Source: Bacillota bacterium (GTDB taxonomy: Bacteria > Bacillota > Limnochordia > Limnochordales > Limnochordaceae). Taken from it: a stretch of DNA of 64,000 bases. Below, one piece after another: positions 1-64,000 of this stretch. Where the stretch lies: positions 124,001-188,000 of the forward strand of contig PIUA01000023.1 of assembly GCA_017577405.1 (NCBI GenBank), given 5' to 3'. Each line of letters opens with the position of its first letter. Positions within the stretch are counted from its first letter, which is position 1. The translations under genes and the position numbers were made by a program. Below the pieces are notes generated by a model. That model made no database searches. It was not told the origin of the DNA and worked only from the letters and a program-made list of their open reading frames with translations.

Positions 1-732
1 GTCGGCCCTTATGCCATCATTGAGGGGCCTGTCCAGGTGGGGGAGGGGACGGAGATCGGCCCCCACGTGGTCATCTACGGGCCCACCCGCCTGGGACGCC
101 GGAACCGGATCGGCGCGGGGGCGGCGCTGGGCCTGGCGCCCCAGGATCTGAGCTACCGGGGCGAGCCCACCGAACTGGTGGTGGGCGACGACAACGAGAT
201 TCGGGAGCATGTGACCATCAGCCGGGGGACGGTCAAGGGAGGCGGCGTCACCCGCATCGGCAACCAGTGCTACCTGATGAACGCCAGCCACGTGGGCCAC
301 GACGTGCAAATGGGCGACCGGGTGATCCTCACCGGCTACGCGGGCCTGGCCGGCCACAGCCGGATCGGGGACGGGGCGGTCATCGGGGGCATGGCCGGCA
401 TTCACCAGTTCGTCTCGGTGGGCCGGCTGGCCATGGTCGGGGGGTTGGCCATGGTCCGCCAGGACGTGCCCCCCTTCACCCTGGTGGCGGGCAACCCGGC
501 GCGCGCCTACGGCTTGAACGTGGTGGGGCTCCGCCGGGCGGGCATGCCGGCCCAGACTCGGTCCTTGCTGAAGCAGGCCTACCGGCTGCTCTTCCGGTCG
601 GGCTTGCGCCTGGAGGAGGCCTTGGCCCAGATTGAAGCCCTGGGGTCGGTCCCGGAGCTGGCCGAGCTGGTCGCTTTTGCCCGGGCTTCCCAGCGGGGGC
701 TCGTGCGGGCGGGGGCGGACCATGACGACTGA
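1..732 (+). CDS. lpxA: UDP-N-acetylglucosamine acyltransferase LpxA (5' truncated by window)
   Basis: First step of lipid A synthesis: transfer of a hydroxyacyl chain from ACP to UDP-GlcNAc (or UDP-GlcNAc3N) in the cytoplasm. The open frame runs from base 1 without a stop, so the true start lies upstream; 243 of about 260 residues are visible. Left-handed beta-helix hexapeptide repeats run through the first two thirds. The family signature NASHVGHD is present, and its second His (codon 298-300) aligns with the catalytic His125 of E. coli LpxA. A C-terminal helical domain follows from about base 530. The stop overlaps lpxI by 11 bases, which suggests translational coupling. The family is clear; the preference for an oxygen or nitrogen acceptor cannot be read from sequence alone. 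Confidence 0.95.
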   Translation, partial: VGPYAIIEGPVQVGEGTEIGPHVVIYGPTRLGRRNRIGAGAALGLAPQDLSYRGEPTELVVGDDNEIREHVTISRGTVKGGGVTRIGNQCYLMNASHVGHDVQMGDRVILTGYAGLAGHSRIGDGAVIGGMAGIHQFVSVGRLAMVGGLAMVRQDVPPFTLVAGNPARAYGLNVVGLRRAGMPAQTRSLLKQAYRLLFRSGLRLEEALAQIEALGSVPELAELVAFARASQRGLVRAGADHDD

Positions 733-1618
733 GCGCGCGCCCCAGGGGGCGGATGAGATCCAGGGTGTGGCCATGGATGAGATCCAGGGTGTGGCCATCC
801 TGGCGGGCAACGGGCGGCTCCCTACCGAGGCGGCCGCACGGCTCTGCCGGCTGGGCGCGCCGCCCCTGGTCCTCGCGGTGGGCCCTGAGGTGGATCCGGA
901 GCTGCCCCAGTACGCCCGGGCCTACCACCGGCTGCCCGTGGGCCAGTGGGGGGAGGTGCGGCGGCTCCTGGTGGAAGGCGGGGTCCGCCGGGTGGCGCTC
1001 TTGGGTAAGGTGCCCAAGGTGAACCTCTACCATACGGCCATCGACCAGGCCCTGGCGGAGCTCCTGGCGGAGCTGCCCGCCCTCAACGACGACGCCATCA
1101 TGCTGGCCCTGGTGGATGACCTGTTGCGGATGGGCTTTGAGATCCCCACCCAGGCGTGGGCCCTTCCCCACCTGCTGATGCCCGAGGGCCAGCTGACCCA
1201 GACGGGGCTCACCCCCGAGGAACGGCGGGACATCGGCATCGGCTTCCGGGTGGCGCGGGAGATCGGGCGGCTCGACCTGGGCCAGACGGTGGTGGTCAAG
1301 GACCGGGCGGTGCTGGCGGTGGAGGCCATCGAAGGGACCGACCCCTGCATCCTGCGGGGTGGGGCCCTGGGCGGTCCGGGGGCGGTGGTGGTCAAGGTGC
1401 GCAAGCCCACCCAGGATGCCCGCTTCGACCTGCCCACCATGGGCCTGGACACCGTCACCGTGGCCAAGCAGGCGGGGGTGCGGGTTCTGGCCCTGGAGGC
1501 GGGCGAGACCATTCTGGTCGACCGGGAGCGGGTGATCGAGGAGGCCGATCGGGCCGGGATTTGCCTGATCGGGGTGCGGGAGGAGAAGGCGACGACGTGG
1601 GGGGTGTGGCCCGGGTGA
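722..1618 (+). CDS. lpxI: UDP-2,3-diacylglucosamine pyrophosphatase LpxI
   Basis: Hydrolyses UDP-2,3-diacylglucosamine to lipid X and UMP, replacing LpxH in many bacteria. The 298-residue product has the LpxI/DUF1009 layout: an N-terminal domain opening with ILAGNGRLP and a C-terminal domain containing VVVKDRAVLAVEAIEGTD and the late KVRKP...MGLDTV segment typical of the family. The ATG at 722 lies inside the end of lpxA. A second in-frame ATG at 773 would give a more typical short N-terminus. An exact 24-bp tandem duplication (751-798) lies between the two starts. The stop overlaps the GTG of lpxB (GTGA). Confidence 0.93.
   Translation: MTTERAPQGADEIQGVAMDEIQGVAILAGNGRLPTEAAARLCRLGAPPLVLAVGPEVDPELPQYARAYHRLPVGQWGEVRRLLVEGGVRRVALLGKVPKVNLYHTAIDQALAELLAELPALNDDAIMLALVDDLLRMGFEIPTQAWALPHLLMPEGQLTQTGLTPEERRDIGIGFRVAREIGRLDLGQTVVVKDRAVLAVEAIEGTDPCILRGGALGGPGAVVVKVRKPTQDARFDLPTMGLDTVTVAKQAGVRVLALEAGETILVDRERVIEEADRAGICLIGVREEKATTWGVWPG
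751..798 (+). repeat. Perfect 24-bp tandem duplication inside lpxI
   Basis: Two identical 24-bp copies (751-774 and 775-798) abut without a gap. They add eight codons, so residues DEIQGVAM are followed by DEIQGVAI. The copy number can change without shifting the frame. The first copy also supplies the alternative ATG at 773. Confidence 0.95.
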
Positions 1619-2943
1619 GGCGGGCGGACCGGAAGCGGATCATGATGGTGGCAGGCGAGGCGTCGGGCGACCTTCACGGCGCCGCCCTGGCGCGCGCTCT
1701 GCACGCCGCCGCGCCGGTCCGGCTTTACGGGTTGGGGGGGCCCCAGATGCGCCGGGCCCGGGTCCGGATCCTCTTCGACCCGACCCGCCTGGGGAGCATC
1801 GGCTGGAGCGAGTCCCTCCGCCGCTACCCCGTCTTCAAGCGGCTCTTCGTCCGGGTCTGCCGGATCCTGGAGCGAACCCGGCCCGACTGCCTGGTCCTCA
1901 TCGACTCCCCCGCCTTCAACATGCGCCTGGCAGAGGTGGCCCACCAGCTGGGCATCCCCGCCGTCTACTACTTTGCCCCCACGGCCTGGGCCTACGGCCG
2001 CAGCCGGGCCGAGCGGGTGGCCCGGTCGGTCCGGAAAGTCTGCTCCGTCTTCCCCTTTGAGGCCCAGGTCTACCGGGAGGCGGGCGCCGATGTGGCCTAC
2101 GTGGGCCACCCTCTGGTGGACGTGGTCGCCCGGGGCCTGCGGGATGAGGCGGCCCTCGCCGAGGCCCGGGAGCGCCTGGGGCTGCCCCAACCGGTGGACC
2201 GCCCGGACCTGGGAAGCCGGGAGGAGTCGGCCTCCCCGGCCCAGCCGGTGGTCGCCCTGCTCCCCGGGAGCCGGGAGCAGGAGATCCGGACCCTCCTGCC
2301 CGTCATGCTGGAGGCCGCCCACCGGTTCCGCCAGGAGGTTCCCGGCGCGCGCTTTCTTCTTCCCCTGGCGGAGAACCTGGCGGGCAGTCCGGTGGGCCAG
2401 TGGGTGGAAGACCGAGTGGCGGAGGCCCCCGCGCCCGTCCAGCTCCTGGTGGGGGAGAGCCTCCTGGCCTTGCAGCTGAGCGATCAGGCCTGGATCGCCT
2501 CGGGGACGGCCACCCTGGAGGCGGCCCTGGTGGGGGTGCCCCAGATCCTCCTGTACCGGGTCGCCACCTCCACCTATTGGATCGGCCGGATGCTCCTCCA
2601 GATTCCCAACATCGGCCTGCCCAACATCGTGGCCGGGCGGAAGATCATCCCCGAGCTGCTCCAAGGGGAGGCGACGCCCCGCCGCTTGGTGGCCGAGGCC
2701 GTCCGGCTGCACCGGGAGCCGGCCGCCCGGGAGGCCCAGCGCCAGGGGTACGCGACGGTCCGGGAACGGCTGGGCGAGCCGGGGGTGGTGGACCGGGTGG
2801 CCCAAATCGTCCTCCAGGTGGCCGGGGAGGCGGGAGGGGGCGAGGGGGCGCCTGCGCCTGGGAAGGGGCTCTCCCGACCGGGGGCAGAGCCCCGAGATGG
2901 AGCCGCCTCCCGGGGTGGGGATGAAGGTGGCGCCGGCCCATGA
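1615..2943 (+). CDS. lpxB: Lipid-A-disaccharide synthase LpxB
   Basis: GT19 glycosyltransferase condensing UDP-diacylglucosamine with lipid X to form the lipid A disaccharide at the inner face of the membrane. The GTG at 1615 overlaps the lpxI stop as GTGA. The N-terminal MMVAGEASGDLHG motif and the C-terminal LLPGSREQEI, SGTATLEAALVGVPQ and PNIVAGRKIIPELLQ blocks are diagnostic. At 442 residues it is longer than the usual 380 or so. The extra length is a Pro/Arg-rich insert before the PGSR motif and a low-complexity Gly/Pro/Arg tail after about residue 400. The downstream LpxB-like gene starts inside the stop codon (ATGA). Confidence 0.95.
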   Translation: MRRADRKRIMMVAGEASGDLHGAALARALHAAAPVRLYGLGGPQMRRARVRILFDPTRLGSIGWSESLRRYPVFKRLFVRVCRILERTRPDCLVLIDSPAFNMRLAEVAHQLGIPAVYYFAPTAWAYGRSRAERVARSVRKVCSVFPFEAQVYREAGADVAYVGHPLVDVVARGLRDEAALAEARERLGLPQPVDRPDLGSREESASPAQPVVALLPGSREQEIRTLLPVMLEAAHRFRQEVPGARFLLPLAENLAGSPVGQWVEDRVAEAPAPVQLLVGESLLALQLSDQAWIASGTATLEAALVGVPQILLYRVATSTYWIGRMLLQIPNIGLPNIVAGRKIIPELLQGEATPRRLVAEAVRLHREPAAREAQRQGYATVRERLGEPGVVDRVAQIVLQVAGEAGGGEGAPAPGKGLSRPGAEPRDGAASRGGDEGGAGP

Positions 2944-4313
2944 CGGAGGTTGTGGTCACGGTCAACAGCCCCGGCGAGGTGGCCACCTGGCTTGAGCCCC
3001 TGGCCCGGGAGCTCCTGCCCCGGCTGGCCGACGGCCGGCTGACGGTGATGATCCCGCCCTGCACCTACGCCAGCGGCGCCGAGGCCCGGGTGGTCCGCTC
3101 CTTCCTGGGCGGGGACCCGCGGGTGGCGGTCTTGGAGCCCCAAGAGGTGCTGGGGTGGCTCCTCTTGGGCCGGCGTCCCCGGGGGTATGAGCCGGTGGGC
3201 CGCGGCGCGGTCCTCTTCCTGGGGGGCGACATGGTCTACGCCGCCTGGATCGCCCGGCGGTTGGGGTACCGGGCCCTGGCCTACACCGAGGGCCGGGTCC
3301 GGTGGACAGGAACGTTTGAACGTTTTCTTCTGCCCGATGAACGGGCGCTGGAGCGGGCCCTCAGGCGTCTGGGGGCCCAGGCCGAGGGGCTCCGGCCCCG
3401 CCTGGAGGTGGTGGGCGACCTGATGGTGGACGCGGCCCGGAGCCGCATCCCGCTGCCCCAGGTGCGGGCGTGGCTGGGCCTGGAGCCTGGAGAGCAGCTC
3501 CTCCTCCTCCTGCCTGGCAGCCGGGCGGCCGAGATCCACCTGGTCCTGCCCCTCTACCTGGAAGCTCTGGCCTGCCTGGCCGGGCCTTCGGGGCCCGATC
3601 CGGCGCGCGGCAAGCCGGGGCGGCCGTTGCGCGCGGTGGTCGCCCTCTCCCCCTTCGTGGACGGGGAGGAGGCCCTGGCGGTGGCCCGGTGGGCCCTCAG
3701 GCAGGCGGGCGGCTGGCGGGAGATGGGGGTTGAGGGGTCCTCAGCCGATCTTCCGGGGGTCCGGCGGGTGGTGCTGGCCGAGCGGGTGGAGGGGGGCCGG
3801 CCGCTCCGGGTGGAGCTGGTCCAAGGGGCCAGCCGGGAGCTGATGGCTGTTGCCGACTTGGCCCTCACCCTTCCCGGGAGCAGCACCGCCGAGATGGCCG
3901 CCTTCGGCCTGCCCATGGTGGTGGTCTTGCCCCTCCAGTGGCCCGAGAAGATCCCTTTGGAGGGCCTGCCGGGGCTGGTGGGCCGCCTTCCGGGGGTGGG
4001 GCCCGCGGTGAAGCGGTGGGCGGTCCGCCGGCTGGACCGGTCCATCGGCTTCGTGGCCCTCCCCAACCGGTGGGCGGGCCGGGCGGTGGTGCCGGAGCTG
4101 CGCGGGGTGGTCCGCCCCGAGGTGCTGGCCCGGGAGCTGGCCGGTTGGCTGGACGATGAGGCCCGGCGGGCCCACCTCCGCCAGGCATTGGAAGGGCTGC
4201 GAGGCGAGCCCGGAGCCGCCCAACGGGTGGCCGCCCGGGTGCTCACCCTGGCCCAGGCAGGGTTGGGGACCGGCGAGTCGGGCGGTCCCGATGTTCAGGA
4301 GGTTGTGTCATGA
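2940..4313 (+). CDS. LpxB-like (GT19-related) glycosyltransferase of unknown acceptor
   Basis: A 457-residue GT-B fold protein that resembles LpxB but is clearly divergent. It opens with VVVTVNSPGEVATWLEP where LpxB has GEASGD. It keeps the LLLPGSRAAEIHLVLP motif near residue 190 and LTLPGSSTAEMAAFGLPMVVV near residue 310. LpxB-specific residues after that point are replaced by a block running into VALPNRWAGRAVVPELRG. It sits between lpxB and an MsbA-like exporter with four-base overlaps on both sides, so a role in adding to or remodelling the lipid A core before export is plausible. The donor and acceptor are unknown. A non-catalytic paralogue is possible. Confidence 0.75.
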   Translation: MTEVVVTVNSPGEVATWLEPLARELLPRLADGRLTVMIPPCTYASGAEARVVRSFLGGDPRVAVLEPQEVLGWLLLGRRPRGYEPVGRGAVLFLGGDMVYAAWIARRLGYRALAYTEGRVRWTGTFERFLLPDERALERALRRLGAQAEGLRPRLEVVGDLMVDAARSRIPLPQVRAWLGLEPGEQLLLLLPGSRAAEIHLVLPLYLEALACLAGPSGPDPARGKPGRPLRAVVALSPFVDGEEALAVARWALRQAGGWREMGVEGSSADLPGVRRVVLAERVEGGRPLRVELVQGASRELMAVADLALTLPGSSTAEMAAFGLPMVVVLPLQWPEKIPLEGLPGLVGRLPGVGPAVKRWAVRRLDRSIGFVALPNRWAGRAVVPELRGVVRPEVLARELAGWLDDEARRAHLRQALEGLRGEPGAAQRVAARVLTLAQAGLGTGESGGPDVQEVVS

Positions 4314-6130
4314 TGCCGGCAACGGTCCCCACGTCGAAGATGACCCCCGTCCAGGCTCCGGCCGGTCCCCACCTTGACCGGAGGAGCGTGGCCCTCCGGC
4401 TCCTGGCCCAGATCCGGCCCCATCTGCGCATGGCCTTGGCCGGGCTCCTCTGCATGCTGGTGGTTTCGGCCACGGAGCTGCTCCTGCCGCTCATCTTCGG
4501 CCAGGGCATCGTCAACGAAGTGCTGAGCCCCCAAAGCTCCATGACCCGGGTCACGCAGCTGGTGCTGGTCCTGGTGGGTCTCATGACGGTTCGGGGCCTC
4601 TTCCGGTACGGCCGCAGCTACCTCCTGGGGTACACGGCCCAGCGCCTGGTGACCGATCTGCGCAGCCAGGTCCACCAGAAGCTTCAGGCCCTCTCCCTGG
4701 ACTTCCACCAGCGGCACCGGACGGGCGAACTGGTCTCCCGCATCACCTTCGACACCACCCAGATCCAGCAGGGGGTGGCCAACGGTGTGGCGGACCTCAT
4801 CGCCCAGCTGGCCACCCTAGCGGGCGTGGCCGTCATGCTCGTCTACCTGAATGTCCGCATGGCCGCGGTCAGCCTGGTGGTCTTGGTGGTGGCCGGCGGT
4901 GCCATCCACGGGTACGGGCGGCGGATCCGGCACGCCAGCCGGCGGGTTCAGGAGCGGATGGCCGACATCGCCGCCACCCTCCAGGAGATGCTGGGCGGCA
5001 TCCGGGTGGTGAAGGCCTTCACCCTCCAGCGGCGGCTCCAGCGCCGCTTCGACGAGGAGAATGAGGCGGGCTTCCGGGCCCAGATGAAGTCGGTCCAGCT
5101 GGAGGCGACCATCACGCCGGTGGTGGAGCTTCTGACCGCCATCGGGGTGGCCGCCATCCTCTGGGTGGGGGGCTGGGAGATCCTCCACCAGCGGATGGAC
5201 GCGGGGGAGTTCATGAGCTTCGTGGGGTACCTGGCCCTGGTGCTGGGCCCGGTGGGGGGGCTCTCCCGCACCTGGACCCAGCTCCAGCAGGCGGCCGCGG
5301 CCAGCCAGCGCATCTTTGAGCTGTTGGACGAGCCCGAACGGGTGGTCGAGCTGCCCCAGCCCCGGCGGCTCCGCCAGTGCCAGGGACGGGTCACCTTTGA
5401 GAACGTGTGGTTCGCCTATGAGCCCGGCCAGTGGGTCCTCCAGGGGATCGACCTGGAGGTGGCGCCCGGGGAGCGGGTGGCCTTGGTGGGCCCCAGCGGC
5501 GCCGGCAAGTCCACCCTGATCAACCTGATCCCCCGCTTCTACGACCCCGATCGGGGCGTGGTGCGCATCGACGGCATCGACGTGCGGGAGCTGGCCCTGG
5601 AGGACCTGCGGGGGGCCATCGGCCTGGTGCCCCAGGAGACCGTCCTGTTCGGGGTGAGCCTCCGGGAGAACCTTGCCTACGGCCGGCCCGACGCCACCTG
5701 GGAGGAGATCGTGGCCGCGGCCAAGGCGGCCAACGCGCACGACTTCATCGTGCAGCTGCCCCACGGGTACGACACCCGGGTGGGGGAGCGGGGGGCCACC
5801 CTCTCGGGCGGCCAGCGCCAGCGGATCGCCATCGCCCGGGCCCTCCTGCGGGATCCCCGGGTGCTCCTCCTCGATGAGGCCACCTCCTCCCTGGACGCCG
5901 CCTCGGAGCGGCTGGTCCAGGAGGCCCTGGAACGCCTCATGGAGGGCCGGACCAGCGTGGTGGTGGCCCACCGGCTCTCCACCGTGGTCAACGCCGACCG
6001 GATCCTGGTCATCGACGGGGGCCGGGTGGTGGAGGAAGGGACCCACGCGGAGTTGATGCGACTGGGAGGCCTCTACCGGGAACTTTTCGAAGCCCAGGTA
6101 GAGAAGGGGGTGGGGGCCTCTGGCTCGTGA
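4310..6130 (+). CDS. msbA: MsbA-like lipid A/LPS exporter, ABC half-transporter
   Basis: A 606-residue half-transporter with six predicted membrane helices in residues 35-330 and a nucleotide-binding domain from about 360. Walker A (GPSGAGKST), the signature LSGGQRQR, Walker B with the catalytic Glu (LLLDEATSSLD) and the H-loop (VVVAHRLST) are all intact, consistent with an active homodimer. Its position between lpxB-like genes and lptB makes flipping of lipid A across the inner membrane the most likely job. The ATG at 4310 overlaps the previous stop (ATGATG; the second ATG is at 4313). Assignment as MsbA rather than a drug exporter rests on context. Confidence 0.85.
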   Translation: MMPATVPTSKMTPVQAPAGPHLDRRSVALRLLAQIRPHLRMALAGLLCMLVVSATELLLPLIFGQGIVNEVLSPQSSMTRVTQLVLVLVGLMTVRGLFRYGRSYLLGYTAQRLVTDLRSQVHQKLQALSLDFHQRHRTGELVSRITFDTTQIQQGVANGVADLIAQLATLAGVAVMLVYLNVRMAAVSLVVLVVAGGAIHGYGRRIRHASRRVQERMADIAATLQEMLGGIRVVKAFTLQRRLQRRFDEENEAGFRAQMKSVQLEATITPVVELLTAIGVAAILWVGGWEILHQRMDAGEFMSFVGYLALVLGPVGGLSRTWTQLQQAAAASQRIFELLDEPERVVELPQPRRLRQCQGRVTFENVWFAYEPGQWVLQGIDLEVAPGERVALVGPSGAGKSTLINLIPRFYDPDRGVVRIDGIDVRELALEDLRGAIGLVPQETVLFGVSLRENLAYGRPDATWEEIVAAAKAANAHDFIVQLPHGYDTRVGERGATLSGGQRQRIAIARALLRDPRVLLLDEATSSLDAASERLVQEALERLMEGRTSVVVAHRLSTVVNADRILVIDGGRVVEEGTHAELMRLGGLYRELFEAQVEKGVGASGS

Positions 6131-6146
6131 AGCGCCGCAAAGGCTT

Positions 6147-7400
6147 TTGGTTCTCTCGAATGGACACGGGGAGGATCTCCTGGCCCGGACCCTGGTGCTG
6201 GCCCTCCTGGAGGAGGCCCAGGCCCGCCAGCTTCCCCTGGAGACCTGGGTCTTCCCCCTGGTGGGGGAAGGGCGGGCCTGGCAGACGACGGGGGCCGGGA
6301 TCGCCCCCCCGCCGTGGCAGGTGGTGGGGGTGCAGGCGGCCATGCCCTCGGGCGGCTTCATCTTGGAGGGGAGCGGCGGGCTCTGGCGGGACCTGCGGGC
6401 GGGGCTCCTGGGCCTCATCCGGCGGCAGATGCGGAGTCTCCGGGAACTGGCGCCGGAGGTAGCCTGGGTGCTGGCCGTGGGGGATGTGGTTCCCCTGACG
6501 GCCGGTCTCCTGGTCGCCCGCCGGCCCGTCATCTTTGTGGCCACCGCCAAGAGCACCCGCATCCGGGGCTTTGGCCGGCCGGAGCAGGTCCTCATGCGCC
6601 GGGCCCGGCTGGTCTTCGCCCGGGATGGGGACAGCGCCCGGGCCTTGGCCGCCGCGGGCGTGCCCGCCCGGTACGCCGGCAACCTGATGATGGATGCCCT
6701 GGAGGAGGGCACCCTGCCGCCCCAGGTGACGGAGGGGCTGGTCATCGCCCTCATGCCCGGCAGCCACCAGGACGCCTACGGGAACCTGACGGTCATGGCC
6801 CGGGCGGCCCGGGCCATCGCCCGCCGGTGGTCCGAGCCCACCCGGTTCCTGGTCCCTCTGGCTTCGGGCCTGGACGAAGCCCAGGCGGTCCAAGCCCTGG
6901 CCGCGGCGGGCTGGGAGCCCGCCCCGGCGGCGGAGGCCTCCCCGGGTGGGGTGTGGCTCGCCCCCCGGGAGGGAGGGTCCGCCCGGCTCTGGCTCGCCTC
7001 GGGCCGCTTCGGCCCCATGGTCCGGGCCTGCCGTCTGGCGGTGGGCCTGGCAGGGACCGCCAACGAGCAGGCGGCCGGGCTGGGCAAGCCTGTGGTCGCC
7101 TTCCCGGGCCCCGGGTTCCAGGCGACCCTCACCTTCCTGCGGGATCAGCAGCGCCTCCTGGGGGAAGCGGTCGCCCTGACCGAGCCCGATCCCGAGGCCG
7201 TCGCCCGCGAGGTCTGCCAGATCCTCACCGACCCCCACCGGTACCGGCGCATGGCCGAGGCGGGCCGGGCGGTGATGGGCCAGCCTGGGGCCGCCGGGCG
7301 GATGGCCCGCCAGATCCTCGCGGCGCTCACCGGCGGGGAGGGTCCCTTCCGGGCGGTGGAGGAGGCGCCGGGCGGGCCGGAGGGAGGGGCAAGGACGTGA
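6147..7400 (+). CDS. LpxB-related glycosyltransferase-like protein (TIGR03492-type)
   Basis: A 417-residue protein related to LpxB and similar to the cyanobacterial lipid-A-disaccharide synthase-related family. It begins VLSNGHGEDLLAR, has a central FVATAKSTRIRGFG block, ALMPGSHQDAYGNL near residue 205 and VGLAGTANEQAAGLGKPVVAFPGPG near residue 300. This is the third LpxB-like gene in 6 kb. The start is uncertain. TTG 6147 gives the listed frame, but the conserved family start would sit two or three residues upstream, and a CTG at 6120 has a purine-rich site (6101-6116) at suitable spacing. The exact reaction is unknown. Confidence 0.75.
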   Translation: MVLSNGHGEDLLARTLVLALLEEAQARQLPLETWVFPLVGEGRAWQTTGAGIAPPPWQVVGVQAAMPSGGFILEGSGGLWRDLRAGLLGLIRRQMRSLRELAPEVAWVLAVGDVVPLTAGLLVARRPVIFVATAKSTRIRGFGRPEQVLMRRARLVFARDGDSARALAAAGVPARYAGNLMMDALEEGTLPPQVTEGLVIALMPGSHQDAYGNLTVMARAARAIARRWSEPTRFLVPLASGLDEAQAVQALAAAGWEPAPAAEASPGGVWLAPREGGSARLWLASGRFGPMVRACRLAVGLAGTANEQAAGLGKPVVAFPGPGFQATLTFLRDQQRLLGEAVALTEPDPEAVAREVCQILTDPHRYRRMAEAGRAVMGQPGAAGRMARQILAALTGGEGPFRAVEEAPGGPEGGART

Positions 7401-8365
7401 GAACCTTGGTGACGGGCGGAGCCGGTTTCGTGGGCGCCCATCTGGTGCGGGCGCTCCTGGATGCGGGGCACACGGTGGCGGTGCTGGATGATCTCTCCGC
7501 GGGGCGGGCGGAGCGGGTGCCGGCTGGCGTGCCCCTCTACCAGATCCCCTTGGAGGACAGGACGGCGGTGGACCGGGTGGTGGCCGAGGCCCGGCCCCAG
7601 GCCGTCTTCCACCTGGCGGCCCAGGTCGACGTGCAGACGGCCCTCCGGGATCCGCTCCAGGATCTGGCGGTCAACGTCACGGGAACGGTCAACCTGCTCG
7701 AAGCCTGCCGGAAGCACGGGGTGGAGCGGGTGATCTACGCCTCGTCTGCCGCGGTCTACGGCGCCCCGGCGGCCCTCCCCTTGGCGGAGGAGGCTCCCTG
7801 CCGGCCCCTCTCGCCCTACGGGGCGTCCAAGCTGGCGGCCGAGGGGTACCTCTGGGCCTACGGCCAGAGCCTGGGGCTGACGACCACCATCCTCCGCTAC
7901 GCCAACGTTTACGGCCCCGGGCAGGAGGCCCGGGCCGAGGGCGGTGTGGTCGCCTCCTTCGCCGCCCGGATCGTCCAAGGCCAGCCGCCCCGCATCTTCG
8001 GCTCGGGTCACCAGACCCGGGACTTCATCTACGTGACCGATGTGGCCCGGGCCAACCTGGCGGCCCTGGAGGGACCGGGCGGGCTCTTCAACGTGGGGAC
8101 GGGGCAGGAGGCAAGCATCCGGGAGCTGGCCCGTCTCTTCTTGGAGGAGGCGGGCTTGGCCCACCTGGAGCCGGTCTTCGAGGCGGCCCGGCCGGGGGAG
8201 ATCGAGCGGAGCGCCCTGGATCCTCGCCGGGCCCAGGCCCAGCTGGGCTGGACGCCCCAGGTGGATCTCCGGGAGGGGGTGGCCCGGACCCTGGCCTGGG
8301 CCCGGGCGGGCAGCCCCATGGAGGCTGACGCCTTGTGCCGGCTGGCCGGAGGGCGGCCCCGGTGA
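7397..8365 (+). CDS. NAD-dependent epimerase/dehydratase (UDP-glucose 4-epimerase-like)
   Basis: Extended short-chain dehydrogenase of 322 residues. The NAD-binding glycine motif TGGAGFVGAHL is at the N-terminus, with the substrate-side SSAAVYG near residue 118 and the catalytic YGASK near 145. Such enzymes interconvert UDP-hexoses at C4 or make related sugar nucleotides. The GTG start at 7397 overlaps the preceding stop and the end overlaps the lptB start, so it is part of the LPS operon and probably supplies a core or O-chain sugar. The precise substrate is not resolved. Confidence 0.85.
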   Translation: MRTLVTGGAGFVGAHLVRALLDAGHTVAVLDDLSAGRAERVPAGVPLYQIPLEDRTAVDRVVAEARPQAVFHLAAQVDVQTALRDPLQDLAVNVTGTVNLLEACRKHGVERVIYASSAAVYGAPAALPLAEEAPCRPLSPYGASKLAAEGYLWAYGQSLGLTTTILRYANVYGPGQEARAEGGVVASFAARIVQGQPPRIFGSGHQTRDFIYVTDVARANLAALEGPGGLFNVGTGQEASIRELARLFLEEAGLAHLEPVFEAARPGEIERSALDPRRAQAQLGWTPQVDLREGVARTLAWARAGSPMEADALCRLAGGRPR

Positions 8366-9081
8366 GCCTCCAGGCCCAAGGGCTGGTCAAGGGGTACCGG
8401 GGCCGGGTGGTGGTCCGCTCCGTCAGCTTGGAGGTGGGGCCTGGGGAGGTGGTGGGCCTCCTGGGCCCCAACGGGGCGGGGAAGACGACCACCTTCTACA
8501 TGATCCTGGGCCTGGTCCGGCCCGATGCGGGGACGGTCTTCTTGGACGGCCGGGATATCTCGAGGGTGCCCGTCTACCAGCGGGCCCGCCTGGGGCTGGG
8601 GTACCTGGCCCAGGAGCCCTCCATCTTCCGGCGGCTGACGGTGGAGGAGAACCTGCGGCTGATCCTGGAGCGGCTCCCTTTGAGCCGGGAGGAGCAAGAG
8701 GCCCGGGTGGAGCAGCTCTTGGAGGAGTTCGACCTGGTGGCCCTGCGGCGACAGCCGGCCGCCCTGCTCTCGGGCGGCGAAAGGCGCCGCTGCGAGGTGG
8801 CCCGGGCGGTGGCCGGGGAGCCCCGGTACCTGCTCTTGGACGAGCCCTTTGCGGGGGTGGACCCCATCGCGGTGGCCGAGCTCCAGGAGCTGATCCGCTC
8901 CCTCACCCAGCGGGGGATCGGCGTTCTCATCACCGACCACAACGTCCGGGAGACCCTGACCATCACCCACCGGGCCTACATCATGCACCAGGGGCACGTC
9001 CTGGTGGCGGGCACCGCGGAGGAGCTCCTGGAGAGCCCCGAAGCCCGCCGATTCTACTTGGGGGAGCGGTTCCGCCTGTGA
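8362..9081 (+). CDS. lptB: LPS export ABC ATPase LptB
   Basis: Cytoplasmic ATPase that powers LPS extraction by the LptFG permease. It has 239 residues from the GTG at 8362, which overlaps the epimerase stop. Walker A GPNGAGKTTTFYMI, signature LSGGERRRCEVARAV, Walker B LLLDEPFAGVDPIAV and the LptB-characteristic LITDHNVRETL and AYIMHQGHVL stretches are all present. The permease gene starts inside its stop codon, which supports assembly of the two products. Confidence 0.95.
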   Translation: MSLQAQGLVKGYRGRVVVRSVSLEVGPGEVVGLLGPNGAGKTTTFYMILGLVRPDAGTVFLDGRDISRVPVYQRARLGLGYLAQEPSIFRRLTVEENLRLILERLPLSREEQEARVEQLLEEFDLVALRRQPAALLSGGERRRCEVARAVAGEPRYLLLDEPFAGVDPIAVAELQELIRSLTQRGIGVLITDHNVRETLTITHRAYIMHQGHVLVAGTAEELLESPEARRFYLGERFRL

Positions 9082-10166
9082 AGCGCTTGGACCGGTACAT
9101 CCTGAAAGAGCTGGCCGGGTCTGTCCTCTTTGGATTCGGCGCCTTCACCAGCCTCTTCCTGGCGGCGGAGATGGTCAACCTGGCCAGCCTGGCCGCCGAC
9201 CTGAAAGCACCCGTGGGCGCGCTGGTCCGGGCCTTCCTCCTGGGCATCCCCCAGATCCTGGGCTGGACCCTCCCCATGGGGATCATGGTGGGGAGCCTCC
9301 TCACCCTCTCGCGGCTGTCGGCCAACTCGGAGATCGTCGCGCTCCAGGCCGGCGGCTACAGCCTCCGCCGGGTCACCCTGCCGGTGCTCGCCTTGGGCCT
9401 TGCCTTTGTGCTCATCGCCGTGGGGGTGAATGAGTGGCTCGCCCCCTGGGCCAACACCGAGCGGGAGCGGGTGATGGTGGAGCAGGTGCGGGGGCGGACC
9501 CTGCCCGTCGAGTCCCGGAATATCACGCTGGAGCAGTACCAAGGGGGGCGCCTCTCCTGGTTTCTGTACGCCGCCCGCTTCAACCCCACGGCCCAGACCA
9601 TGCAGGATGTGACCATGATCCGTCTCGAGGACGGGCGGCCGGTGGAGACCACCTTCGCCCGCCGGGTGGTCTGGGTGGGCGACCAGTGGGCCATGGAAGA
9701 CGGCGAGCGGTACCGGTTCGAGCCCGATGGCCGGGCGGTCCGCATCGCCTTCCAAGGGGGGCGCCAGCCTGCCGCCATCCCCTACCGGCCGGGGCAGGTG
9801 GCTCAGGGGACCAAGCCCCCGGAGCAGATGGGGCTCCGGGAGCTGGGGGCCTACATCCGGGTCCTGCGAGCCCAAGGGGTGGAGGCCCGGGCCCAGCGGG
9901 TGGAGTGGCACCTCAAACTGGCCATCCCCTTCGCCAGCCTGGTCTTCGCCCTTCTGGGCTCGGGGATGGGCATCCAATCCCACCGGAGCGCCGTTTCCGT
10001 CGGTTTCGGCCTTTCGGTGGGGGTCATCTTCGTTTATTATGTAGTTATGACCCTTGGCACAGCCCTGGCCAAATCAGGCAGCCTTCCCCCCGAGCTGGGT
10101 GCGTGGATTCAGAACCTTCTGGGGCTGGCTGTGGGAGGGGTTCTCTGGGCCCGGTTGGACCGGTAA
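9078..10166 (+). CDS. LPS export permease LptF/LptG family
   Basis: Inner-membrane YjgP/YjgQ-family permease of 362 residues from the GTG at 9078. It opens with the family signature LDRYILKEL, followed by three N-terminal helices (residues 12-125), a periplasmic jellyroll-type domain (about 130-270) and three C-terminal helices. Only one permease gene follows lptB, whereas E. coli has separate lptF and lptG. The partner may be elsewhere, or this one may act as a homodimer. LptA and LptC are not seen beside it. Confidence 0.9.
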   Translation: MKRLDRYILKELAGSVLFGFGAFTSLFLAAEMVNLASLAADLKAPVGALVRAFLLGIPQILGWTLPMGIMVGSLLTLSRLSANSEIVALQAGGYSLRRVTLPVLALGLAFVLIAVGVNEWLAPWANTERERVMVEQVRGRTLPVESRNITLEQYQGGRLSWFLYAARFNPTAQTMQDVTMIRLEDGRPVETTFARRVVWVGDQWAMEDGERYRFEPDGRAVRIAFQGGRQPAAIPYRPGQVAQGTKPPEQMGLRELGAYIRVLRAQGVEARAQRVEWHLKLAIPFASLVFALLGSGMGIQSHRSAVSVGFGLSVGVIFVYYVVMTLGTALAKSGSLPPELGAWIQNLLGLAVGGVLWARLDR

Positions 10167-10199
10167 CCTGACGTGACCGGAAGGAGGAGGTGAGGGGCG

Positions 10200-11372
10200 A
10201 TGCACGGGTGGCGGCTCATTCTGCTGTTGGTCATCATGGGCGGGGCCATCGCCTACCTGGGGGACCGGATCGGCCTCCGGGTGGGAAAGCGTCGCCTCAC
10301 CCTCTTCGGGATCCGGCCCCGGTACACCTCCGTCATCATCACCATCCTCACCGGCGTGGTCATCACCGGGGCGTCGGTGGGGCTGCTCTCCCTGGCCTCC
10401 AACGACGTGCGGACCGCGCTCTTCCACATGGGCGAGATCCAGGAGGCCCTTGCCTCCACCCGGGAGCGGCTGGCCACAGTGGAGCGGGACCTGGACGCTC
10501 AGCAGGAGCGGCTGGCGGCCATCCTGGCCGAGCGGGACCAGGCGGTGCAGGAGATGGAAGAGGCGGTGGCCAGGCTGGAGGAGGCCCGCTCCCAACTGGA
10601 GGTGGCCCGGGAGTCCCTGGCCTTCCAAGAGGAACGGGTGAAGAACCTGACCCGGATCGGCCAGGACCTCCAGGCCCACGTGGACGAGCTCCAGGCCACC
10701 CGGGACCGGCTCCAGGAGCAGGTGGCCACCCTGACCCAGGAGTACCTCCAGCTCGCCTACGCCATGCGTTCGGGCCGGCTCACCTACCAGGCCGATGAGC
10801 TGGTGGGCGCCACCATCGTTGACGGCTCCCAGTCCATCGAGAAGGTCCAGGAGGCCCTGCTCGCCTTCCTCGACCGGGAGGAGCAGAAGGTCCGCCAGCG
10901 GCTGGAGCTGCCGGCTGAGCAGCCGGCCCTGGTCTTTGAGTCGGAGGATGTCTTCTACTACACGGCCCAGCAGATCGCCGCCCAGGGCGGCCGCTGGGTG
11001 GTCCGGGTGCGGGCGGTGAACAACACCTTTGCCGGCGAGCCCCTCTTGGCAGGTTTTGAGCTGATCCCCGAGGCGCGGGTCTACCGCCGGGGGCAGGTCG
11101 TCGCCCGCCGGACCATCGACGGCTCCAAGCCGGAGACGGTGGAGAGCGAGCTCCTGCAGCTTTTGTGGGATGTGAACGAGCAGGCCATCGAGGACGGCAT
11201 GATGACCGACGAGCAGGGGCTGGTGGGCCAGGTGGCCAAGGCTGACGAGTTCCTCGAGGTGATCATCGCCGTCAAGGAGCGGGGCCGGCCCGTGGAAGTG
11301 GTGGCCCGGGCCCGGGAGGACACCTGGAACACCCGGCCGCCCCTGACGGTCACCTTGGAGCTCTCCTCTTGA
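10200..11372 (+). CDS. DUF3084-like membrane-anchored coiled-coil protein
   Basis: A 390-residue protein with two N-terminal hydrophobic helices (residues 5-20 and 45-65) separated by a basic loop. A long Glu/Arg/Gln coiled coil (about 75-185) and a C-terminal globular region with AGFELIPEARVYRRGQVVA follow. A strong ribosome site (AAGGAGGAGG at 10181-10190) precedes the ATG. The arrangement matches the DUF3084 family found beside envelope genes in cyanobacteria and some Firmicutes, for which no function is established. It sits 33 bases after lptF/G, so involvement in LPS transport or envelope assembly is plausible but unproven. Confidence 0.8.
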   Translation: MHGWRLILLLVIMGGAIAYLGDRIGLRVGKRRLTLFGIRPRYTSVIITILTGVVITGASVGLLSLASNDVRTALFHMGEIQEALASTRERLATVERDLDAQQERLAAILAERDQAVQEMEEAVARLEEARSQLEVARESLAFQEERVKNLTRIGQDLQAHVDELQATRDRLQEQVATLTQEYLQLAYAMRSGRLTYQADELVGATIVDGSQSIEKVQEALLAFLDREEQKVRQRLELPAEQPALVFESEDVFYYTAQQIAAQGGRWVVRVRAVNNTFAGEPLLAGFELIPEARVYRRGQVVARRTIDGSKPETVESELLQLLWDVNEQAIEDGMMTDEQGLVGQVAKADEFLEVIIAVKERGRPVEVVARAREDTWNTRPPLTVTLELSS

Positions 11373-11517
11373 GGCCTGGCCCGGGGCTGGCGGCCACCGC
11401 CCGTGGACCCAACGCCCGGCGGCCTGGCCCTGCCTGGGCCGGGTGACCCGGTGCGGGGGCGCCAGGGTCCGGCAGAGGGCCCAGGAGGTGGCAGGCCGGC
11501 GGGGCAGGAGGGCTTCC

Positions 11518-11546
11518 GCTCCCTCCCGAAGGGGGTTGGGAGCTTT
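11518..11546 (+). terminator. Possible hairpin terminator upstream of the first SLH gene
   Basis: An imperfect inverted repeat (11518-11527 with 11531-11543) is followed by TTT. It lies between the DUF3084 gene and the SLH gene at 11568, in a 195-bp gap that otherwise shows nothing I can identify. It could separate the LPS operon from the porin genes. The U-tract is short. Confidence 0.35.
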
Positions 11547-11567
11547 GGCCGGGAGGACGAGGATGCC

Positions 11568-12569
11568 GTGTCGCCCCTGCACCGCCGGGTGCCCTGGACG
11601 TTGGTTGCCCTGCTCCTGATCCTCTCCCTCGGGGCCGGACTCGCGGCCGCTGGGAGCGACCCCTTCGCGCCCGTCCCCGCCGACCACTGGGCCTACTCGG
11701 CCCTGGAAACCCTCCAGCAGGCCGGTCTTCTTGAGAGCCCGTGGCTCGCTACCGGTCTTTCCTCCCTGACCCGCTACGAGGTGGCTGATCTTCTGGCCCA
11801 GGCGGCCGACGCCCTGGAGGCGGCGCCCGCCTCTTTCTCCCTGGAAGCCCAGGCCCGGGTGGCGCTCGCCTGGCTCTACCGGGTGGTGGCCCAGCTGGAC
11901 CAGGCGGCCGCCCACCCAACCCTGCTCCCCTTGGACCAGCTCCAGGCCCTCCGCCAGCTCTCCTGGCTCAGCCCCACCACCACCCGTCTGAGCCGCCGGC
12001 TCGGCTCCGGGGCTTCTGGGGACGCCGCCGCTGTCCGGGTCCGGGAGGAGGCCCGGCGGGTCTACCAGCGGCTCCAGGAGCTGGTGCCGGCCGGGGTGGC
12101 CCTGGTCCAGCCGCCGCAAGAGGCGGGCCTGGAACGGGCCCTCGCCTACCGGATGGCTGCTGGGGGCCTCACCCCCGCGGAGCTGGCCGACCGGGTGGAG
12201 GTGACCAGCCGGGCCCTCCGCTCCCTGGGGCGGGCCTTCGAGGCGGAGCTGAAAGCCTTGGAGCCGCAGAGGGCGGGGAGCGTCGGGCCCGAGGCCCGCG
12301 CCCCGGCGGGCGTGGTCACCTTGGAGGAGCTCCGTCGGGCCACGGGGTTGGAGACCGATGAGGCCCGCATCCCCTTGGGCCAGGCGGGCGACCTGGAGGC
12401 CTGGCTGGGGGTTGACCCTTCTACCGATGCCCCCGGTGTCCAGCCCCAGGTGAACGTGGGCCTGGAGGCCGGCTCCGCCCGGCTCCATGCCGGCTGGCGC
12501 CTCCTCGACTTCTCCAGCCTCGATCTGAAGACGGGGTCCGGGGAAGCGGGGGTTCAGCTCCGGTTCTGA
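11568..12569 (+). CDS. SLH-domain envelope protein with a reduced C-terminal beta region
   Basis: Exported protein of 333 residues. The GTG at 11568 follows GGGAGG (11551-11556). A signal peptide (residues 6-28) ends in an AAAG-type site, and one SLH domain follows (VPADHWAYSALETLQQAGLL, about 33-75). The middle is Leu/Ala/Arg-rich and helical. The last 40 residues look like two or three beta strands ending in ...GVQLRF, an outer-membrane C-terminal Phe signature. The tail and the LDQLQALRQLSWL block resemble the larger protein at 15189, but most of the barrel is missing. It probably binds cell wall. Whether it still inserts into the outer membrane is unclear. Confidence 0.75.
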   Translation: MSPLHRRVPWTLVALLLILSLGAGLAAAGSDPFAPVPADHWAYSALETLQQAGLLESPWLATGLSSLTRYEVADLLAQAADALEAAPASFSLEAQARVALAWLYRVVAQLDQAAAHPTLLPLDQLQALRQLSWLSPTTTRLSRRLGSGASGDAAAVRVREEARRVYQRLQELVPAGVALVQPPQEAGLERALAYRMAAGGLTPAELADRVEVTSRALRSLGRAFEAELKALEPQRAGSVGPEARAPAGVVTLEELRRATGLETDEARIPLGQAGDLEAWLGVDPSTDAPGVQPQVNVGLEAGSARLHAGWRLLDFSSLDLKTGSGEAGVQLRF

Positions 12570-12586
12570 CCCCACCCCACATTTTT
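12549..12586 (+). terminator. Possible terminator overlapping the stop of the first SLH gene
   Basis: GGGG-T-TCAG at 12549-12557 can pair with CTGACCCC at 12566-12573 with one bulge, and ATTTTT follows at 12581-12586. The T-run is unusual in this GC-rich segment. The distance from stem to T-run is a little long. Confidence 0.35.
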
Positions 12587-12964
12587 CCACCCCTGTCTGG
12601 CCTTGCCAGCGAGGAAAGGGCGCCCCAAAGGGCGAAGAACCATCCAGCCAAGCAGGCAGGCACGCCTTTCACACTTGTCGCAACCCCTTCGCACCCGTGG
12701 AAGGAGTTTCCCGAAACGGCTCGAATACGGGCTTAGCTGCCTGTGTCCGTCCGCACAACCTGCTTGGCCACGAGGGGCGGGTCCCGGGGGATCGCATACG
12801 TGCTGGGTGTGTGCGATGGAACCTGCCCCACAGGGGCGCGCCGGTCTCGAGCTGGCAGGGCGAGGAAACGGCGGAGACTCGTCCTGTCCTTTCGAGTCCA
12901 GGGAGCGTCTCGGGAGAATCAGACGGGGCGATGAGCACCTGAGACGAGGAGGTTTCCAAGAACC
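12587..12964 (+). promoter_or_regulatory. Long leader/promoter region of the OmpM-like porin
   Basis: A stretch of nearly 380 bp without a supported gene. Its base composition is less GC-skewed than the flanking genes, as expected for a regulatory region before a highly expressed envelope protein. I could not find a convincing -35/-10 pair. A ribosome site (GAGGAGG at about 12946-12952) lies 12 bases before the ATG at 12965. Short ORFs here lack family features. Confidence 0.4.
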
Positions 12965-14602
12965 ATGCGCAAAAAGGGCTTGGCGGCGCTCCTCGCCGGC
13001 CTGATGGTCCTGGCGTTGAGTGTGCCGGCGCTGGCACAGCAAAGACCCTTCCCCGACGTGCCGGCAAGCCATTGGGCGGCCGAGTCGGTGGAGTTGCTGA
13101 GGGCGGCGGGGTTGGTCATTGGCTACCCCGACGGTGAGTTCAAGGGCAACCGGCAGCTGACCCGGTATGAGTGGGCCATGATTGTCGCCCGTCTCGTCGA
13201 CCGGCTCGATGCCATGGTGGCCAGCCAGGTCGATGCGGCCTACGCGGAGGTGGAGGCCAACGCGGTTGCCCGGGTCAACCAGGCCATCGCGGACCTGGTC
13301 GCCCGCCTGGAGGCTGGCGAGGCGGCCCAGCGGGCCTTCTACGGCGTGGAGCCGGCTGAGGTGGCCTCCATCGTCGGGTCGACCGGGCGGATCCCCCTGT
13401 CGGCCGCGGCCGAGTCCACCTTCGCCTCCCTGGCGGCCAACGTGATCGAGGCGTACCTGGCCTCTTACCAGCCGCCTGAGGAGCTGAAGGGTGACATCGA
13501 GGCCATGGTGGCCGACGCCCTCTCCGGGCTGGACAGCCGGGTCACCCGTCTCGAGGCTCGCACGCTGGTGGCCCAGCAGGACATCCGGGAGACCCGCCGG
13601 CTGATCGAGGAGACGGCCAACACCCTCAAGGGGAGCGTCCAGGCCCTGCTCGACGAGTTCCGGGCCGATCTGGATGCCCTGGGGGTCCGGGTGGCTGACC
13701 TGGAGGCCTGGCGGGCTGAGACCGACAACCGCATCACGGCGCTCGAGAGCCGCGTCGAGCAGCTGGAGCGGGAGACCGTCAACCTGAAGAACCGCATCGA
13801 CATGACCCAGGCGACGGCCGACGAGGCCATCAACCGGGCCATGGCCCTGGAGCGGACCGTGGGCCAGGCCACCCGGAAGGCCCTGACCGGCGCCTATCAG
13901 CTCGAGTACCTGGCTGACGGCGACGCGAGCGGTTTCCTGGGCCAGGCCCAGCTGGTCGCCACCGAGGTGGCCGGCACCGACGCTTCGGCCAACGTCACTC
14001 TGGGTATGGTGGCCAGCGGCGATCAGGCTAGCCCCTTGTTCAGCTTGGGCGTGACGGGCCCCATCGGCCGGGTGGACACCGGGGCTGAGGTGGCCGTCCT
14101 CGGCGCTACGACCCGCTTTGACCTGAACGCTGGCCTCGACATGGGCATCCTCCGCTTCACCACCGGGGCCCGGTTCGTCAACGGCGCTAGTTATACCGGC
14201 GTCGACTTGCAGGTCCCCGGCTGGAACCGTCGCCTGGCGGAGGGCATGACCTACCACGTGGGCCTCGGCCTGCCGCTGGAGTGGCGTGCCTTCACCATCA
14301 CCCCGGTGGTCGACGCGGTCATCGCCGACGCCGATGCGTCCACGGACGGCGCCGAGACGGGCATCGGCCTGGGGGCTGAGGTGGCCACCGCCTTCCTGGG
14401 CGGCGAGCTGAAGGGCCGGCTCGTCTACCCGGTGAGCGAGCAGGCGGCCCTGGCGGCGGCTGACAAGGCGGCTTCCTCCGTCAGCGTCAGCGTGCCCGTC
14501 GGCGCCCTCAAGCTCCTGGGCAGCGTCTCCACGGAGCTGGGCGTGGCCGATGGCGACGAGGCCATCACCATCTACGCTCTGGGTATCCGGGGCGAGTTCT
14601 AA
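12965..14602 (+). CDS. OmpM-like outer-membrane porin with SLH tether
   Basis: A 545-residue exported protein. The signal peptide (1-24) ends ALAQQ. One SLH domain (about 26-80) carries FPDVPASHWA, the GYPDGEF turn and LTRYEW. A long helical, coiled-coil stalk (about 85-300) includes several VADLEAWRAETDNRI-type heptads. A C-terminal beta-barrel domain (about 305-545) ends YALGIRGEF with a terminal Phe. This is the architecture of the OmpM and SlpA-type proteins that anchor the outer membrane to peptidoglycan in Negativicutes, Deinococcota and other diderms. It has its own leader and a strong terminator, suggesting high monocistronic expression. Confidence 0.9.
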   Translation: MRKKGLAALLAGLMVLALSVPALAQQRPFPDVPASHWAAESVELLRAAGLVIGYPDGEFKGNRQLTRYEWAMIVARLVDRLDAMVASQVDAAYAEVEANAVARVNQAIADLVARLEAGEAAQRAFYGVEPAEVASIVGSTGRIPLSAAAESTFASLAANVIEAYLASYQPPEELKGDIEAMVADALSGLDSRVTRLEARTLVAQQDIRETRRLIEETANTLKGSVQALLDEFRADLDALGVRVADLEAWRAETDNRITALESRVEQLERETVNLKNRIDMTQATADEAINRAMALERTVGQATRKALTGAYQLEYLADGDASGFLGQAQLVATEVAGTDASANVTLGMVASGDQASPLFSLGVTGPIGRVDTGAEVAVLGATTRFDLNAGLDMGILRFTTGARFVNGASYTGVDLQVPGWNRRLAEGMTYHVGLGLPLEWRAFTITPVVDAVIADADASTDGAETGIGLGAEVATAFLGGELKGRLVYPVSEQAALAAADKAASSVSVSVPVGALKLLGSVSTELGVADGDEAITIYALGIRGEF

Positions 14603-14627
14603 AGGCGGCACGAAGCGACCGACATGG

Positions 14628-14663
14628 GCAGGATCCCCGCTTCGGCGGGGATCCTGCTTCTTG
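14628..14663 (+). terminator. Strong intrinsic terminator after the OmpM-like gene
   Basis: A perfect 13-bp stem (14628-14640 with 14645-14657) closes a TTCG tetraloop and is followed by TTCTT. It is the best-formed terminator in the window, 25 bases after the porin stop. Confidence 0.9.
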
Positions 14664-14688
14664 GTGGGGCGGAGGAGGCGGTGGGCCG

Positions 14689-15126
14689 GTGGTCTCGGCG
14701 GGAGCGGGGGAGTTGCCCTGCCTGCTCGCCATGGATCCGGGCCGGGCCAAGTGCGGCCTGGCCGTGGTCCAATGGGACGGGAGGGTGCTCGCCCGGGCGG
14801 TGGTCCCCTCGGAGCGGGCCCTGGCCCAGGCTCAAGCCTGGAGCCGGACCTACCGGCCCCGCTACCTGGTCCTGGGCGACGGGACCACGGGCCGGGCGTG
14901 GCGGGACCGCCTGGCGGGGGCCGAAGGGCTGCCGCCGGTGGTGCTGGTGGATGAGGCCCACTCCAGCGAGGAGGGCCGGCGCCGGTATGTGGAGCTCCAC
15001 CGGCGGGGCTGGCGCCGGTGGGTGCCGGCGGGGCTCCTGACGCCCCCCGAACCCTACGATGACCTGGTGGCCGTCATCTTGGCAGAACGCTTTTTGGCCC
15101 GGGAGGGCCGCTCGGGGGACCCCTGA
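14689..15126 (+). CDS. RNase H-fold protein of the RuvC/YqgF-like class
   Basis: A small protein of 145 residues. It contains MDPGRAKCGLAVV near residue 15, a central VVLVDEAHSS near residue 90 and PYDDLVAVILAERFL at the end. The three acidic positions (Asp after Met, the VDE Asp/Glu and the DD pair) match the metal-binding pattern of RNase H-fold nucleases such as RuvC and YqgF. The GTG at 14689 has a GGAGGAGG site upstream; ATG 14731 is an alternative start. It lies between two porin-type genes with no obvious link to them. Cleavage of Holliday junctions or rRNA processing is possible; the exact substrate is unknown. Confidence 0.65.
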   Translation: MVSAGAGELPCLLAMDPGRAKCGLAVVQWDGRVLARAVVPSERALAQAQAWSRTYRPRYLVLGDGTTGRAWRDRLAGAEGLPPVVLVDEAHSSEEGRRRYVELHRRGWRRWVPAGLLTPPEPYDDLVAVILAERFLAREGRSGDP

Positions 15127-15188
15127 GGCCAGCAGGGTTTGGCTGGGTGACCGAGAAGTCTCTGGCAGGACAGAGGGGCAGGGGTCCG

Positions 15189-16463
15189 ATGAAGGTCCGG
15201 TGGAGTCCCCTGGCCGCCGCCATGGCGCTCGTTTTGGCCCTTCCGGGTCTGGCCCTGGCGGCCGCGGGGGTTGAAGGGAACCAACTCTTTGCCGAGCTTC
15301 CCCCCCAGCATTGGTCGTATGGGGCCGTCCGGTCCCTGTCGGCCGCGGGGCTTCTCAGCGAGCCGCCCAAAGGGTTCGGCGGGCCGCTCACCGTGACGCG
15401 CCTGGAGATGGCCCTGGAGGTGGGCGAGGCCATGGAGCGCCTGGGCGTGGGCAAGGCCGAAAGCCGGGCCGTCTCCCTGCCCAGCCTGGTGGCCCGCTAC
15501 AACCAGCAGGCCGACAAGCCCTTGGGCCTGGAGCAGATGCGTCTTCTGGAAGAGCTGGCCCAGGAGTTCTCCGTCGAGCTGAATGTGCTGGGCTACACCG
15601 TCATCCCATCCCCCCAGAGCCTCCGCCTTCCTGAAACGGCCAAGCAACCGGCCTTCCCCGAGCTGGACGCGGTCTGGATCGATCTGGGCCAGGGCGGCGC
15701 CTTCACCTGGAGCCCGTCGGCCGCCCCCCTTCCCGAGGCGAGCCTGACCGAGGGGAAGCTCCCCTCGTGGCTGGAGCCCGAGCCGGCGGAAGGGAGCCAA
15801 GGCTTGGCCCTGGGCGCGCGCATCCGGCTCCTGCCGAGCCTCTCCTTGGAGGGGGAGGTGGCGCCCTGGGGTGAGAGCGCCGGGTACCGGGTGGGGGCAG
15901 GCATTGACCTGGGCGATGTGTACATCTCAGGCGGGTACGATGTGCCCACCCGTCCTGGCGAGGCGGAGCGGGGCGAGGGGAGCCGGAGCGACGACGGCCG
16001 GACCCGGTGGGGCCTCCGCTGGACGGCAGGGGATGCGGAGCTGACGGCCGCCTACGAGTTTGTCACCCTCGACCAGCTGGAGGTCCGAGGTGGGGCCGAG
16101 TTGCCCTCCCGGCTGGAGCTGGGGGTGGGGGTGACCACCCAAGGTGGGGCCATCCGGGTGGGCTGGAGCCGGGAGCTGCGGGACCGGCTCCCGGTCCAGA
16201 GCCTGGCCGGCGGTGAGACGGCGAAGGGCGAGCCGCCTGACGGTGAGACCGACGGGCCTGACGAGGGCGAGGGGATCCCGGCCGGGGGCCAGCTGGCCCG
16301 GGAGGTGAACACCACCTGGCGGCTCACCTACGATCTCTCCAGCGTCGCCTCCTTCACCTTGGGTTATCAGCTGATCGACTTCACTGCCGCGGCCGGCGAG
16401 ACCCTGGAAGACGGCACCACCAGCGAGACCCGGGCCATCGCCGAGTTGACCCTTCGGTTCTGA
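15189..16463 (+). CDS. SLH-containing outer-membrane beta-barrel protein
   Basis: Exported protein of 424 residues from ATG 15189, with a signal peptide at about 1-26 ending ALAAAG. A degenerate SLH domain follows (FAELPPQHWSYGAVRSLSAA, about 32-80), then a helical linker and, from about residue 200, alternating polar/hydrophobic strands such as LSLEGEVAPWG, YRVGAGIDLG and RLELGVGVTTQGG. The end ETRAIAELTLRF carries the terminal Phe of outer-membrane proteins. An acidic, Gly/Glu/Asp-rich insert (about 340-375) may be an extracellular loop. It is related to the shorter protein at 11568. It probably forms a small OmpM-like barrel tethered to the wall. Confidence 0.8.
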   Translation: MKVRWSPLAAAMALVLALPGLALAAAGVEGNQLFAELPPQHWSYGAVRSLSAAGLLSEPPKGFGGPLTVTRLEMALEVGEAMERLGVGKAESRAVSLPSLVARYNQQADKPLGLEQMRLLEELAQEFSVELNVLGYTVIPSPQSLRLPETAKQPAFPELDAVWIDLGQGGAFTWSPSAAPLPEASLTEGKLPSWLEPEPAEGSQGLALGARIRLLPSLSLEGEVAPWGESAGYRVGAGIDLGDVYISGGYDVPTRPGEAERGEGSRSDDGRTRWGLRWTAGDAELTAAYEFVTLDQLEVRGGAELPSRLELGVGVTTQGGAIRVGWSRELRDRLPVQSLAGGETAKGEPPDGETDGPDEGEGIPAGGQLAREVNTTWRLTYDLSSVASFTLGYQLIDFTAAAGETLEDGTTSETRAIAELTLRF

Positions 16464-16586
16464 GGGATCCGCTCGTTCTCGGGAGTGGGTTGGGAAGGGT
16501 GTGACGGCGGGGTGGGGCCGAGGGCGCGACCGGCGCCTGGCTTTGGGGGACGGGCCCGCGCGAGACGGGACGAGGAGGATGGGACC

Positions 16587-17528
16587 ATGATGCAACGTCG
16601 CTTTCGGTGGCTGGCCGCGGTGCTGGTCCTGGGGATGCTGGCGGCGCCCGTGCCCGCCACCGCCCAGGAAGGGACCCCGCTGGCCCGCCTGGAGGCCCTG
16701 GAGGAGGCCGCCTACGGGCAGATCAAGCAGGGCTCGCTCCTGGCCCGGGTGGAGGCCCTGGAGCAGGATCTTTTGGGAACGGTTCAGCAGGGGGCCCTCC
16801 TCGACCGCCTGAGCCGGCTCAACGGCCTGTTCTACGCGCCGGCGAGCGACGGCACTTCGTTGATGATGCGCCTCAGTGCCGCGGAGTGGGTGCTCCTAGG
16901 GATGATGGGCAGCGGCGCGGTGGAACCCAGGATCCAGACCCTGGAGGAGCTCCTCCTCGGCGAGCCCCAACAGGGCTCCGTCTTGAGCCGGCTGGCCACC
17001 ATTGCCCGGATGATCTGGCCGGACGGGGCGGTGAGCATTGCCCAGCGCCAGGTTCCCGCCGGCACCCGGGTGAGCCTCCGGTTGGAGGCGGAGGTGAACT
17101 CGGGCTCCGCCCGGGTGGGGCAGACCATCCCCTTCACCGTCCTCCGGGATGTGGTCGTCGACGGGGACCTGGTGATCCTGGCGGGCGCCCAGGGTGAAGC
17201 CCGGGTGTCGGAGGTGCAGGCGGCCGGCGCCCTGGGCCGGAACGGCAAGATCAGCCTGGACTTTGGCTCGGTCCCGGCCTTCGACGGTACCCCCGTGCCC
17301 CTGGGCCTCACCCAGCGGACGTCCAACTCAGGCTCGGAGGAGCTGGCGGCTGCCGCGGGCCTGACGGGGGTGCTCCTGGTGGGGGCGGCCACCACCGTCG
17401 TCTTGGCGCCCGTGGGCCTGGCGGCCGGGGCCCTGATCCAAGGCCAGAACGTGGTCCTGCCCGCGGGGACCGAGATGGTGGTGGAGGTGACCCGAGCCGT
17501 TCCTGTGACGGCCCTTCGGGGCCTCTGA
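16587..17528 (+). CDS. Exported protein with six ~20-residue Leu/Glu repeats
   Basis: A 313-residue product. ATG 16587 (a second ATG is at 16590) follows GAGGAGGA. The signal peptide (1-25) ends ATAQ. Residues 26-150 form six repeats of about 20 residues, best seen in QGSLLARVEALEQDLLGTVQ, each with a Gly near the start and a helical LxRLExLE core. The second half (about 155-313) is a predicted beta domain with QVPAGTRVSLRLEAEVNSG and a hydrophobic stretch VLLVGAATTVVLAPVGLAAG, ending PAGTEMVVEVTRAVPV. I do not recognise a characterised family. Its place after three envelope porins suggests a periplasmic role. Confidence 0.6.
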   Translation: MMQRRFRWLAAVLVLGMLAAPVPATAQEGTPLARLEALEEAAYGQIKQGSLLARVEALEQDLLGTVQQGALLDRLSRLNGLFYAPASDGTSLMMRLSAAEWVLLGMMGSGAVEPRIQTLEELLLGEPQQGSVLSRLATIARMIWPDGAVSIAQRQVPAGTRVSLRLEAEVNSGSARVGQTIPFTVLRDVVVDGDLVILAGAQGEARVSEVQAAGALGRNGKISLDFGSVPAFDGTPVPLGLTQRTSNSGSEELAAAAGLTGVLLVGAATTVVLAPVGLAAGALIQGQNVVLPAGTEMVVEVTRAVPVTALRGL

Positions 17529-17531
17529 CAG

Positions 17532-17555
17532 GGCGCCGCGACAGCGGCGCCTTTT
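17532..17555 (+). terminator. Intrinsic terminator after the repeat protein
   Basis: An 8-bp perfect stem (17532-17539 with 17544-17551) with a GACA loop is followed directly by TTTT and lies just after the stop at 17528. It closes the envelope gene block. Confidence 0.85.
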
Positions 17556-17760
17556 CTCTGCCCGGGGTCACGTTTTCCGAACCAGTCCAGGCGCACCGGA
17601 GATGGACCGATCCGGCAAGGGACTGGAAAGAGGATCGCTGGCGGCCTTGTCGAAAGGCGTGAACGGTCCTCGAGGTTCGGGAAACGTTGGATGATCCAAG
17701 ATGCCTGTGGGGTCTTGACGGGGCATCTTGGATTGCCGTAGAGAAGAGGAGGCAGGGCCC

Positions 17761-18756
17761 GTGCCGGAACTGGAGCACGTCCCTGTGTCGCTGATCGACC
17801 CGGATCCCGGCCAGCCCCGCACCCGCTTCGACCAAGAAGCCCTCGACGGGCTCGCCCGGAGCTTGCGTGAGGTGGGTCAACTCCAGCCCATCCTCGTCCG
17901 GCGGAATGGGGATCGCTTCCGGCTGGTGGCTGGGGAACGCCGGTGGCGCGCCGCCCGGCAGTTGGGCCAAAAGGCCATTGCGGCGCTGGTTCTGGACCAG
18001 GGCCCGCCTGCCCAAGGAGGGGACAGGCTCCTCCAGCTGGCGGAAAACCTCCAGCGGGAGGACCTGGACCCCCTGGAGCGGGCCCGCGCGGTGGCCGCCC
18101 TCATGGAGGCCGAGGGCTTGAGCCAGAAGGCGGTGGCCGAGCGACTGGGTCTTCCCCGGACGACCATTGCCGACTGGCTCGACCTGCTGAAAGTGGAGCC
18201 CCGCTTTCAAGAGGCGGTGGTCGCCCAAGCCCGGGGGGAGGCGGGAGGGCTGAGCCTCTCCCACGTGAACGAGGCCTTGGCCCTGGCCAACGTCCGGGGC
18301 GACGAGGCCCTGGCCGGCCAGCTCCTGGACCTGGCCCTGGCGTCCAGCTTGAGCAAGGCGCAGATGCGCCGGGCCTGCCGCCTGCTCCGGGATCACCCGG
18401 AGATGGAGCCGGAGGAGGCGGTCCGGCGAGTTCTCCAGGAGGCTCGCCCCAAGACTCGGGCGGAGGTGCCGGAGCCGGGTACGCCGGAGGCCAACCTGCA
18501 ACGCCTTTTGGTCTCGTTGGACCGATCCGCCTCCTACGTGGAGCAGCTGAGCCATGTCTCCTCCCGGTTCCTCCCGCCGGAACTCCGGGAGGCGCTGCTG
18601 GAACGATTTACTCGGCTCCACGAGGTCACGGAGAAGGCCTTGGAGCGGTTAAGCGCGTCGCCCCGGGAGGCGGCGCAGCAGGCCAAGGAGGAGCGGCGGG
18701 TCCGGCGGCAGGTGGAGCGCCGCCGGCAGAAGGAGCGGGCCCGGCGGCTGGCTTGA
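17761..18756 (+). CDS. ParB/Spo0J-family DNA-binding protein
   Basis: A 331-residue protein. The N-terminal ParB/Srx domain opens VPVSLIDPDPGQPRTRFD and contains GERRWRAARQLGQ, the nucleotide-binding box of ParB CTPases. A central HTH follows (SQKAVAERLGLPRTTIADWL, about 122-142). The C-terminus is a strongly basic, helical tail (QVERRRQKERARRLA) after a likely dimerisation helix. GTG 17761 has an AGAGGAGG site. ParB homologues spread from centromere-like sites and act in chromosome segregation or nucleoid occlusion. No parA is adjacent, so it may be a Noc-like or stand-alone regulator. Confidence 0.85.
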   Translation: MPELEHVPVSLIDPDPGQPRTRFDQEALDGLARSLREVGQLQPILVRRNGDRFRLVAGERRWRAARQLGQKAIAALVLDQGPPAQGGDRLLQLAENLQREDLDPLERARAVAALMEAEGLSQKAVAERLGLPRTTIADWLDLLKVEPRFQEAVVAQARGEAGGLSLSHVNEALALANVRGDEALAGQLLDLALASSLSKAQMRRACRLLRDHPEMEPEEAVRRVLQEARPKTRAEVPEPGTPEANLQRLLVSLDRSASYVEQLSHVSSRFLPPELREALLERFTRLHEVTEKALERLSASPREAAQQAKEERRVRRQVERRRQKERARRLA

Positions 18757-19013
18757 GCGGAGCCGGGCTGGGCTCCGGCACATGCTAGGCACAAAGCCGG
18801 ACGCGATCGCGTTCAAGATGGGGCCGGAGAAGGCCGATGGATGCCGGTGAGACGAGGTTGTGCTCTGGAGCCTTCCCGGGGCTCGCGGAGGCGGGTCCAG
18901 TGGGAAGGGATCGGCTGCCGGTGGACGAAGGTCCGAAGGGAGAGCCATCCGGCGCGGCGTACCGGCTGGGGAAGACGACCGTCTCACCAACGACGGGGAA
19001 AGAGGTGGCCAGC
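18757..19013 (+). promoter_or_regulatory. Possible structured leader before the dehydrogenase gene
   Basis: A 257-bp gap. GGTGAGACG at 18846-18854 is complementary to CGTCTCACC at 18980-18988, which would close a region of about 140 nt containing smaller hairpins (for example GAGCC/GGCTC near 18866-18885). The start codon at 19014 lies 25 bases beyond the closing strand. The frame also stays open through this region, so an N-terminally extended protein is an alternative. I recognise no riboswitch class. Confidence 0.3.
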
Positions 19014-20000
19014 TTGGCGTTACGGGTAGGGGTTGTCGGGGTCGGCAGCATGGGGAAGAATCACGCTCGCATCTACGCGCAGATGCCCGGTCGCGTCAAG
19101 CTGGTCGGAGTGGCCGACATCGATGCGGCCCAGGCCCAGCAGGTGGCCCACCTGTATGAGTGTGAGGCGTACACCGACTACCGGGAGCTTTTGGACCGGG
19201 TGGATGCGGTCAGCATCGCGGTGCCCACGTCCCTTCACTTTGAGACGGCGGCCCACTTTCTGGAGCGGGGGATCCACGTCCTCCTGGAGAAGCCCATGAC
19301 CTCCACCGTCGAGGAGGGGGCCCGGCTTCTTCAGATCGCCCGCGCCAACGGCTGCACCCTCCAGGTGGGGCACGTGGAGCGGTTCAACCCGGTGGTGACG
19401 GAGCTGCAGCGGATCGTCCGGGAAGAGGAGATCACCGCGGTCAACATCCAGCGCCTCAGCCCCTACGACGGCCGGGTGGTGGATGCGGACGTGATCCTCG
19501 ACCTGATGATCCATGACCTGGACATCCTCACCATGCTCTTCGGCCAGCCCATCCGCCCCATTGCGGGGATGGGCCGCTCCCTCCACAACCCGGAGCAGGT
19601 GGACTACGCGGTGGCCATGCTCCAGGTGGGGGATGAGACCCTGGCCACCGTGACCGCCAGCCGGGTGACGGCCAGCCGGGTGCGGCGGATGGAGCTTTCC
19701 AGCCCCAGCGCCTGGATCGTGGCCGACTACATCGAGCGCCGGATCACCATCACCCGGAACCCGATGGGCCGAGCTTCCCGGAACGGCACCTACCGGCAGA
19801 AGGGGGTCTTGGAGCAGATCTATCTGCCCGCCCTGGAGCCCCTGGCCGAGGAGATCCGCCACTTCCTGGAGTGCATCGAGACCCAGAAGCACCCCCTGGT
19901 CTCGGGTGAGACGGGCCTGGCCGCCCTCAAGCTGGTGGAGCACATCCAGCGCGACATTTACGGACGAGTTGCAGAAAGGGGTATGGCCGCTGCCCTCTGA
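19014..20000 (+). CDS. Gfo/Idh/MocA-family sugar-nucleotide dehydrogenase, GnnA/WlbA-like
   Basis: NAD-dependent oxidoreductase of 328 residues. The Rossmann motif VGVVGVGSMGKNHARIY is at the N-terminus, EKPMTSTVEEG with the catalytic-region Lys near residue 95, and the GHVERFNPVV and DLMIHDLDI blocks after that. WlbA oxidises UDP-GlcNAcA and GnnA oxidises UDP-GlcNAc at C3; both pair with a DegT aminotransferase, as here. The TTG at 19014 follows AGAGGTGG (19001-19008); GTG 19005 is an alternative. The 3' end overlaps the aminotransferase by about 32 bases. The GnnA-type role is an inference from pairing and from the nearby lipid A genes. Confidence 0.8.
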   Translation: MALRVGVVGVGSMGKNHARIYAQMPGRVKLVGVADIDAAQAQQVAHLYECEAYTDYRELLDRVDAVSIAVPTSLHFETAAHFLERGIHVLLEKPMTSTVEEGARLLQIARANGCTLQVGHVERFNPVVTELQRIVREEEITAVNIQRLSPYDGRVVDADVILDLMIHDLDILTMLFGQPIRPIAGMGRSLHNPEQVDYAVAMLQVGDETLATVTASRVTASRVRRMELSSPSAWIVADYIERRITITRNPMGRASRNGTYRQKGVLEQIYLPALEPLAEEIRHFLECIETQKHPLVSGETGLAALKLVEHIQRDIYGRVAERGMAAAL

Positions 20001-21129
20001 CGGAGTCGCTCCCATTCCCATCGCCAAACCGTTCCTGACCGAGCGGGAGTACGAGCTGGTCCGGGAAGTGCTCGACTCGGGCCAGCTCGCGGAAGGGTCG
20101 TACGTCCACCGGTTCGAGGAGGCCTTTGCCGCCGCCCAGGGCGTGCCCTACGTGGTGGCTACCAGCAACGGGACCACCGCCCTCCACACCGCCCTGCTGG
20201 CGGTCGGGGTCCGCCCCGGGGACAAGGTGTTGACCACGCCCTTCACCTTCATCGCCACCGCCAACGCCATCCTTTTCTGCGGGGCCCGGCCTGTCTTCGC
20301 GGACGTGTCCATGGAGACGGCCAACCTGGATCCGGCCTCGGTGGAGGCGGCTCTTAAGGCTGACCCCAGCATCCGCTACATGTTGGTGGTCCACCTCTAC
20401 GGCCTGCCCGCGCCCATGCGGGAGCTGATGGCCCTGGCCGAGGCGTACGACGTCACCGTGGTGGAGGACTGTGCCCAGGCCCACCTGGCCACCCTGGACG
20501 GCCAGCCCGTGGGCACCTTCGGCCGGGCGGCCGCCTTCAGCTTCTACGCCACCAAGAACCTGACCACCGGTGAGGGAGGCTGTGTGGCCACCACCGACCC
20601 GGAGGTGGCCGAGCGGGCCCGCCTCATCACCCACCATGGCCAGACGGGCCACTACTTCCACGAGGTCCTCGGGTACAACTACCGGATGACCAACGTGGAG
20701 GCGGCCATCGGGCTGGGCCAGGTGGAGCGGATCGAGGCCATGACCGAAGCCCGCCGGGCCAACGCGGCGTTCTACACCCAGGCCTTCCAAGGCCACTCCT
20801 TTGGCCTGCCCGTGGAGCCCCCCGGGTACCGGCACGTCTACCATCAGTACACCCTCCGGGTGCCGGGGAAGAACGGCGAGCACCGGGACCAGCTGGCCGC
20901 TTTCCTCAAAGCGGAAGGGATCGGCACGGGGATCCACTACCCCCGGCCCCTCACCCGGCAGCCCTCCCTGGCGGGCCGGTTCGATGTGGTGGGTGACGGC
21001 GAGCTGCCCGTGGCGGAAGAGCTGGCTTCCCAGGTCCTCTCCCTTCCCGTCCACCCCCTGGTGAGCGAGGCGGACCGGGAGCGGGTGGCGGAGGCCGTTC
21101 TCCGCTGGGAGGCCCAAGCCCTCCGCTGA
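19969..21129 (+). CDS. DegT/DnrJ/EryC1-family sugar aminotransferase, GnnB/WlbC-like
   Basis: PLP-dependent transaminase of 386 residues acting on keto-sugar nucleotides. Markers are SNGTTALHTALLA near residue 65, TTPFTFIATANA, VVEDCAQAHLA near 165 and the PLP-lysine segment FSFYATKNLTTGEGG near 190. It would aminate the 3-keto sugar produced by the upstream dehydrogenase. The start is ambiguous: TTG 19969 lies within the upstream gene, while CTG 19990 has a better-placed GAAAGGGG site. An acetyltransferase (WlbB) is not present, which favours a GnnB-type product (UDP-GlcNAc3N) over the diacetamido uronate pathway. Confidence 0.85.
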   Translation: MQKGVWPLPSDGVAPIPIAKPFLTEREYELVREVLDSGQLAEGSYVHRFEEAFAAAQGVPYVVATSNGTTALHTALLAVGVRPGDKVLTTPFTFIATANAILFCGARPVFADVSMETANLDPASVEAALKADPSIRYMLVVHLYGLPAPMRELMALAEAYDVTVVEDCAQAHLATLDGQPVGTFGRAAAFSFYATKNLTTGEGGCVATTDPEVAERARLITHHGQTGHYFHEVLGYNYRMTNVEAAIGLGQVERIEAMTEARRANAAFYTQAFQGHSFGLPVEPPGYRHVYHQYTLRVPGKNGEHRDQLAAFLKAEGIGTGIHYPRPLTRQPSLAGRFDVVGDGELPVAEELASQVLSLPVHPLVSEADRERVAEAVLRWEAQALR

Positions 21130-21198
21130 TTCCACTCACCTAAGCCCACCAACACCGCGGATCCGAGGCAAGCGGATTCGAGGCAGAGTCGAAAGGGA

Positions 21199-21223
21199 GG
21201 GGCGCCCGTCAAGCGGGCGCCCC
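21199..21223. terminator. Hairpin shared by the convergent DegT and asnB genes
   Basis: A 10-bp perfect stem (21199-21208 with 21214-21223) has a 5-base loop, and the asnB stop codon falls in the loop. Neither side has a long T-run, so it may be a weak bidirectional terminator. Confidence 0.6.
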
Positions 21224-22801
21224 CTGTCCCAGACCCTCTTCACCCAACTCGCCCGGCACCACACTGCGGGTGCGTCCCACCGTGGCCAGCACCGCCTTCT
21301 GGGGGAAGCGCTCCCGGAAGAGGCGGTAGTAGAGGAGCTCTTCCCGGGAGCGGACGAGGGGCATCCCCGTCTGGCGGGAAGCGGCCTGCTGCTGGGCCCG
21401 CCGGAGCGCCTCGGCCGAGATGCGGCGGGCCGCGATGGCCTGGAGGACCTGGCTGGTTCCGGTCCCGTGGGCGAACTTGGCCTTCTTCCGGGCGACCACC
21501 GAGGCGGGCAGGAGCCCTTCGGCCGCCTTGCGCAGGACCCACTTCTCCACGGGCTCCGACCCCCGCAGCTTGACCGACGGGTCCAGGCGGAAAGCCCAGC
21601 GGACCACCTCCAGGTCCAGGAAGGGGACCCGGGCCTCCAGACTGTGGGCCATGGTCATCCGGTCCACCCGTTGGAGGTTGGTGTTGTGGAGCGCGGCCGT
21701 CACCGCCCGCAGCTCCCGCTGGAGCCGCTGGCGGTCCAGCCGGCGGAGGTAGGCGTAGCCGGCGAAGAGCTCGTCGGCGCCCTCGCCGGAGAGGACCACC
21801 TTCACGTGCTGGCGGGCCAGGCGCGCCGCGAAGTAGGTGGGGATCGCGCTCCGGACCAGGGCGGGATCGTAGGATTCCAGGTGGGCGATGACCGTGGGGA
21901 GGGCCTCTTCCAGGTCGGCCTCGTCGTAGGCGTACTCATGGTGGACGGTCTCCAGGGCCTCGGCCACCCGGGCCGCGTAGCGGAGGTCGTCGGAGCCAGC
22001 CAGTCCCACCGCGAAGGAATGGAGCTGGCGGGAGGTGAGCTGGCGGGCCAGGGCGGCGATGAGGCTGGAGTCGAGGCCGCCCGAGAGGAAGACGCCCACG
22101 GGCACCCGGGCGAGCAGTCGCTTCTCCACCGCCCGGCGGAGCCGCTCCCGCACCCCGGCGACCGCGGCCTGGGGATCGGTGATGTCCGGCGGGGCGGTGG
22201 GCACGTCCCAGTAGGGCTGGGCTTGGTCGGCGAGGCAGGTCAGCGGCTGGGAGGGTTCCTGGACCGCCCGGACCAGGCAAGAACCCTGGGGAAACTCCTC
22301 CACCTGGTCCGTCGCCGCCAAGAGCCCGCCCAACTCCGAGGCGAAGTAGAGGGTCCCGCCCTGGAGCCCTCCGTAGAGGGGCTTGATGCCCAGGGGATCC
22401 CGGGCCAGGAAGAAGCGGCCCGCCCGCCGGTCGTAGAGGGCGATGGCGAAGACCCCATCCAGGCGGGTGACCAGCTCGGGGCCGTGCTCCTCCCAGAGAT
22501 GGACCACCACCTCGGTGTCGCCCCGGCTCCGGAAGGTGTGGCCGTGGGCCTGGAGCCGGGCCCTCAGTTCCCGGAAGTTGTAGATTTGACCATCGACCAC
22601 GGCGATGACGGCCCCGTCCTCGTTCCTCAGGGGGAGCGGGCCTGGCGTCCGCTCCATGGTGGTGAGCCGGTTCTGGCCTAGGACCACCTCCTCCGACGCC
22701 CAAAAACCTTCCTGATCGGGGCCGCGGTGGCGCATGTGGGTGAGCATGCGCCGGACCGTGGATGGGTCGGGGCTGCCCAAGCCCCCTACAATGCCTGACA
22801 T
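21209..22801 (-). CDS. asnB: Asparagine synthetase B-like protein with Ser in place of the catalytic Cys
   Basis: A 530-residue class II amidotransferase/asparagine synthetase. The start ATG at 22801 has an AGGAGG site ten bases upstream and reads MSGIVGGLG. In active AsnB, residue 2 is the N-terminal nucleophile Cys (MCGI); here the codon at 22796-22798 is TCA, Ser. Other parts of the glutaminase domain remain (MRHRGPDQEG, DGQIYNFRELR, SRGDTEV). The synthetase domain has the PP-loop SGGLDSSLIAA near residue 235 and SGEGADELFAGY. It may use ammonia or another amidation route. The start should be checked, but no Cys codon lies at a plausible alternative start. Confidence 0.85.
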   Translation of the reverse strand: MSGIVGGLGSPDPSTVRRMLTHMRHRGPDQEGFWASEEVVLGQNRLTTMERTPGPLPLRNEDGAVIAVVDGQIYNFRELRARLQAHGHTFRSRGDTEVVVHLWEEHGPELVTRLDGVFAIALYDRRAGRFFLARDPLGIKPLYGGLQGGTLYFASELGGLLAATDQVEEFPQGSCLVRAVQEPSQPLTCLADQAQPYWDVPTAPPDITDPQAAVAGVRERLRRAVEKRLLARVPVGVFLSGGLDSSLIAALARQLTSRQLHSFAVGLAGSDDLRYAARVAEALETVHHEYAYDEADLEEALPTVIAHLESYDPALVRSAIPTYFAARLARQHVKVVLSGEGADELFAGYAYLRRLDRQRLQRELRAVTAALHNTNLQRVDRMTMAHSLEARVPFLDLEVVRWAFRLDPSVKLRGSEPVEKWVLRKAAEGLLPASVVARKKAKFAHGTGTSQVLQAIAARRISAEALRRAQQQAASRQTGMPLVRSREELLYYRLFRERFPQKAVLATVGRTRSVVPGELGEEGLGQGAPA

Positions 22802-22862
22802 GGGGCGACTGCCTCCTCTCGTCATGGTCGTGGGGCATCTCTGCCCGTGTGGGGAAAAGGGA

Positions 22863-22883
22863 GGAGGGGGCTACGCCCCCTCC
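22863..22883 (-). terminator. Intrinsic terminator between the B12-protein gene and asnB
   Basis: On the minus strand an 8-bp stem (22876-22883 with 22863-22870) with a 5-base loop is followed by TCCCTTTT. It lies four bases past the B12-protein stop and before the asnB start, so asnB probably has its own promoter. Confidence 0.8.
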
Positions 22884-22886
22884 GTC

Positions 22887-24557
22887 TCAAGACCGGGCCG
22901 ACGCCCGTTGGAGGATCCGGTCCACCCGCTCCCGTTCGGTCAGGATCCGTCCGGAGTCGGGGTCGACGGCCACGATCTTGCCGTCCACAGGCTGGGTGAC
23001 CAGCTCGCCCCGGACCTCCGGTGCCGGGTTGCCGGCAAAGTGGGGCGTGTCCAGAAGCCCGATGGTGACCGCCCGGGTGAGGGTGTCAGCATCGGTGAAG
23101 GGATCCTCGACGCCCGGCGGCGCGAGGGAGGCAATGGCGTCCAAGAGGACCTGGGCCTCGGCCAGGAGCTCCTCCTTGCGGGCCTGGACCCGGGGGTCGG
23201 CCGTCATGTCCGGCGCGCCGCCCAGGAAGTCCCGCACCACACCCCGGGCGATGCGGCAGCTCTCGATGATCTCGGGCGCGGTGGCCGCATGGTCGGCCTC
23301 GCTGTAGGCCACCACGTGGAGGATGTGGGGCTTGAGGGCCATCTGCAGGAAGATGGAGGCGGCCATGTGGCCCTTCGCCTCGTCCAGGTTGGGCGGGTGG
23401 GAGCGCAGGCCCACCCGGGTCTCCCGGAAGACCTCGAAGGTTTCATCCTGGAGGGACTCGATCAGCTCCACCTTGGCCAGCATCTTGGCCAGGTCCATGG
23501 CGAACGAGGTCTCCGGCGGGGTGTTGAACATGTACTGGGCCACGTAGTGGCGCACCCCTGCCGCCTTGGCGTTGCGCGCGGCCAAGTAGGCCATCACCAC
23601 GGCGATGGTGTCGTGGGCATCCCGCAGGCTCCAGTGGTGGGACTCGTTCATCTCAACGGGGATGCCCCGGGAGGCGTGCCACCGCATGACCTCCTGGGCC
23701 TCCAGGATCGTCTCCCGCAAAGACCGGTCCGACCGGCCGTCCAGAACGCTGTACCAGGTGAGGGGGATGGCGCCCCAGGCCAGGTTGATGGTCTCGTGGA
23801 GCACCTCGGCCATGCGGATCAGGTTGCGGGTGCCCGCATAGGAGCGCATCAAGGGGTAGTTGCCCGTGCGGGAGGCCTCATAAAGCGCCCGGAACTGCTC
23901 GGGCGTCCGCACCGGCACCCCGCCCGCGCCGTCCTGCTTGGGGTCCGCCTCCTCGGGGTGGAAGAAGTGCTCCTGGGTGTTCTGGTCCACCCCCAGGGAG
24001 ATGACGTCCAGGGTCTCCGACTCGGCCAGCAGCCGGACGCCCTCGAGGGTCTCCTCGAAGGAGGGCTGCCCGTAGTGATGGCGGATGATGGGCTCCGGGG
24101 CGCGGAACGCGATCCGCTCGGGGAGGGTCTGAGGCCAGGAGACCTGCCGTTCTTCCAGAGGCACACCCCGGAAGTAGGCCAGCACCGCCTCGGGGCCCTC
24201 GGTGCCGTCGAAGGCCCGTTCGAAGAGGGGAAGCCGCTCGGCAATCCGGCAGACGGGTGGCGTGCCGCCGAAGACGAAGCGCCGGCGGCTCAAGCCCGCC
24301 TCCTGGACCAGGCGCTGGAAGTGGCGCAAGACATTGGCCCCCGCCTGGGGCGAGAGCCGGTAGCTGATGGCCACCAGGTCAGGGTCATGCTCCCGGATCG
24401 CGTCGACCACCCGCTCTGGGGCGACGGCCGGGCCCAGCATGATGGTCTCGAAGCCGGCCTCGCGCGCGATGCGGATGACCGCGTGGAGGCCCGCCACGTG
24501 GACACAGTCGCCGATGGCCGCGGCCAGCATCAAGCGGGGCCGATGGTTGTGGGCCAC
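22887..24557 (-). CDS. Cobalamin-binding, mutase-like protein of unknown reaction
   Basis: A 556-residue protein. The GTG at 24557 has an AAGGAGG site (complement of 24565-24571); a longer form from ATG 24596 is less likely. Residues 10-130 form a B12-binding fold with AAIGDCVHVAGLHAV, whose His falls in DxxHxxG rather than the usual DxHxxG spacing. A large domain follows (about 230-480) with RSYAGTRNLIRMAE, AIPLTWYSVLDGRS and MNESHHWSLRDAHDT. It resembles the TIM barrel of methylaspartate mutase-type enzymes. Domain order and the conserved HHW motif suggest a carbon-skeleton or aminomutase-like reaction or a corrinoid methyltransferase. I cannot name the substrate. Confidence 0.6.
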   Translation of the reverse strand: MAHNHRPRLMLAAAIGDCVHVAGLHAVIRIAREAGFETIMLGPAVAPERVVDAIREHDPDLVAISYRLSPQAGANVLRHFQRLVQEAGLSRRRFVFGGTPPVCRIAERLPLFERAFDGTEGPEAVLAYFRGVPLEERQVSWPQTLPERIAFRAPEPIIRHHYGQPSFEETLEGVRLLAESETLDVISLGVDQNTQEHFFHPEEADPKQDGAGGVPVRTPEQFRALYEASRTGNYPLMRSYAGTRNLIRMAEVLHETINLAWGAIPLTWYSVLDGRSDRSLRETILEAQEVMRWHASRGIPVEMNESHHWSLRDAHDTIAVVMAYLAARNAKAAGVRHYVAQYMFNTPPETSFAMDLAKMLAKVELIESLQDETFEVFRETRVGLRSHPPNLDEAKGHMAASIFLQMALKPHILHVVAYSEADHAATAPEIIESCRIARGVVRDFLGGAPDMTADPRVQARKEELLAEAQVLLDAIASLAPPGVEDPFTDADTLTRAVTIGLLDTPHFAGNPAPEVRGELVTQPVDGKIVAVDPDSGRILTERERVDRILQRASARS

Positions 24558-24630
24558 GCTGCCCAACCTCCTTTCGACGCGCAGGGATGTCTTCATGCTA
24601 ACATCCTGACCGGGGAGGGTCAAATAAAGG

Positions 24631-24654
24631 GGAGGCTGGTCCTGGCCAGCCTCC
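24631..24654 (-). terminator. Intrinsic terminator after the GlsB-type gene
   Basis: A 9-bp stem (24646-24654 with 24631-24639), read on the minus strand, is followed by CCTTTATTT. It separates the small membrane protein gene from the B12-protein gene. Confidence 0.85.
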
Positions 24655-24701
24655 CTCATCCCTTGGATCGCGGCTCATCCCGGCCGGAGCGGGGTCCGCC
24701 C

Positions 24702-24968
24702 TCAGGCCTCCTTCTTCTCTTCCTTGCCGAAGAGGCTCACAATCCAGGCGATGACCGCCGCGCCGATGATGGCCGCGATGACGTTCGCGCCTCCGAGCAT
24801 CCAGCCCCAGTCACCCAGGACCAGATCGCCCAGCCAGGCGCCTACCAACCCGGCCAGGAGGGCGACCCAGATCCCGCCGGGATACTCCTTCTTGGTGCCG
24901 TACTCCTTGATGATCCAACCAACGATGAGTCCGACAACGATGATGGTAATCCAGCCGCCTGCGGTCAT
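24702..24968 (-). CDS. GlsB/YeaQ/YmgE-family small membrane protein
   Basis: An 88-residue membrane protein of the transglycosylase-associated (GlsB/YeaQ/YmgE) family. Three hydrophobic helices (about 4-20, 33-50, 58-78) are separated by Gly-rich turns; GGIWVALLAGLVGAWLGD is the typical core. The family is stress-linked, but its molecular role is unknown. ATG 24968 follows a strong TAAGGAGG. The charged tail is KEEKKEA. It has its own promoter candidate and terminator, so it is probably monocistronic. Confidence 0.88.
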   Translation of the reverse strand: MTAGGWITIIVVGLIVGWIIKEYGTKKEYPGGIWVALLAGLVGAWLGDLVLGDWGWMLGGANVIAAIIGAAVIAWIVSLFGKEEKKEA

Positions 24969-25061
24969 CGATGACGACCTCCTTAGGAGATGGATTGGGC
25001 GGGGCCCTGGAGACCGGAAGCACCCAAGAGCTCCCAACAGGACCCCAAAAAACCCAAGAAC

Positions 25062-25090
25062 ATGATAAACGTTCCAGCGCTGGATGTCCA
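25062..25090 (-). promoter_or_regulatory. Candidate promoter of the GlsB-type gene with a palindrome in its spacer
   Basis: On the minus strand TGGACA (25085-25090), a 17-bp spacer and TATCAT (25062-25067) form a good sigma-70-type pair about 95 bases before the ATG. The spacer holds the perfect 10-bp palindrome CCAGCGCTGG (25074-25083), a possible operator. Confidence 0.5.
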
Positions 25091-25145
25091 ATGCCCGCCC
25101 GGGGGGTCCGCCGGGGCCACCTGGGGAACGCCCGCCGGCAAGCTC

Positions 25146-25200
25146 CCGTTGGGCACCCACCTGTAACCTGACGTTCACAGACGGGCAACCCGGTTGTAAC
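25146..25200 (+). promoter_or_regulatory. PHO-box-like array of five 11-bp repeats before pstS
   Basis: Five successive 11-mers end at 25156, 25167, 25178, 25189 and 25200, each closing in AC (GGCAC, TGTAAC, GTTCAC, GGCAAC, TTGTAAC). Direct repeats with 11-bp phasing are how PhoP/PhoB-type regulators bind; the third unit contains GTTCAC, the core of the Streptomyces PHO box. The array ends ten bases before a -10-like TAGGCT (25211-25216), the usual placement for activation. Neither phoP nor phoR lies in the window. Confidence 0.7.
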
Positions 25201-25210
25201 GGGCCCCCGG

Positions 25211-25216
25211 TAGGCT
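25211..25216 (+). promoter_or_regulatory. Candidate -10 element of the pst operon
   Basis: TAGGCT lies ten bases after the last 11-bp repeat and 61 bases before the pstS GTG. There is no consensus -35, as is usual for PhoB/PhoP-activated promoters where the repeats replace it. Confidence 0.5.
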
Positions 25217-25277
25217 AAAGGTGGTCCACGGACCAGAACGCGGGCAAGGCCCGTCCGAGCAAGGAGGGTTTGGTCCT

Positions 25278-26324
25278 GTGAAGGTCCTCCGGTGGATGGC
25301 GGGGATGGTCCTGGCGGCGGCCTTGGCCTGGACACCGCTGGCGGTCTCGGCCCAGACCATTCAGCTCAACGGCGCCGGCGCCACCTTCCCCTACCCCCTC
25401 TACTCCCTCTGGTTTGAGGTCTACCGTTCGGTCAGCCCCGATGTTCAAGTGAACTACCAGGCCATCGGCAGCGGAGGCGGTATCCGCCAGGTTCTGGCAG
25501 GAACCGTCGACTTCGGCGGCACCGACGCCCCCCTCTCCGATGAGCAGCTCGCTTCCGCTTCGGTGCCCATCCTTCACATTCCCACCGTCATCGGCTCCAT
25601 CGCCGTCGTCTACAACCTGCCCGGGGTGGGCACGGGCCTGAAGCTGACCCCTGAGGTCCTGAGCGCCATCTACCTGGGCGAGATCACCCAGTGGGACGAT
25701 GCGCGGCTGAAGGCCCTCAACCCCGACCTGCGGCTGCCTTCCCTGCCCATCGCGGTGGTGCGCCGGTCCGACGGGAGCGGGACCACCAACATCTTCACCA
25801 CCTACCTGAGCGCGGTGAGCCCCCAGTGGGCGGAACGGGTGGGGAGCGGCACCTCCGTCTCCTGGCCGGTGGGGCTTGGCGGCCAGGGGAACGCGGGGGT
25901 GGCCGGCCTGGTCCGGCAGATTCCGGGGGCCATCGGCTACGTGGAGATCGCCTACGCCCTCCAGAACCAGATGACCTACGCCGCCCTGCAGAACCAGGCG
26001 GGGAACTTCGTCCTGCCCAGCCTGGAGGCGACCAGCCTGGCGGCCAACGCCCCGGTGCCTGAGGATCTCCGGGTCTCCATTGTGAACACGCCGGACCCCC
26101 ACGGGTACCCCATCGCGGGCTTCACCTGGCTTCTGGTCGCCCAGGAGCAGCCGGACCCGGTCAAGGGGAAGGCCTTGGTGGAGATGCTCTGGTGGGCCCT
26201 CCACGAGGGGCAGGCTCTGGCGCCCGAGCTGGACTATGCGCCCCTGCCGCCCAACGTGGTCGCCCTGGCCGAGGCGATGATCGCCTCCATCACCCATCAG
26301 GGCCAGCCGCTCTTGGAACGGTAG
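25278..26324 (+). CDS. pstS: Phosphate ABC transporter substrate-binding protein PstS
   Basis: Periplasmic phosphate-binding protein, 348 residues. GTG 25278 follows AAGGAGGG. The signal peptide (1-24) ends in AVSAQ with no lipobox Cys, so it is a soluble periplasmic form, which fits an outer membrane. Binding residues appear in GAGATFPYPLY, IGSGGGIRQVLAGTVDFGGTDAP and RRSDGSGTTNIFTTYLS. First gene of pstSCAB, behind the PHO-box-like array. Confidence 0.95.
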   Translation: MKVLRWMAGMVLAAALAWTPLAVSAQTIQLNGAGATFPYPLYSLWFEVYRSVSPDVQVNYQAIGSGGGIRQVLAGTVDFGGTDAPLSDEQLASASVPILHIPTVIGSIAVVYNLPGVGTGLKLTPEVLSAIYLGEITQWDDARLKALNPDLRLPSLPIAVVRRSDGSGTTNIFTTYLSAVSPQWAERVGSGTSVSWPVGLGGQGNAGVAGLVRQIPGAIGYVEIAYALQNQMTYAALQNQAGNFVLPSLEATSLAANAPVPEDLRVSIVNTPDPHGYPIAGFTWLLVAQEQPDPVKGKALVEMLWWALHEGQALAPELDYAPLPPNVVALAEAMIASITHQGQPLLER

Positions 26325-26399
26325 GCGGCCGGCACCGGTGATGCCTGGGGAAGGGTCGGGACCGATGGGTCGCCGGCCCCGTCCCGCGTGGCAAGGACT

Positions 26400-26423
26400 G
26401 GACGCCGGGCCAGCCCGGCGTCC
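26400..26423 (+). other. Intercistronic stem-loop between pstS and pstC
   Basis: A 10-bp perfect stem (26400-26409 with 26414-26423) closes a CCAG loop. No T-run follows; instead the pstC ribosome site begins at once. Such hairpins often protect the upstream message and give excess binding protein over permease. Confidence 0.6.
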
Positions 26424-26438
26424 GGGAGGAGGCTCACG

Positions 26439-27407
26439 ATGAACCAACCCCTGCACCACCCGACCCGGGTCGTCAACCGAGGCGACCGGCTCTTCCGGGG
26501 GATCCTGCGCCTTTTCGGGCTCGTGGTCCTGGCCATCGCCCTCCTCATCCTGGTGGAGCTGTGGGAGGTGGCCCGGCCCAGCGTGGAGCGGTTTGGGCTG
26601 CGCTTCCTCATCGAGACCCAATGGGATCCGGTGAGGGAGCAGTTTGGTGCACTCCCCTTCGTCTACGGCACCCTGGTCTCATCCCTGATCGCCATTCTCC
26701 TGGCCGTTCCCCTGGGGTTGGGGGTGGCCTTCTTCCTTTCGGAGATGGCCCCCCGCTGGCTGCGGGAGCCGGTCTCCTTCCTGGTCGAGCTCCTCGCGGC
26801 CATTCCCAGCGTCGTCTACGGCCTGTGGGGCCTCTTCGTCCTGGTTCCCATCATCCGGTCCTTGGAGCTGGCCATCCTGCGGACGGGCTTGAGCCGAGTG
26901 CCCCTCTTCAGCGGGGCCCCCTACGGTATTGGCATGCTGAGCGCCGGGGTGGTCCTGGCCATCATGATCGTGCCCACGGTGGCCGCGGTCTCCCGGGAGG
27001 TCTTCCGGGCCGTGCCCGACAGCCAGCGGGAGGCGGCCCTGGCCCTGGGCGCCACCCGGTGGGAGGCGATGAAGGTGGTCTTCGACTACGGCCGCCCCGG
27101 CATCGTGGGCGCGGTGGTCCTGGCCTGGGGACGGGCCCTGGGGGAGACCATGGCGGTCAACATGGTAATCGGGAACCAGCCCATCATCTCCGCCTCCCTC
27201 TTCTCCCCGGCCCACACCATGGCCAGCGTCATCGCCAGTGAGTTCAACGAGGCGGTGGAACCCATGCACGTGGCCGCGCTGGCGGAGATCGGCTTGGCCC
27301 TCTTGGGCCTCACCCTCCTTTTGAGTGCGCTGGCCCGCCTCCTGGTCCTCCGGGTGGAGCGCAGGAGCCGGGGCCGGCAGGCCGCCCAGGGGGTGACCAG
27401 TCCATGA
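26439..27407 (+). CDS. pstC: Phosphate ABC transporter permease PstC
   Basis: Inner-membrane permease of 322 residues with six predicted helices, the first at about 25-48. The cytoplasmic EAA loop is EAALALGATRWEAMKVV near residue 200, followed by GRALGETMAVNMVIGN. ATG 26439 follows GGGAGGAGG. It ends by overlapping pstA (ATGA). Forms the phosphate channel with PstA. Confidence 0.95.
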   Translation: MNQPLHHPTRVVNRGDRLFRGILRLFGLVVLAIALLILVELWEVARPSVERFGLRFLIETQWDPVREQFGALPFVYGTLVSSLIAILLAVPLGLGVAFFLSEMAPRWLREPVSFLVELLAAIPSVVYGLWGLFVLVPIIRSLELAILRTGLSRVPLFSGAPYGIGMLSAGVVLAIMIVPTVAAVSREVFRAVPDSQREAALALGATRWEAMKVVFDYGRPGIVGAVVLAWGRALGETMAVNMVIGNQPIISASLFSPAHTMASVIASEFNEAVEPMHVAALAEIGLALLGLTLLLSALARLLVLRVERRSRGRQAAQGVTSP

Positions 27408-28312
27408 GCCAAGAGCCTCTGGCTGCCACCCACCTTCCGTTGAGCCGCTGGGGGATCAGCCGCCGGCAGCTGGAGGGCCGGATCCGCCGGCGGCGCTGGG
27501 CGGACCGGATCATCCGGGGGCTGATGGTGGCCAGCGTGGTGGTGGTCCTTATCCCCCTCTTCAGCCTCCTGATCTACGTGGGCCGCTCGGGCATCCAGGG
27601 GCTGGACCTGGCCTTCTTCACCCAACTGCCCAAGCCCGTGGGCATGCCCGGCGGCGGCATGGCCAACGCCATCGTCGGCTCCCTGATTCTGGTGGGCCTG
27701 GCCGCGGCCATCGGCGTGCCCGTGGGGGTGATGGCCGGCGTCTTCCTGGCCCGCTCCACCAGCCGTCTGGCCGACGGGGTCCGCTTCGTTGCTCAGGTGC
27801 TCAACGGGGTGCCCTCCATCGTCGTCGGTTTGGCCGTCTACGGGCTCATGGTGGTCCCCATGCAGACCTACTCGGCCTGGGCCGGCGGGGTGGCCCTGGC
27901 CCTGATCATGATCCCCCTGGTCACCCTCAATACGGAAGAGATGGTCCGTCTCGTGCCCCGGGACCTGAACGAGGCGGCCCTGGCCTTGGGAGTGCCCGCA
28001 TGGCTGGCCACCCTCCGGGTGGTGGTCCGCACCGCGCTCCCCGGGATCCTGACGGGCATCATGCTGGCCCTGGCGCGGGTGGCGGGGGAGACGGCGCCCT
28101 TGCTCTTCACCGCGCTGAACAACGCCTTCTGGCACCAGGGCCTGAGCAACCCCATCGCGTCGTTGCCCGTCACCATCTACAACTACGCCATCTCACCCTA
28201 CCCCGAGTGGCACCAGAAGGCGTGGACGGGGGCGCTGGTCCTGGTGGCGATGGTCTTGATCACCAACGTGCTGGCGAGGTTCTTCGGCCGGTCCCGGTAT
28301 GACCGGCGCTGA
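27404..28312 (+). CDS. pstA: Phosphate ABC transporter permease PstA
   Basis: Second permease subunit, 302 residues, starting in the pstC stop. Six helices follow a basic N-terminal segment. The EAA-type loop is [19 protein letters not shown] near 190 and the characteristic [13 protein letters not shown] near 223. [10 protein letters not shown] matches PstA proteins. Partner of PstC. Confidence 0.95.
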
Positions 28313-28362
28313 GCGGCAGGACGAGCCCCGGCCTCGGGCCGGGAGCTGGGGAGGCAACGGTC

Positions 28363-29118
28363 ATGGCGGTGCCCATCCGGGTGGAACATCTCAACGCAGC
28401 CTTCGGCCCCTTCCAGGCCCTCCACGACGTTACCCTCACCCTGCCCGCCCGGCAGGTGACGGCCATCATTGGGCCGTCGGGGTGCGGCAAGTCCACCTTC
28501 GTGCGGTGCATCAACCGGATGCACGAGGAGACGCCGGGCGGCCGGGTCTGGGGGCAGATCTACCTGGGCGACGAGCCCGTCTACGGGCCTGATGTGGACC
28601 CGGTGGTCATCCGGCGGCGGGTGGGGATGGTCTTCCAGCGCCCCACGCCCTTTCCCACCATGTCCATCCTGGAGAATGTGGTGGCCGGGTACACCCTCCT
28701 GCCCGGGAGGCCCCGGGATCTGGAAAGCCTCGCGGAGCGGAGCCTGCGGCAGGCGGGCCTCTGGGATGAGGTGAAGGACCGGCTCCGCGACTCGCCTTTG
28801 AACCTTTCGGGCGGGCAGCAGCAGCGGCTCTGCATCGCCCGGGCCCTGGCCGTGGAGCCGGAGGTGATCCTCCTCGACGAGCCCTGCTCCTCGTTGGATC
28901 CCATCTCCACCGCCAAGGTGGAGGAGACCATCATGGAGCTGGCCCAACGGTACACGGTGGTCCTGGTCACCCACAACATCCAGCAGGCGACCCGGGTCTC
29001 CCAGCACACCGCCTTCTTCCTCCTGGGCCGACTCATCGAGTTCGGGCCGACGGAGCAGCTCTTCACCAACCCGGCCAACGAGCAGACGGAGGCGTACATC
29101 ACGGGCCGGTTCGGCTGA
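28363..29118 (+). CDS. pstB: Phosphate ABC transporter ATPase PstB
   Basis: Cytoplasmic ATPase, 251 residues. Walker [18 protein letters not shown], the PstB-typical [16 protein letters not shown], signature [15 protein letters not shown], Walker [14 protein letters not shown] and the switch His in [11 protein letters not shown] are all present. It ends the pst operon. No phoU follows, unlike in many pst operons. Confidence 0.95.
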
Positions 29119-29150
29119 GGATCTGGGCCCCAGCTCCTGGAACGCCTGAA

Positions 29151-29190
29151 GGCCCCTCCCCCGGCCGGCGCTCTGCCGAGGGAAGGGGCC
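29151..29190 (+). terminator. Long hairpin after pstB
   Basis: GGCCCCTCCC (29151-29160) pairs with 29180-29190 with one bulged A, and a smaller stem forms inside. It lies 33 bases after pstB. No U-tract follows, so termination may be partial or Rho-dependent. Confidence 0.5.
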
Positions 29191-29292
29191 CCTTCGGGAA
29201 GGTTCCCCCGGTTTCAAGCCGAAATAAGGATCGGAACCATTGCCGGGAGGCTGGCGGCCGGGCCAGCCCTCCCGCGTCGGGAGGCAGGGTAG

Positions 29293-29493
29293 ATGCCTGT
29301 TCCGGCTTTCGTGGCTGCGTTGGTGGCAAGCGTCATCGTCGTCTTGGCCGGGGCGCTGGTGATCGGCCTGGTCGCCCTCTTTGCGCCGGAACTCCTGAAG
29401 CGGGTGGATCCCCAGGCGCCGGTGGCGGTGGTGGTCGCCCTCGCCTTGGTGGTGGCGGTGGCCATGGCCCTGGAGCTGACGGGGCTCGCCTGA
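29293..29493 (+). CDS. Small two-helix membrane protein of unknown function
   Basis: A 66-residue hydrophobic protein with helices at about 5-31 and 42-62, joined by APELLKRVDPQAPV. The ATG is preceded by GGGAGG at suitable spacing. It stands alone between pstB and the GltD-like gene. I recognise no family. Confidence 0.6.
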   Translation: MPVPAFVAALVASVIVVLAGALVIGLVALFAPELLKRVDPQAPVAVVVALALVVAVAMALELTGLA

Positions 29494-29575
29494 GGCGGGG
29501 GCCCTGGGGCCGGGCCCGCCCGCCGGGCAGGATGACGCGGGCCGGCGGGGCCGGCCGCGATGAGGAGGCGCGTCC

Positions 29576-31057
29576 ATGGGGCAGACCTATCGGTGGGATC
29601 AGGTCCCGCTCCGCCAGCTGCCGCTGGAGGCGCGGCTGGCCACCTTTGCTGAGGTCAACCAAGGGTACACCTACGAAGAGGCGGTCCTGGAGGCCCAGCG
29701 GTGCCTCCAGTGCCCCTCGCCCGCCTGCCAGGACGGGTGCCCCAACGGCAATCCCATCCGCGACTTCATCGACCTCCTCGCCGAAGGGGATCTGGCCGGC
29801 GCCATCGAGCTCGATTGGACCCGGAACGCCCTGCCCTCGTGCACGGGCCGAGTCTGCGCGTGGGAGCTCCAGTGCGAGGGCTTCTGCGTCATGGGGGAGC
29901 GGGGCGATCCCATCCGGATTGGAGCTTTGGAGCGGTTCATCGCCGACTGGGCCGCGGAGAACCTGGACCTTCTTCAGTTGGTGGATACAGAATACCGCCC
30001 TCGGGCGCAGCGGGTGGCGGTGGTGGGGGCCGGCCCGGCCGGCCTGGCCGTCAGCCACTTCCTCGCCCGCAAAGGGTACCCGGTGACGGTCTTTGAGGCC
30101 TGGGCCCTCCCGGGGGGCGTGATGGCCTACGGCATCCCCGAGTACGTCCTCCCCCAGCAGGTGATCGACCGGGAGGTGGCGCGGCTGGAAGCCCTGGGGG
30201 TGGAGTTCCGCACCGGGGTCCGGGTGGGCCGGGACCTGACCCTGGATGAGCTCCTCCAGACCTACGACGCGGTCTTCGTGGGCACTGGAGCCAACGAGCC
30301 GGCCACCCTGGGGATTCCCGGCGAGGAGCTGGAGGGCGTCTGGACGGCCAAGGAGTTCCTCATGCGGGTCCAGGCCTCCCAGATGGCCGACCGGCTGGCC
30401 GATCGCCTCCCCGCCGAGGAGATGAGCCCGCCCCGGGTGGGCCGGCGGGTGGCGGTGGTGGGCGCGGGGAACACGGCCATGGATGCGGCCCGGACCGCCC
30501 GGCGGCTGGGCGCGGACGAGGTGACCGTCGTCTACCGGCTGGATGAGGCCCAGAGCCCTTCCCGGCCCGTTGAAATCGACCATGCCAAGACGGAGGGGGT
30601 CCGGTTCCAGTATCTGGTCACTCCCGTCCGGTTCCTGGGGGATGAGGCGGGCCGGCTGCGGGCGATGGAGCTAATCCGGATGGAGCTGGGCCCGCCTGAT
30701 GGGTCGGGACGGCCCCGGCCTGTGCCGGTGCCGGGCAGTGAGTTCCAGATGCCGGTGGACACGGTGATCGTGGCGGTGGGCTACGCACCGGAGCGGGAAC
30801 TCGCGGCACGCGGGGGCCTGGCCACCACCTCGTGGGGCGGTTTGGTGGTGGACGAGGCGACGGGGGCGACCAGCCGGCCCGGCGTGTTCGCTGCCGGGGA
30901 TTGCGTCACGGGCGCCAAGACGGTGATCCACGCCATCGCCGGGGCGCGCCGGGCGGCCGAGGCGATGGAGCGGTATCTGGAGGCCCGGGGAGCCGGACAC
31001 GCCGTCTGGCCGCCGGCTCCCCAGACCAGGGATCCTCAGGCCCTCCTCAGGCGGTGA
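29576..31057 (+). CDS. GltD-like FAD/NAD(P) oxidoreductase with N-terminal 4Fe-4S domain
   Basis: A 493-residue flavoprotein related to the small subunit of glutamate synthase and to NfnB/SudA-type oxidoreductases. The N-terminal Fe-S domain has CLQCPSPACQDGCPNGNP and CTGRVCAWELQCEGFC. An FAD motif (VAVVGAGPAGLAVSHFLA, about 142), an NAD(P) motif (VAVVGAGNTAMDAARTARR, about 292) and a final FAD site (GVFAAGDCVTGAKTV) follow. No large GltB subunit is adjacent, so it may be a stand-alone electron-transfer enzyme. ATG 29576 has GAGGAGG upstream. Its 3' end overlaps the convergent gene by 11 bases. Confidence 0.85.
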   Translation: MGQTYRWDQVPLRQLPLEARLATFAEVNQGYTYEEAVLEAQRCLQCPSPACQDGCPNGNPIRDFIDLLAEGDLAGAIELDWTRNALPSCTGRVCAWELQCEGFCVMGERGDPIRIGALERFIADWAAENLDLLQLVDTEYRPRAQRVAVVGAGPAGLAVSHFLARKGYPVTVFEAWALPGGVMAYGIPEYVLPQQVIDREVARLEALGVEFRTGVRVGRDLTLDELLQTYDAVFVGTGANEPATLGIPGEELEGVWTAKEFLMRVQASQMADRLADRLPAEEMSPPRVGRRVAVVGAGNTAMDAARTARRLGADEVTVVYRLDEAQSPSRPVEIDHAKTEGVRFQYLVTPVRFLGDEAGRLRAMELIRMELGPPDGSGRPRPVPVPGSEFQMPVDTVIVAVGYAPERELAARGGLATTSWGGLVVDEATGATSRPGVFAAGDCVTGAKTVIHAIAGARRAAEAMERYLEARGAGHAVWPPAPQTRDPQALLRR

Positions 31058-32120
31058 CCCGCCGGGCGGAAGCGGCCTTCTCCAGCGCCAGGCGAGCCAG
31101 GAGGTAGGAGAGGGTCGATTCGGCCCCCTGGTTGGCGTTCACCCGGTCGGGCTGGAGGCCGTCGCAGCAGCCGCCCGTCTCCGGATCGTAGAGGGGCTGG
31201 CCGATGGCGTTCCGCCCCAAAAACCACTGGAAGGCCTGACGGGCCCGGGTGTACCACCGGTTCTTCCCTGTCAGCTCGTAGGCGGCCAGGCACGCCTCGA
31301 CCATGGCGGCGGCATCCAAGGGCTGCTGGTCGAAGCGGGCCAGGGTGCCGCCCTCTTCGTACCAGCCCCGGTTCCCCACCAGCTCCAGGTAATCCCCCCG
31401 CCAGAGGAGCTGCCAGAGGAAGGAGAGGCTCTCCAGAGCCAGGTAGCCCCAGCGGGGCTCCCGCGCGGCCCGGGACGCCTTGAGGAGCGCCTGGGAGAGC
31501 CGCGCGTTGTCGTAGGTGAGCCGCTCCTCAAACCAGCGCCAGGTGGGGGTGCGGCTCGCCTCGTAGCGGGCCGCCAGGCTCTCGCCCAGGGGCCGGAGGA
31601 GCTCCCGGGCCAGGGGAGCCTCCGGGTGGCGGCTCCGGGCCAGGTCGGCGAGGCCGATAAGCGCGTAGGCCTGGCCCCGGGGCGCGGTCAGGCGGGGGAG
31701 GTGGGGGCCCAGCCCGGTGAAGAGGCGGCGAGCCGCCACCTCCAGGGGGGTCCCGCTGAAGGCGAGGAGCGCCTCCGCCAGACCCCACGCCACCCGGCCT
31801 TGGGTGTCGTCCGGCCCGATCTCGTCGTCGTAGGTCCGGTCGTAGGCGATGTCGTTGCGGAACCGGCCGTCGGGCAGGACGGCGTAGAGCAGAAAGCTCA
31901 GATACCGGGTGGCCAAGGAGGTGACCTCGTCGTACCCGCACCGGGCCAGCCGGGCCACCACGGCCAAAGCCCGCGCGTTGTCGTCGACCGTGTACCCTTC
32001 CAGGGGGTTGGGCACCGCCCCCAGGCTGTGTTCCAACAGTCCCGTGTCGTCGGTCAAGCGCTTCAGGTGGTCGAGCTTAACGGGCGGCCAGGCCATGAGA
32101 TCGTCCTGCACGCCCGCCAT
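31047..32120 (-). CDS. Alpha/alpha-barrel (six-hairpin glycosidase-like) protein tied to a GT4
   Basis: A 357-residue protein with a repeating helix-hairpin pattern. Conserved acidic and aromatic spots include GYTVDDNARALAVV near residue 42, GPDDTQGRVAWGLAEALLA near 101 and NANQGAESTLSYLLARLAL near the end. Similar domains occur beside or fused to GT4 glycosyltransferases in bacterial glycan loci. Catalytic activity is unproven. The ATG at 32120 has AGGAGGGGAAGG upstream and lies 44 bases inside the end of the GT4 gene, so the two are coupled. Confidence 0.65.
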   Translation of the reverse strand: MAGVQDDLMAWPPVKLDHLKRLTDDTGLLEHSLGAVPNPLEGYTVDDNARALAVVARLARCGYDEVTSLATRYLSFLLYAVLPDGRFRNDIAYDRTYDDEIGPDDTQGRVAWGLAEALLAFSGTPLEVAARRLFTGLGPHLPRLTAPRGQAYALIGLADLARSRHPEAPLARELLRPLGESLAARYEASRTPTWRWFEERLTYDNARLSQALLKASRAAREPRWGYLALESLSFLWQLLWRGDYLELVGNRGWYEEGGTLARFDQQPLDAAAMVEACLAAYELTGKNRWYTRARQAFQWFLGRNAIGQPLYDPETGGCCDGLQPDRVNANQGAESTLSYLLARLALEKAASARRVTA

Positions 32121-33354
32121 GGACCTTCCCCTCCTCTGCCATGGCCACTCGGGCCGGCTTGGTTCCCCACGGCGTGACGACTTTGGGCCCGTGGCCCAGC
32201 CTCCGGCGGGCCCGAGCCCGGGCCGGTTCGGTCATCTCACGGAAGAGCTCCACGTACTGGCGAGCCACCGTGGCCCAGGGGAGTTGCCTGGCAAAGGCCT
32301 GGGCCCGCCGCTGCAGGGTGGTGAGCAGCCCCGGCTCTTCCAGGAGCCGCCGGATGCCGGCCGCCATGGCGTCGGGGTCCGAGAAGGGGACCAGCAACCC
32401 GCGGCCGCCCCCCAGCACATCCTGCGCGTAGAGGTAGGGCGTGGAGACGATGGCCCGCCCTGTGGCCAGCGCAAAGGTCAGAGTCCCGCTGGAGATCTGG
32501 TTCCGGCCCGGGTAGGGGGTGAAGTAGATGTCCGTCGCCGAGAGGTACAGGCTCAGCTCTTCCAGGCTCAGGTACCGGTCGACGAAGCGGACGTGATCGC
32601 CCAGGTCAAGGGCCTGAACCCGCTCCTCCAGCCCCCGGCGGTACGCCGGCCCCTGCCCCTGCTCCAGCCGGGGGTGGACCCGCCCCAAGATCAGGTAGAG
32701 CAGCTTGGGATGGTCTTCCGCCAGGCGAGCGACGGTGTCGATGGCATACTCCAGGCCCTTCCCCGGCCCAATGAAGCCGAAGGTGCTCATCACCACCCGG
32801 TCTTCGAGCCCCAGCTTGGTCTTCGCCTGGGGATCGACGGGCAGGTGGGGGGCACCGTGACGAATGAGCCGGATCTTGCTAACGGGGATGCCGTAGCGCT
32901 GGCTCAGGATGGGGATGGCCGCACGGCTCATCACCACCACCCTCTCGGACCGGTGGGCCAGTTCCTGCAAGACGCGGAGTTCCTGACGGGACGGATCAGG
33001 AAGCACAGTGTGAAGGGTGGTGATCAGGGGCCGTTCCAATGCACGGGCCAAGCCGAGGATGTGCTCGCCCGCCTCCCCCCCGAAGATCCCATATTCGTGC
33101 TGAATGCAGACCACATCGCTGGTCTCATTGGCCAGCTGCGCTGCTTCAACGTAGGCTTGCGGTTCGTCTTCGGGAATCTCCCGGAGTACCTCGTCTGGGT
33201 AGGTGTAGGCATGACCGTCCCCCATGGCAAGCACCCGGATCGCCAGGGCCTTCCCCGCCGCCTGCTCCAGACCCTGGATCAGGTCGCGGGTGAAGCTGGC
33301 GATCCCGCATTGCCTTGGGGGATAGGTACTGACAAAACAGACAGATTGCGCCAT
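32077..33354 (-). CDS. GT4-family glycosyltransferase
   Basis: Retaining GT-B glycosyltransferase of 425 residues. The N-terminal acceptor domain opens VCFVSTYPPRQCGIASFT, with CIQHEYGIFGGEAGEH near residue 95. The C-terminal donor domain has GFIGPGKGLEYAIDTV near 215 and the GT4 loop SSGTLTFALATGRAIVSTPY near 315. The ATG at 33354 has AAAGGAGC upstream. With manC just upstream, the donor may be GDP-mannose or a related sugar, but that is inference. Confidence 0.85.
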   Translation of the reverse strand: MAQSVCFVSTYPPRQCGIASFTRDLIQGLEQAAGKALAIRVLAMGDGHAYTYPDEVLREIPEDEPQAYVEAAQLANETSDVVCIQHEYGIFGGEAGEHILGLARALERPLITTLHTVLPDPSRQELRVLQELAHRSERVVVMSRAAIPILSQRYGIPVSKIRLIRHGAPHLPVDPQAKTKLGLEDRVVMSTFGFIGPGKGLEYAIDTVARLAEDHPKLLYLILGRVHPRLEQGQGPAYRRGLEERVQALDLGDHVRFVDRYLSLEELSLYLSATDIYFTPYPGRNQISSGTLTFALATGRAIVSTPYLYAQDVLGGGRGLLVPFSDPDAMAAGIRRLLEEPGLLTTLQRRAQAFARQLPWATVARQYVELFREMTEPARARARRRLGHGPKVVTPWGTKPARVAMAEEGKVHGGRAGRSHGLAAR

Positions 33355-33578
33355 ACGGTTGGCTCCTTTCGCGAGATACCGCTCTGGCGGGGAGCATCCT
33401 GGTCGGAGACGACGCTCCCGGAGCGACCGGACCCCGCGCCGCGTCGGTGTGACCTCCAACCATCGACCGACGTGGAGACCGTTCCTGAGAGCGATGAACC
33501 TCCCCACCTTTGGGAGGACGTTGGGGGAAGAATAAGCCGGTTGGAGAGGCGCTGGGTCCGTTTGTACCCGCGGGGCTC
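33355..33578 (-). ncRNA. Possible structured 5' leader of the GT4 gene
   Basis: Between the promoter candidate and the ATG lie about 215 transcribed bases with several potential hairpins. CGTCGGT can pair with ACCGACG around 33440-33480, GGGAGC with GCTCCC near 33393-33419, and CCTCCC with GGGAGG near 33498-33516. No known riboswitch consensus is visible to me. Confidence 0.3.
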
Positions 33579-33607
33579 ATTGTACCAGATGGTCCCTCGG
33601 GAGACAA
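33579..33607 (-). promoter_or_regulatory. Sigma-70-type promoter for the GT4 gene
   Basis: On the minus strand TTGTCT (33602-33607), a 17-bp spacer and TACAAT (33579-33584, five of six consensus bases) lie in the gap after manC. Transcription would begin near 33572, leaving a leader of about 215 bases. Confidence 0.65.
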
Positions 33608-33644
33608 ACGGCCCTCCTTGCCCAGGCTTCCATCCGGACGAGGT

Positions 33645-34721
33645 TCACAGGTACGCGGTGTACCCTTCCTCGGCGATTCGTCCCACCAGGCGGCGCAACT
33701 CCTGGGCACGCGCTCGATCGCAGACCAGGATGGCATCCTCGGTCTCGACGATGACCAGATCTTGCACACCCAGGGCGGCGATCAGCTTCCCGCTCGAGTG
33801 CACGATGGAGCCGCCGACGTCCTCAAGCACCACCTTTCCGCGGGTTAGGTTGCCCGCCGCGTCGGTCGGGAAGACCCTGGCCAGTGCAGGCCAGCTGCCC
33901 AGGTCGTCCCAAGCGAAGCTGCAGGGGAAGACCAGGATGCGCCGGGCCCGCTCCATCACGCCGTAGTCGATGGAGATGGAGGGGAGGCTGGGGTAGATCC
34001 GGCGGACGGCCGTCCAGAACTGGGGGGTGTCCACCTGGTCTTGAAGGGCCGCCAAGGGCTCGTAGACTTGGGGCATGTGCTGGCGGAGCTCCTCCAGGAT
34101 GACGCCCACCTGCCAGATGAAGATCCCCGCGTTCCACAGGTAGTTGCCGTCCGAGAGGTACCGCTGGGCCCGGGCCCGGTCGGGCTTCTCCACGAAGGCT
34201 TCCACCGGGTGGGCAGGCAGTCCCTCGAAGGTGAGCCGTTCGTGGCTGTGCCGGATGTACCCGTAGCCCGTCTCCGGCCGGCTGGGCCGGATGCCCAGGG
34301 TGACCAGCCAGCGGTCCGACTGGGCGGCCTTGATGGCGCTGGCCAACACCTGCTGGAAGGCCTTCACCGGCCGGACCCAGTGGTCCGAAGGGAGGACGAC
34401 CATGGTGGCGTCCCGTCCCAGCCGCTGGGCCATGACGACGGCGGCCAGCCCGATGCAGGCCGCGGTGTTCCGGCCCACGGGCTCCAGAATCACGTTCTGG
34501 GCAGGCAGCTGGGGGAGCTGTTCCATCACCTGGTCCGCGTACGCCTCGGTGGTCACCACGTAGGTGTGCTCCGGGGGCACCAGGGAATCCAAGCGGGCCA
34601 CCGTCTCCTGAAGGGGGCTCCGCCCGTCCAAGAGCGGCAGGAACTGCTTGGGCCGGGCGCGCCGGCTGGCGGGCCAGAAACGCTCCCCCTGGCCGCCGGC
34701 CATGATGCAGGCAGCGATCAT
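33645..34721 (-). CDS. manC: Mannose-1-phosphate guanylyltransferase
   Basis: Makes GDP-mannose from mannose-1-phosphate and GTP. The 358-residue product has the nucleotidyltransferase motif MAGGQGERFWPASRRARPKQF, EPVGRNTAACIGLAA near 80, VLPSDHWV near 106 and FVEKPDRARAQRYL near 172. It is the single-domain form without a phosphomannose isomerase tail. ATG 34721 is chosen over 34727 because the GAGGAGGG site abuts the latter. It supplies a donor likely used by the glycan genes downstream. Confidence 0.92.
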   Translation of the reverse strand: MIAACIMAGGQGERFWPASRRARPKQFLPLLDGRSPLQETVARLDSLVPPEHTYVVTTEAYADQVMEQLPQLPAQNVILEPVGRNTAACIGLAAVVMAQRLGRDATMVVLPSDHWVRPVKAFQQVLASAIKAAQSDRWLVTLGIRPSRPETGYGYIRHSHERLTFEGLPAHPVEAFVEKPDRARAQRYLSDGNYLWNAGIFIWQVGVILEELRQHMPQVYEPLAALQDQVDTPQFWTAVRRIYPSLPSISIDYGVMERARRILVFPCSFAWDDLGSWPALARVFPTDAAGNLTRGKVVLEDVGGSIVHSSGKLIAALGVQDLVIVETEDAILVCDRARAQELRRLVGRIAEEGYTAYL

Positions 34722-34758
34722 TCCCATCCCTCCTCGAAACCTGATTCCCGTTCAGAGA

Positions 34759-35646
34759 TCAGTATTGGTCAGAACCGGGCGGGCCTCCTACTCGACCGGG
34801 GGGGGCGGCCTGGCCCCGGTCCAGCAGGTGGGCGATGGCCCGGGCAAGGGCGTCGGGGTCGGTGACGCCCAGGGGGACGGGCAGGCCCCGGGCCCGGAGC
34901 CGGCTGGCCAGGCGGAGGGTGGCGGGCGGCTCCACCCCCCAGCGGGCCAGCTCTTCAGGCCGTTGGACCGCCTGGGCCAAAGGCTCATCCACCACCAACC
35001 GGCCTTGGTGGAGGATGAGCAGCCGCTCGGCCCAACCGGCCACCTCTTCCAGGCTGTGGGTGATGACCACCAGCCCCATGCCCTCCCGGTGGAGCCGGTG
35101 GAGGAGCCGGATCAGCCCCTCCACCCCCGCCGGATCGAGACCTGTTGTCGGCTCATCCAGGATGAGGACATGAGGATCGGTGGCCAGCAGGCCCGCCAGG
35201 GCCGCCCGGCGCTGCTCGCCGCCCGAGAGGGTGAAGGGCGAGCGGCCGCCGATGGCCTCGGGATCGAGGCCGACCAGGGCCAAGGCCTCCTCCACCCGGG
35301 CCTGGACCACCTCCCCGGGGAGGCCCAGTTGCCGGGGCCCGAAGGCCACATCCTCCCAGACCGTCGGCTCAAAGAGCTGATGCTCCGCCTCTTGGAACAG
35401 GTAGGCCACCCGCAGCCCCTCACCCGCGGGCGCCCATGGGCCGGCGGGCCCGGGGCGGCCCGCCCACCGCACCTGGCCCACCGAGGGGCGGAGCAAGCCG
35501 GCCAGGATCTGGGCCAGGGTGGACTTGCCCGCCCCCGTCTCGCCCATCAGGGCCACCGCCTCACCGGGCCTGAGGGTGAGGTCCACCCCCCGGAGGGCGA
35601 CCACCCCGCCGGGGAAGGTGTGGCTGATCCCCCGGGCTTCGATCAC
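34759..35646 (-). CDS. ECF transporter ATPase (EcfA-type, second in operon)
   Basis: Cytoplasmic energising ATPase of a vitamin/metal ECF transporter, 295 residues. Walker A GETGAGKSTLAQILAGLL, the FQEAEHQLFEPTVWEDVAFGP block typical of EcfA proteins, signature LSGGEQRRAALA and Walker B LILDEPTTGLDPAG are present. The GTG at 35646 overlaps the stop of the partner ATPase. It would pair with that ATPase as a heterodimer. No EcfT or substrate-specific S component is adjacent. Confidence 0.88.
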   Translation of the reverse strand: MIEARGISHTFPGGVVALRGVDLTLRPGEAVALMGETGAGKSTLAQILAGLLRPSVGQVRWAGRPGPAGPWAPAGEGLRVAYLFQEAEHQLFEPTVWEDVAFGPRQLGLPGEVVQARVEEALALVGLDPEAIGGRSPFTLSGGEQRRAALAGLLATDPHVLILDEPTTGLDPAGVEGLIRLLHRLHREGMGLVVITHSLEEVAGWAERLLILHQGRLVVDEPLAQAVQRPEELARWGVEPPATLRLASRLRARGLPVPLGVTDPDALARAIAHLLDRGQAAPPGRVGGPPGSDQY

Positions 35647-36503
35647 CGGCCCATCCCCCCAGCGCGCCAGGCCTGGAGGACGGTCTCGGTGAGGGCCTGG
35701 AGGGTGGCGGCCTCCTCGGGCACGGGGAGGCCTTGCCGACGGAGGGCCCCTGCCAGGCGGATCACCTCCGGGGGCCGGAGCCCCCACGATTCCACCGGGC
35801 CCTGCCGCCCGGCCAGCAGCGGGGCCGGAGGGCCGGCGGCCACCACCTGGCCCCGCTGCAGGATGAGGAGCCGGTGGGCCAGGAGGGTCTCCTCCAGGCG
35901 ATGGGTGATCCAGAGCACCGCCGTCTTCTTGCGGCGGTTGAGGCGCCGGACGGCGGCCAGCACCTCCTCCTGCCCCCGGGGGTCCAGCATGGCCGTGGGC
36001 TCATCCAGGATCAAGAGATCGGGCTCCATGGCGAGGGCCCCGGCCATGGCCAGACGCTGGCGCTGGCCCCCGGAGAGGGATCGGGTGGGCCGGTGCCGCA
36101 TGGCGGCCAGGCCCACCAGGGCCAGGGCCTCCTCCACCCGGCGGCGGATCTCCGAGGGAGGCAGGCCCAGGTTTTCCGGCCCGAAGGCCACATCCTCTTC
36201 CACCGTGGCGCCCACCACCTGGCTGGCGGGATCCTGGAAGACCAGCCCGACCCGGGTCCGGACGTCGTAGGCCTGAGGGGTGAGCCGCTGGCCGTTCAAC
36301 CAGAGCTCCCCCTCCTGGTAGGGGATCAATCCGGCCAGCACCCGGGCCAGGGTGGACTTGCCCGAACCGTTGGGACCGGCCACCGCCACCCACTCGCCCC
36401 GGGCCAGGGTGAGGGAGAGCCGGTCCAGGGCAGGGCGCCCTTGGGCCCGTCCCGGGTAGCGGCAGGTGACGTCAACGGCCTGGAGGAGGACGGGATCCCT
36501 CAT
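35643..36503 (-). CDS. ECF transporter ATPase (EcfA-type, first in operon)
   Basis: The 286-residue partner ATPase. Walker A GPNGSGKSTLARVLAGLI, FQDPASQVVGATVEEDVAFGPENL (Q-loop and ECF signature), LSGGQRQRLAMAGALA and LLILDEPTAMLDPRG are intact. The ATG at 36503 overlaps the birA stop (ATGA). Linkage to birA suggests biotin uptake as one possibility, though a shared ECF module could serve several S components. Confidence 0.88.
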   Translation of the reverse strand: MRDPVLLQAVDVTCRYPGRAQGRPALDRLSLTLARGEWVAVAGPNGSGKSTLARVLAGLIPYQEGELWLNGQRLTPQAYDVRTRVGLVFQDPASQVVGATVEEDVAFGPENLGLPPSEIRRRVEEALALVGLAAMRHRPTRSLSGGQRQRLAMAGALAMEPDLLILDEPTAMLDPRGQEEVLAAVRRLNRRKKTAVLWITHRLEETLLAHRLLILQRGQVVAAGPPAPLLAGRQGPVESWGLRPPEVIRLAGALRRQGLPVPEEAATLQALTETVLQAWRAGGMGR

Positions 36504-37309
36504 AAGCGGGGGCCGCCTTTCGCCGGGGAGGGGGCCGGCCGGATGGAGACGTCTGCTGCGTAGACGGCCACCGCGGGCCCGGTTCCTTCCGGCCGGACCA
36601 GGAGCGCGCCGTCGGGGGCCAGGCCAACAGCCAGGCCCGTCCAGACCCCCTCTGCCTCGGTGACCGCCACCCACCGGCCCACCGTGGCCGAATGGTGGGT
36701 CACCTCGTCCAGCAGGGGGGCAAAACCTCCCCGCAGGGCCTGCCGGTAGCGGGTGGCCAGGTGGCGCAAGATGGGGTGGAGGAGGGTTTCCCGGGGAAGG
36801 GGACGGCCCACGCTGAGGCGCACCGAGGTGGCCCGGCCCCGCAGCTCGGGAGGAAAATCCCCTTCCTCTTGGTTGACGTTGAGGCCGATCCCGACAATCA
36901 CCGCTGGGCGGGCCGCCGGGCCCGCCATCTCAGCCAGGATCCCGGCCAACTTGGCCCCTGCCACCACCACGTCGTTGGGCCACTTAACCTGGGCGGCCAC
37001 CCCCGCCACCTCGTGGACCGCCGCCCGGACGGCGGCGGCCGCCAGCAGGGCCCAGAGGGGAGCCTCCCGGGCGGGGCGGGAGGGCCGAAGGAGCACGGAA
37101 AACCAAAGCCCCACCCCCGGCGGTGAGGCCCACGAGCGCCCCCGCCGCCCCCGGCCCGCGGTCTGGTGGTCGGCGAGGACGACCGTCCCCTCGGGGGCGC
37201 CCTCCCGGCTCAGCTGCCGCAGGTGATCATTGGTGGATGGGAGCTGGTCGAACTGGAGCAGGCGGTACACCAGGCCTTCGGACCGCCCGGACAGGTCCGT
37301 TGGGGGCAT
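36500..37309 (-). CDS. birA: Biotin-protein ligase BirA, single-domain form
   Basis: Attaches biotin to carboxylase subunits. At 269 residues it lacks the N-terminal HTH of E. coli BirA and begins near FDQLPSTNDHLRQL. The biotin/AMP site GRGRRGRSWASPPG (about 55), KWPNDVVV (about 107), KLAGILAE and IVGIGLNVNQ are all present. The small C-terminal domain is GLAVGLAPDGALLVR. ATG 37309 follows GAGGAGGG. Without the HTH it cannot act as the biotin repressor. Confidence 0.92.
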   Translation of the reverse strand: MPPTDLSGRSEGLVYRLLQFDQLPSTNDHLRQLSREGAPEGTVVLADHQTAGRGRRGRSWASPPGVGLWFSVLLRPSRPAREAPLWALLAAAAVRAAVHEVAGVAAQVKWPNDVVVAGAKLAGILAEMAGPAARPAVIVGIGLNVNQEEGDFPPELRGRATSVRLSVGRPLPRETLLHPILRHLATRYRQALRGGFAPLLDEVTHHSATVGRWVAVTEAEGVWTGLAVGLAPDGALLVRPEGTGPAVAVYAADVSIRPAPSPAKGGPRL

Positions 37310-37342
37310 GGTCCACCCTCCTCGGGCAGCATCGCCCAAGCC

Positions 37343-37372
37343 AGCATAGGCTTGCCATCCGCCTCCCGTCAA
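37343..37372 (-). promoter_or_regulatory. Sigma-70-type promoter for birA
   Basis: On the minus strand TTGACG (37367-37372), an 18-bp spacer and TATGCT (37343-37348) sit about 35 bases before the birA ATG. A GGGGGCC/GGCCCCC stem (37377-37394) lies just upstream. I saw no equally good plus-strand promoter for the malic enzyme in the same gap. Confidence 0.6.
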
Positions 37373-37473
37373 TGGCGGGGGCCGGCAGGCCCCCCAAAGG
37401 AATCCTGTATACCCGTTGAGAAGAGTAATGGGGGTTATCCTTGCTTTGTGGCACTGGCGAGGGGGGACGTGCG

Positions 37474-39768
37474 ATGGCGATCAAACGGGAAGATGCCCTG
37501 GAGTACCATGCCAAAGGGCGCCCGGGCAAGATCGAGCTCCGGGTGACCAAGCCCTGTGACACCCAGCGGGATCTCTCCTTAGCCTACTCACCCGGCGTCG
37601 CCGAGCCCGTTCGGGAGATTGCCCAGAACCCCGATGCGGCCTACGAGTACACGGCCCGGGGGAACCTGGTGGCCGTCATCTCCAATGGGACCGCGGTGTT
37701 GGGCCTGGGCGATGTGGGGGCCCTGGCGGCCAAGCCTGTGATGGAGGGGAAGGGGGTCCTCTTTAAGCGGTTTGCTGACATTGACGTCTTCGACCTGGAG
37801 ATCAACGCCACCGATCCCGATGAGATGGTCCGCATCATCAAGGCGCTGGAGCCCACCTTCGGCGGGATCAACCTGGAGGACATCAAGGCGCCTGAGTGCT
37901 TCGAGATCGAGCGGCGCCTCCAGCAGGAGCTGAGCATCCCCGTCTTCCACGATGACCAGCACGGCACCGCCATCATCAGCGGCGCCGCCTTGATCAATGG
38001 GCTCCACCTGGTGGGCAAGCGCATGGACGAGGTGCGGGTGGTGATCAACGGCGCCGGCGCCTCGGCCATCGCCACCGCGGACTTCTTTGTGCTCCTGGGC
38101 GTGGACCCGGAGAAGATCCTCATGTGCGACTCCAAGGGGGTCCTCTACCGGGGGCGGACCGAGGGCATGAACCCCTACAAGGAGGCCTACGCCCGGGAGA
38201 CCAACCGGCGGACCCTGGCAGAGGCGCTGGAGGGGGCCGACGTCTTCGTGGGGCTCTCGGTGGCCAACGTGGTCAGCGCCGAGATGGTGAAGACCATGGC
38301 CGAGCGGCCGCTCATCATGCCCCTGGCCAACCCCGATCCGGAGATCCCCTATGAGGTGGCCAAGGAGGCTCGGCCCGACGCGCTGGTGGCCACCGGCCGG
38401 AGCGACTATCCCAACCAGGTGAACAACGTCTTGGGCTTCCCCTACATCTTCCGGGGGGCTCTGGACGTGCGGGCCCGGGCCATCAATGACGAGATGAAGG
38501 TGGCGGCCGCCAAGGCCCTGGCGGAGCTGGCTCGCCAAGAGGTGCCCGACACGGTCCTGCGGGCGTACGGGCTGGAGCGGCTCCAGTTCGGGCCCGACTA
38601 CCTGATCCCCAAGGCCCTCGATCCCCGGGTCCTCACCTGGGTGGCCCCGGCGGTGGCCCAGGCGGCCATGGCCTCGGGCGCGGCTCGGATCCAGATTGAT
38701 CTGGACGAGTACCGGGAGCGGCTGGCCCGCCGGTTCGGGAAGGCCCGGGAGGTGAAGCACTTCATCATGAGCCGGGCTCAGCAGGATCCCAAGCGGGTCG
38801 TCTTCTCCGAAGGGGAGGAGCCCAAGATCATCCGGGCGGCGGCCCGCTTGCGGGACGAGGGCTTGGCCCAGCCCATCCTCCTGGGTGATCCCGACCGGGT
38901 GACGAGCCTCGCCCAGAAGCTGGGGGTCAACGGCCAGCTGACCGTCATCAGCCCCGAGGCGCACCCCCGCTTCGAGGAGTACGTGCACCGCTACTGGGAG
39001 ATGCGCCAGCGCAAGGGGGTCACCTTGCGGGAGGCCCGGAAGCTGGTCCGTCAAGGGAATGTCTTTGGGCCCCTGATGGTGGCCATGGGGGATGCGGACG
39101 CCTTCGTCGCCGGCCTCACCTACCACTACCCCGAGGTGCTCCGGCCGGCCCTGCAGGTGCTCCGCATGCGGCCGGGGGTCACCAAGGTGGCCGGGCTCTA
39201 CCTGATGGTCTTCGACGACAAGGTCTACTTCTTCACCGACCCCACCGTCAACATCGAGCCCACCGCCGAAGAGCTGGCGGAGATCGCCATCATGGCCGCC
39301 GAGCGGGTACGCATGTTCGGCATCGAGCCGCGGGTGGCCATGCTCTCCTTCTCCAACTTCGGGTCCACCATCCATCCCCAGACGGAGAAGGTCCGCCGGG
39401 CGGTGGAGCTGGTCCGGGAGCGGCGGCCCGACCTGATCATCGACGGCGAGATGCAGGCGGATACGGCCGTGGTTCCCGAGATCCTGGAGCAGGAGTACCC
39501 CTTCTCCGTCCTCCAGGGGGGCGCCAACGTCTTGGTCTTCCCCGACCTGGCCTCGGCCAACATCGCCTACAAGCTGCTCCAGCGTCTGGGGGGCGCCCAG
39601 GCCATCGGGCCCATCCTCATGGGGACCGGCAAGTCGGTCCACGTCCTCCAGCGGGGCGACGACGTGGACGACATCGTCAACATCGCCTGCGTGGCCGTCA
39701 TGGACGCGCAGGAGCTGGAGCGGGCCGCCCAGCATCCTGAGATGCAGGAGATGGCGGGGCGGTCGTAG
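37474..39768 (+). CDS. maeB: NADP-dependent malic enzyme fused to a phosphotransacetylase-like domain
   Basis: Converts malate to pyruvate and CO2. The 764-residue protein has an N-terminal malic domain ([13 protein letters not shown] near residue 40, [16 protein letters not shown] near 155, [14 protein letters not shown] near 190) and a C-terminal phosphate acetyltransferase-like domain from about 430. In MaeB enzymes the latter is usually regulatory, binding acetyl-CoA. ATG 37474 is preceded by GAGGGGGGA. It faces birA divergently. Confidence 0.93.
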
Positions 39769-39795
39769 AAGCTCCGCCGAACCGACGGGAACAGG

Positions 39796-39823
39796 CCGGG
39801 GCCGCCCCCAGCGGCCCCGGTTT
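39796..39823 (+). terminator. Terminator after maeB
   Basis: A perfect 10-bp stem (39796-39805 with 39811-39820), a CCCCA loop and a short TTT. It separates maeB from the deaminase gene. Confidence 0.75.
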
Positions 39824-39843
39824 CGCCATGGAGGAGGGTGGCC

Positions 39844-40914
39844 ATGAGCCAGGGAACGGAGCCCCAAACCGCGCCCGACGTCCTGCGGGCCTGGCCCAAG
39901 GCGGACCTCCACCTCCACCTGGACGGGAGCGTCCGGCCCGAGACCTACCTGGAGCTGGCCCGGGAGCTGCCGGGCCAGGAGGCGCTTACCCTGGAGGAGG
40001 TGCGGGCCGCCATCACCGTGGGTGATGGGGCGGGGAGCCTCACCCAGTTCCTCAGCCGCTTCCCCGTCATCAACCGGGTCACCCAAACGGCCCCGGCCCT
40101 CCGCCGGATCACCCGGGAGGCCCTGGAGGACGCGGTCCAGGCCGGCGTCCGGTACGTGGAGCTCCGGGCCGCGCCCTGGCTCCACACCCAGGGGGGCCTC
40201 GCCCCCGAGGCGGTGGTGGAGGCGATCCTGGACGGCATGAAGGAGGCGGCCAGGCAGATTCCCATTCTCTCCCGCCTGATCCTGGTGGCCCTGCGGGGCC
40301 GTCCGGAAGAGGAGAACCGGCAGGTGGTCCAGCTGGCCCTCCGGTACCGGGAGCACGGGGTGGCAGGGATCGACCTGGCGGGGGATGAGTCGCTCCATCC
40401 CACCGCGGCGTACGGGGGGATCTTCCGGGAGGCCCAGGAGGCGGGGCTGGCCATCACCGTCCACGCCGGGGAAGGGGCCGGGCCCGAGAGCATTTGGACC
40501 GCGGTCCGGGAGCTGGGCGCCCGGCGGCTGGGCCATGCCACCAGCGCGGTGCAGGATCCGGCCCTGCTGGATTACCTGAGGGAGCACCAGATCTGGGTGG
40601 AGGTCTGCCTCACCAGCAACCTCCACACGGGGGTGGTCGCCCGGCTGGAGGAGCATCCCTTCCGCCGCTTCCTAGAGGCGGGGGTGCCCGTCACCCTCAA
40701 CTCCGACGATCCCGGAGTCTCCCAGATCGACCTGGCCGGCGAGTGGGTACGGGCGGCCCAGACCTTCCACCTGACCCCCGAAGAGCTGGCCCAGCTGGCC
40801 CTGAACGGGGTGGAGGCCGCCTTCGTCCCCGAAGCCACCCGGGCCATGCTCCGGGCCGAGTTCGAGACGCAGATCGACCGCCTCTGGCCGCAGGTGACCG
40901 CCAGCCGTCGCTAG
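39844..40914 (+). CDS. add: Adenosine deaminase
   Basis: Hydrolytic deaminase of adenosine (or a related purine), 356 residues. Metal and catalytic motifs are in order: KADLHLHLDGS near 20, the proton-donor Glu in ITVHAGEG near 206, RLGHATSAV near 224 and TLNSDDPGVS near 285. ATG 39844 is preferred over GTG 39838 because the GGAGGAGGG site abuts the latter. Confidence 0.9.
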   Translation: MSQGTEPQTAPDVLRAWPKADLHLHLDGSVRPETYLELARELPGQEALTLEEVRAAITVGDGAGSLTQFLSRFPVINRVTQTAPALRRITREALEDAVQAGVRYVELRAAPWLHTQGGLAPEAVVEAILDGMKEAARQIPILSRLILVALRGRPEEENRQVVQLALRYREHGVAGIDLAGDESLHPTAAYGGIFREAQEAGLAITVHAGEGAGPESIWTAVRELGARRLGHATSAVQDPALLDYLREHQIWVEVCLTSNLHTGVVARLEEHPFRRFLEAGVPVTLNSDDPGVSQIDLAGEWVRAAQTFHLTPEELAQLALNGVEAAFVPEATRAMLRAEFETQIDRLWPQVTASRR

Positions 40915-40967
40915 GGCCAGCCGCCGGTGATGGCGAGGGGAGCTAAAACCTGGAAGGAGGGAGCTCC

Positions 40968-41864
40968 ATGGAGGGGAGCATCCACGATGCCCTCCGCAAG
41001 CTGGATCAGGAGTTCAGTGGGACCCTCGCCGTCGCGGCGCGGGGCCTGGCGGGCCAGCCCGCCCGCCGGCCGGCCATCGCCTACCGGGCCGGCGAGACCT
41101 TTCCCGCGGCCAGCGTGATCAAGCTGCCCATCCTGGTGGAGGCGTACCGGCAGGTGGATGAGGGCCGCCTCGACCTGTCGGAACGGATCCCTTTGCGGGC
41201 CGAGGACCGGGTGGGCGGCAGCGGCGTGCTCAAGGAGCTGGAGCCGGGGGCGGCCCTCACCCTGCGGGACCTCCTCACCTTGATGATTGTGGTCAGCGAC
41301 AACACGGCCACCAACATGGTCATCGACCGGGTGGGGCTGGAGGCGGTCAATGCTTCGGCCCGGTCCTGGGGTTTGGAGCAGACCTTCCTGGCCGGCCCCC
41401 TCATGGCGCCCCCGGAGCGCCAGACGCCCGCCCAGCGGGAGGGCCGGCGCTCCACCGTCTCTCCCGCCGACATGGTCGACCTCTTGACCGCCCTCCACCG
41501 GGGGCAGATCCTCTCGGAGGCAAGCCGGCGGGAGGTGCTGGCCATCTTGGGGCGCCAGCACTTCTCCCTCTTGGGCCGGGAACTGGGCTACGACCTGGAC
41601 GCGGTGGAAGCGGGCACCGCGCGGCTCAGGATCGCGTCCAAGAGCGGCTCCATCGCCGGCGTCCGCCACGATGTGGGGATCATCACCACGCCCGCCGGTG
41701 CCTACGCCATCGCGGTGATGACCAAAGACGCCCAGGACCGGGGCTTCACCTTCCACAACGAGGGCGAGCGGGTGGTGGCCCGGGCTTCCCGCCTCATCTA
41801 CGACCACTGGATCGACGAGGACGACGATGCCGACCCCGACGGGGGCGAGGACCTCACGGTGTGA
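40968..41864 (+). CDS. Class A beta-lactamase-like serine hydrolase without signal peptide
   Basis: A 298-residue serine hydrolase of the penicillin-binding fold. The nucleophile motif SVIK is near residue 48, SDN near 109 and KSGS near 224. The omega-loop ExxLN motif of true class A beta-lactamases is not seen (the segment reads APPERQTPAQREGRRS). No signal peptide precedes the domain, so the product may be cytoplasmic. The acidic tail is DEDDDADPDGGEDL. It could act on a peptide or ester rather than an antibiotic. GGAAGGAGGGAG precedes the ATG. Confidence 0.75.
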   Translation: MEGSIHDALRKLDQEFSGTLAVAARGLAGQPARRPAIAYRAGETFPAASVIKLPILVEAYRQVDEGRLDLSERIPLRAEDRVGGSGVLKELEPGAALTLRDLLTLMIVVSDNTATNMVIDRVGLEAVNASARSWGLEQTFLAGPLMAPPERQTPAQREGRRSTVSPADMVDLLTALHRGQILSEASRREVLAILGRQHFSLLGRELGYDLDAVEAGTARLRIASKSGSIAGVRHDVGIITTPAGAYAIAVMTKDAQDRGFTFHNEGERVVARASRLIYDHWIDEDDDADPDGGEDLTV

Positions 41865-41882
41865 GGACGGTCGGGTGAAGGC

Positions 41883-42836
41883 TTAGCGGCCGAAGAGGAA
41901 CCAGCGGCGCTTCTTCACGGGCCGCCGGAGGAGCTCCTCCAGGGCGGGAAGCGCGGCCATGGCCGCCACCCGGCCGGCGTGGAGGTACTCGGGGATGAGG
42001 GAGGCGTCGGTCATGGGGCCGTCCCGCAGGACGGGGTGGATGACCAGATCGGCGTCCCGTTCCAGCTGGAGGCGGGTGATGACCCCCTCGCCGATGGCCA
42101 GCACCCGTCCCAGGATCCGGGTGAGGCCCTGAACCTCCTCTGGCTGTTGGGAGGTGGGGGTGAGGTCCACGGCGACTACCTTCTGCGCGCCCAGAAGCCG
42201 CGCCGTGGGCGCGGGGACGGGCTCGCAGACCGCGCCGTCCACCAGGATCCTGCCCCCCAGCCGTTTGGGCATGTACAACCAGGGGATGGAGGAGCTGGCC
42301 CGGACCGCGGCGGCCACATCCGTCTCCTCCTCGGTGAGGAAGGCGGTCCCCGCCGGCGGCTGGTCGGGCAGGAGGTGGCTGGAGGCCATGATCACCCGTT
42401 CGCCCGAGCGTATGTCGACGGCCACCGCCGCGAAAGGTAAGGAAAGCTGATCCAGTTTGGGCACGGGCAGGTTCTCCCGGATCCAGGCTTCCAGGCGGCG
42501 CCCGGCGGCGATCCCGCTGGGGGTGCGGGCGGTGCGGCGGACGAGCTCGAGGGCCATGCGCTGTCCCAGGAGGAGGAAGGAGAGGGGCCCCATCTCCGTG
42601 TCGACCAGGATGTCGGCGGACAGGGAGTAGGTCAGCTCCGCCATCTGGTAGGGGTCGACTCCTGCGGCGTAGAAGGCGCCCACCAGGCTGCCGGCGGAGG
42701 TGCCGGTGACGAGGGACGGGAAGATCCCGTGCTCGTGCAAGACTTGGAGGACGCCCACGTGGGCCACGCCGCGGAGCGCGCCGCCGCCCAAGGCCAGCGC
42801 CAGGTCGTACTGGTGCTTCGGGGAGCCCAAACCCAT
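41883..42836 (-). CDS. Patatin-like phospholipase (RssA family)
   Basis: Probable lipid acyl hydrolase of 317 residues. It has the oxyanion hole GGGALRGVAHVG near residue 18, the nucleophile GTSAGS near 46 and the catalytic Asp in DGAVCEPVP near 197, forming a Ser-Asp dyad. There is no signal peptide, suggesting action at the inner leaflet. It is divergent from a lipid kinase gene. Confidence 0.88.
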   Translation of the reverse strand: MGLGSPKHQYDLALALGGGALRGVAHVGVLQVLHEHGIFPSLVTGTSAGSLVGAFYAAGVDPYQMAELTYSLSADILVDTEMGPLSFLLLGQRMALELVRRTARTPSGIAAGRRLEAWIRENLPVPKLDQLSLPFAAVAVDIRSGERVIMASSHLLPDQPPAGTAFLTEEETDVAAAVRASSSIPWLYMPKRLGGRILVDGAVCEPVPAPTARLLGAQKVVAVDLTPTSQQPEEVQGLTRILGRVLAIGEGVITRLQLERDADLVIHPVLRDGPMTDASLIPEYLHAGRVAAMAALPALEELLRRPVKKRRWFLFGR

Positions 42837-42997
42837 CCCACCCAGGAAAACGGAGTGAACTGACGAACCCTAGCCTCTGAGTTGGTTCCAGCCGGAGCGG
42901 GGCAAGTCCTACCTGGGCCGGCTGGAGGGAGATGGCGGGGCTGGGAGTCGACGCCGCGGCGCCGCCGCAGAGCGCCGGCTCGGAGGAGCGTGGGCCT
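42837..42997. promoter_or_regulatory. Divergent intergenic region with inverted repeat
   Basis: A 161-bp gap between the patatin and lipid kinase genes. CCAGCCGG near 42888 and CCGGCTGG near 42918 form an 8-bp inverted repeat 22 bases apart, a possible operator. No clear promoter hexamers were identified. Confidence 0.35.
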
Positions 42998-43960
42998 ATG
43001 GAAACCTTCTTCATCGTCAATCCTTCGGCGGGCTCCGGGCGGGCCATGCGGGCCTGGAGGCGCCTGCAGGAGCTGGTGGGCGCCCCTTTGGCCGGCCGGT
43101 TCACCAAGGGCCTGGGTCACGCGAGCGAGCTGGCGGTGGAGGCCGCCCAGGAAGGGTACCCCCTGGTGGTTGCGGTGGGCGGTGATGGGACGGCCAATGA
43201 GACGGTAAACGGCCTCATGCAGCTCCCTCCGCACCGCCGGCCCGCCTTCGGCCAGCTGCCTGCGGGCACCGGCAACGACTTTGCCCGGAACGTGGGGCTG
43301 CCCCGGCGGGTGGACCAGTGGGCCCGGATGCTCCGGGAGCCCCGCCTCCGCTCCCTGGATCTGGGCGAGGTGAACGGGCGCTTCTTCCTCAACGCCACGG
43401 GGGTGGGCTTCGATGCGGAAGTGGCCTACCTGGCCGACAAGATGCCCACCCTCATCGCAGGAACCTTCACCTACATGGTCTCCCTGGCCGTCAAGCTCTT
43501 CACCTACCGGAGCCAGCCCATGCGGATCCAGGTGGACGACACCCGCCTGGAGGAGCGGTGCTTCCTCACTGCGGTGGGGAACCTGCCCCACTTCGGGGGC
43601 GGTATCCGGATCTGCCCCGGCGCCCGGGCGGACGACGGCCTCTTCGAGGTGGTGGTGGTGGGCGACTTCTCCCACCTGGAGGTCCTGCGGGTGCTGCCCC
43701 GGGCCTTTTCAGGGAACCACGTCACCCACCCGAAGGTCCGGGTCCTCGCGGGCCGGCGGGTGATCATCGACTCCGACGCCCCCCTCCACCTGCAGGCGGA
43801 CGGTGAGGTCTTCAGCGGGCTCCCGGCCCACTTCGAGGTTCACCCAGCGGCTCTCCAGCTCCTGGTGCCCGCCTCGGCGGCGGCCAGCGAGCCGGCGCCC
43901 GCGGCCCTCCAGGATGAGGCGGCGCCCAGCCTGATCCAGCCGGCGAGCCCCGACGGCTGA
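42998..43960 (+). CDS. YegS/BmrU-family lipid (diacylglycerol) kinase
   Basis: A 320-residue kinase of the DAGK catalytic family. FFIVNPSAGSGRA is at the start, GGDGTANETVNGL near 60 and LPAGTGNDFARN near 85, the nucleotide-binding set. HLQADGEVF appears in the C-terminal beta domain. ATG 42998 follows CGGAGGAG. It recycles diacylglycerol to phosphatidate or phosphorylates another lipid. Confidence 0.88.
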   Translation: METFFIVNPSAGSGRAMRAWRRLQELVGAPLAGRFTKGLGHASELAVEAAQEGYPLVVAVGGDGTANETVNGLMQLPPHRRPAFGQLPAGTGNDFARNVGLPRRVDQWARMLREPRLRSLDLGEVNGRFFLNATGVGFDAEVAYLADKMPTLIAGTFTYMVSLAVKLFTYRSQPMRIQVDDTRLEERCFLTAVGNLPHFGGGIRICPGARADDGLFEVVVVGDFSHLEVLRVLPRAFSGNHVTHPKVRVLAGRRVIIDSDAPLHLQADGEVFSGLPAHFEVHPAALQLLVPASAAASEPAPAALQDEAAPSLIQPASPDG

Positions 43961-44011
43961 TCATCGGCCCGTGGATCATCGGCCCTGGTGGGCTGGAAGG
44001 AGGATGTGCCC

Positions 44012-44797
44012 ATGGACCTAGGGCTTCAGGGACGGAAGGGTGTGGTGCTGGCTGCCAGCCGGGGGTTGGGGCGGGCCATCGCCATGGAGCTGGCCCGGGA
44101 GGGGGCGGACCTGGCCATCGCGAGCCGGGATGAGCAGCGCATCGCGGAGGCGGCCGACCTGATCGCGGCCGAAACGGGCTGCCGGCCCCTCCACCGGGCG
44201 GTGGACGTCACCCAGAAGGAGGCCCTGGAGGCCTTCATCCGGGAGTCGGCCGAGGCCCTTGGGGGGCTCCACCTCCTGGTCTGCAACGCGGGCGGGCCGC
44301 CCGCCGGCCGGTTCGACCAGTTGGACGACGGGGCGTGGGAGCACGCCTTCCAGCTCAACCTGATGAGCGTGGTCCGGGCCATCCGGGCGGCCCGGCCCTA
44401 CCTGGAGGCCGAGGGCGGCGCCATCGCCATCGTCACCTCCATGTCGGTGAAACAGCCCCTGCCCGGGCTGATCCTCTCCAACGCCTTCCGGCCGGCGGTG
44501 GCCGGGCTGGCCAAGACCCTCTCCCAGGAGCTGGCGCCCCGGATCCGGATCAACTGCCTGGCTCCGGGCCGGCTGGACACCGAACGGGTCCAGGAGCTGG
44601 ACCAGATCAAGGCCGAGCAGGCGGGCACGTCGGTGGAGGCGGTCCGGGCACAGTCGGCGTCGGCCATCCCCCTGGGCCGCTACGGGGATCCGGCCGAACT
44701 GGGGCGGGTGGCCGCCTTCCTGCTGTCCGACGCGGCTAGCTACATCACCGGCCAGACCATCCTCGTCGACGGCGGGCTGGCCGTCCCCCTGGCCTGA
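44012..44797 (+). CDS. Atypical short-chain dehydrogenase/reductase-like protein
   Basis: A 261-residue Rossmann protein resembling 3-oxoacyl-ACP reductase, but with altered motifs. The cofactor motif reads LAASRGLGRAIAME rather than TGxxxGxG. The NAGG motif is kept, and after TSMSVKQ the usual YxxxK is replaced by ILSNAFRPAVAG. This matches a known SDR subgroup without the standard tetrad, so its reaction is unclear. ATG 44012 follows GGAAGGAGGA. Confidence 0.8.
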   Translation: MDLGLQGRKGVVLAASRGLGRAIAMELAREGADLAIASRDEQRIAEAADLIAAETGCRPLHRAVDVTQKEALEAFIRESAEALGGLHLLVCNAGGPPAGRFDQLDDGAWEHAFQLNLMSVVRAIRAARPYLEAEGGAIAIVTSMSVKQPLPGLILSNAFRPAVAGLAKTLSQELAPRIRINCLAPGRLDTERVQELDQIKAEQAGTSVEAVRAQSASAIPLGRYGDPAELGRVAAFLLSDAASYITGQTILVDGGLAVPLA

Positions 44798-44857
44798 GCC
44801 AGGGTCGGCTGGGGCACGGCAGCCCGGCAAGGAGGCGTCGTCCTGGAACGGCTCGAT

Positions 44858-45652
44858 GTGGGTGATCTTCGGCTCGCCTTCCGCCAGGAAGGGGAGGGCG
44901 AGCCCGTCCTCTGGGTGCCTCCCTTGGGGGGCACCCATGCGGCCTTCAACCACCTGCGGCGGGCCATGCCCCCGTGCCGGGCCATTCTCTACGATCCCCG
45001 GGGCCTGGGGGCCAGCGACCGGCCCCCGGACGGCTACACGGTGGAGGACGCGGCCGCCGATGCCTGGCGGCTGCTGGACGGCCTGGGTGTCGCCCGGGCG
45101 GTCCTGGTGGGGGTCTCCTGGGGCGGCACGGTGGTCCAGGCCATGGCCCACCAAGCGCCCCAGCGGGTCCGGGGGCTGCTCTTGATCTCCACGTGGCTCG
45201 CGCCCGACCCCCACCGGAATGAACTCTTGCGTCTCTGGGGCGAGTTGTACGGACGCGTTTCGTTGGAACTCTTCTACCGGGAGGTCCATCTCTGGACCTT
45301 CCCTCCCGGCTTCTACCGGTCGGCGCCCGGGGCCATCGGGCGGTTCCAGCAGGGATTGGCCCGCTCCCGGGGCCATCCCCACCCGGAGGTCTTCCGGGCC
45401 CTGGTCCGGTCGGCCCTCGCCTTCGACGGACGGGGTCGCCTCGATGATCTGGCCGTGCCGGCATGGGTCTTGGTGGGGAGTGAAGATCGGGTGACGCCGC
45501 CCGACGAAGGGGCCCGCCTGGCCGGGGCCATCCCTGGAGCCCGGCTCCGGGTGGTGCCTGGCCGGGGCCATGGGCTGCTCTGGGAGGCGCCGGAGGAGCC
45601 GGTGAGGGCGCTGGGGGACCTTTTGGAGCGTTTGGAGGTGAGCGGCGGGTGA
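44858..45652 (+). CDS. Alpha/beta-hydrolase
   Basis: A 264-residue hydrolase. The nucleophile elbow GVSWGG is near residue 89, the acid in VLVGSEDRVTP near 206 and the His in GRGHGLLWEAP near 234. The substrate is unknown; it resembles the 3-oxoadipate enol-lactonase/esterase class. The GTG 44858 start is uncertain. The AAGGAGG site (44829-44835) fits better with a CTG at 44843, adding five residues. Its stop overlaps the first M42 gene. Confidence 0.75.
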   Translation: MGDLRLAFRQEGEGEPVLWVPPLGGTHAAFNHLRRAMPPCRAILYDPRGLGASDRPPDGYTVEDAAADAWRLLDGLGVARAVLVGVSWGGTVVQAMAHQAPQRVRGLLLISTWLAPDPHRNELLRLWGELYGRVSLELFYREVHLWTFPPGFYRSAPGAIGRFQQGLARSRGHPHPEVFRALVRSALAFDGRGRLDDLAVPAWVLVGSEDRVTPPDEGARLAGAIPGARLRVVPGRGHGLLWEAPEEPVRALGDLLERLEVSGG

Positions 45653-46701
45653 CGGCAGCCCAATTCTTGGAAACCATCTCGGAGCTGCCCGGCATTTCGG
45701 GCCATGAAGGCCCGGTGGCGGCCCGGATCCGGGAGGCATGGGCTCCACTGGTTGATGAGATCCGGACGGATCCCCTGGGGAACGTCATCGCCCTGAAGGC
45801 GGGCGAGGGGCCAAAGCCCCGCCCCCGGGTGATGATCGCCACCCACATGGATGAGATCGGCTTCATGGTCCTCTCCATCGAGCAGGGGGGCTTCCTCCGG
45901 GTGGCCCCCGTGGGGGGGATCGACGTTCGGAACGTGCTCGCCCACCGGGTCCGGGTCTTGGGACGGCGGGAGCTGGTGGGGTACCTGGGCATGCTGCCGC
46001 CCCACCTGACCACCGATGAGGAGATGACCCGGCCCGTGCCCATGAAGGATCTCTTCGTAGACGTGGGCCTGCCCGAGGAGCGGGTCCGGGCCCTGGTGGA
46101 GCCGGGGGACCTGGTGGTCCGGGAGCAGCGGGCCGTCCAGCTCCTGGGCGGGCGGATGGCGGGGAAGGCCTTCGACAACCGGGCCAGTTGCGCGGCCGCG
46201 TACCACGCGCTCCAGGAGCTGGCCCGCCGGCGCCACCAGGTGGACGTGGTGGTGGTGGCCACCGTCCAGGAGGAGGTGGGCCTGCGGGGGGCGGTCACCA
46301 GCGCCTTCGGCGTCGCCCCCGATGTGGGGATTGCGGTGGACGTGGGCTTTGCCCGGCAGCCCGGGGTGGAGAAGGACCGGTCGGCCGAGCCGGGCGGAGG
46401 GCCGGCCATCGCCCTGGGCCCCAACATCCACCCCCAGGTCTACCGGTTCTTGGTGGAGCAGGCCCAGCGGGAGGACGTGCCCTACCAGGTGGAGCCCGTT
46501 CCCGGGCGGACGGGCACCGACGCGTGGGCCCTCCAGGTGGCCCGGAGCGGGGTGGCCACGGGGCTGCTCTCGGTGCCGCTCCGGTACATGCACAGCACCG
46601 TGGAGACGGTGGATGTGAAGGACATTGAGGCGACGGGGAGGCTCCTGGCCGCCGCCTTGGCCGCCATGGAGCCCGAGTGGGTAAGGGGGCTCAGCCGATG
46701 A
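45649..46701 (+). CDS. M42-family metallo-aminopeptidase (first of three)
   Basis: Dinuclear-metal aminopeptidase of 350 residues. The metal/catalytic motifs ATHMDEIG, AFDNRASC, the Glu pair in QEEVGLRG, AVDVGF and the final His in RYMHSTVE are all present. The GTG at 45649 overlaps the hydrolase stop. M42 enzymes form large tetrahedral assemblies and trim peptides in the cytoplasm. Confidence 0.9.
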   Translation: MTAAQFLETISELPGISGHEGPVAARIREAWAPLVDEIRTDPLGNVIALKAGEGPKPRPRVMIATHMDEIGFMVLSIEQGGFLRVAPVGGIDVRNVLAHRVRVLGRRELVGYLGMLPPHLTTDEEMTRPVPMKDLFVDVGLPEERVRALVEPGDLVVREQRAVQLLGGRMAGKAFDNRASCAAAYHALQELARRRHQVDVVVVATVQEEVGLRGAVTSAFGVAPDVGIAVDVGFARQPGVEKDRSAEPGGGPAIALGPNIHPQVYRFLVEQAQREDVPYQVEPVPGRTGTDAWALQVARSGVATGLLSVPLRYMHSTVETVDVKDIEATGRLLAAALAAMEPEWVRGLSR

Positions 46702-47807
46702 CCACCGCGGCCCAGGAACCATTGTGGACGCCCACAAAGGGCCAGGAGGCGCTCATCACCAGGCTCCGGCAGCTGTCGGAGCTGGATGGGGTCTCGGGCG
46801 GGGAAGGGCCGGTGCGGGAGTGGCTGCGGGCCCAGATCGAAGCCCAGCCGCCCAAGGGCCCCTTCACCGTGGAGACGGACCCCATGGGCAACCTGCTGGT
46901 CCGGGTGGGGGAGGACCGGCCCGGCCCCCGGGTGATGGTGGCCGCGCACATGGACGAGGTCGGGCTGATGATCACCGCCATCGAGGACGACGGGCTCCTG
47001 CGCTTCCGGCCCGTGGGCGGCATCGATCCCCGGATCCTCCCGGCCCAGGTGGTCCGGATCGGCCAGGGGCGGGTGCCGGGGGTGGTGGGCGGCAAGCCCA
47101 TCCATCTGCAGACCCCCGAGGAGCGGAAGAAGGCCTACCGGGTGGAGGAGCTCTACATCGACATCGGCGCCCGGAGCCGGTCGGAGGCCGAAGGTGCCGT
47201 CCAGCTGGGGGAGTACGCCACCTTCGACACTCCCTTCCAGGTGCTGGGCGAGGGCCTGGTGATGGGGAAGGCCTTGGATGACCGGGCGGGCTGTCTCATC
47301 CTCCTGGAGCTCCTGCAGGAGGAGTGGCCTGTCCCCTTCCTGGCCGCCTTCACCGTCCAGGAGGAGGTGGGCCTGCGGGGGGCCCAGGTGGCCGCCTACC
47401 GGCTCAACCCTGACGTGGCTCTGGTGCTGGAGACCACCTCCTGCGCCGACCTGCCGGGGGTGCCGCCGGCCAAGCAGGTCACCCGGTTGGGGGCGGGGCC
47501 GGCCCTCACCTTCCGGGACCGGACGAGCATCGCCGACCCCCAGCTGGTCCGGCTCCTCATTCAGGAGGCGGAGGCGGCGGGCCTCCCCTGGCAGTGGAAG
47601 CACGGGACCGCCGGCGGGAACGACGCGGGCGCCATCCAAACCCAGCGGGGCGGGGTGCGGGTGGCCAGCCTCTCCCTCCCCTGCCGGTACCTCCACCAGC
47701 CGGGGAACGTCCTCTCGGTGCGCGACTTGGAACACGGGTTGGAGCTGGCCCGGCGGGGTCTGCACGCCTGGGCCCGGGAACTGTCGAACGGAGGCGATCG
47801 CCGGTGA
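46698..47807 (+). CDS. M42-family metallo-aminopeptidase (second of three)
   Basis: A 369-residue paralogue, started inside the previous stop (ATGA). It has AAHMDEVG, ALDDRAGC, QEEVGLRG and the final YLHQPGN. At the third ligand position it has Glu (VLETTSCADLPG) where its neighbours have Asp. This variant is known in the group once annotated as endoglucanases. It probably differs in substrate preference from its neighbours. Confidence 0.9.
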   Translation: MTTAAQEPLWTPTKGQEALITRLRQLSELDGVSGGEGPVREWLRAQIEAQPPKGPFTVETDPMGNLLVRVGEDRPGPRVMVAAHMDEVGLMITAIEDDGLLRFRPVGGIDPRILPAQVVRIGQGRVPGVVGGKPIHLQTPEERKKAYRVEELYIDIGARSRSEAEGAVQLGEYATFDTPFQVLGEGLVMGKALDDRAGCLILLELLQEEWPVPFLAAFTVQEEVGLRGAQVAAYRLNPDVALVLETTSCADLPGVPPAKQVTRLGAGPALTFRDRTSIADPQLVRLLIQEAEAAGLPWQWKHGTAGGNDAGAIQTQRGGVRVASLSLPCRYLHQPGNVLSVRDLEHGLELARRGLHAWARELSNGGDRR

Positions 47808-48805
47808 AGGAGATCTTTCGCAGGTTGAGCGAGGCCATGGGGCCCGCCGGGGCCGAGGAAGGGGTGCGGAAGGTCCTGGAGGAGGAGCTGGAGGGCGTCG
47901 TCGACCGGCTGGAGACCGACGCCCTGGGCAACCTCTATGCCATCCGGGAGCCCGAGGGCGAGGGCGGGCTCACCGTCCTCTTGGATGCCCACATGGATGA
48001 GATTGGCCTGGTGGTGACCTACGTGGAGGAAGAGGGGTTCCTCCGGGTGGCGCCCATCGGGGGTGTCTCTCCCCAGGTGGCCCTGGGGCAGCGGGTCCGG
48101 TTCCTGGGCGGCGCGGAGGGAGTGGTGGCCGCCGACCACCTGGACGACCCCAAGGAGCTGGCCATGAAGCACCTCCTGGTCGATATCGGCGCGGCCAGCC
48201 GGGAGGAGGCCCTGGCCCGGGTCCAGATCGGTGAGGCGGGGGTCTTCGTCCGTCCCGTGGTGGAGGCAGGCGAGCACCGCCTCATCGCCAAGGCGGCCGA
48301 CAACCGGGCAGGCTGCGCGGTGCTGGTGGAGGTCCTGAAGGGGTTGAAGGCGTCGCCCCACCGGGTGGTGGCCGTCTTCGCCGTGCAGGAAGAGGTGGGC
48401 CTGCGAGGCGCAGGGCCGGCCGCCTACCGGGTGGACCCGGACCTGGCCATCGCCATCGATGTCACCCTCACGGGGGACACGCCTGAGGCCCCCAAGATGG
48501 CCGTCGAGCTGGGGAAGGGGCCGGCGATTAAGGCGATGGACCGGAGCGTGATCGCCCACCCGGCCGTCCGCCGGCTGCTGGCCGAGACCGCCCGGGATGC
48601 GGGCATCCCCTACCAGATGGAGGTGCTCACCCGGGGCGGCACCGACGCGGGCGCCATCCACCTGAGCCGGGAGGGGGTGCCCACCGGGGCCGTCTCCATC
48701 CCCTGCCGGTACGTCCACACGCCCTCGGAGATGGTGGACCTGCGGGATATGGCTGGTGCCCGGGACCTGCTGGTGGCTCTGCTCCAGCGGCCCATCACCC
48801 TCTAG
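47804..48805 (+). CDS. M42-family metallo-aminopeptidase (third of three)
   Basis: A 333-residue paralogue with DAHMDEIG, AADNRAGC, QEEVGLRG, AIDVTLTGD and YVHTPSE, so all ligands are intact. GTG 47804 overlaps the previous stop and has GGAGG upstream. It ends the hydrolase/peptidase operon; a GC-rich hairpin follows. Confidence 0.9.
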   Translation: MKEIFRRLSEAMGPAGAEEGVRKVLEEELEGVVDRLETDALGNLYAIREPEGEGGLTVLLDAHMDEIGLVVTYVEEEGFLRVAPIGGVSPQVALGQRVRFLGGAEGVVAADHLDDPKELAMKHLLVDIGAASREEALARVQIGEAGVFVRPVVEAGEHRLIAKAADNRAGCAVLVEVLKGLKASPHRVVAVFAVQEEVGLRGAGPAAYRVDPDLAIAIDVTLTGDTPEAPKMAVELGKGPAIKAMDRSVIAHPAVRRLLAETARDAGIPYQMEVLTRGGTDAGAIHLSREGVPTGAVSIPCRYVHTPSEMVDLRDMAGARDLLVALLQRPITL

Positions 48806-48813
48806 CAGGCCCC

Positions 48814-48835
48814 GGCCCCGGCTTCGGCCGGGGCC
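48814..48835 (+). terminator. Hairpin after the M42 operon
   Basis: A perfect 9-bp stem (48814-48822 with 48827-48835) with a TTCG loop, nine bases after the stop. There is no U-tract, so termination is not certain. Confidence 0.55.
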
Positions 48836-49333
48836 AGGGCCCGCCCCGTAGTCCCTCCGCGCCCCTCCCGTCGGGCGGGGTGTCCCTCGGCCGCCCCAAC
48901 CCCCCGGGCCCACGCCAGGGGCATCTGCCGCTTCTGGGACACCCGGGCCGGTCCAAGAAAGGGAGGATCGGGCCATGGAGGATCCCGGCCCTCCCGCCGA
49001 TACCATTCCATTGGATCAAGGGCAGCACCGCACCTTGGAGAGAGCGAGCGGACCAGTCGCCGGCAGGTGAACCGCCGCCCGGCCGTCTTGCCGCCTTCTT
49101 CCCCCATGTCGGGCCCAACCCGGCAGCGCGTCGCGCCGTACGCCCTGTCTCGTTCCAACCGAGCGCACCTGTCCGATTGGCTTCCCATCGCCCCGTTCGG
49201 CCACCCTCGGATCCGGCGGGCCCGCCCTGGTCGGCCGGTCCACGCCCTGGGCCCATGTCTTGCAGGTTGACGCGCTCCGGAGGGACCCCCGTCGGTGTCC
49301 TCTCCCGGGCGGACAAGGAGGGTGAGAACCTCT
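48836..49333 (+). promoter_or_regulatory. Leader region of the first chemoreceptor gene, no gene seen
   Basis: About 500 bp without a supported gene. GCCGATAC at 48996-49003 resembles the -10 of motility (sigma-28) promoters but lacks a matching -35. A TTGACG at about 49267 has no -10 partner. The only clear signal is AAGGAGGG before the GTG at 49334. Nothing else is recognised. Confidence 0.3.
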
Positions 49334-50596
49334 GTGATCAAAGCCTTTCACAATCTCCCCGTGCGGGCCAAGATGGTGCTCACGGCCATGGCCCACGTGG
49401 GCCTGTTCACGCTGGTGAGCCTCCTCGCGGTTTCGGGGCTGAGCCGCACCCACATCGTCGTCGCCGGCCTGGCCAGCTCCGGGCTCAGCCTCATTTTCCA
49501 CCTGCTGGCGGCCCGGGACATCGTCCGCCCGTTGGTGACCGTTCGGGATCAGCTCCAGGCCCTGGCGGCCGGCGGGGCGGACCTCACCCGGCGTCTGGCG
49601 GTTCCCTCCCAGGACGAGCTGGGCCAGCTGGCCGCCCGGTTCAACGCCTTCGTCGACACCTTGCAGGCGCTCATCATCCAGATCCGGGATTTGGCCGACC
49701 AGGTGGCGGCCTCCTCCGATGAGCTGGCCGCCTCGGCCGATGAGGTGGGCCGGGCGGTCCAGCAGGTGGCGGCCAGCGTCGATCAGATCGCCCACGGGGG
49801 CCAGCAGCAGGCCCAGGCGGCCGCGCGGGCTTCGGAGCTGGCCAACCGGATGGGCGGGCGGGTGCAGCAGGTGGCCGCGGCGGCCCAGGCCCTGGCCGAT
49901 GGGGCCCAGCGGGCCGCCCAGGAGGCGGACACGGGCCGTCAGGCGGTGGAGACCATCGTGGCCCGGATGGAGGAGATCAAGGCGGCGGCCGACCGCGCTG
50001 GCCAGGCGATGGAAGCCCTGGGCCAGCAGTCCCAAGCGATCGGCCGCATCGTCGATGCCATCACCCAGATCGCCAGCCAGACCAACCTCCTGGCCCTGAA
50101 CGCGGCCATTGAAGCGGCCCGGGCCGGCGAGCACGGCCGGGGCTTCGCCGTGGTGGCCACCGAGGTCCGGAAGCTGGCCCAGGAGTCGGAGGAGGCGGCC
50201 AAGGAGATCACCCAGCTCATCGACCAGATCCGCCAGCATGTGGCCGTGGCCGTTGCGGATGCCGGCACCGTCCTGACCGCGGTGGAGGAGGGGATCCGGG
50301 AGGTCACGGGGTCGGGCCAGGTCTTTGCCCGGATCCTTCAGAGTGTGGAAGAGACCGCCCGGGAGATTCAGGAGATCGGCACCGCCTCGGAGGCGATGGC
50401 GGCCGGCACCGACCGGGCGGTGGAGGCGGTGACCGAGATCGTCTCCATCACCGAGGAGAGCGCCGCCATGACCCAGGAGGTGGCGTCGGCCACCCAGGAG
50501 CAGGCGGCGGCGGTGGACGAGATCTCCCGGGCCACCGCCCAGCTGGCCGGGCTGGCCCAGAACCTGAAGCGCCTGGTCGACACCTTCAAGACCTGA
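49334..50596 (+). CDS. Methyl-accepting chemotaxis protein lacking a periplasmic sensor domain
   Basis: A 420-residue chemoreceptor. Two membrane helices (about 12-30 and 37-55) are separated by only a few residues. A HAMP segment ([20 protein letters not shown]) and a long cytoplasmic coiled coil follow, with the conserved tip [27 protein letters not shown] (about 253). GTG 49334 follows AAGGAGGG. Closely related over the signalling half to the next gene, from which it differs by absence of the ligand domain. Confidence 0.9.
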
Positions 50597-50649
50597 ACCC
50601 CCAACAACCTGAGCCCAACAGCATGCGCCCCCAGGCATCCACGCCCCAG

Positions 50650-50674
50650 GGCCCTGGCTTGGTCCAGGGCCTTT
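50650..50674 (+). terminator. Terminator between the two chemoreceptor genes
   Basis: An 8-bp stem (50650-50657 with 50664-50671), a 6-base loop and TTT. It indicates separate transcription of the two receptors. Confidence 0.7.
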
Positions 50675-50706
50675 CCGCGTCCGCTTCGTTTGGGAAGAGA
50701 GGCTAT

Positions 50707-50731
50707 TCAAGTTGTCGTGTCTTGTCGATAA
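50707..50731 (+). promoter_or_regulatory. Possible sigma-28-type promoter of the second chemoreceptor
   Basis: GTCGATAA (50724-50731) differs by one base from the FliA/SigD -10 GCCGATAA, and TCAAG at 50707-50711 resembles its -35. The spacing is two bases shorter than usual. The following gene is chemotactic, which fits. Confidence 0.4.
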
Positions 50732-50839
50732 GGTGAAACGTGGGGGATCGTTTGGAGCCGAACCACGACGGGCGCGGAGGAGGGATGGATGCGGCGGCCC
50801 TTCCGAGATCCCCTGACCGGCAGACGCCACAGGAGGTAG

Positions 50840-52567
<1,728 letters not shown>

Positions 52568-52637
52568 GGGCGAGCCAGCCGGAGGCGCCCGATGGATCCC
52601 ATTCGGCGCCGCACCTCCGGCCTCCCCTGGGAGCGAA

Positions 52638-52663
52638 CGCCCCGCACCACCCGGTGCGGGGCG
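52638..52663. terminator. Bidirectional hairpin between receptor and hemL
   Basis: A perfect 11-bp stem (52638-52648 with 52653-52663) with an ACCC loop lies between two convergent genes. GAACG/CGTTC may extend it. No long T-run on either strand. Confidence 0.7.
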
Positions 52664-52698
52664 CCAGCGTTCAGGACGGCCCTCGCCGGCGGGGGGGA

Positions 52699-54006
52699 TC
52701 ACGCCACCAGAGTGGCCAAGGCCTCCTCCGCGGCCGCGATGGTCTGCTCCACGTCTTCCTCGGTGTGGGCGGCGGTGACGTACCAGACCTCGTAGGGGGA
52801 GGGGGGCAGGTGGATCCCCCGCTCGAGCATGGCCCGGAAAAAGCGGGCGAAACGCTCGGTGTCGGCCCGCTCGCAGCCGGCGAAGTCCTCCACCGGCTGG
52901 TCGGTGAAGTAGGGGGCGACGCCACCACCCATCTGGTTCACCTGGAGGGGGATCCCCACCCGGGCCGCCGCCTCCCGCAGACCCTCCGCCAGGCGCCGGC
53001 CCAGAGCCTCCAGGCGCTGGTAGAGTCCGGGCTCCCGGAGCGCGTCCAGGCAGGCGGCCCCCGCGGCCATGGAGAGGGGGTGGCCTGCCCAGGTGCCGTC
53101 CTGATAGACGGGCCCCAAGGGCGCGACCAGCTCCATGATCTCCGCCCGGCCGCCGTAGGCGCCGATGGGCAGGCCGCCGCCGATGATCTTGCCCAAGATC
53201 GTCAGGTCCGCCTCCACCCCGTACAGATCCTGCACCGACCCGTAGCGGTAGCGGAAGCCGGTGAGCACCTCATCGAAGATGACCAGAGCCCCCGCCGCCC
53301 GGGCCCGTTCCACCATCCCCTCAAGAAAGCCCGGCTTGGGGGGCACCAGGCCGAAGTTGCCCACGATGGGCTCCACCAGCACCGCCGCCACCTGGTCCCC
53401 CTGGGCCGCCAGCACCCGGTCCAAGGGCTCCAGCTGGTTGTACGGCAGGCTGATCACGTCGGCCAGCACACCAGGGGTGATCCCGGCCGAGTCGGCCAGG
53501 CCCAGGGTGGAGAAGCCCGAGCCCGCAGCCACCAGCACCGGATCGGAGTGACCATGGTAGGACCCGTCGAACTTGACCAGCTTGGGCCGGCCTGTGAAGG
53601 CCCGGGCCAGGCGGATGGCCGTCATGACCGCCTCGGTGCCCGAGGCGGTGAACCGGACCTTCTCCACGGACGGAATCGCCTGGCAGAGCCGCTCGGCCAG
53701 GGCCACCTCCAAGGGGGTGGGGGTGCCGAACAGGAGACCGTCTGGGGCCGTCCGGCGGACCGCCTCCACCACCGGGTCTGGCGCGTGGCCCAGGATGATG
53801 GCGCCGTACCCGCAGACGTAGTCAATGTACCGCCGCCCGTCGGCGTCGAAGAGGGACGAGCCCTTGGCCCGGACCATGAACCGGGGGGCGCCGCCGCCGA
53901 CGGCGTCGTAGGAGCGGGAGGGCGAGTGGACGCCCCCGCTGGCCACCTTGAGGGCCCGTTGGTAGAGTTCCTCCGAACGGGGGCTTGGCGAAAGAGCGTG
54001 CGACAC
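52699..54006 (-). CDS. hemL: Glutamate-1-semialdehyde 2,1-aminomutase
   Basis: PLP enzyme making 5-aminolevulinate in the C5 haem/B12 pathway. The 435-residue length matches the family. GGVHSPSRSY is near 25, TASGTEAVMTAIRLAR near 120, VIFDEVLTGFR near 245 and the PLP lysine in LGKIIGGGLPIGAYGG near 272. The GTG at 54006 has GGAGGA eight bases upstream, better than the longer frame from ATG 54105. No other hem genes are adjacent. Confidence 0.93.
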   Translation of the reverse strand: MSHALSPSPRSEELYQRALKVASGGVHSPSRSYDAVGGGAPRFMVRAKGSSLFDADGRRYIDYVCGYGAIILGHAPDPVVEAVRRTAPDGLLFGTPTPLEVALAERLCQAIPSVEKVRFTASGTEAVMTAIRLARAFTGRPKLVKFDGSYHGHSDPVLVAAGSGFSTLGLADSAGITPGVLADVISLPYNQLEPLDRVLAAQGDQVAAVLVEPIVGNFGLVPPKPGFLEGMVERARAAGALVIFDEVLTGFRYRYGSVQDLYGVEADLTILGKIIGGGLPIGAYGGRAEIMELVAPLGPVYQDGTWAGHPLSMAAGAACLDALREPGLYQRLEALGRRLAEGLREAAARVGIPLQVNQMGGGVAPYFTDQPVEDFAGCERADTERFARFFRAMLERGIHLPPSPYEVWYVTAAHTEEDVEQTIAAAEEALATLVA

Positions 54007-54382
54007 CAGCGATTCCTCCAAGAAAGACGATTGGGCGGACCCCTGCGGGCGGGGAACCAGGGCTGGAGGCCCCAGGGGCTCCCGAGCCGAAGGGGTTCGC
54101 CTCATGGACGGCCGTTCCTGCCCTGGGCGCCCCGGCGGGTAAACTGGGCCGGAGGGTGGCGGTCCAGACCCCCGCTGAGCCCCAACAGCCTGCCACCCCC
54201 ACCCATGATCCCCGCCGGGACGGGGCCAGGGCCGGGGCGGAGCGCCGGGGAAGCGGCCGGGAGGCGAGGCGGGGAAGGGAGCCAGCCTTCAAGCACGAAT
54301 GGATCGAAGACAGAGCCCGACCGCCTGGGGCCGGGGCGGCAGACGGGGGGTTGGGCCTGGGTTGGAGCAGGAGGCGACACGG
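54007..54382. promoter_or_regulatory. Divergent hemL/transaminase intergenic region
   Basis: About 375 bp of GC-rich sequence with several short inverted repeats. I find no convincing promoter hexamers, riboswitch consensus or ORF with family features. It must contain the promoters of both flanking genes. Confidence 0.3.
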
Positions 54383-55234
54383 GTGGGCGAGTGGGTCTAC
54401 CTCAACGGCACCTTTCTTCCCTACGACGAAGCCTGTCTTTCCGTTGAAGACCGGGGATTTCTCTTCGCTGACGGCATCTACGAGGTGATCGCCTTCCAGA
54501 GGGGCTGGGCCTTCCGCATGGCGGATCACCTGGAGCGGCTGGAGCGGAGCGCGGCAGCCATCCGCCTGCCCCTGCCCCGGCCCCTGGAGGATCTGGAGGC
54601 GGCGGCCAGCGCCCTCATCGCCCGGAACGGCCTGGAAGCCGACGAGGCCATCGTTTACCTCCAGGTGACCCGGGGACCGGCCCGCCGGGAGCATGCCTTC
54701 CCCCCTCGGCCGGAGCCGACGGTGCTCATGCTGGCCCGGCGGGTGCAGCCGCTGGATCGGGCCAAGCGGGAGCAGGGCGTGGCCGTCATCACCGTGCCCG
54801 ACACCCGCTGGCACTGGTGCCACGTGAAGGCCATCGGGCTCCTGCCCAACGTGCTGGCCAAGCAGCAGGCCCTGGAGGCGGGGGCCCACGAGGCCGTTTT
54901 CGTGCGGGACGGGCGGGTGACCGAGGCGAGCGCCGCCAACCTCTTCGCCGTCTTCAACGGGGTGCTCTGGACCCACCCGGCCGACCAGTGGATCCTGCCC
55001 GGCATCACCCGGAAAGTGGTCCTGGAGCTGGCCGCCCGGCTGGAGGTGCCCGTCCGGGAGGAGGCCTTCTCCGTCGAGCACTTGGCCGAGGCGACGGAGC
55101 TCTTCCTGACGGGAACCACCATCCGGGTCCTCCCCGTGGTCACTGTGGACGGGCGGCCCGTCGGCTCTGGCCGTCCCGGCCCCATCACCCGCCGGCTGGA
55201 GGAGGCGCTCAACCAGGAGATGGAGCGGCGATGA
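54383..55234 (+). CDS. dat: D-amino-acid transaminase (class IV aminotransferase)
   Basis: A 283-residue fold-type IV PLP enzyme. VEDRGFLFADGIYEVI near 20, the substrate-carboxylate trap TRGPARREHAFP near 94 (matching the Arg/His pair of D-amino acid transaminases), the PLP lysine in CHVKAIGLLPNVLAK near 145 and VTEASAANLFAV near 176 are present. It makes D-Glu or D-Ala for peptidoglycan. GTG 54383 follows GGAGG. The stop overlaps the next ATG. Confidence 0.88.
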   Translation: MGEWVYLNGTFLPYDEACLSVEDRGFLFADGIYEVIAFQRGWAFRMADHLERLERSAAAIRLPLPRPLEDLEAAASALIARNGLEADEAIVYLQVTRGPARREHAFPPRPEPTVLMLARRVQPLDRAKREQGVAVITVPDTRWHWCHVKAIGLLPNVLAKQQALEAGAHEAVFVRDGRVTEASAANLFAVFNGVLWTHPADQWILPGITRKVVLELAARLEVPVREEAFSVEHLAEATELFLTGTTIRVLPVVTVDGRPVGSGRPGPITRRLEEALNQEMERR

Positions 55235-57024
55235 GCCACCCCGCCATCATCGCCCACCACCTGGCCCGCCTCCAGGCGCCCGCCTGGCGGCCTCGGGCCC
55301 AAGCGGCCCGCCTCCTGGCTCCCTATGCGGCCCAGCCGCCCGTTTGGGAGGCCTTGGCCGCCCGGGTGGCTCAGGACCCCAACCTGGCCGTCCGCATCCA
55401 GGCCCTGCGGAGCCTGGCCCGCTCGGGCCGGCCCGAAAGCCTCCCCATCCTGGAGGCGGCCGTTGCCTCAGGGCCCGAACCCCTTCAGGAGCACGGGTTG
55501 TCGGGCCTGGCCGAGTGGGGGGTGGCCGCGGGTCGGGAAGAGGAGGCCTTCCGGCGGCTCCTGGAGCGGATCGAGTGTTGCGACGACCCGGAGGGCCTCC
55601 GGCGCCGGGGGGTGGCCCTCTACGCCCTGGGGGAGCTGGAGGTGGCCGGGGTTGAGGCCACCTTGGACCGGTTCGTCACCGCCCAGGAGCCGGTGGTGGC
55701 CGGCGGGGCGTGGAGCAGCCTGGCTTACCAGAAGCGGCGGGAGGTGCTGCCCCAGCTCCTGGAGCGGGTGGCCACCGCCCCAGATGAGTGGACCCACGAC
55801 CAGGCGCTGAAGACCGTCCGGCTCCTGGCCGATGTGCAGACCCGGTACTACCAGGTTCCCTGGTCCGACGATGCGGGCTGGCTGGCGGGGATGCAGCGGG
55901 CCTTCCCCCCGCCCCTCCAGCCCCAGACCCAGGAGCTGGTGGACGGGCTGGTCGCCGCCTGGCAGAGGGAGGATTACCCGGGGGCCGCGGCCCGTTTGGC
56001 AGCCCTCGCCGACCGGCTGGTGGCCGCCTTCGGCCGGTATCATGGCCGCTGGAACGGCGCCCCCGATGAGCCCCTGCCCGACGCCTGGCTCTGGGAGACC
56101 GACCCCGTCACCTGGGCCCGGTTCCAAATCCTGCGGGCGTGGGCCCATCGACCCCATTTGTTCGCCGGCCGGTGGCGGCGCTGGGCCCAGGAGGAGCTCA
56201 GGACCGCGGTCGCCTGCTTCCTCGAGACGACCCGCCGGCTCAATTGGCTCCACCGGGCGTGGACGGGCCAGGCGCCGCCCGAGGCGGCCAGCGCCCTGGG
56301 GCACGCGGTCTGGGCCTTGGATGCCGACCAGGAGCGGCCCCCCTACCGGCGCCTCACCCTCCTGAGCCGCCAGGGCCGGGAGGCGCTGCCGGCCCTCCGG
56401 GCCTTCCTCGCCGATCCCCTGGCCACCCACGGCCACCTCTGGGCGGCCGAACTCCTGGCCCGGTTGGGCGAGCCTGAGGACCTGGACCGGTTCCTGGCCC
56501 TGGCCACCGATCCTTGGGTGGGGGAGGCGGCCCAGGCGGGGGCGGCCGCGTATGGGGCCGCCGCCCTCACCCGGGTGAGCGGGTGGCTCCGCCAGAAGGA
56601 GGAGGACGCCTGGCTGGCCGCGGTGGGGGTGGCCAGCCGGATCCCCCTCCCCGAGAGCTGGCTCCTCCTGGGGGAGCGCCTTCCCCAGGCGGAAGGCCCC
56701 CGCTTCCACGCCCTGGTGGCCGGGCTGGTCCGGCTGGGGGGAGCGGCGGCGCTGGAGCGCCTCATCGAGGCGGGCCGGACTCTGGACGGGGAGCGGGCCC
56801 GGCTCGCCCAGCAGGGCGCGGTCTACCTGGCCCACTGGGAGGAGCTGACCCACCTGCTGCCCGCCGAGTGGGCGGAGGTCCCGCCCCTCGCGCCCCTGCC
56901 CGATGCGCCAGCGGTGGGGGTGCACGAGTTCGACGTCTACACCACCCCCGACCAGCCCGACCCGGACCCCTCGGACCCACGCCTGCCCGAGCCGCCCGCC
57001 CCTGTCGAGCCCGGCGGGGCCTGA
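55231..57024 (+). CDS. Large HEAT-repeat-like protein of unknown function
   Basis: A 597-residue protein with no signal peptide. The first 220 residues are helical repeats (for example VRIQALRSLARSGRPESLPIL), with similar units at about 390-480. The middle (about 220-380) is Trp-rich with RYHGRWNGAPDE. The C-terminus is acidic and proline-rich. I do not recognise a characterised family. It starts within the transaminase stop (ATGA), which suggests co-translation and perhaps a shared process. Confidence 0.6.
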   Translation: MSHPAIIAHHLARLQAPAWRPRAQAARLLAPYAAQPPVWEALAARVAQDPNLAVRIQALRSLARSGRPESLPILEAAVASGPEPLQEHGLSGLAEWGVAAGREEEAFRRLLERIECCDDPEGLRRRGVALYALGELEVAGVEATLDRFVTAQEPVVAGGAWSSLAYQKRREVLPQLLERVATAPDEWTHDQALKTVRLLADVQTRYYQVPWSDDAGWLAGMQRAFPPPLQPQTQELVDGLVAAWQREDYPGAAARLAALADRLVAAFGRYHGRWNGAPDEPLPDAWLWETDPVTWARFQILRAWAHRPHLFAGRWRRWAQEELRTAVACFLETTRRLNWLHRAWTGQAPPEAASALGHAVWALDADQERPPYRRLTLLSRQGREALPALRAFLADPLATHGHLWAAELLARLGEPEDLDRFLALATDPWVGEAAQAGAAAYGAAALTRVSGWLRQKEEDAWLAAVGVASRIPLPESWLLLGERLPQAEGPRFHALVAGLVRLGGAAALERLIEAGRTLDGERARLAQQGAVYLAHWEELTHLLPAEWAEVPPLAPLPDAPAVGVHEFDVYTTPDQPDPDPSDPRLPEPPAPVEPGGA

Positions 57025-57063
57025 GCGGGCCTGGGCCTCTGACGGGCGGGCCAAGGAAGGACG

Positions 57064-57912
57064 ATGTCTGTGCAGCTCGGTTGCCACCTGAGTGTCAGCA
57101 AAGGCTTTGCCAAAGCGGTGGAGCGGGCCCACGAGCTGGGTGCCGATCTCCTCCAGTACTTCCCCAAGAACCCCCGCAGCCACCGGCCCAAGGCGGTGGA
57201 CCGGGAGGCCATGTTCCGCCAGTCCCAGCGGGCCCGGGAGGAGGGGTTCCTCTCGGTGGCCCATTCGCCCTACGTGACCAACCTGGCCACCCCCGACCCG
57301 GACCTGGCGGAGATCACCGTCACCTCCATCGTCAACGACCTGGAGATCGCCGAAGCCTACGGCACCCCCTACGTGGTGGTCCACTGCGGCCGCCACATGG
57401 ATCAGGGGCGGGAGGCGGGCATCCGGCGGATGGTGGAACTCTTGGACCGGATCCATGAGCGCTACCAGGGTCCCGCCCAGCTCCTCTTGGAGAACACCGC
57501 CGGCCAGGGGACCGAGCTGGGCACCCACTTTGAGGAGCTGGCCGAGATCCGCTCCCGGCTGGCCCAGCCTGAGCGGGTGGGGTACTGCATCGACACCTGC
57601 CACGCTTTCGCCGCCGGCATCCTGGACTTCGAGGCCTGGGACGAGTTCCTGGCCTTGATCCAGCAAGACGGGTTCCTGGAGTGGGTCAAGGTCTTCCACC
57701 TGAACGACAGCCGCTTCCCCCAGGGGAGCCGGCGGGACCGGCATGCCAAGTTGGGCCAGGGGGAGATAGGCCAGGCCAACCTGACCCGCTTCCTCACCGA
57801 GCCCCTCTTCCAGAGCATCCCCTTCATCCTGGAGACGCCGGTGGAGGACGAGCTGGAGTACGGCGACGAGATGCGGCTCGCCCGGACCTGGGTGGCCCAG
57901 GCCCAGGGCTAG
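57064..57912 (+). CDS. nfo: Endonuclease IV (AP endonuclease)
   Basis: Zinc-dependent base-excision-repair nuclease, 282 residues. The TIM-barrel motifs GCHLSVSKGFAKAV, VVVHCGRH, LLLENTAGQG, YCIDTCHAFAAG, FHLNDSR and FILETP hold the metal ligands. GGAAGGACG precedes the ATG. Its stop codon shares CTAG with the convergent flippase gene. Confidence 0.93.
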   Translation: MSVQLGCHLSVSKGFAKAVERAHELGADLLQYFPKNPRSHRPKAVDREAMFRQSQRAREEGFLSVAHSPYVTNLATPDPDLAEITVTSIVNDLEIAEAYGTPYVVVHCGRHMDQGREAGIRRMVELLDRIHERYQGPAQLLLENTAGQGTELGTHFEELAEIRSRLAQPERVGYCIDTCHAFAAGILDFEAWDEFLALIQQDGFLEWVKVFHLNDSRFPQGSRRDRHAKLGQGEIGQANLTRFLTEPLFQSIPFILETPVEDELEYGDEMRLARTWVAQAQG

Positions 57913-59258
57913 CGCCGCGCCCTGCGGAGCCGGCGCCAGAGCCCCCGGCCGTTGAGGAGCGCGGAGAGAAGCTCATCGGCCACCAGGGCCCAGGCGGCCC
58001 CCAGGATGGTAAGGTCCGGCCGGGCGACCAGGACGTGGATGAGCCCCAAGCGGAGGCTGCTGGCGAGCAGGAAGGTGACCAACGGCGTCCGGGTCTCGCC
58101 CAGCCCCAGCAGGGCCGCCGTCAGGGTGTGGTTGACGTAGGCGAAGGGGGCCGACAGGGCCAGCACCCGGACCTGGCCCGCAATCTGGGGCTCACCGTAG
58201 AGGAGGCCGGCCATCCGGGCGGGTTGCCAGGCCAGCAGGGCCCAACTCGCCAGGCCCACCGCGCCCGCCAGCACCAGGGCCTGGCCGAGGCGGCGCTGGA
58301 CAGCGGTCCAGCGCTCCTGGGCCGCCTGGGCGGCCAGGTCGGGCATGAGCACCTGGGTGATGGGCCAGACGGCCACCATGGGCAGGTAGAGGAGGGGCAA
58401 GGCCATGCCCGTCAGCTCCCCGTAGAGGATGGTGGCCTCGGCCGCGGCCAGGCCCGCTGCCTGGAGCCGGCGGGGGATGAGGACCGCGTTGATGGTGGCC
58501 GTCAGGTTGTTCACCAGTTGGAGGAGGAGCAGGGGGGAGGCGAGCCTCAGGAGGCGGCGGGCCACCGCCAGGGGGCTGGCCCAGAGGAGCCACACCCCAC
58601 CCGTCCGGGAGGCCGCGGGGAGGGGAACGGGCGGCCAGGAAGGGGGCCCCACCCGGAGGCGCCATGCCAGGGCCAGGAGGCTGACCAGCTCCCCCACCGC
58701 GGAGCCGACGACGATGGCCGCCGCCACCGTCCCGTGCCCGAAGGGAAGGGCCATCCAGGCAAGGGCCATCACCGCGCCCACCCGGACCACCTGTTCCACC
58801 GTCTGGGTGGCGGCCAGATCGGCCATCATCTGCCGGCCCTGGGCGATGGCCCGGACCACCGTGCCCACGGCCGCGGGCAAGAGCCACAGGGGCAGGACCC
58901 GCACCGCCAGCAGGCTCCGCTCGTCGTGGAGGAGGCGCTGGCCGATCCACGGGGTGAGGAGGGCCAGGCCCGCGCCCGTGGCCAGGGTGGCCACCACCGT
59001 CAGACCGAGGCCCGTCTGCTCCACCCGCCGGGCCTGGAGCCGGCGGGCCCGGCCCCGGGCGTCGGAGGTCATCTGGGCGACGGGGCCCGGCAGCCCCAGG
59101 GTGGCCAGGTGGAGGGCCAGCCGGAAGATGGGAGAGGCCATCTGGAAGATGCCGATGGCCTCCGCGCCCACGAGCCGGACCAGGGCGACCCGATAGAGGG
59201 CGCCCAAGCCGCGGGCGAACAGACCGGCGATCCCGAGCCAGATGGCCCCTCGGATCAA
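57909..59258 (-). CDS. MOP-superfamily flippase, SpoVB/oligosaccharide type
   Basis: Polytopic membrane protein of 449 residues with about 12-14 predicted helices. The N-terminus reads IRGAIWLGIAGLFARGLGAL, as in SpoVB-like proteins, and LLLLQLVNNLTATINAVLIPRR lies near 240. Relatives flip lipid-linked cell-wall or polysaccharide precursors. TTG 59258 has no good ribosome site. A CTG at 59270 has GGAAGGAG at proper spacing and may be the real start. Its stop overlaps nfo tail to tail. Confidence 0.8.
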   Translation of the reverse strand: MIRGAIWLGIAGLFARGLGALYRVALVRLVGAEAIGIFQMASPIFRLALHLATLGLPGPVAQMTSDARGRARRLQARRVEQTGLGLTVVATLATGAGLALLTPWIGQRLLHDERSLLAVRVLPLWLLPAAVGTVVRAIAQGRQMMADLAATQTVEQVVRVGAVMALAWMALPFGHGTVAAAIVVGSAVGELVSLLALAWRLRVGPPSWPPVPLPAASRTGGVWLLWASPLAVARRLLRLASPLLLLQLVNNLTATINAVLIPRRLQAAGLAAAEATILYGELTGMALPLLYLPMVAVWPITQVLMPDLAAQAAQERWTAVQRRLGQALVLAGAVGLASWALLAWQPARMAGLLYGEPQIAGQVRVLALSAPFAYVNHTLTAALLGLGETRTPLVTFLLASSLRLGLIHVLVARPDLTILGAAWALVADELLSALLNGRGLWRRLRRARR

Positions 59259-59372
59259 GGGTGAGCGCAGCGTGCGACCGCTCCTTCCCGGCGGAGAGAG
59301 GCTCTCAGGGAAGGATATCGGCGGGGTCCCCTGGGAAGAACCTCGCCCCAGGGCGGCCGCCGGGGCCCGTCC

Positions 59373-59519
59373 TCACTCGGAACGGACGGGCTCGAGCCGC
59401 TTCACCTGGTAGGACGCTGAACGGCCGTCGCGCATCCGGCCGCTCCGTCGCCCCAACTCGTTCAAGACCCGCCGCAGGTACTCCGGGTCGGACCAAAACC
59501 GCCAGGAATCACCCTGCAT
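59373..59519 (-). CDS. Possible small protein of 48 residues
   Basis: Short ORF starting ATG 59519 after a GGGGGGCG-type site. It encodes a charged peptide with WRFWSDPEYLRRVLNELG and an Arg-rich remainder ending VKRLEPVRSE. The amphipathic first half and normal residue mix are more protein-like than most shadow ORFs here. No family recognised. It sits alone between the flippase and exporter genes. Confidence 0.4.
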   Translation of the reverse strand: MQGDSWRFWSDPEYLRRVLNELGRRSGRMRDGRSASYQVKRLEPVRSE

Positions 59520-59610
59520 CCCGATCGCCCCCCTTCCCGTACGGTGGACTCTCCTCACCAAGGTACACGGGGCGGGGGCGGGGGGTGGTAGCTCCAGGGT
59601 CCCGGTTCCC

Positions 59611-61515
59611 TCAGCCGCCGGCCGTCTCCGGCGCCCCGAAGGCGTTGGGGGCGGGGCCGGGGGCGGCGGGTCCCGGGGCGGGCCGGGCGGCCGCTTCGGG
59701 ATTCTGGCTCTGGAACTGGAGCTGGTACAGCCTCCAGTAGAGGCCCCGCTGGGCCAGGAGCTCCTCGTGGGTGCCCGCCTCCCGGATCCGGCCCCGCTGG
59801 AGGACCAGGATCTGGTCGGCCGACTGGATGGTGGAGAGGCGGTGGGCCACCACCAGGGTGGTCCGCCTGGCCATGAGGGTGCGGAGGGCCTCCTGGATCA
59901 GCATCTCCGTCTCGGTGTCGATGTTGGCCGTCGCCTCGTCCAGGATGAGGATCCGCGGGTCGGCGGCCAGGGCCCGGGCGAAGGCCAGGAGCTGGCGCTG
60001 GCCGGCGGAGAAGGTGGAGCCCCGCTCGCTCACCATCTCCTGGTAGCCGTTGGGGAGGCGTTCGATCCACCGGTCGGCGTGGACCGCGGCGGCCACCCGG
60101 CGGACCTCATCGTCGCTCAAGGGCTTGCCTAGGCGGATGTTGTCGGCGATGGTGCCGCTGAAGAGGAAGACATCCTGCAGGACCACGCCCACCTGGGAGC
60201 GGAGCTCCCTCTGGGGGATCTCCCGGATGTCGACGCCGTCGATGAGGATCCGCCCCCGCTGCACGTCGTAGAGACGGAGGAGCAGGTTCAGGATGGAGCT
60301 TTTGCCCGCCCCCGTGGGGCCCACCAGGGCCACCGTCTGGCCCGGCTCCACGTGGAAGGTGATGTCCTCCAGGACCCAATCCTCATCCCGGTAGGCGAAG
60401 AAGACGTGCTCGAAGTCGATCCGGCCCCGGATGGGGCGGACGTGCTTGGGATGGACCGGGTCGGGGATGGCCTCCTGGTTGTCCAAGAGCTCAAAGATCC
60501 GCTCGGCCGAGGCCATGGCCGACTGCATGATGTTGTACTTCTCCGTCAGGTCGTTGATGGGCCGGAAGAGCTGCTGCAGGTAGTTGATGAAGGCGTAGAG
60601 GATCCCGAAGGAGAGATCCCCCGCCAGGACCCGCACCCCGCCGTACCAGAGGAGGGCGGCGATGCCCAGGGAGGCGATCAGGTCCATCAACGGCCGGAAG
60701 ATGGCGAAGTAGGTCAGCTCCCGCATGCTGGCCTCGTAGTAGCTCCTGTTGATCCGCTCAAAGGCCCGGGCCTGGCGGGCCTCCTGGTGGAAGGCCTGGA
60801 CCGTCTTCATCCCCGCCAGGTTCTCGGCGAAGAAGGCGTTGATCCGGGAGAGACGGCTCCGGACCTCCCGGTAGGCCGCCCGGGCCTTCACCCGGAAGAC
60901 GATGGCCGTGACCACCACCAGGGGCAAGACCGCGAAGCTGATCAAGGCCAGGCCCCGATGCAGGCGGACCATCACCACCATGATCCCCACCAGGATCAAG
61001 AGGTCCTGGAAGAGGTTGACCAACACGTTGGTGTACATCTCGTTGAGCTGCTCGGTGTCGTTGGTCACCCGGGTGGTCAGCCGTCCCAAGGGCTGCCGGT
61101 CGAAGAAGGCCAGGGGCCGGCCCTGCAGGTGGTGGAAGATCTCCTGGCGCATGTCGAAGATGATCCGCTGGCTCGTCCACTGGAGGACGTAGAGCTGGCC
61201 GAAGCGGAGCACGAAGGCGGTCACCTGGAGGCCGAGGAGGATGAGGGCGATGCGGACCACCGCCCGCAGGTGGCCTTCCAGCACCTGGCTCGCCTGGCCC
61301 GCCACATACCCCGCCGTCACCTGGGAAAGGTGGTTGTCGATGGCCACGCTCACCAGGTAGGGGCGGGCCAGTTCGGTGACGGTGATGATCAGAAGCATGA
61401 GCACACTCAAGAGAATCCACGGCCAGTAGGGGCGGGCGTAGGCCAAAAGGCGCCGCATCAGGCGGGCGTCGTACGCCTTGCCCAGAACCTCGTCCTCGTG
61501 AAAGGCCACCCTCAC
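59611..61515 (-). CDS. ABC exporter half-transporter, YheH/BmrD-like subunit
   Basis: A 634-residue half-transporter with six helices (about 30-330) and an NBD from about 375. Walker A GPTGAGKSS, LILDEATANIDTETE with the catalytic Glu, and a modified signature FSAGQRQLLAFARA are present. A Pro/Ala-rich tail follows about residue 610. The GTG at 61515 overlaps the stop of its partner gene, with which it should form a heterodimer exporting drugs or lipids. Confidence 0.88.
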   Translation of the reverse strand: MRVAFHEDEVLGKAYDARLMRRLLAYARPYWPWILLSVLMLLIITVTELARPYLVSVAIDNHLSQVTAGYVAGQASQVLEGHLRAVVRIALILLGLQVTAFVLRFGQLYVLQWTSQRIIFDMRQEIFHHLQGRPLAFFDRQPLGRLTTRVTNDTEQLNEMYTNVLVNLFQDLLILVGIMVVMVRLHRGLALISFAVLPLVVVTAIVFRVKARAAYREVRSRLSRINAFFAENLAGMKTVQAFHQEARQARAFERINRSYYEASMRELTYFAIFRPLMDLIASLGIAALLWYGGVRVLAGDLSFGILYAFINYLQQLFRPINDLTEKYNIMQSAMASAERIFELLDNQEAIPDPVHPKHVRPIRGRIDFEHVFFAYRDEDWVLEDITFHVEPGQTVALVGPTGAGKSSILNLLLRLYDVQRGRILIDGVDIREIPQRELRSQVGVVLQDVFLFSGTIADNIRLGKPLSDDEVRRVAAAVHADRWIERLPNGYQEMVSERGSTFSAGQRQLLAFARALAADPRILILDEATANIDTETEMLIQEALRTLMARRTTLVVAHRLSTIQSADQILVLQRGRIREAGTHEELLAQRGLYWRLYQLQFQSQNPEAAARPAPGPAAPGPAPNAFGAPETAGG

Positions 61516-63260
61516 ACCTCCTCCAGGCTGGCCTCCAGGAGCTGGCGCTCGTGGAGCCAGGCATAGAAGCCGCCCTGGGCCACCAGCTCCTGGTGGGTGC
61601 CCCGCTCGACCACCCGGCCCTCATCCAGGACCAGGATCTGGTCGGCCTGCTGGACGGTGGAGATCCGGTGGGCGATGAGCAGGGTGGTCCGCCCCCGGAT
61701 CACCTCCCGCAAGCCTTGGAGAATCCGCTCCTCCGTCTGGGTGTCCACCGCCGAGAGGGCGTCGTCCAGGATGAGGATGGGGGGATCCTTGGCCAGGGCC
61801 CGGGCGATGGCGATCCGCTGCCGCTGGCCGCCCGAGAGGGTGACACCCCGCTCGCCCACCTCCGTCTCGTACCCTTGGGGCAGGGCGACCACCTCGTCGT
61901 GGATTTGGGCGAGACGGGCCGCCGCCTCCAGCCGGCCCGGGGGCGGCTCGGCAAAGGCCAGGCCGATGTTCTTGGCGACGGTGGTGGAGAAGAGGAAGCT
62001 CTCCTGAGGCACGTAGCCGATGGACTCCCGGACGGTGGCCAGGGGCAGGTCCAGGATGTCGTGCCCGTCCAGGAAGATGGTCCCCCGGGGCGGATCGTAC
62101 AGGCGCAAGAGGAGCTGGGCCAGGGTGCTCTTGCCCGAGCCCGTCCGGCCCACCAGGGCCAGGGTCTGGCCCGCCTCCAGCCGGAAGCTGACGTCCTGCA
62201 GGGCCGGGGTGGTGCTGCCCGGGTAGGTGAAGGTGAGGTTGCGGACCTCGATGCTTCCCTTCAGACTCTGGACCGGCAGGGGGTTCTCCGCCTCCACCAC
62301 CTCCGAGCGCTGGGCGAAGAGGGCGTTGAGCCGCTCCATGGAGGCCGAGCCCCGCTGGAGGTGGTTGATGACGAAGCCCATGGCCATCACCGGCCAGACC
62401 AGCATCCCTAAGTAGCTGTTGAAGGCGACGAAATCACCTAGGGAGATGGTCCCCCGCAAGACCATGGCCCCGCCGTAGGCCAGCATGAGGACGAAGCTGA
62501 GGCCTGAGACAAACTGAACCAGAGGCTGGAAGACGGCGCTCACCCGGACCAGGCGCATTTGGGCCCGCACGTACGCCTCGTTCACCCGGGCGAACTTGGC
62601 CTCTTCCGCCGCCTCCTGGGCGAAGGAGCGGATGACCCGGACGCCCCACAGGTTCTCCTGGACCGTGTCCGTCAGCTGGGCGAAGGCCTCCTGCACCCGG
62701 CGGAAACGGCGATGGATCTGCCCCCCGAAATGGGTGACCGCCCAGGCCAGGAAGGGGAGGGGGAGGCTGGCCAGCAGGGTGAGCCGCCAGTTGGCCACCA
62801 GGAACATGGAGACCAGGGTGGCCACCGAGAGGAAGAGGGAGTCGACGGCCATAACGATGCCCGGTCCCATGGCGTGCCGGATGGCGTGGATGTCGTTGGT
62901 GGCGTGGGCCATCAGATCCCCTGTCTTGTGACGGTCGAAGAAGCTGGGGGAGAGGCTCTGGAGGTGCTCGAAGAGGCGCTGACGCAAGGTATAGTCGAGC
63001 AGGCGCGCCGTGCCGTTGATGTACATCCTCCAGAAGTACCGGCCCACCGCCACCAAGAGGGCCAGGCCCAAGATGAGGCCCGCGTAGCGGAGGGCCAGGG
63101 CCACGGTGAGCTGGCCCGCCTCGTAGGCATCGGCGAAGCGGCCGAGAAGCCGGGGCGTGATCAGCTGAAGGACGTCCACCACCAGGAGCCAGAGGATGCC
63201 GAGAGCATACCGGTGCCAGTAGCGACGAAAGAAGGGTCGAAGGGAACGAAAAGCGCGCAC
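61512..63260 (-). CDS. ABC exporter half-transporter, YheI/BmrC-like subunit
   Basis: A 582-residue partner subunit. Six helices, then an NBD with GRTGSGKSTLAQLLLRL, a canonical LSGGQRQRIAIARAL signature and Walker B LILDDALSAVDTQTE, where Asp replaces the catalytic Glu. Its partner keeps the Glu but has the altered signature, so the pair has one degenerate and one consensus ATP site. GTG 63260 has AAGGAGGA six bases upstream; the longer frame from 63326 is less likely. Confidence 0.88.
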   Translation of the reverse strand: MRAFRSLRPFFRRYWHRYALGILWLLVVDVLQLITPRLLGRFADAYEAGQLTVALALRYAGLILGLALLVAVGRYFWRMYINGTARLLDYTLRQRLFEHLQSLSPSFFDRHKTGDLMAHATNDIHAIRHAMGPGIVMAVDSLFLSVATLVSMFLVANWRLTLLASLPLPFLAWAVTHFGGQIHRRFRRVQEAFAQLTDTVQENLWGVRVIRSFAQEAAEEAKFARVNEAYVRAQMRLVRVSAVFQPLVQFVSGLSFVLMLAYGGAMVLRGTISLGDFVAFNSYLGMLVWPVMAMGFVINHLQRGSASMERLNALFAQRSEVVEAENPLPVQSLKGSIEVRNLTFTYPGSTTPALQDVSFRLEAGQTLALVGRTGSGKSTLAQLLLRLYDPPRGTIFLDGHDILDLPLATVRESIGYVPQESFLFSTTVAKNIGLAFAEPPPGRLEAAARLAQIHDEVVALPQGYETEVGERGVTLSGGQRQRIAIARALAKDPPILILDDALSAVDTQTEERILQGLREVIRGRTTLLIAHRISTVQQADQILVLDEGRVVERGTHQELVAQGGFYAWLHERQLLEASLEEV

Positions 63261-63359
63261 CTCTGTCCTCCTTGGTTGGCCGGGGTTGGGCTTGGGGCGG
63301 CGAACCCGTGCCCCGGTGGTGATCACCGCCTTGAGGTGGGCGTTCCAGCCCTGGAGCCC

Positions 63360-63365
63360 TATAAT
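63360..63365 (+). promoter_or_regulatory. Consensus -10 element for the radical SAM gene
   Basis: A perfect TATAAT, rare in this GC-rich sequence. No good -35 lies 16-18 bases upstream (TTGAGG at 63331 is 23 bases away). Transcription would start near 63372. Confidence 0.5.
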
Positions 63366-63431
63366 GAACGTGAAGCCCGGTTGATGGACGATTCACGTCC
63401 CAGGTTACTCGACCCCCAGGAGGTTTTCAAG

Positions 63432-64000
63432 GTGGCGGCCCCCATCCCCCTGGCCTCGGTGGAGGCCATCGAAAAAGAGCACACCCTCCTCCTGCGCCCC
63501 GCCCCTGGGGAGCCGCTCCGCCTCCTCAGCCTCGACGGGGAGGGGCGGTGGCTCCGGGCCCAAGGCGAGACCTGGTACGCCAAGCGGGGCCTGGACAGCC
63601 GGGTTCTCATGAAGGAACGCTCCGGAGGCCGCTGGCAGGCCCGCCGCTTGCCACCCGATGAGGCGGCGGCCCTCCACCACCAGATCCACCGGTGGCTCTC
63701 GGGCCTGGCCCAGGTGGCCCCCGCCCAGGGATGGACCGAGCGGGTTCAGCGGTGGGTGGAGGCGGCCGCCGCTTGGACGCCCAGGCGGCTGGCGGCCGAG
63801 GCGGATCGGTACCGGCACGTCTACGGCCGCATCCCCATCCTGCCGCCCGATCTGTACAACGCCATCGTCATCCAGGCGACCCGGGGCTGCAGCTACAACC
63901 AGTGCTCCTTCTGCACCTTCTACCACGGCATCCCCTTCCGGCCCCTGGCGCCCGAGGAGGTGGAGGCGCAGATCGAGGGCCTCCGGGTTCTGTACGGGAA
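63432..64000 (+). CDS. Radical SAM protein (3' end beyond window)
   Basis: Partial gene, 189 codons visible, open to the window end. The iron-sulfur motif IQATRGCSYNQCSFCTFYHG lies at the C-terminal side of the visible part, with Cx4Cx2C spacing as in the GCSYNKCTFC group of radical SAM proteins. About 150 residues without motifs precede it. GTG 63432 has CCAGGAGG nine bases upstream; ATG 63384 would add 16 residues but lacks a ribosome site. The reaction cannot be named from the fragment. Confidence 0.75.
   Translation, partial: MAAPIPLASVEAIEKEHTLLLRPAPGEPLRLLSLDGEGRWLRAQGETWYAKRGLDSRVLMKERSGGRWQARRLPPDEAAALHHQIHRWLSGLAQVAPAQGWTERVQRWVEAAAAWTPRRLAAEADRYRHVYGRIPILPPDLYNAIVIQATRGCSYNQCSFCTFYHGIPFRPLAPEEVEAQIEGLRVLYG

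Follow-up and report, generated by a model that had tools for sequence, protein, structure and literature searches.

A GnnA/GnnB-like gene pair in the outer-membrane gene cluster of a diderm Bacillota bacterium suggests an amide-linked lipid A

Two overlapping genes at the end of an outer-membrane gene cluster in a bacterium of the phylum Bacillota may direct the synthesis of a lipid A that carries amide-linked acyl chains. In Acidithiobacillus, and also in Leptospira, GnnA and GnnB convert UDP-GlcNAc to UDP-GlcNAc3N, from which LpxA then gives amide-linked lipid A. By homology to these two enzymes, the product of the first gene (A) would oxidize the 3''-OH of UDP-GlcNAc, and that of the second (B) would transaminate the 3-keto product to yield UDP-GlcNAc3N. 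The single LpxA, whose gene heads the cluster, would then acylate the 3''-amine rather than the 3''-hydroxyl, leaving the primary acyl chains at lipid A position 3 amide-linked. We give this explanation as a whole a probability of roughly 0.6. In our judgment, synthesis of UDP-GlcNAc3N by A and B is likely, and amide-linked lipid A, while unproven, is the outcome that the gene evidence favors.

The stretch of DNA analyzed here (the window, 64,000 nucleotides) spans positions 124001-188000 of contig C14 in a 2.25 Mb genome (G000) that is 86% complete. It opens inside lpxA, whose 3′ part occupies positions 1..732 on the + strand (TIGR01852, 289.5 bits against a cut-off of 231) and whose start lies 66 bases upstream of the window, the entire gene covering contig positions 123935-124732. 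Immediately upstream of the window are lpxD and lpxC. Also on the + strand are lpxI, encoding a UDP-2,3-diacylglucosamine hydrolase (773..1618; Pfam LpxI_N and LpxI_C), lpxB, encoding lipid-A-disaccharide synthase (1630..2943; TIGR00215, 267 bits), and a gene for an msbA-like lipid A exporter (4310..6130; Pfam, with an NCBIfam match under the MsbA cut-off). An LptB-like ABC ATPase (8335-9081) precedes an lptF/lptG-type LPS export permease (9078..10166, +; Pfam LptF_LptG, E 1.2e-87). Farther along are an OmpM-like outer-membrane protein with an N-terminal SLH domain (12965..14602, +; Pfam SLH), homologs of which occur in the corresponding cluster of three other genomes (G338, G315 and G402), and a 347-aa protein lacking a Pfam match (16485..17528, +). 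The latter has homologs in the outer-membrane clusters of G338 (E 9e-33), where it resides between OmpM and an lpxA2-gnnA-gnnB operon, and of G402 (E 3e-35). A ParB/Noc-type gene (17728..18756, +; Pfam) separates the outer-membrane cluster from A, and synteny puts it at the matching location in the congener G001 and in G070 and G065. A and B thus sit at the far end of the cluster that lpxA heads. Because this cluster contains lpxD, lpxC, lpxI, lpxB, an msbA-like gene, a LptF/LptG permease and an SLH porin, the identification of the host as a diderm Firmicute with LPS, already proposed in an earlier sequence-only reading, is well supported.

Other features of the region deserve mention. Flanking msbA, beside the true lpxB, are two LpxB-like proteins (2940-4313 and 6147-7400), both of which are kept in G001 and G070; the second exceeds the TIGR03492 cut-off. 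Positions 22887-24659 encode, on the other strand from the gnn pair, a protein of 590 aa in which Pfam recognizes only a B12-binding domain at the N terminus.

A (19014..20000, +) is an intact open reading frame of 328 codons that runs from TTG 19014 to TGA 20000, with an alternative start at GTG 19005. Its membership in the Gfo/Idh/MocA dehydrogenases, including the NAD-binding Rossmann domain, is indicated by Pfam (GFO_IDH_MocA, E 1.1e-35), by an AlphaFold2 model (pLDDT 91.7) and by Foldseek, and the residues E92-K93-P94, D163, H167 and D168 are invariant in a 20-row alignment. The top PDB match by sequence is 7bvj/7bvk at 146 bits, the next entry scoring 75, and 7bvj is again first in the Foldseek search with the model (E 6.8e-33, TM 0.88; runner-up E 6e-25). 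This entry is titled UDP-N-acetylglucosamine 3-dehydrogenase GnnA from Acidithiobacillus ferrooxidans, with which A shares only 31% identity. The best NCBIfam match, NF040723 (archaeal UDP-N-acetylglucosamine 3-dehydrogenase), is almost full length and reaches 264 bits, below the cut-off of 450, a shortfall that counts against the proposed reading; lpxA-linked bacterial homologs of A likewise fall below it, which indicates that the model is narrow. The sequence and fold matches to 7bvj support the designation of A as a GnnA-like protein and proposed UDP-GlcNAc 3-dehydrogenase.

B (19969..21129, +) is an intact DegT/DnrJ/EryC1/StrS PLP aminotransferase (Pfam DegT_DnrJ_EryC1, E 3.9e-116) whose PLP lysine, K196 when numbered from TTG 19969, is conserved in the alignment. 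The frame is open from TTG 19969, a codon that is not conserved in G001, where no ATG, GTG or TTG precedes the conserved core of B in the open frame. CTG 19990, by contrast, is shared by both genomes, in the closing part of A, where their sequences are almost the same. As G000 and G001 have no ATG, GTG or TTG start in common, translation of B probably begins at CTG 19990 or at some other unusual codon in this stretch. The coupling of a Gfo/Idh dehydrogenase to a DegT aminotransferase described from the sequence is borne out by two intact frames that overlap by 11-32 nt, depending on whether CTG 19990 or TTG 19969 is the start. The pair is also conserved in G001 (88% identity for A, 80% for B), 19.5 kb from its lpxA, which argues against a chance pairing of open reading frames.

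Judged by sequence and fold, B is a nucleotide-sugar aminotransferase that fits several such enzymes about equally, and its sequence cannot pick GnnB over WbpE-like enzymes. Its proposed GnnB role therefore derives from its partner, beside which it is encoded. Thus, the GnnA half of the original GnnA/GnnB-like call is upheld by both sequence and fold, and the GnnB half is plausible. Two other pathways come into question. The first is of the Wlb/Wbp type, in which UDP-GlcNAcA would be the substrate of A and the resulting 3-keto compound that of B, en route to 2,3-diamino-uronates. B resembles WbpE (3nyu, 204 bits) no more and no less than it does many sugar aminotransferases; A, in contrast, scores only 44 and 40 bits against 3q2k and 3q2i, which we take to be WlbA structures, compared with 146 bits against GnnA. 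On these scores the Wlb-type assignment of A was rejected, and the Wlb-type kinship that the sequence-only reading had named as its own refutation did not appear for this gene. With A not closest to WlbA and no WbpD/WlbB acetyltransferase alongside, membership of the pair in a WlbA/WbpB-WbpE uronate pathway is highly improbable. The second pathway would make some other amino sugar, with B acting at C4 in the manner of PseC, ArnB or perosamine enzymes, or A acting on inositol or a free sugar. PseC is the best NCBIfam match of B (294 bits, under a cut-off of 423.5), and A weakly matches IolG; the regularity with which such aminotransferases accompany GnnA-type dehydrogenases and LpxA in different lineages nevertheless leaves this pathway scarcely credible.

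UDP-GlcNAc3N need not be destined for lipid A. The pair could instead supply a surface glycan (an S-layer glycan, O-antigen or exopolysaccharide), in which case an enzyme encoded elsewhere would carry out the N-acetylation and LpxA would behave as a normal O-acyltransferase. The family of A lends some substance to this alternative, as its homologs at 80 named loci occur in at least five contexts: between LpxA and DegT (L173, Syntrophaceae); with DegT and a WbpD-like acetyltransferase (Heyndrickxia, Anaerolineae, Omnitrophota and Halopiger); with DegT alone; about one gene from LpxA, lacking DegT; and, in cyanobacteria, with none of LpxA, DegT or acetyltransferase. Close homologs of both A and B adjoin the acetyltransferase in Heyndrickxia (L114), Anaerolineae (L121) and the archaeon Halopiger (L175). 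Moreover, the homolog of A most identical outside the genus (46%) has a WbpD-like acetyltransferase as its neighbor and belongs to a polysaccharide cluster in G342, a genome in which no LpxA was detected, which counts against the lipid A interpretation. Identity to A was therefore rejected as a guide to function when taken alone: the family is common to several pathways, and similarity to A cannot by itself separate lipid A from glycan synthesis.

The surroundings of the window pair give a different impression. As first noted from the sequence, it has no adjacent acetyltransferase, its neighbors being the ParB/Noc-type gene upstream of A and a convergent asparagine synthetase downstream of B, and in G000, G001 and the examined genomes of family f4 it is surrounded by neither a glycan cluster nor an acetyltransferase. 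A search for a WbpD-like acetyltransferase returned no close match, the best reaching E 4e-8 in G000 and 3e-8 in G001. An acetyltransferase or a second LpxA could be missing from a genome that is 86% complete, but the single-contig G001 agrees with G000. In addition, the position of the pair in the cluster is common to lpxA-linked pairs. The acetyltransferase search weakens the glycan explanation, though only in part given the incompleteness of the genome, and we consider it unlikely while still deserving serious weight.

Linkage to lpxA is one line of evidence for the lipid A interpretation. In the window, the pair does not lie immediately beside lpxA; from the end of lpxA to the start of A is 18.3 kb on the same strand, in agreement with the 18 kb reported earlier, and 19.5 kb separates them in G001, yet the genes belong to one cluster. 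This distance is unconvincing by itself, given that the gnn pair and lpxA are on separate contigs in all five f4 genomes. Nor is linkage to the cluster universal, since in the f4 genome G070 the cluster runs on to ParB without the gnn pair, which sits on another contig. Separation of gnnA/gnnB from lpxA has a precedent in Phyllobacterium, which nonetheless has GlcN3N lipid A (PMC5644692). In G402, the pair is found between a KdsC-like gene and hldE, waaF and waaA (annotated by eye), inside an LPS core cluster.

Far tighter linkage is seen in a second order of diderm Bacillota, 38 genomes around G338, which from its gene content is probably Halanaerobiales. Eighteen of the 38 genomes contain gnnA, and in 14 of these 18 the immediate neighbor of gnnA, on the same strand, encodes an LpxA homolog (G338, G151, G315, G482, G483, G485, G458, G460, G481, G472, G473, G474, G477 and G478), with gnnB after gnnA in each of the 11 linked loci read out. 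In G472, G477, G478 and G481, the gnn-linked copy is the only LpxA found, and should the amide-linked reading hold, lipid A in these members would depend wholly on that LpxA. The lpxA2-gnnA-gnnB operon lies 24 kb from the canonical lpxA in G338 and 15 kb from it in G315, and in both genomes it ends a cluster after lpxB, LptB, a RuvX-like protein and OmpM, which is the gene order of the window. The window and G001 follow this order as far as gnnA-gnnB, except that they have an inserted ParB and lack lpxA2, and A is 39-40% identical to gnnA of three such operons (L094-L096).

In a concatenated A+B tree, the window pair forms one group with the f4 pairs, the Halanaerobiales-like pairs and L114 of Heyndrickxia (support 96/93), a group that thus includes an acetyltransferase-linked locus, in keeping with the glycan alternative. 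A single clade of the three diderm groups was not rejected (p-AU 0.255), and joining family f1 with L114 and L121 together was rejected (p 0.0002). Single-gene trees placed the window pair without resolution; in the tree of B, which holds no characterized GnnB, B clusters with DegT proteins from f4, the Halanaerobiales-like genomes and archaea and not with the DegT of L173. Across the class, homologs of A (E 1e-30 or better) are present in 11 of 73 genomes, the close ones (E below 1e-75) being confined to f1 (2/2) and f4 (5/5), families of the same order. Among 398 sampled Bacillota, 82 have LpxA; of the 9 genomes in which A has a close homolog, 8 do (hypergeometric p 1.8e-5, with no correction for kinship).

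The LpxA of the window, the sole one found in G000 just as G001 has one, belongs to the family and retains the catalytic His125. At the position of E. coli Lys76, which corresponds to P. aeruginosa Lys72, the residue that contacts the sugar 6-OH (PMC7072397), it has Ser; the G001 protein has Gly, as does L. interrogans LpxA (by alignment and the pocket table in PMC7072397). Of the 16 LpxA encoded next to gnnA, 15 have D, E, G, N or S in place of Lys76, which is retained in 35 of 39 further, unlinked LpxA, the remainder being Arg (two), Gly (L284) and one diverged paralog. G479, where LpxA is followed by gnnB and gnnA is missing, also has a LpxA without Lys76. Loss of Lys76, a signature derived here rather than an established criterion and present in G000 (Ser) and G001 (Gly), is suggestive of an LpxA that uses UDP-GlcNAc3N. 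The association is not phylogenetically independent, as most linked LpxA cluster in the tree and the paired test had n=3 usable pairs. Lys76 was rejected as a stand-alone diagnostic: L173 is a true lpxA-gnnA-gnnB operon yet retains Lys, f4, G402, G463 and G465 retain it with gnnAB unlinked to lpxA, and L284 has Gly although no gnn genes are nearby. Loss of His144 in f4 LpxA was set aside as a second signature, as B. fragilis LpxA has Glu there (PMC7072397).

Further LpxA variants were encountered in the survey. A LpxA at L305 (G286; 7754-8530) has Gly76 within the motif QHLGF, an exception to the Lys76 pattern; no gnn gene was present in the 20 kb read, and a close gnnA was not found in that genome. 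In six loci from several phyla (L138, L151, L160, L191, L192 and L193), lpxA is followed at a distance of about one gene (0.8 kb) by an A homolog, the available flank showing no DegT, and Lys76 is also missing from 3 of the 5 LpxA checked among them. G315 has an intact gnn-linked LpxA, while its copy at the canonical lpx cluster position lacks the catalytic His and further residues of the pocket, and the LpxA sequence of G484 (L256) is diverged like that canonical-position protein (L105). In families f2 and f3 of the window's order, a second LpxA paralog that has lost the catalytic His125 adjoins a DegT aminotransferase (L068, 8418-9254; L069-L073; L086), and in f3 (L068, L069) this pair is located between comM- and dprA-like housekeeping genes. 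The idea that it represents a GnnB-LpxA2 pair was dropped, these genomes having no close GnnA and the paralog no catalytic His.

With an LpxA that takes both UDP-GlcNAc and UDP-GlcNAc3N, the backbone would be hybrid or variable, along the lines proposed for Capnocytophaga (GlcN3N-GlcN). For C. canimorsus, such a backbone has been described together with gnnA/gnnB and two lpxA genes (PMC3342949), and canonical and gnn-linked LpxA are both present in G338, G151, G458 and G460. In G000 and G001, however, there is one LpxA, with a pocket unlike the canonical one at position 76, and mixed use is quite improbable for the window. For acylation of the 3''-amine, the argument comes from gene linkage in related diderm Bacillota, the shared cluster order and the loss of Lys76. 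The proposed link from the pair to LpxA and lipid A is thus strengthened by the lpxA-gnnA-gnnB operons, cluster order, A+B grouping and Lys76 pattern, and is unproven for this organism.

If the amide-linked reading is correct, the lipid A chemistry of these diderm Firmicutes would differ from that of most diderms, with consequences for how the lipid withstands alkali, how innate immunity recognizes it and how the outer membrane of ancestral Firmicutes is pictured; amide chemistry would be expected to confer resistance to hydrolysis. It predicts GlcN3N with amide-linked 3-acyl chains, for which the lpxA-gnnA-gnnB operons provide candidate test enzymes. With slightly less than even odds, GlcN3N-based amide-linked lipid A extends to two diderm Bacillota orders (Limnochordales-like and Halanaerobiales-like), with gnnA-gnnB in the ancestral outer-membrane cluster of at least part of the lineages, a broader proposal that we put forward tentatively. 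The papers that could be searched contained nothing relevant on gnnA or diaminoglucose lipid A in Firmicutes; they report lipid A genes for diderm Firmicutes, and none mentions gnnA/gnnB in them.

Among known systems, the GnnA/GnnB-LpxA pathway of A. ferrooxidans and L. interrogans resembles the window in that A is nearest to A. ferrooxidans GnnA, a DegT gene is paired with it and LpxA is present, with Ser or Gly at the Lys76 site in the window and G001 proteins and Gly in that of L. interrogans. It differs in that the window pair is 18 kb from lpxA, in a diderm Bacillota host, with only 31% identity to A. ferrooxidans GnnA and a predicted activity. The Halanaerobiales-like lpxA2-gnnA-gnnB operons (L094, L095, L096, L257-L263 and L269) share the cluster order (G338, G315) and the A+B group; there, LpxA is inside the operon and often a second copy, whereas the window has a single LpxA at the cluster head and no lpxA2. 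The hybrid lipid A of C. canimorsus offers a precedent for gnn genes with two LpxA in an unrelated host, the window having one. The WlbA/WbpB-WbpE-WbpD system, which leads to UDP-2,3-diacetamido uronates, has the same Gfo/Idh plus DegT architecture, but A is much nearer to GnnA and has no WbpD-like neighbor. Finally, the archaeal NF040723 enzyme is the best NCBIfam counterpart of A, which at 264 bits stays under the 450-bit cut-off of that model.
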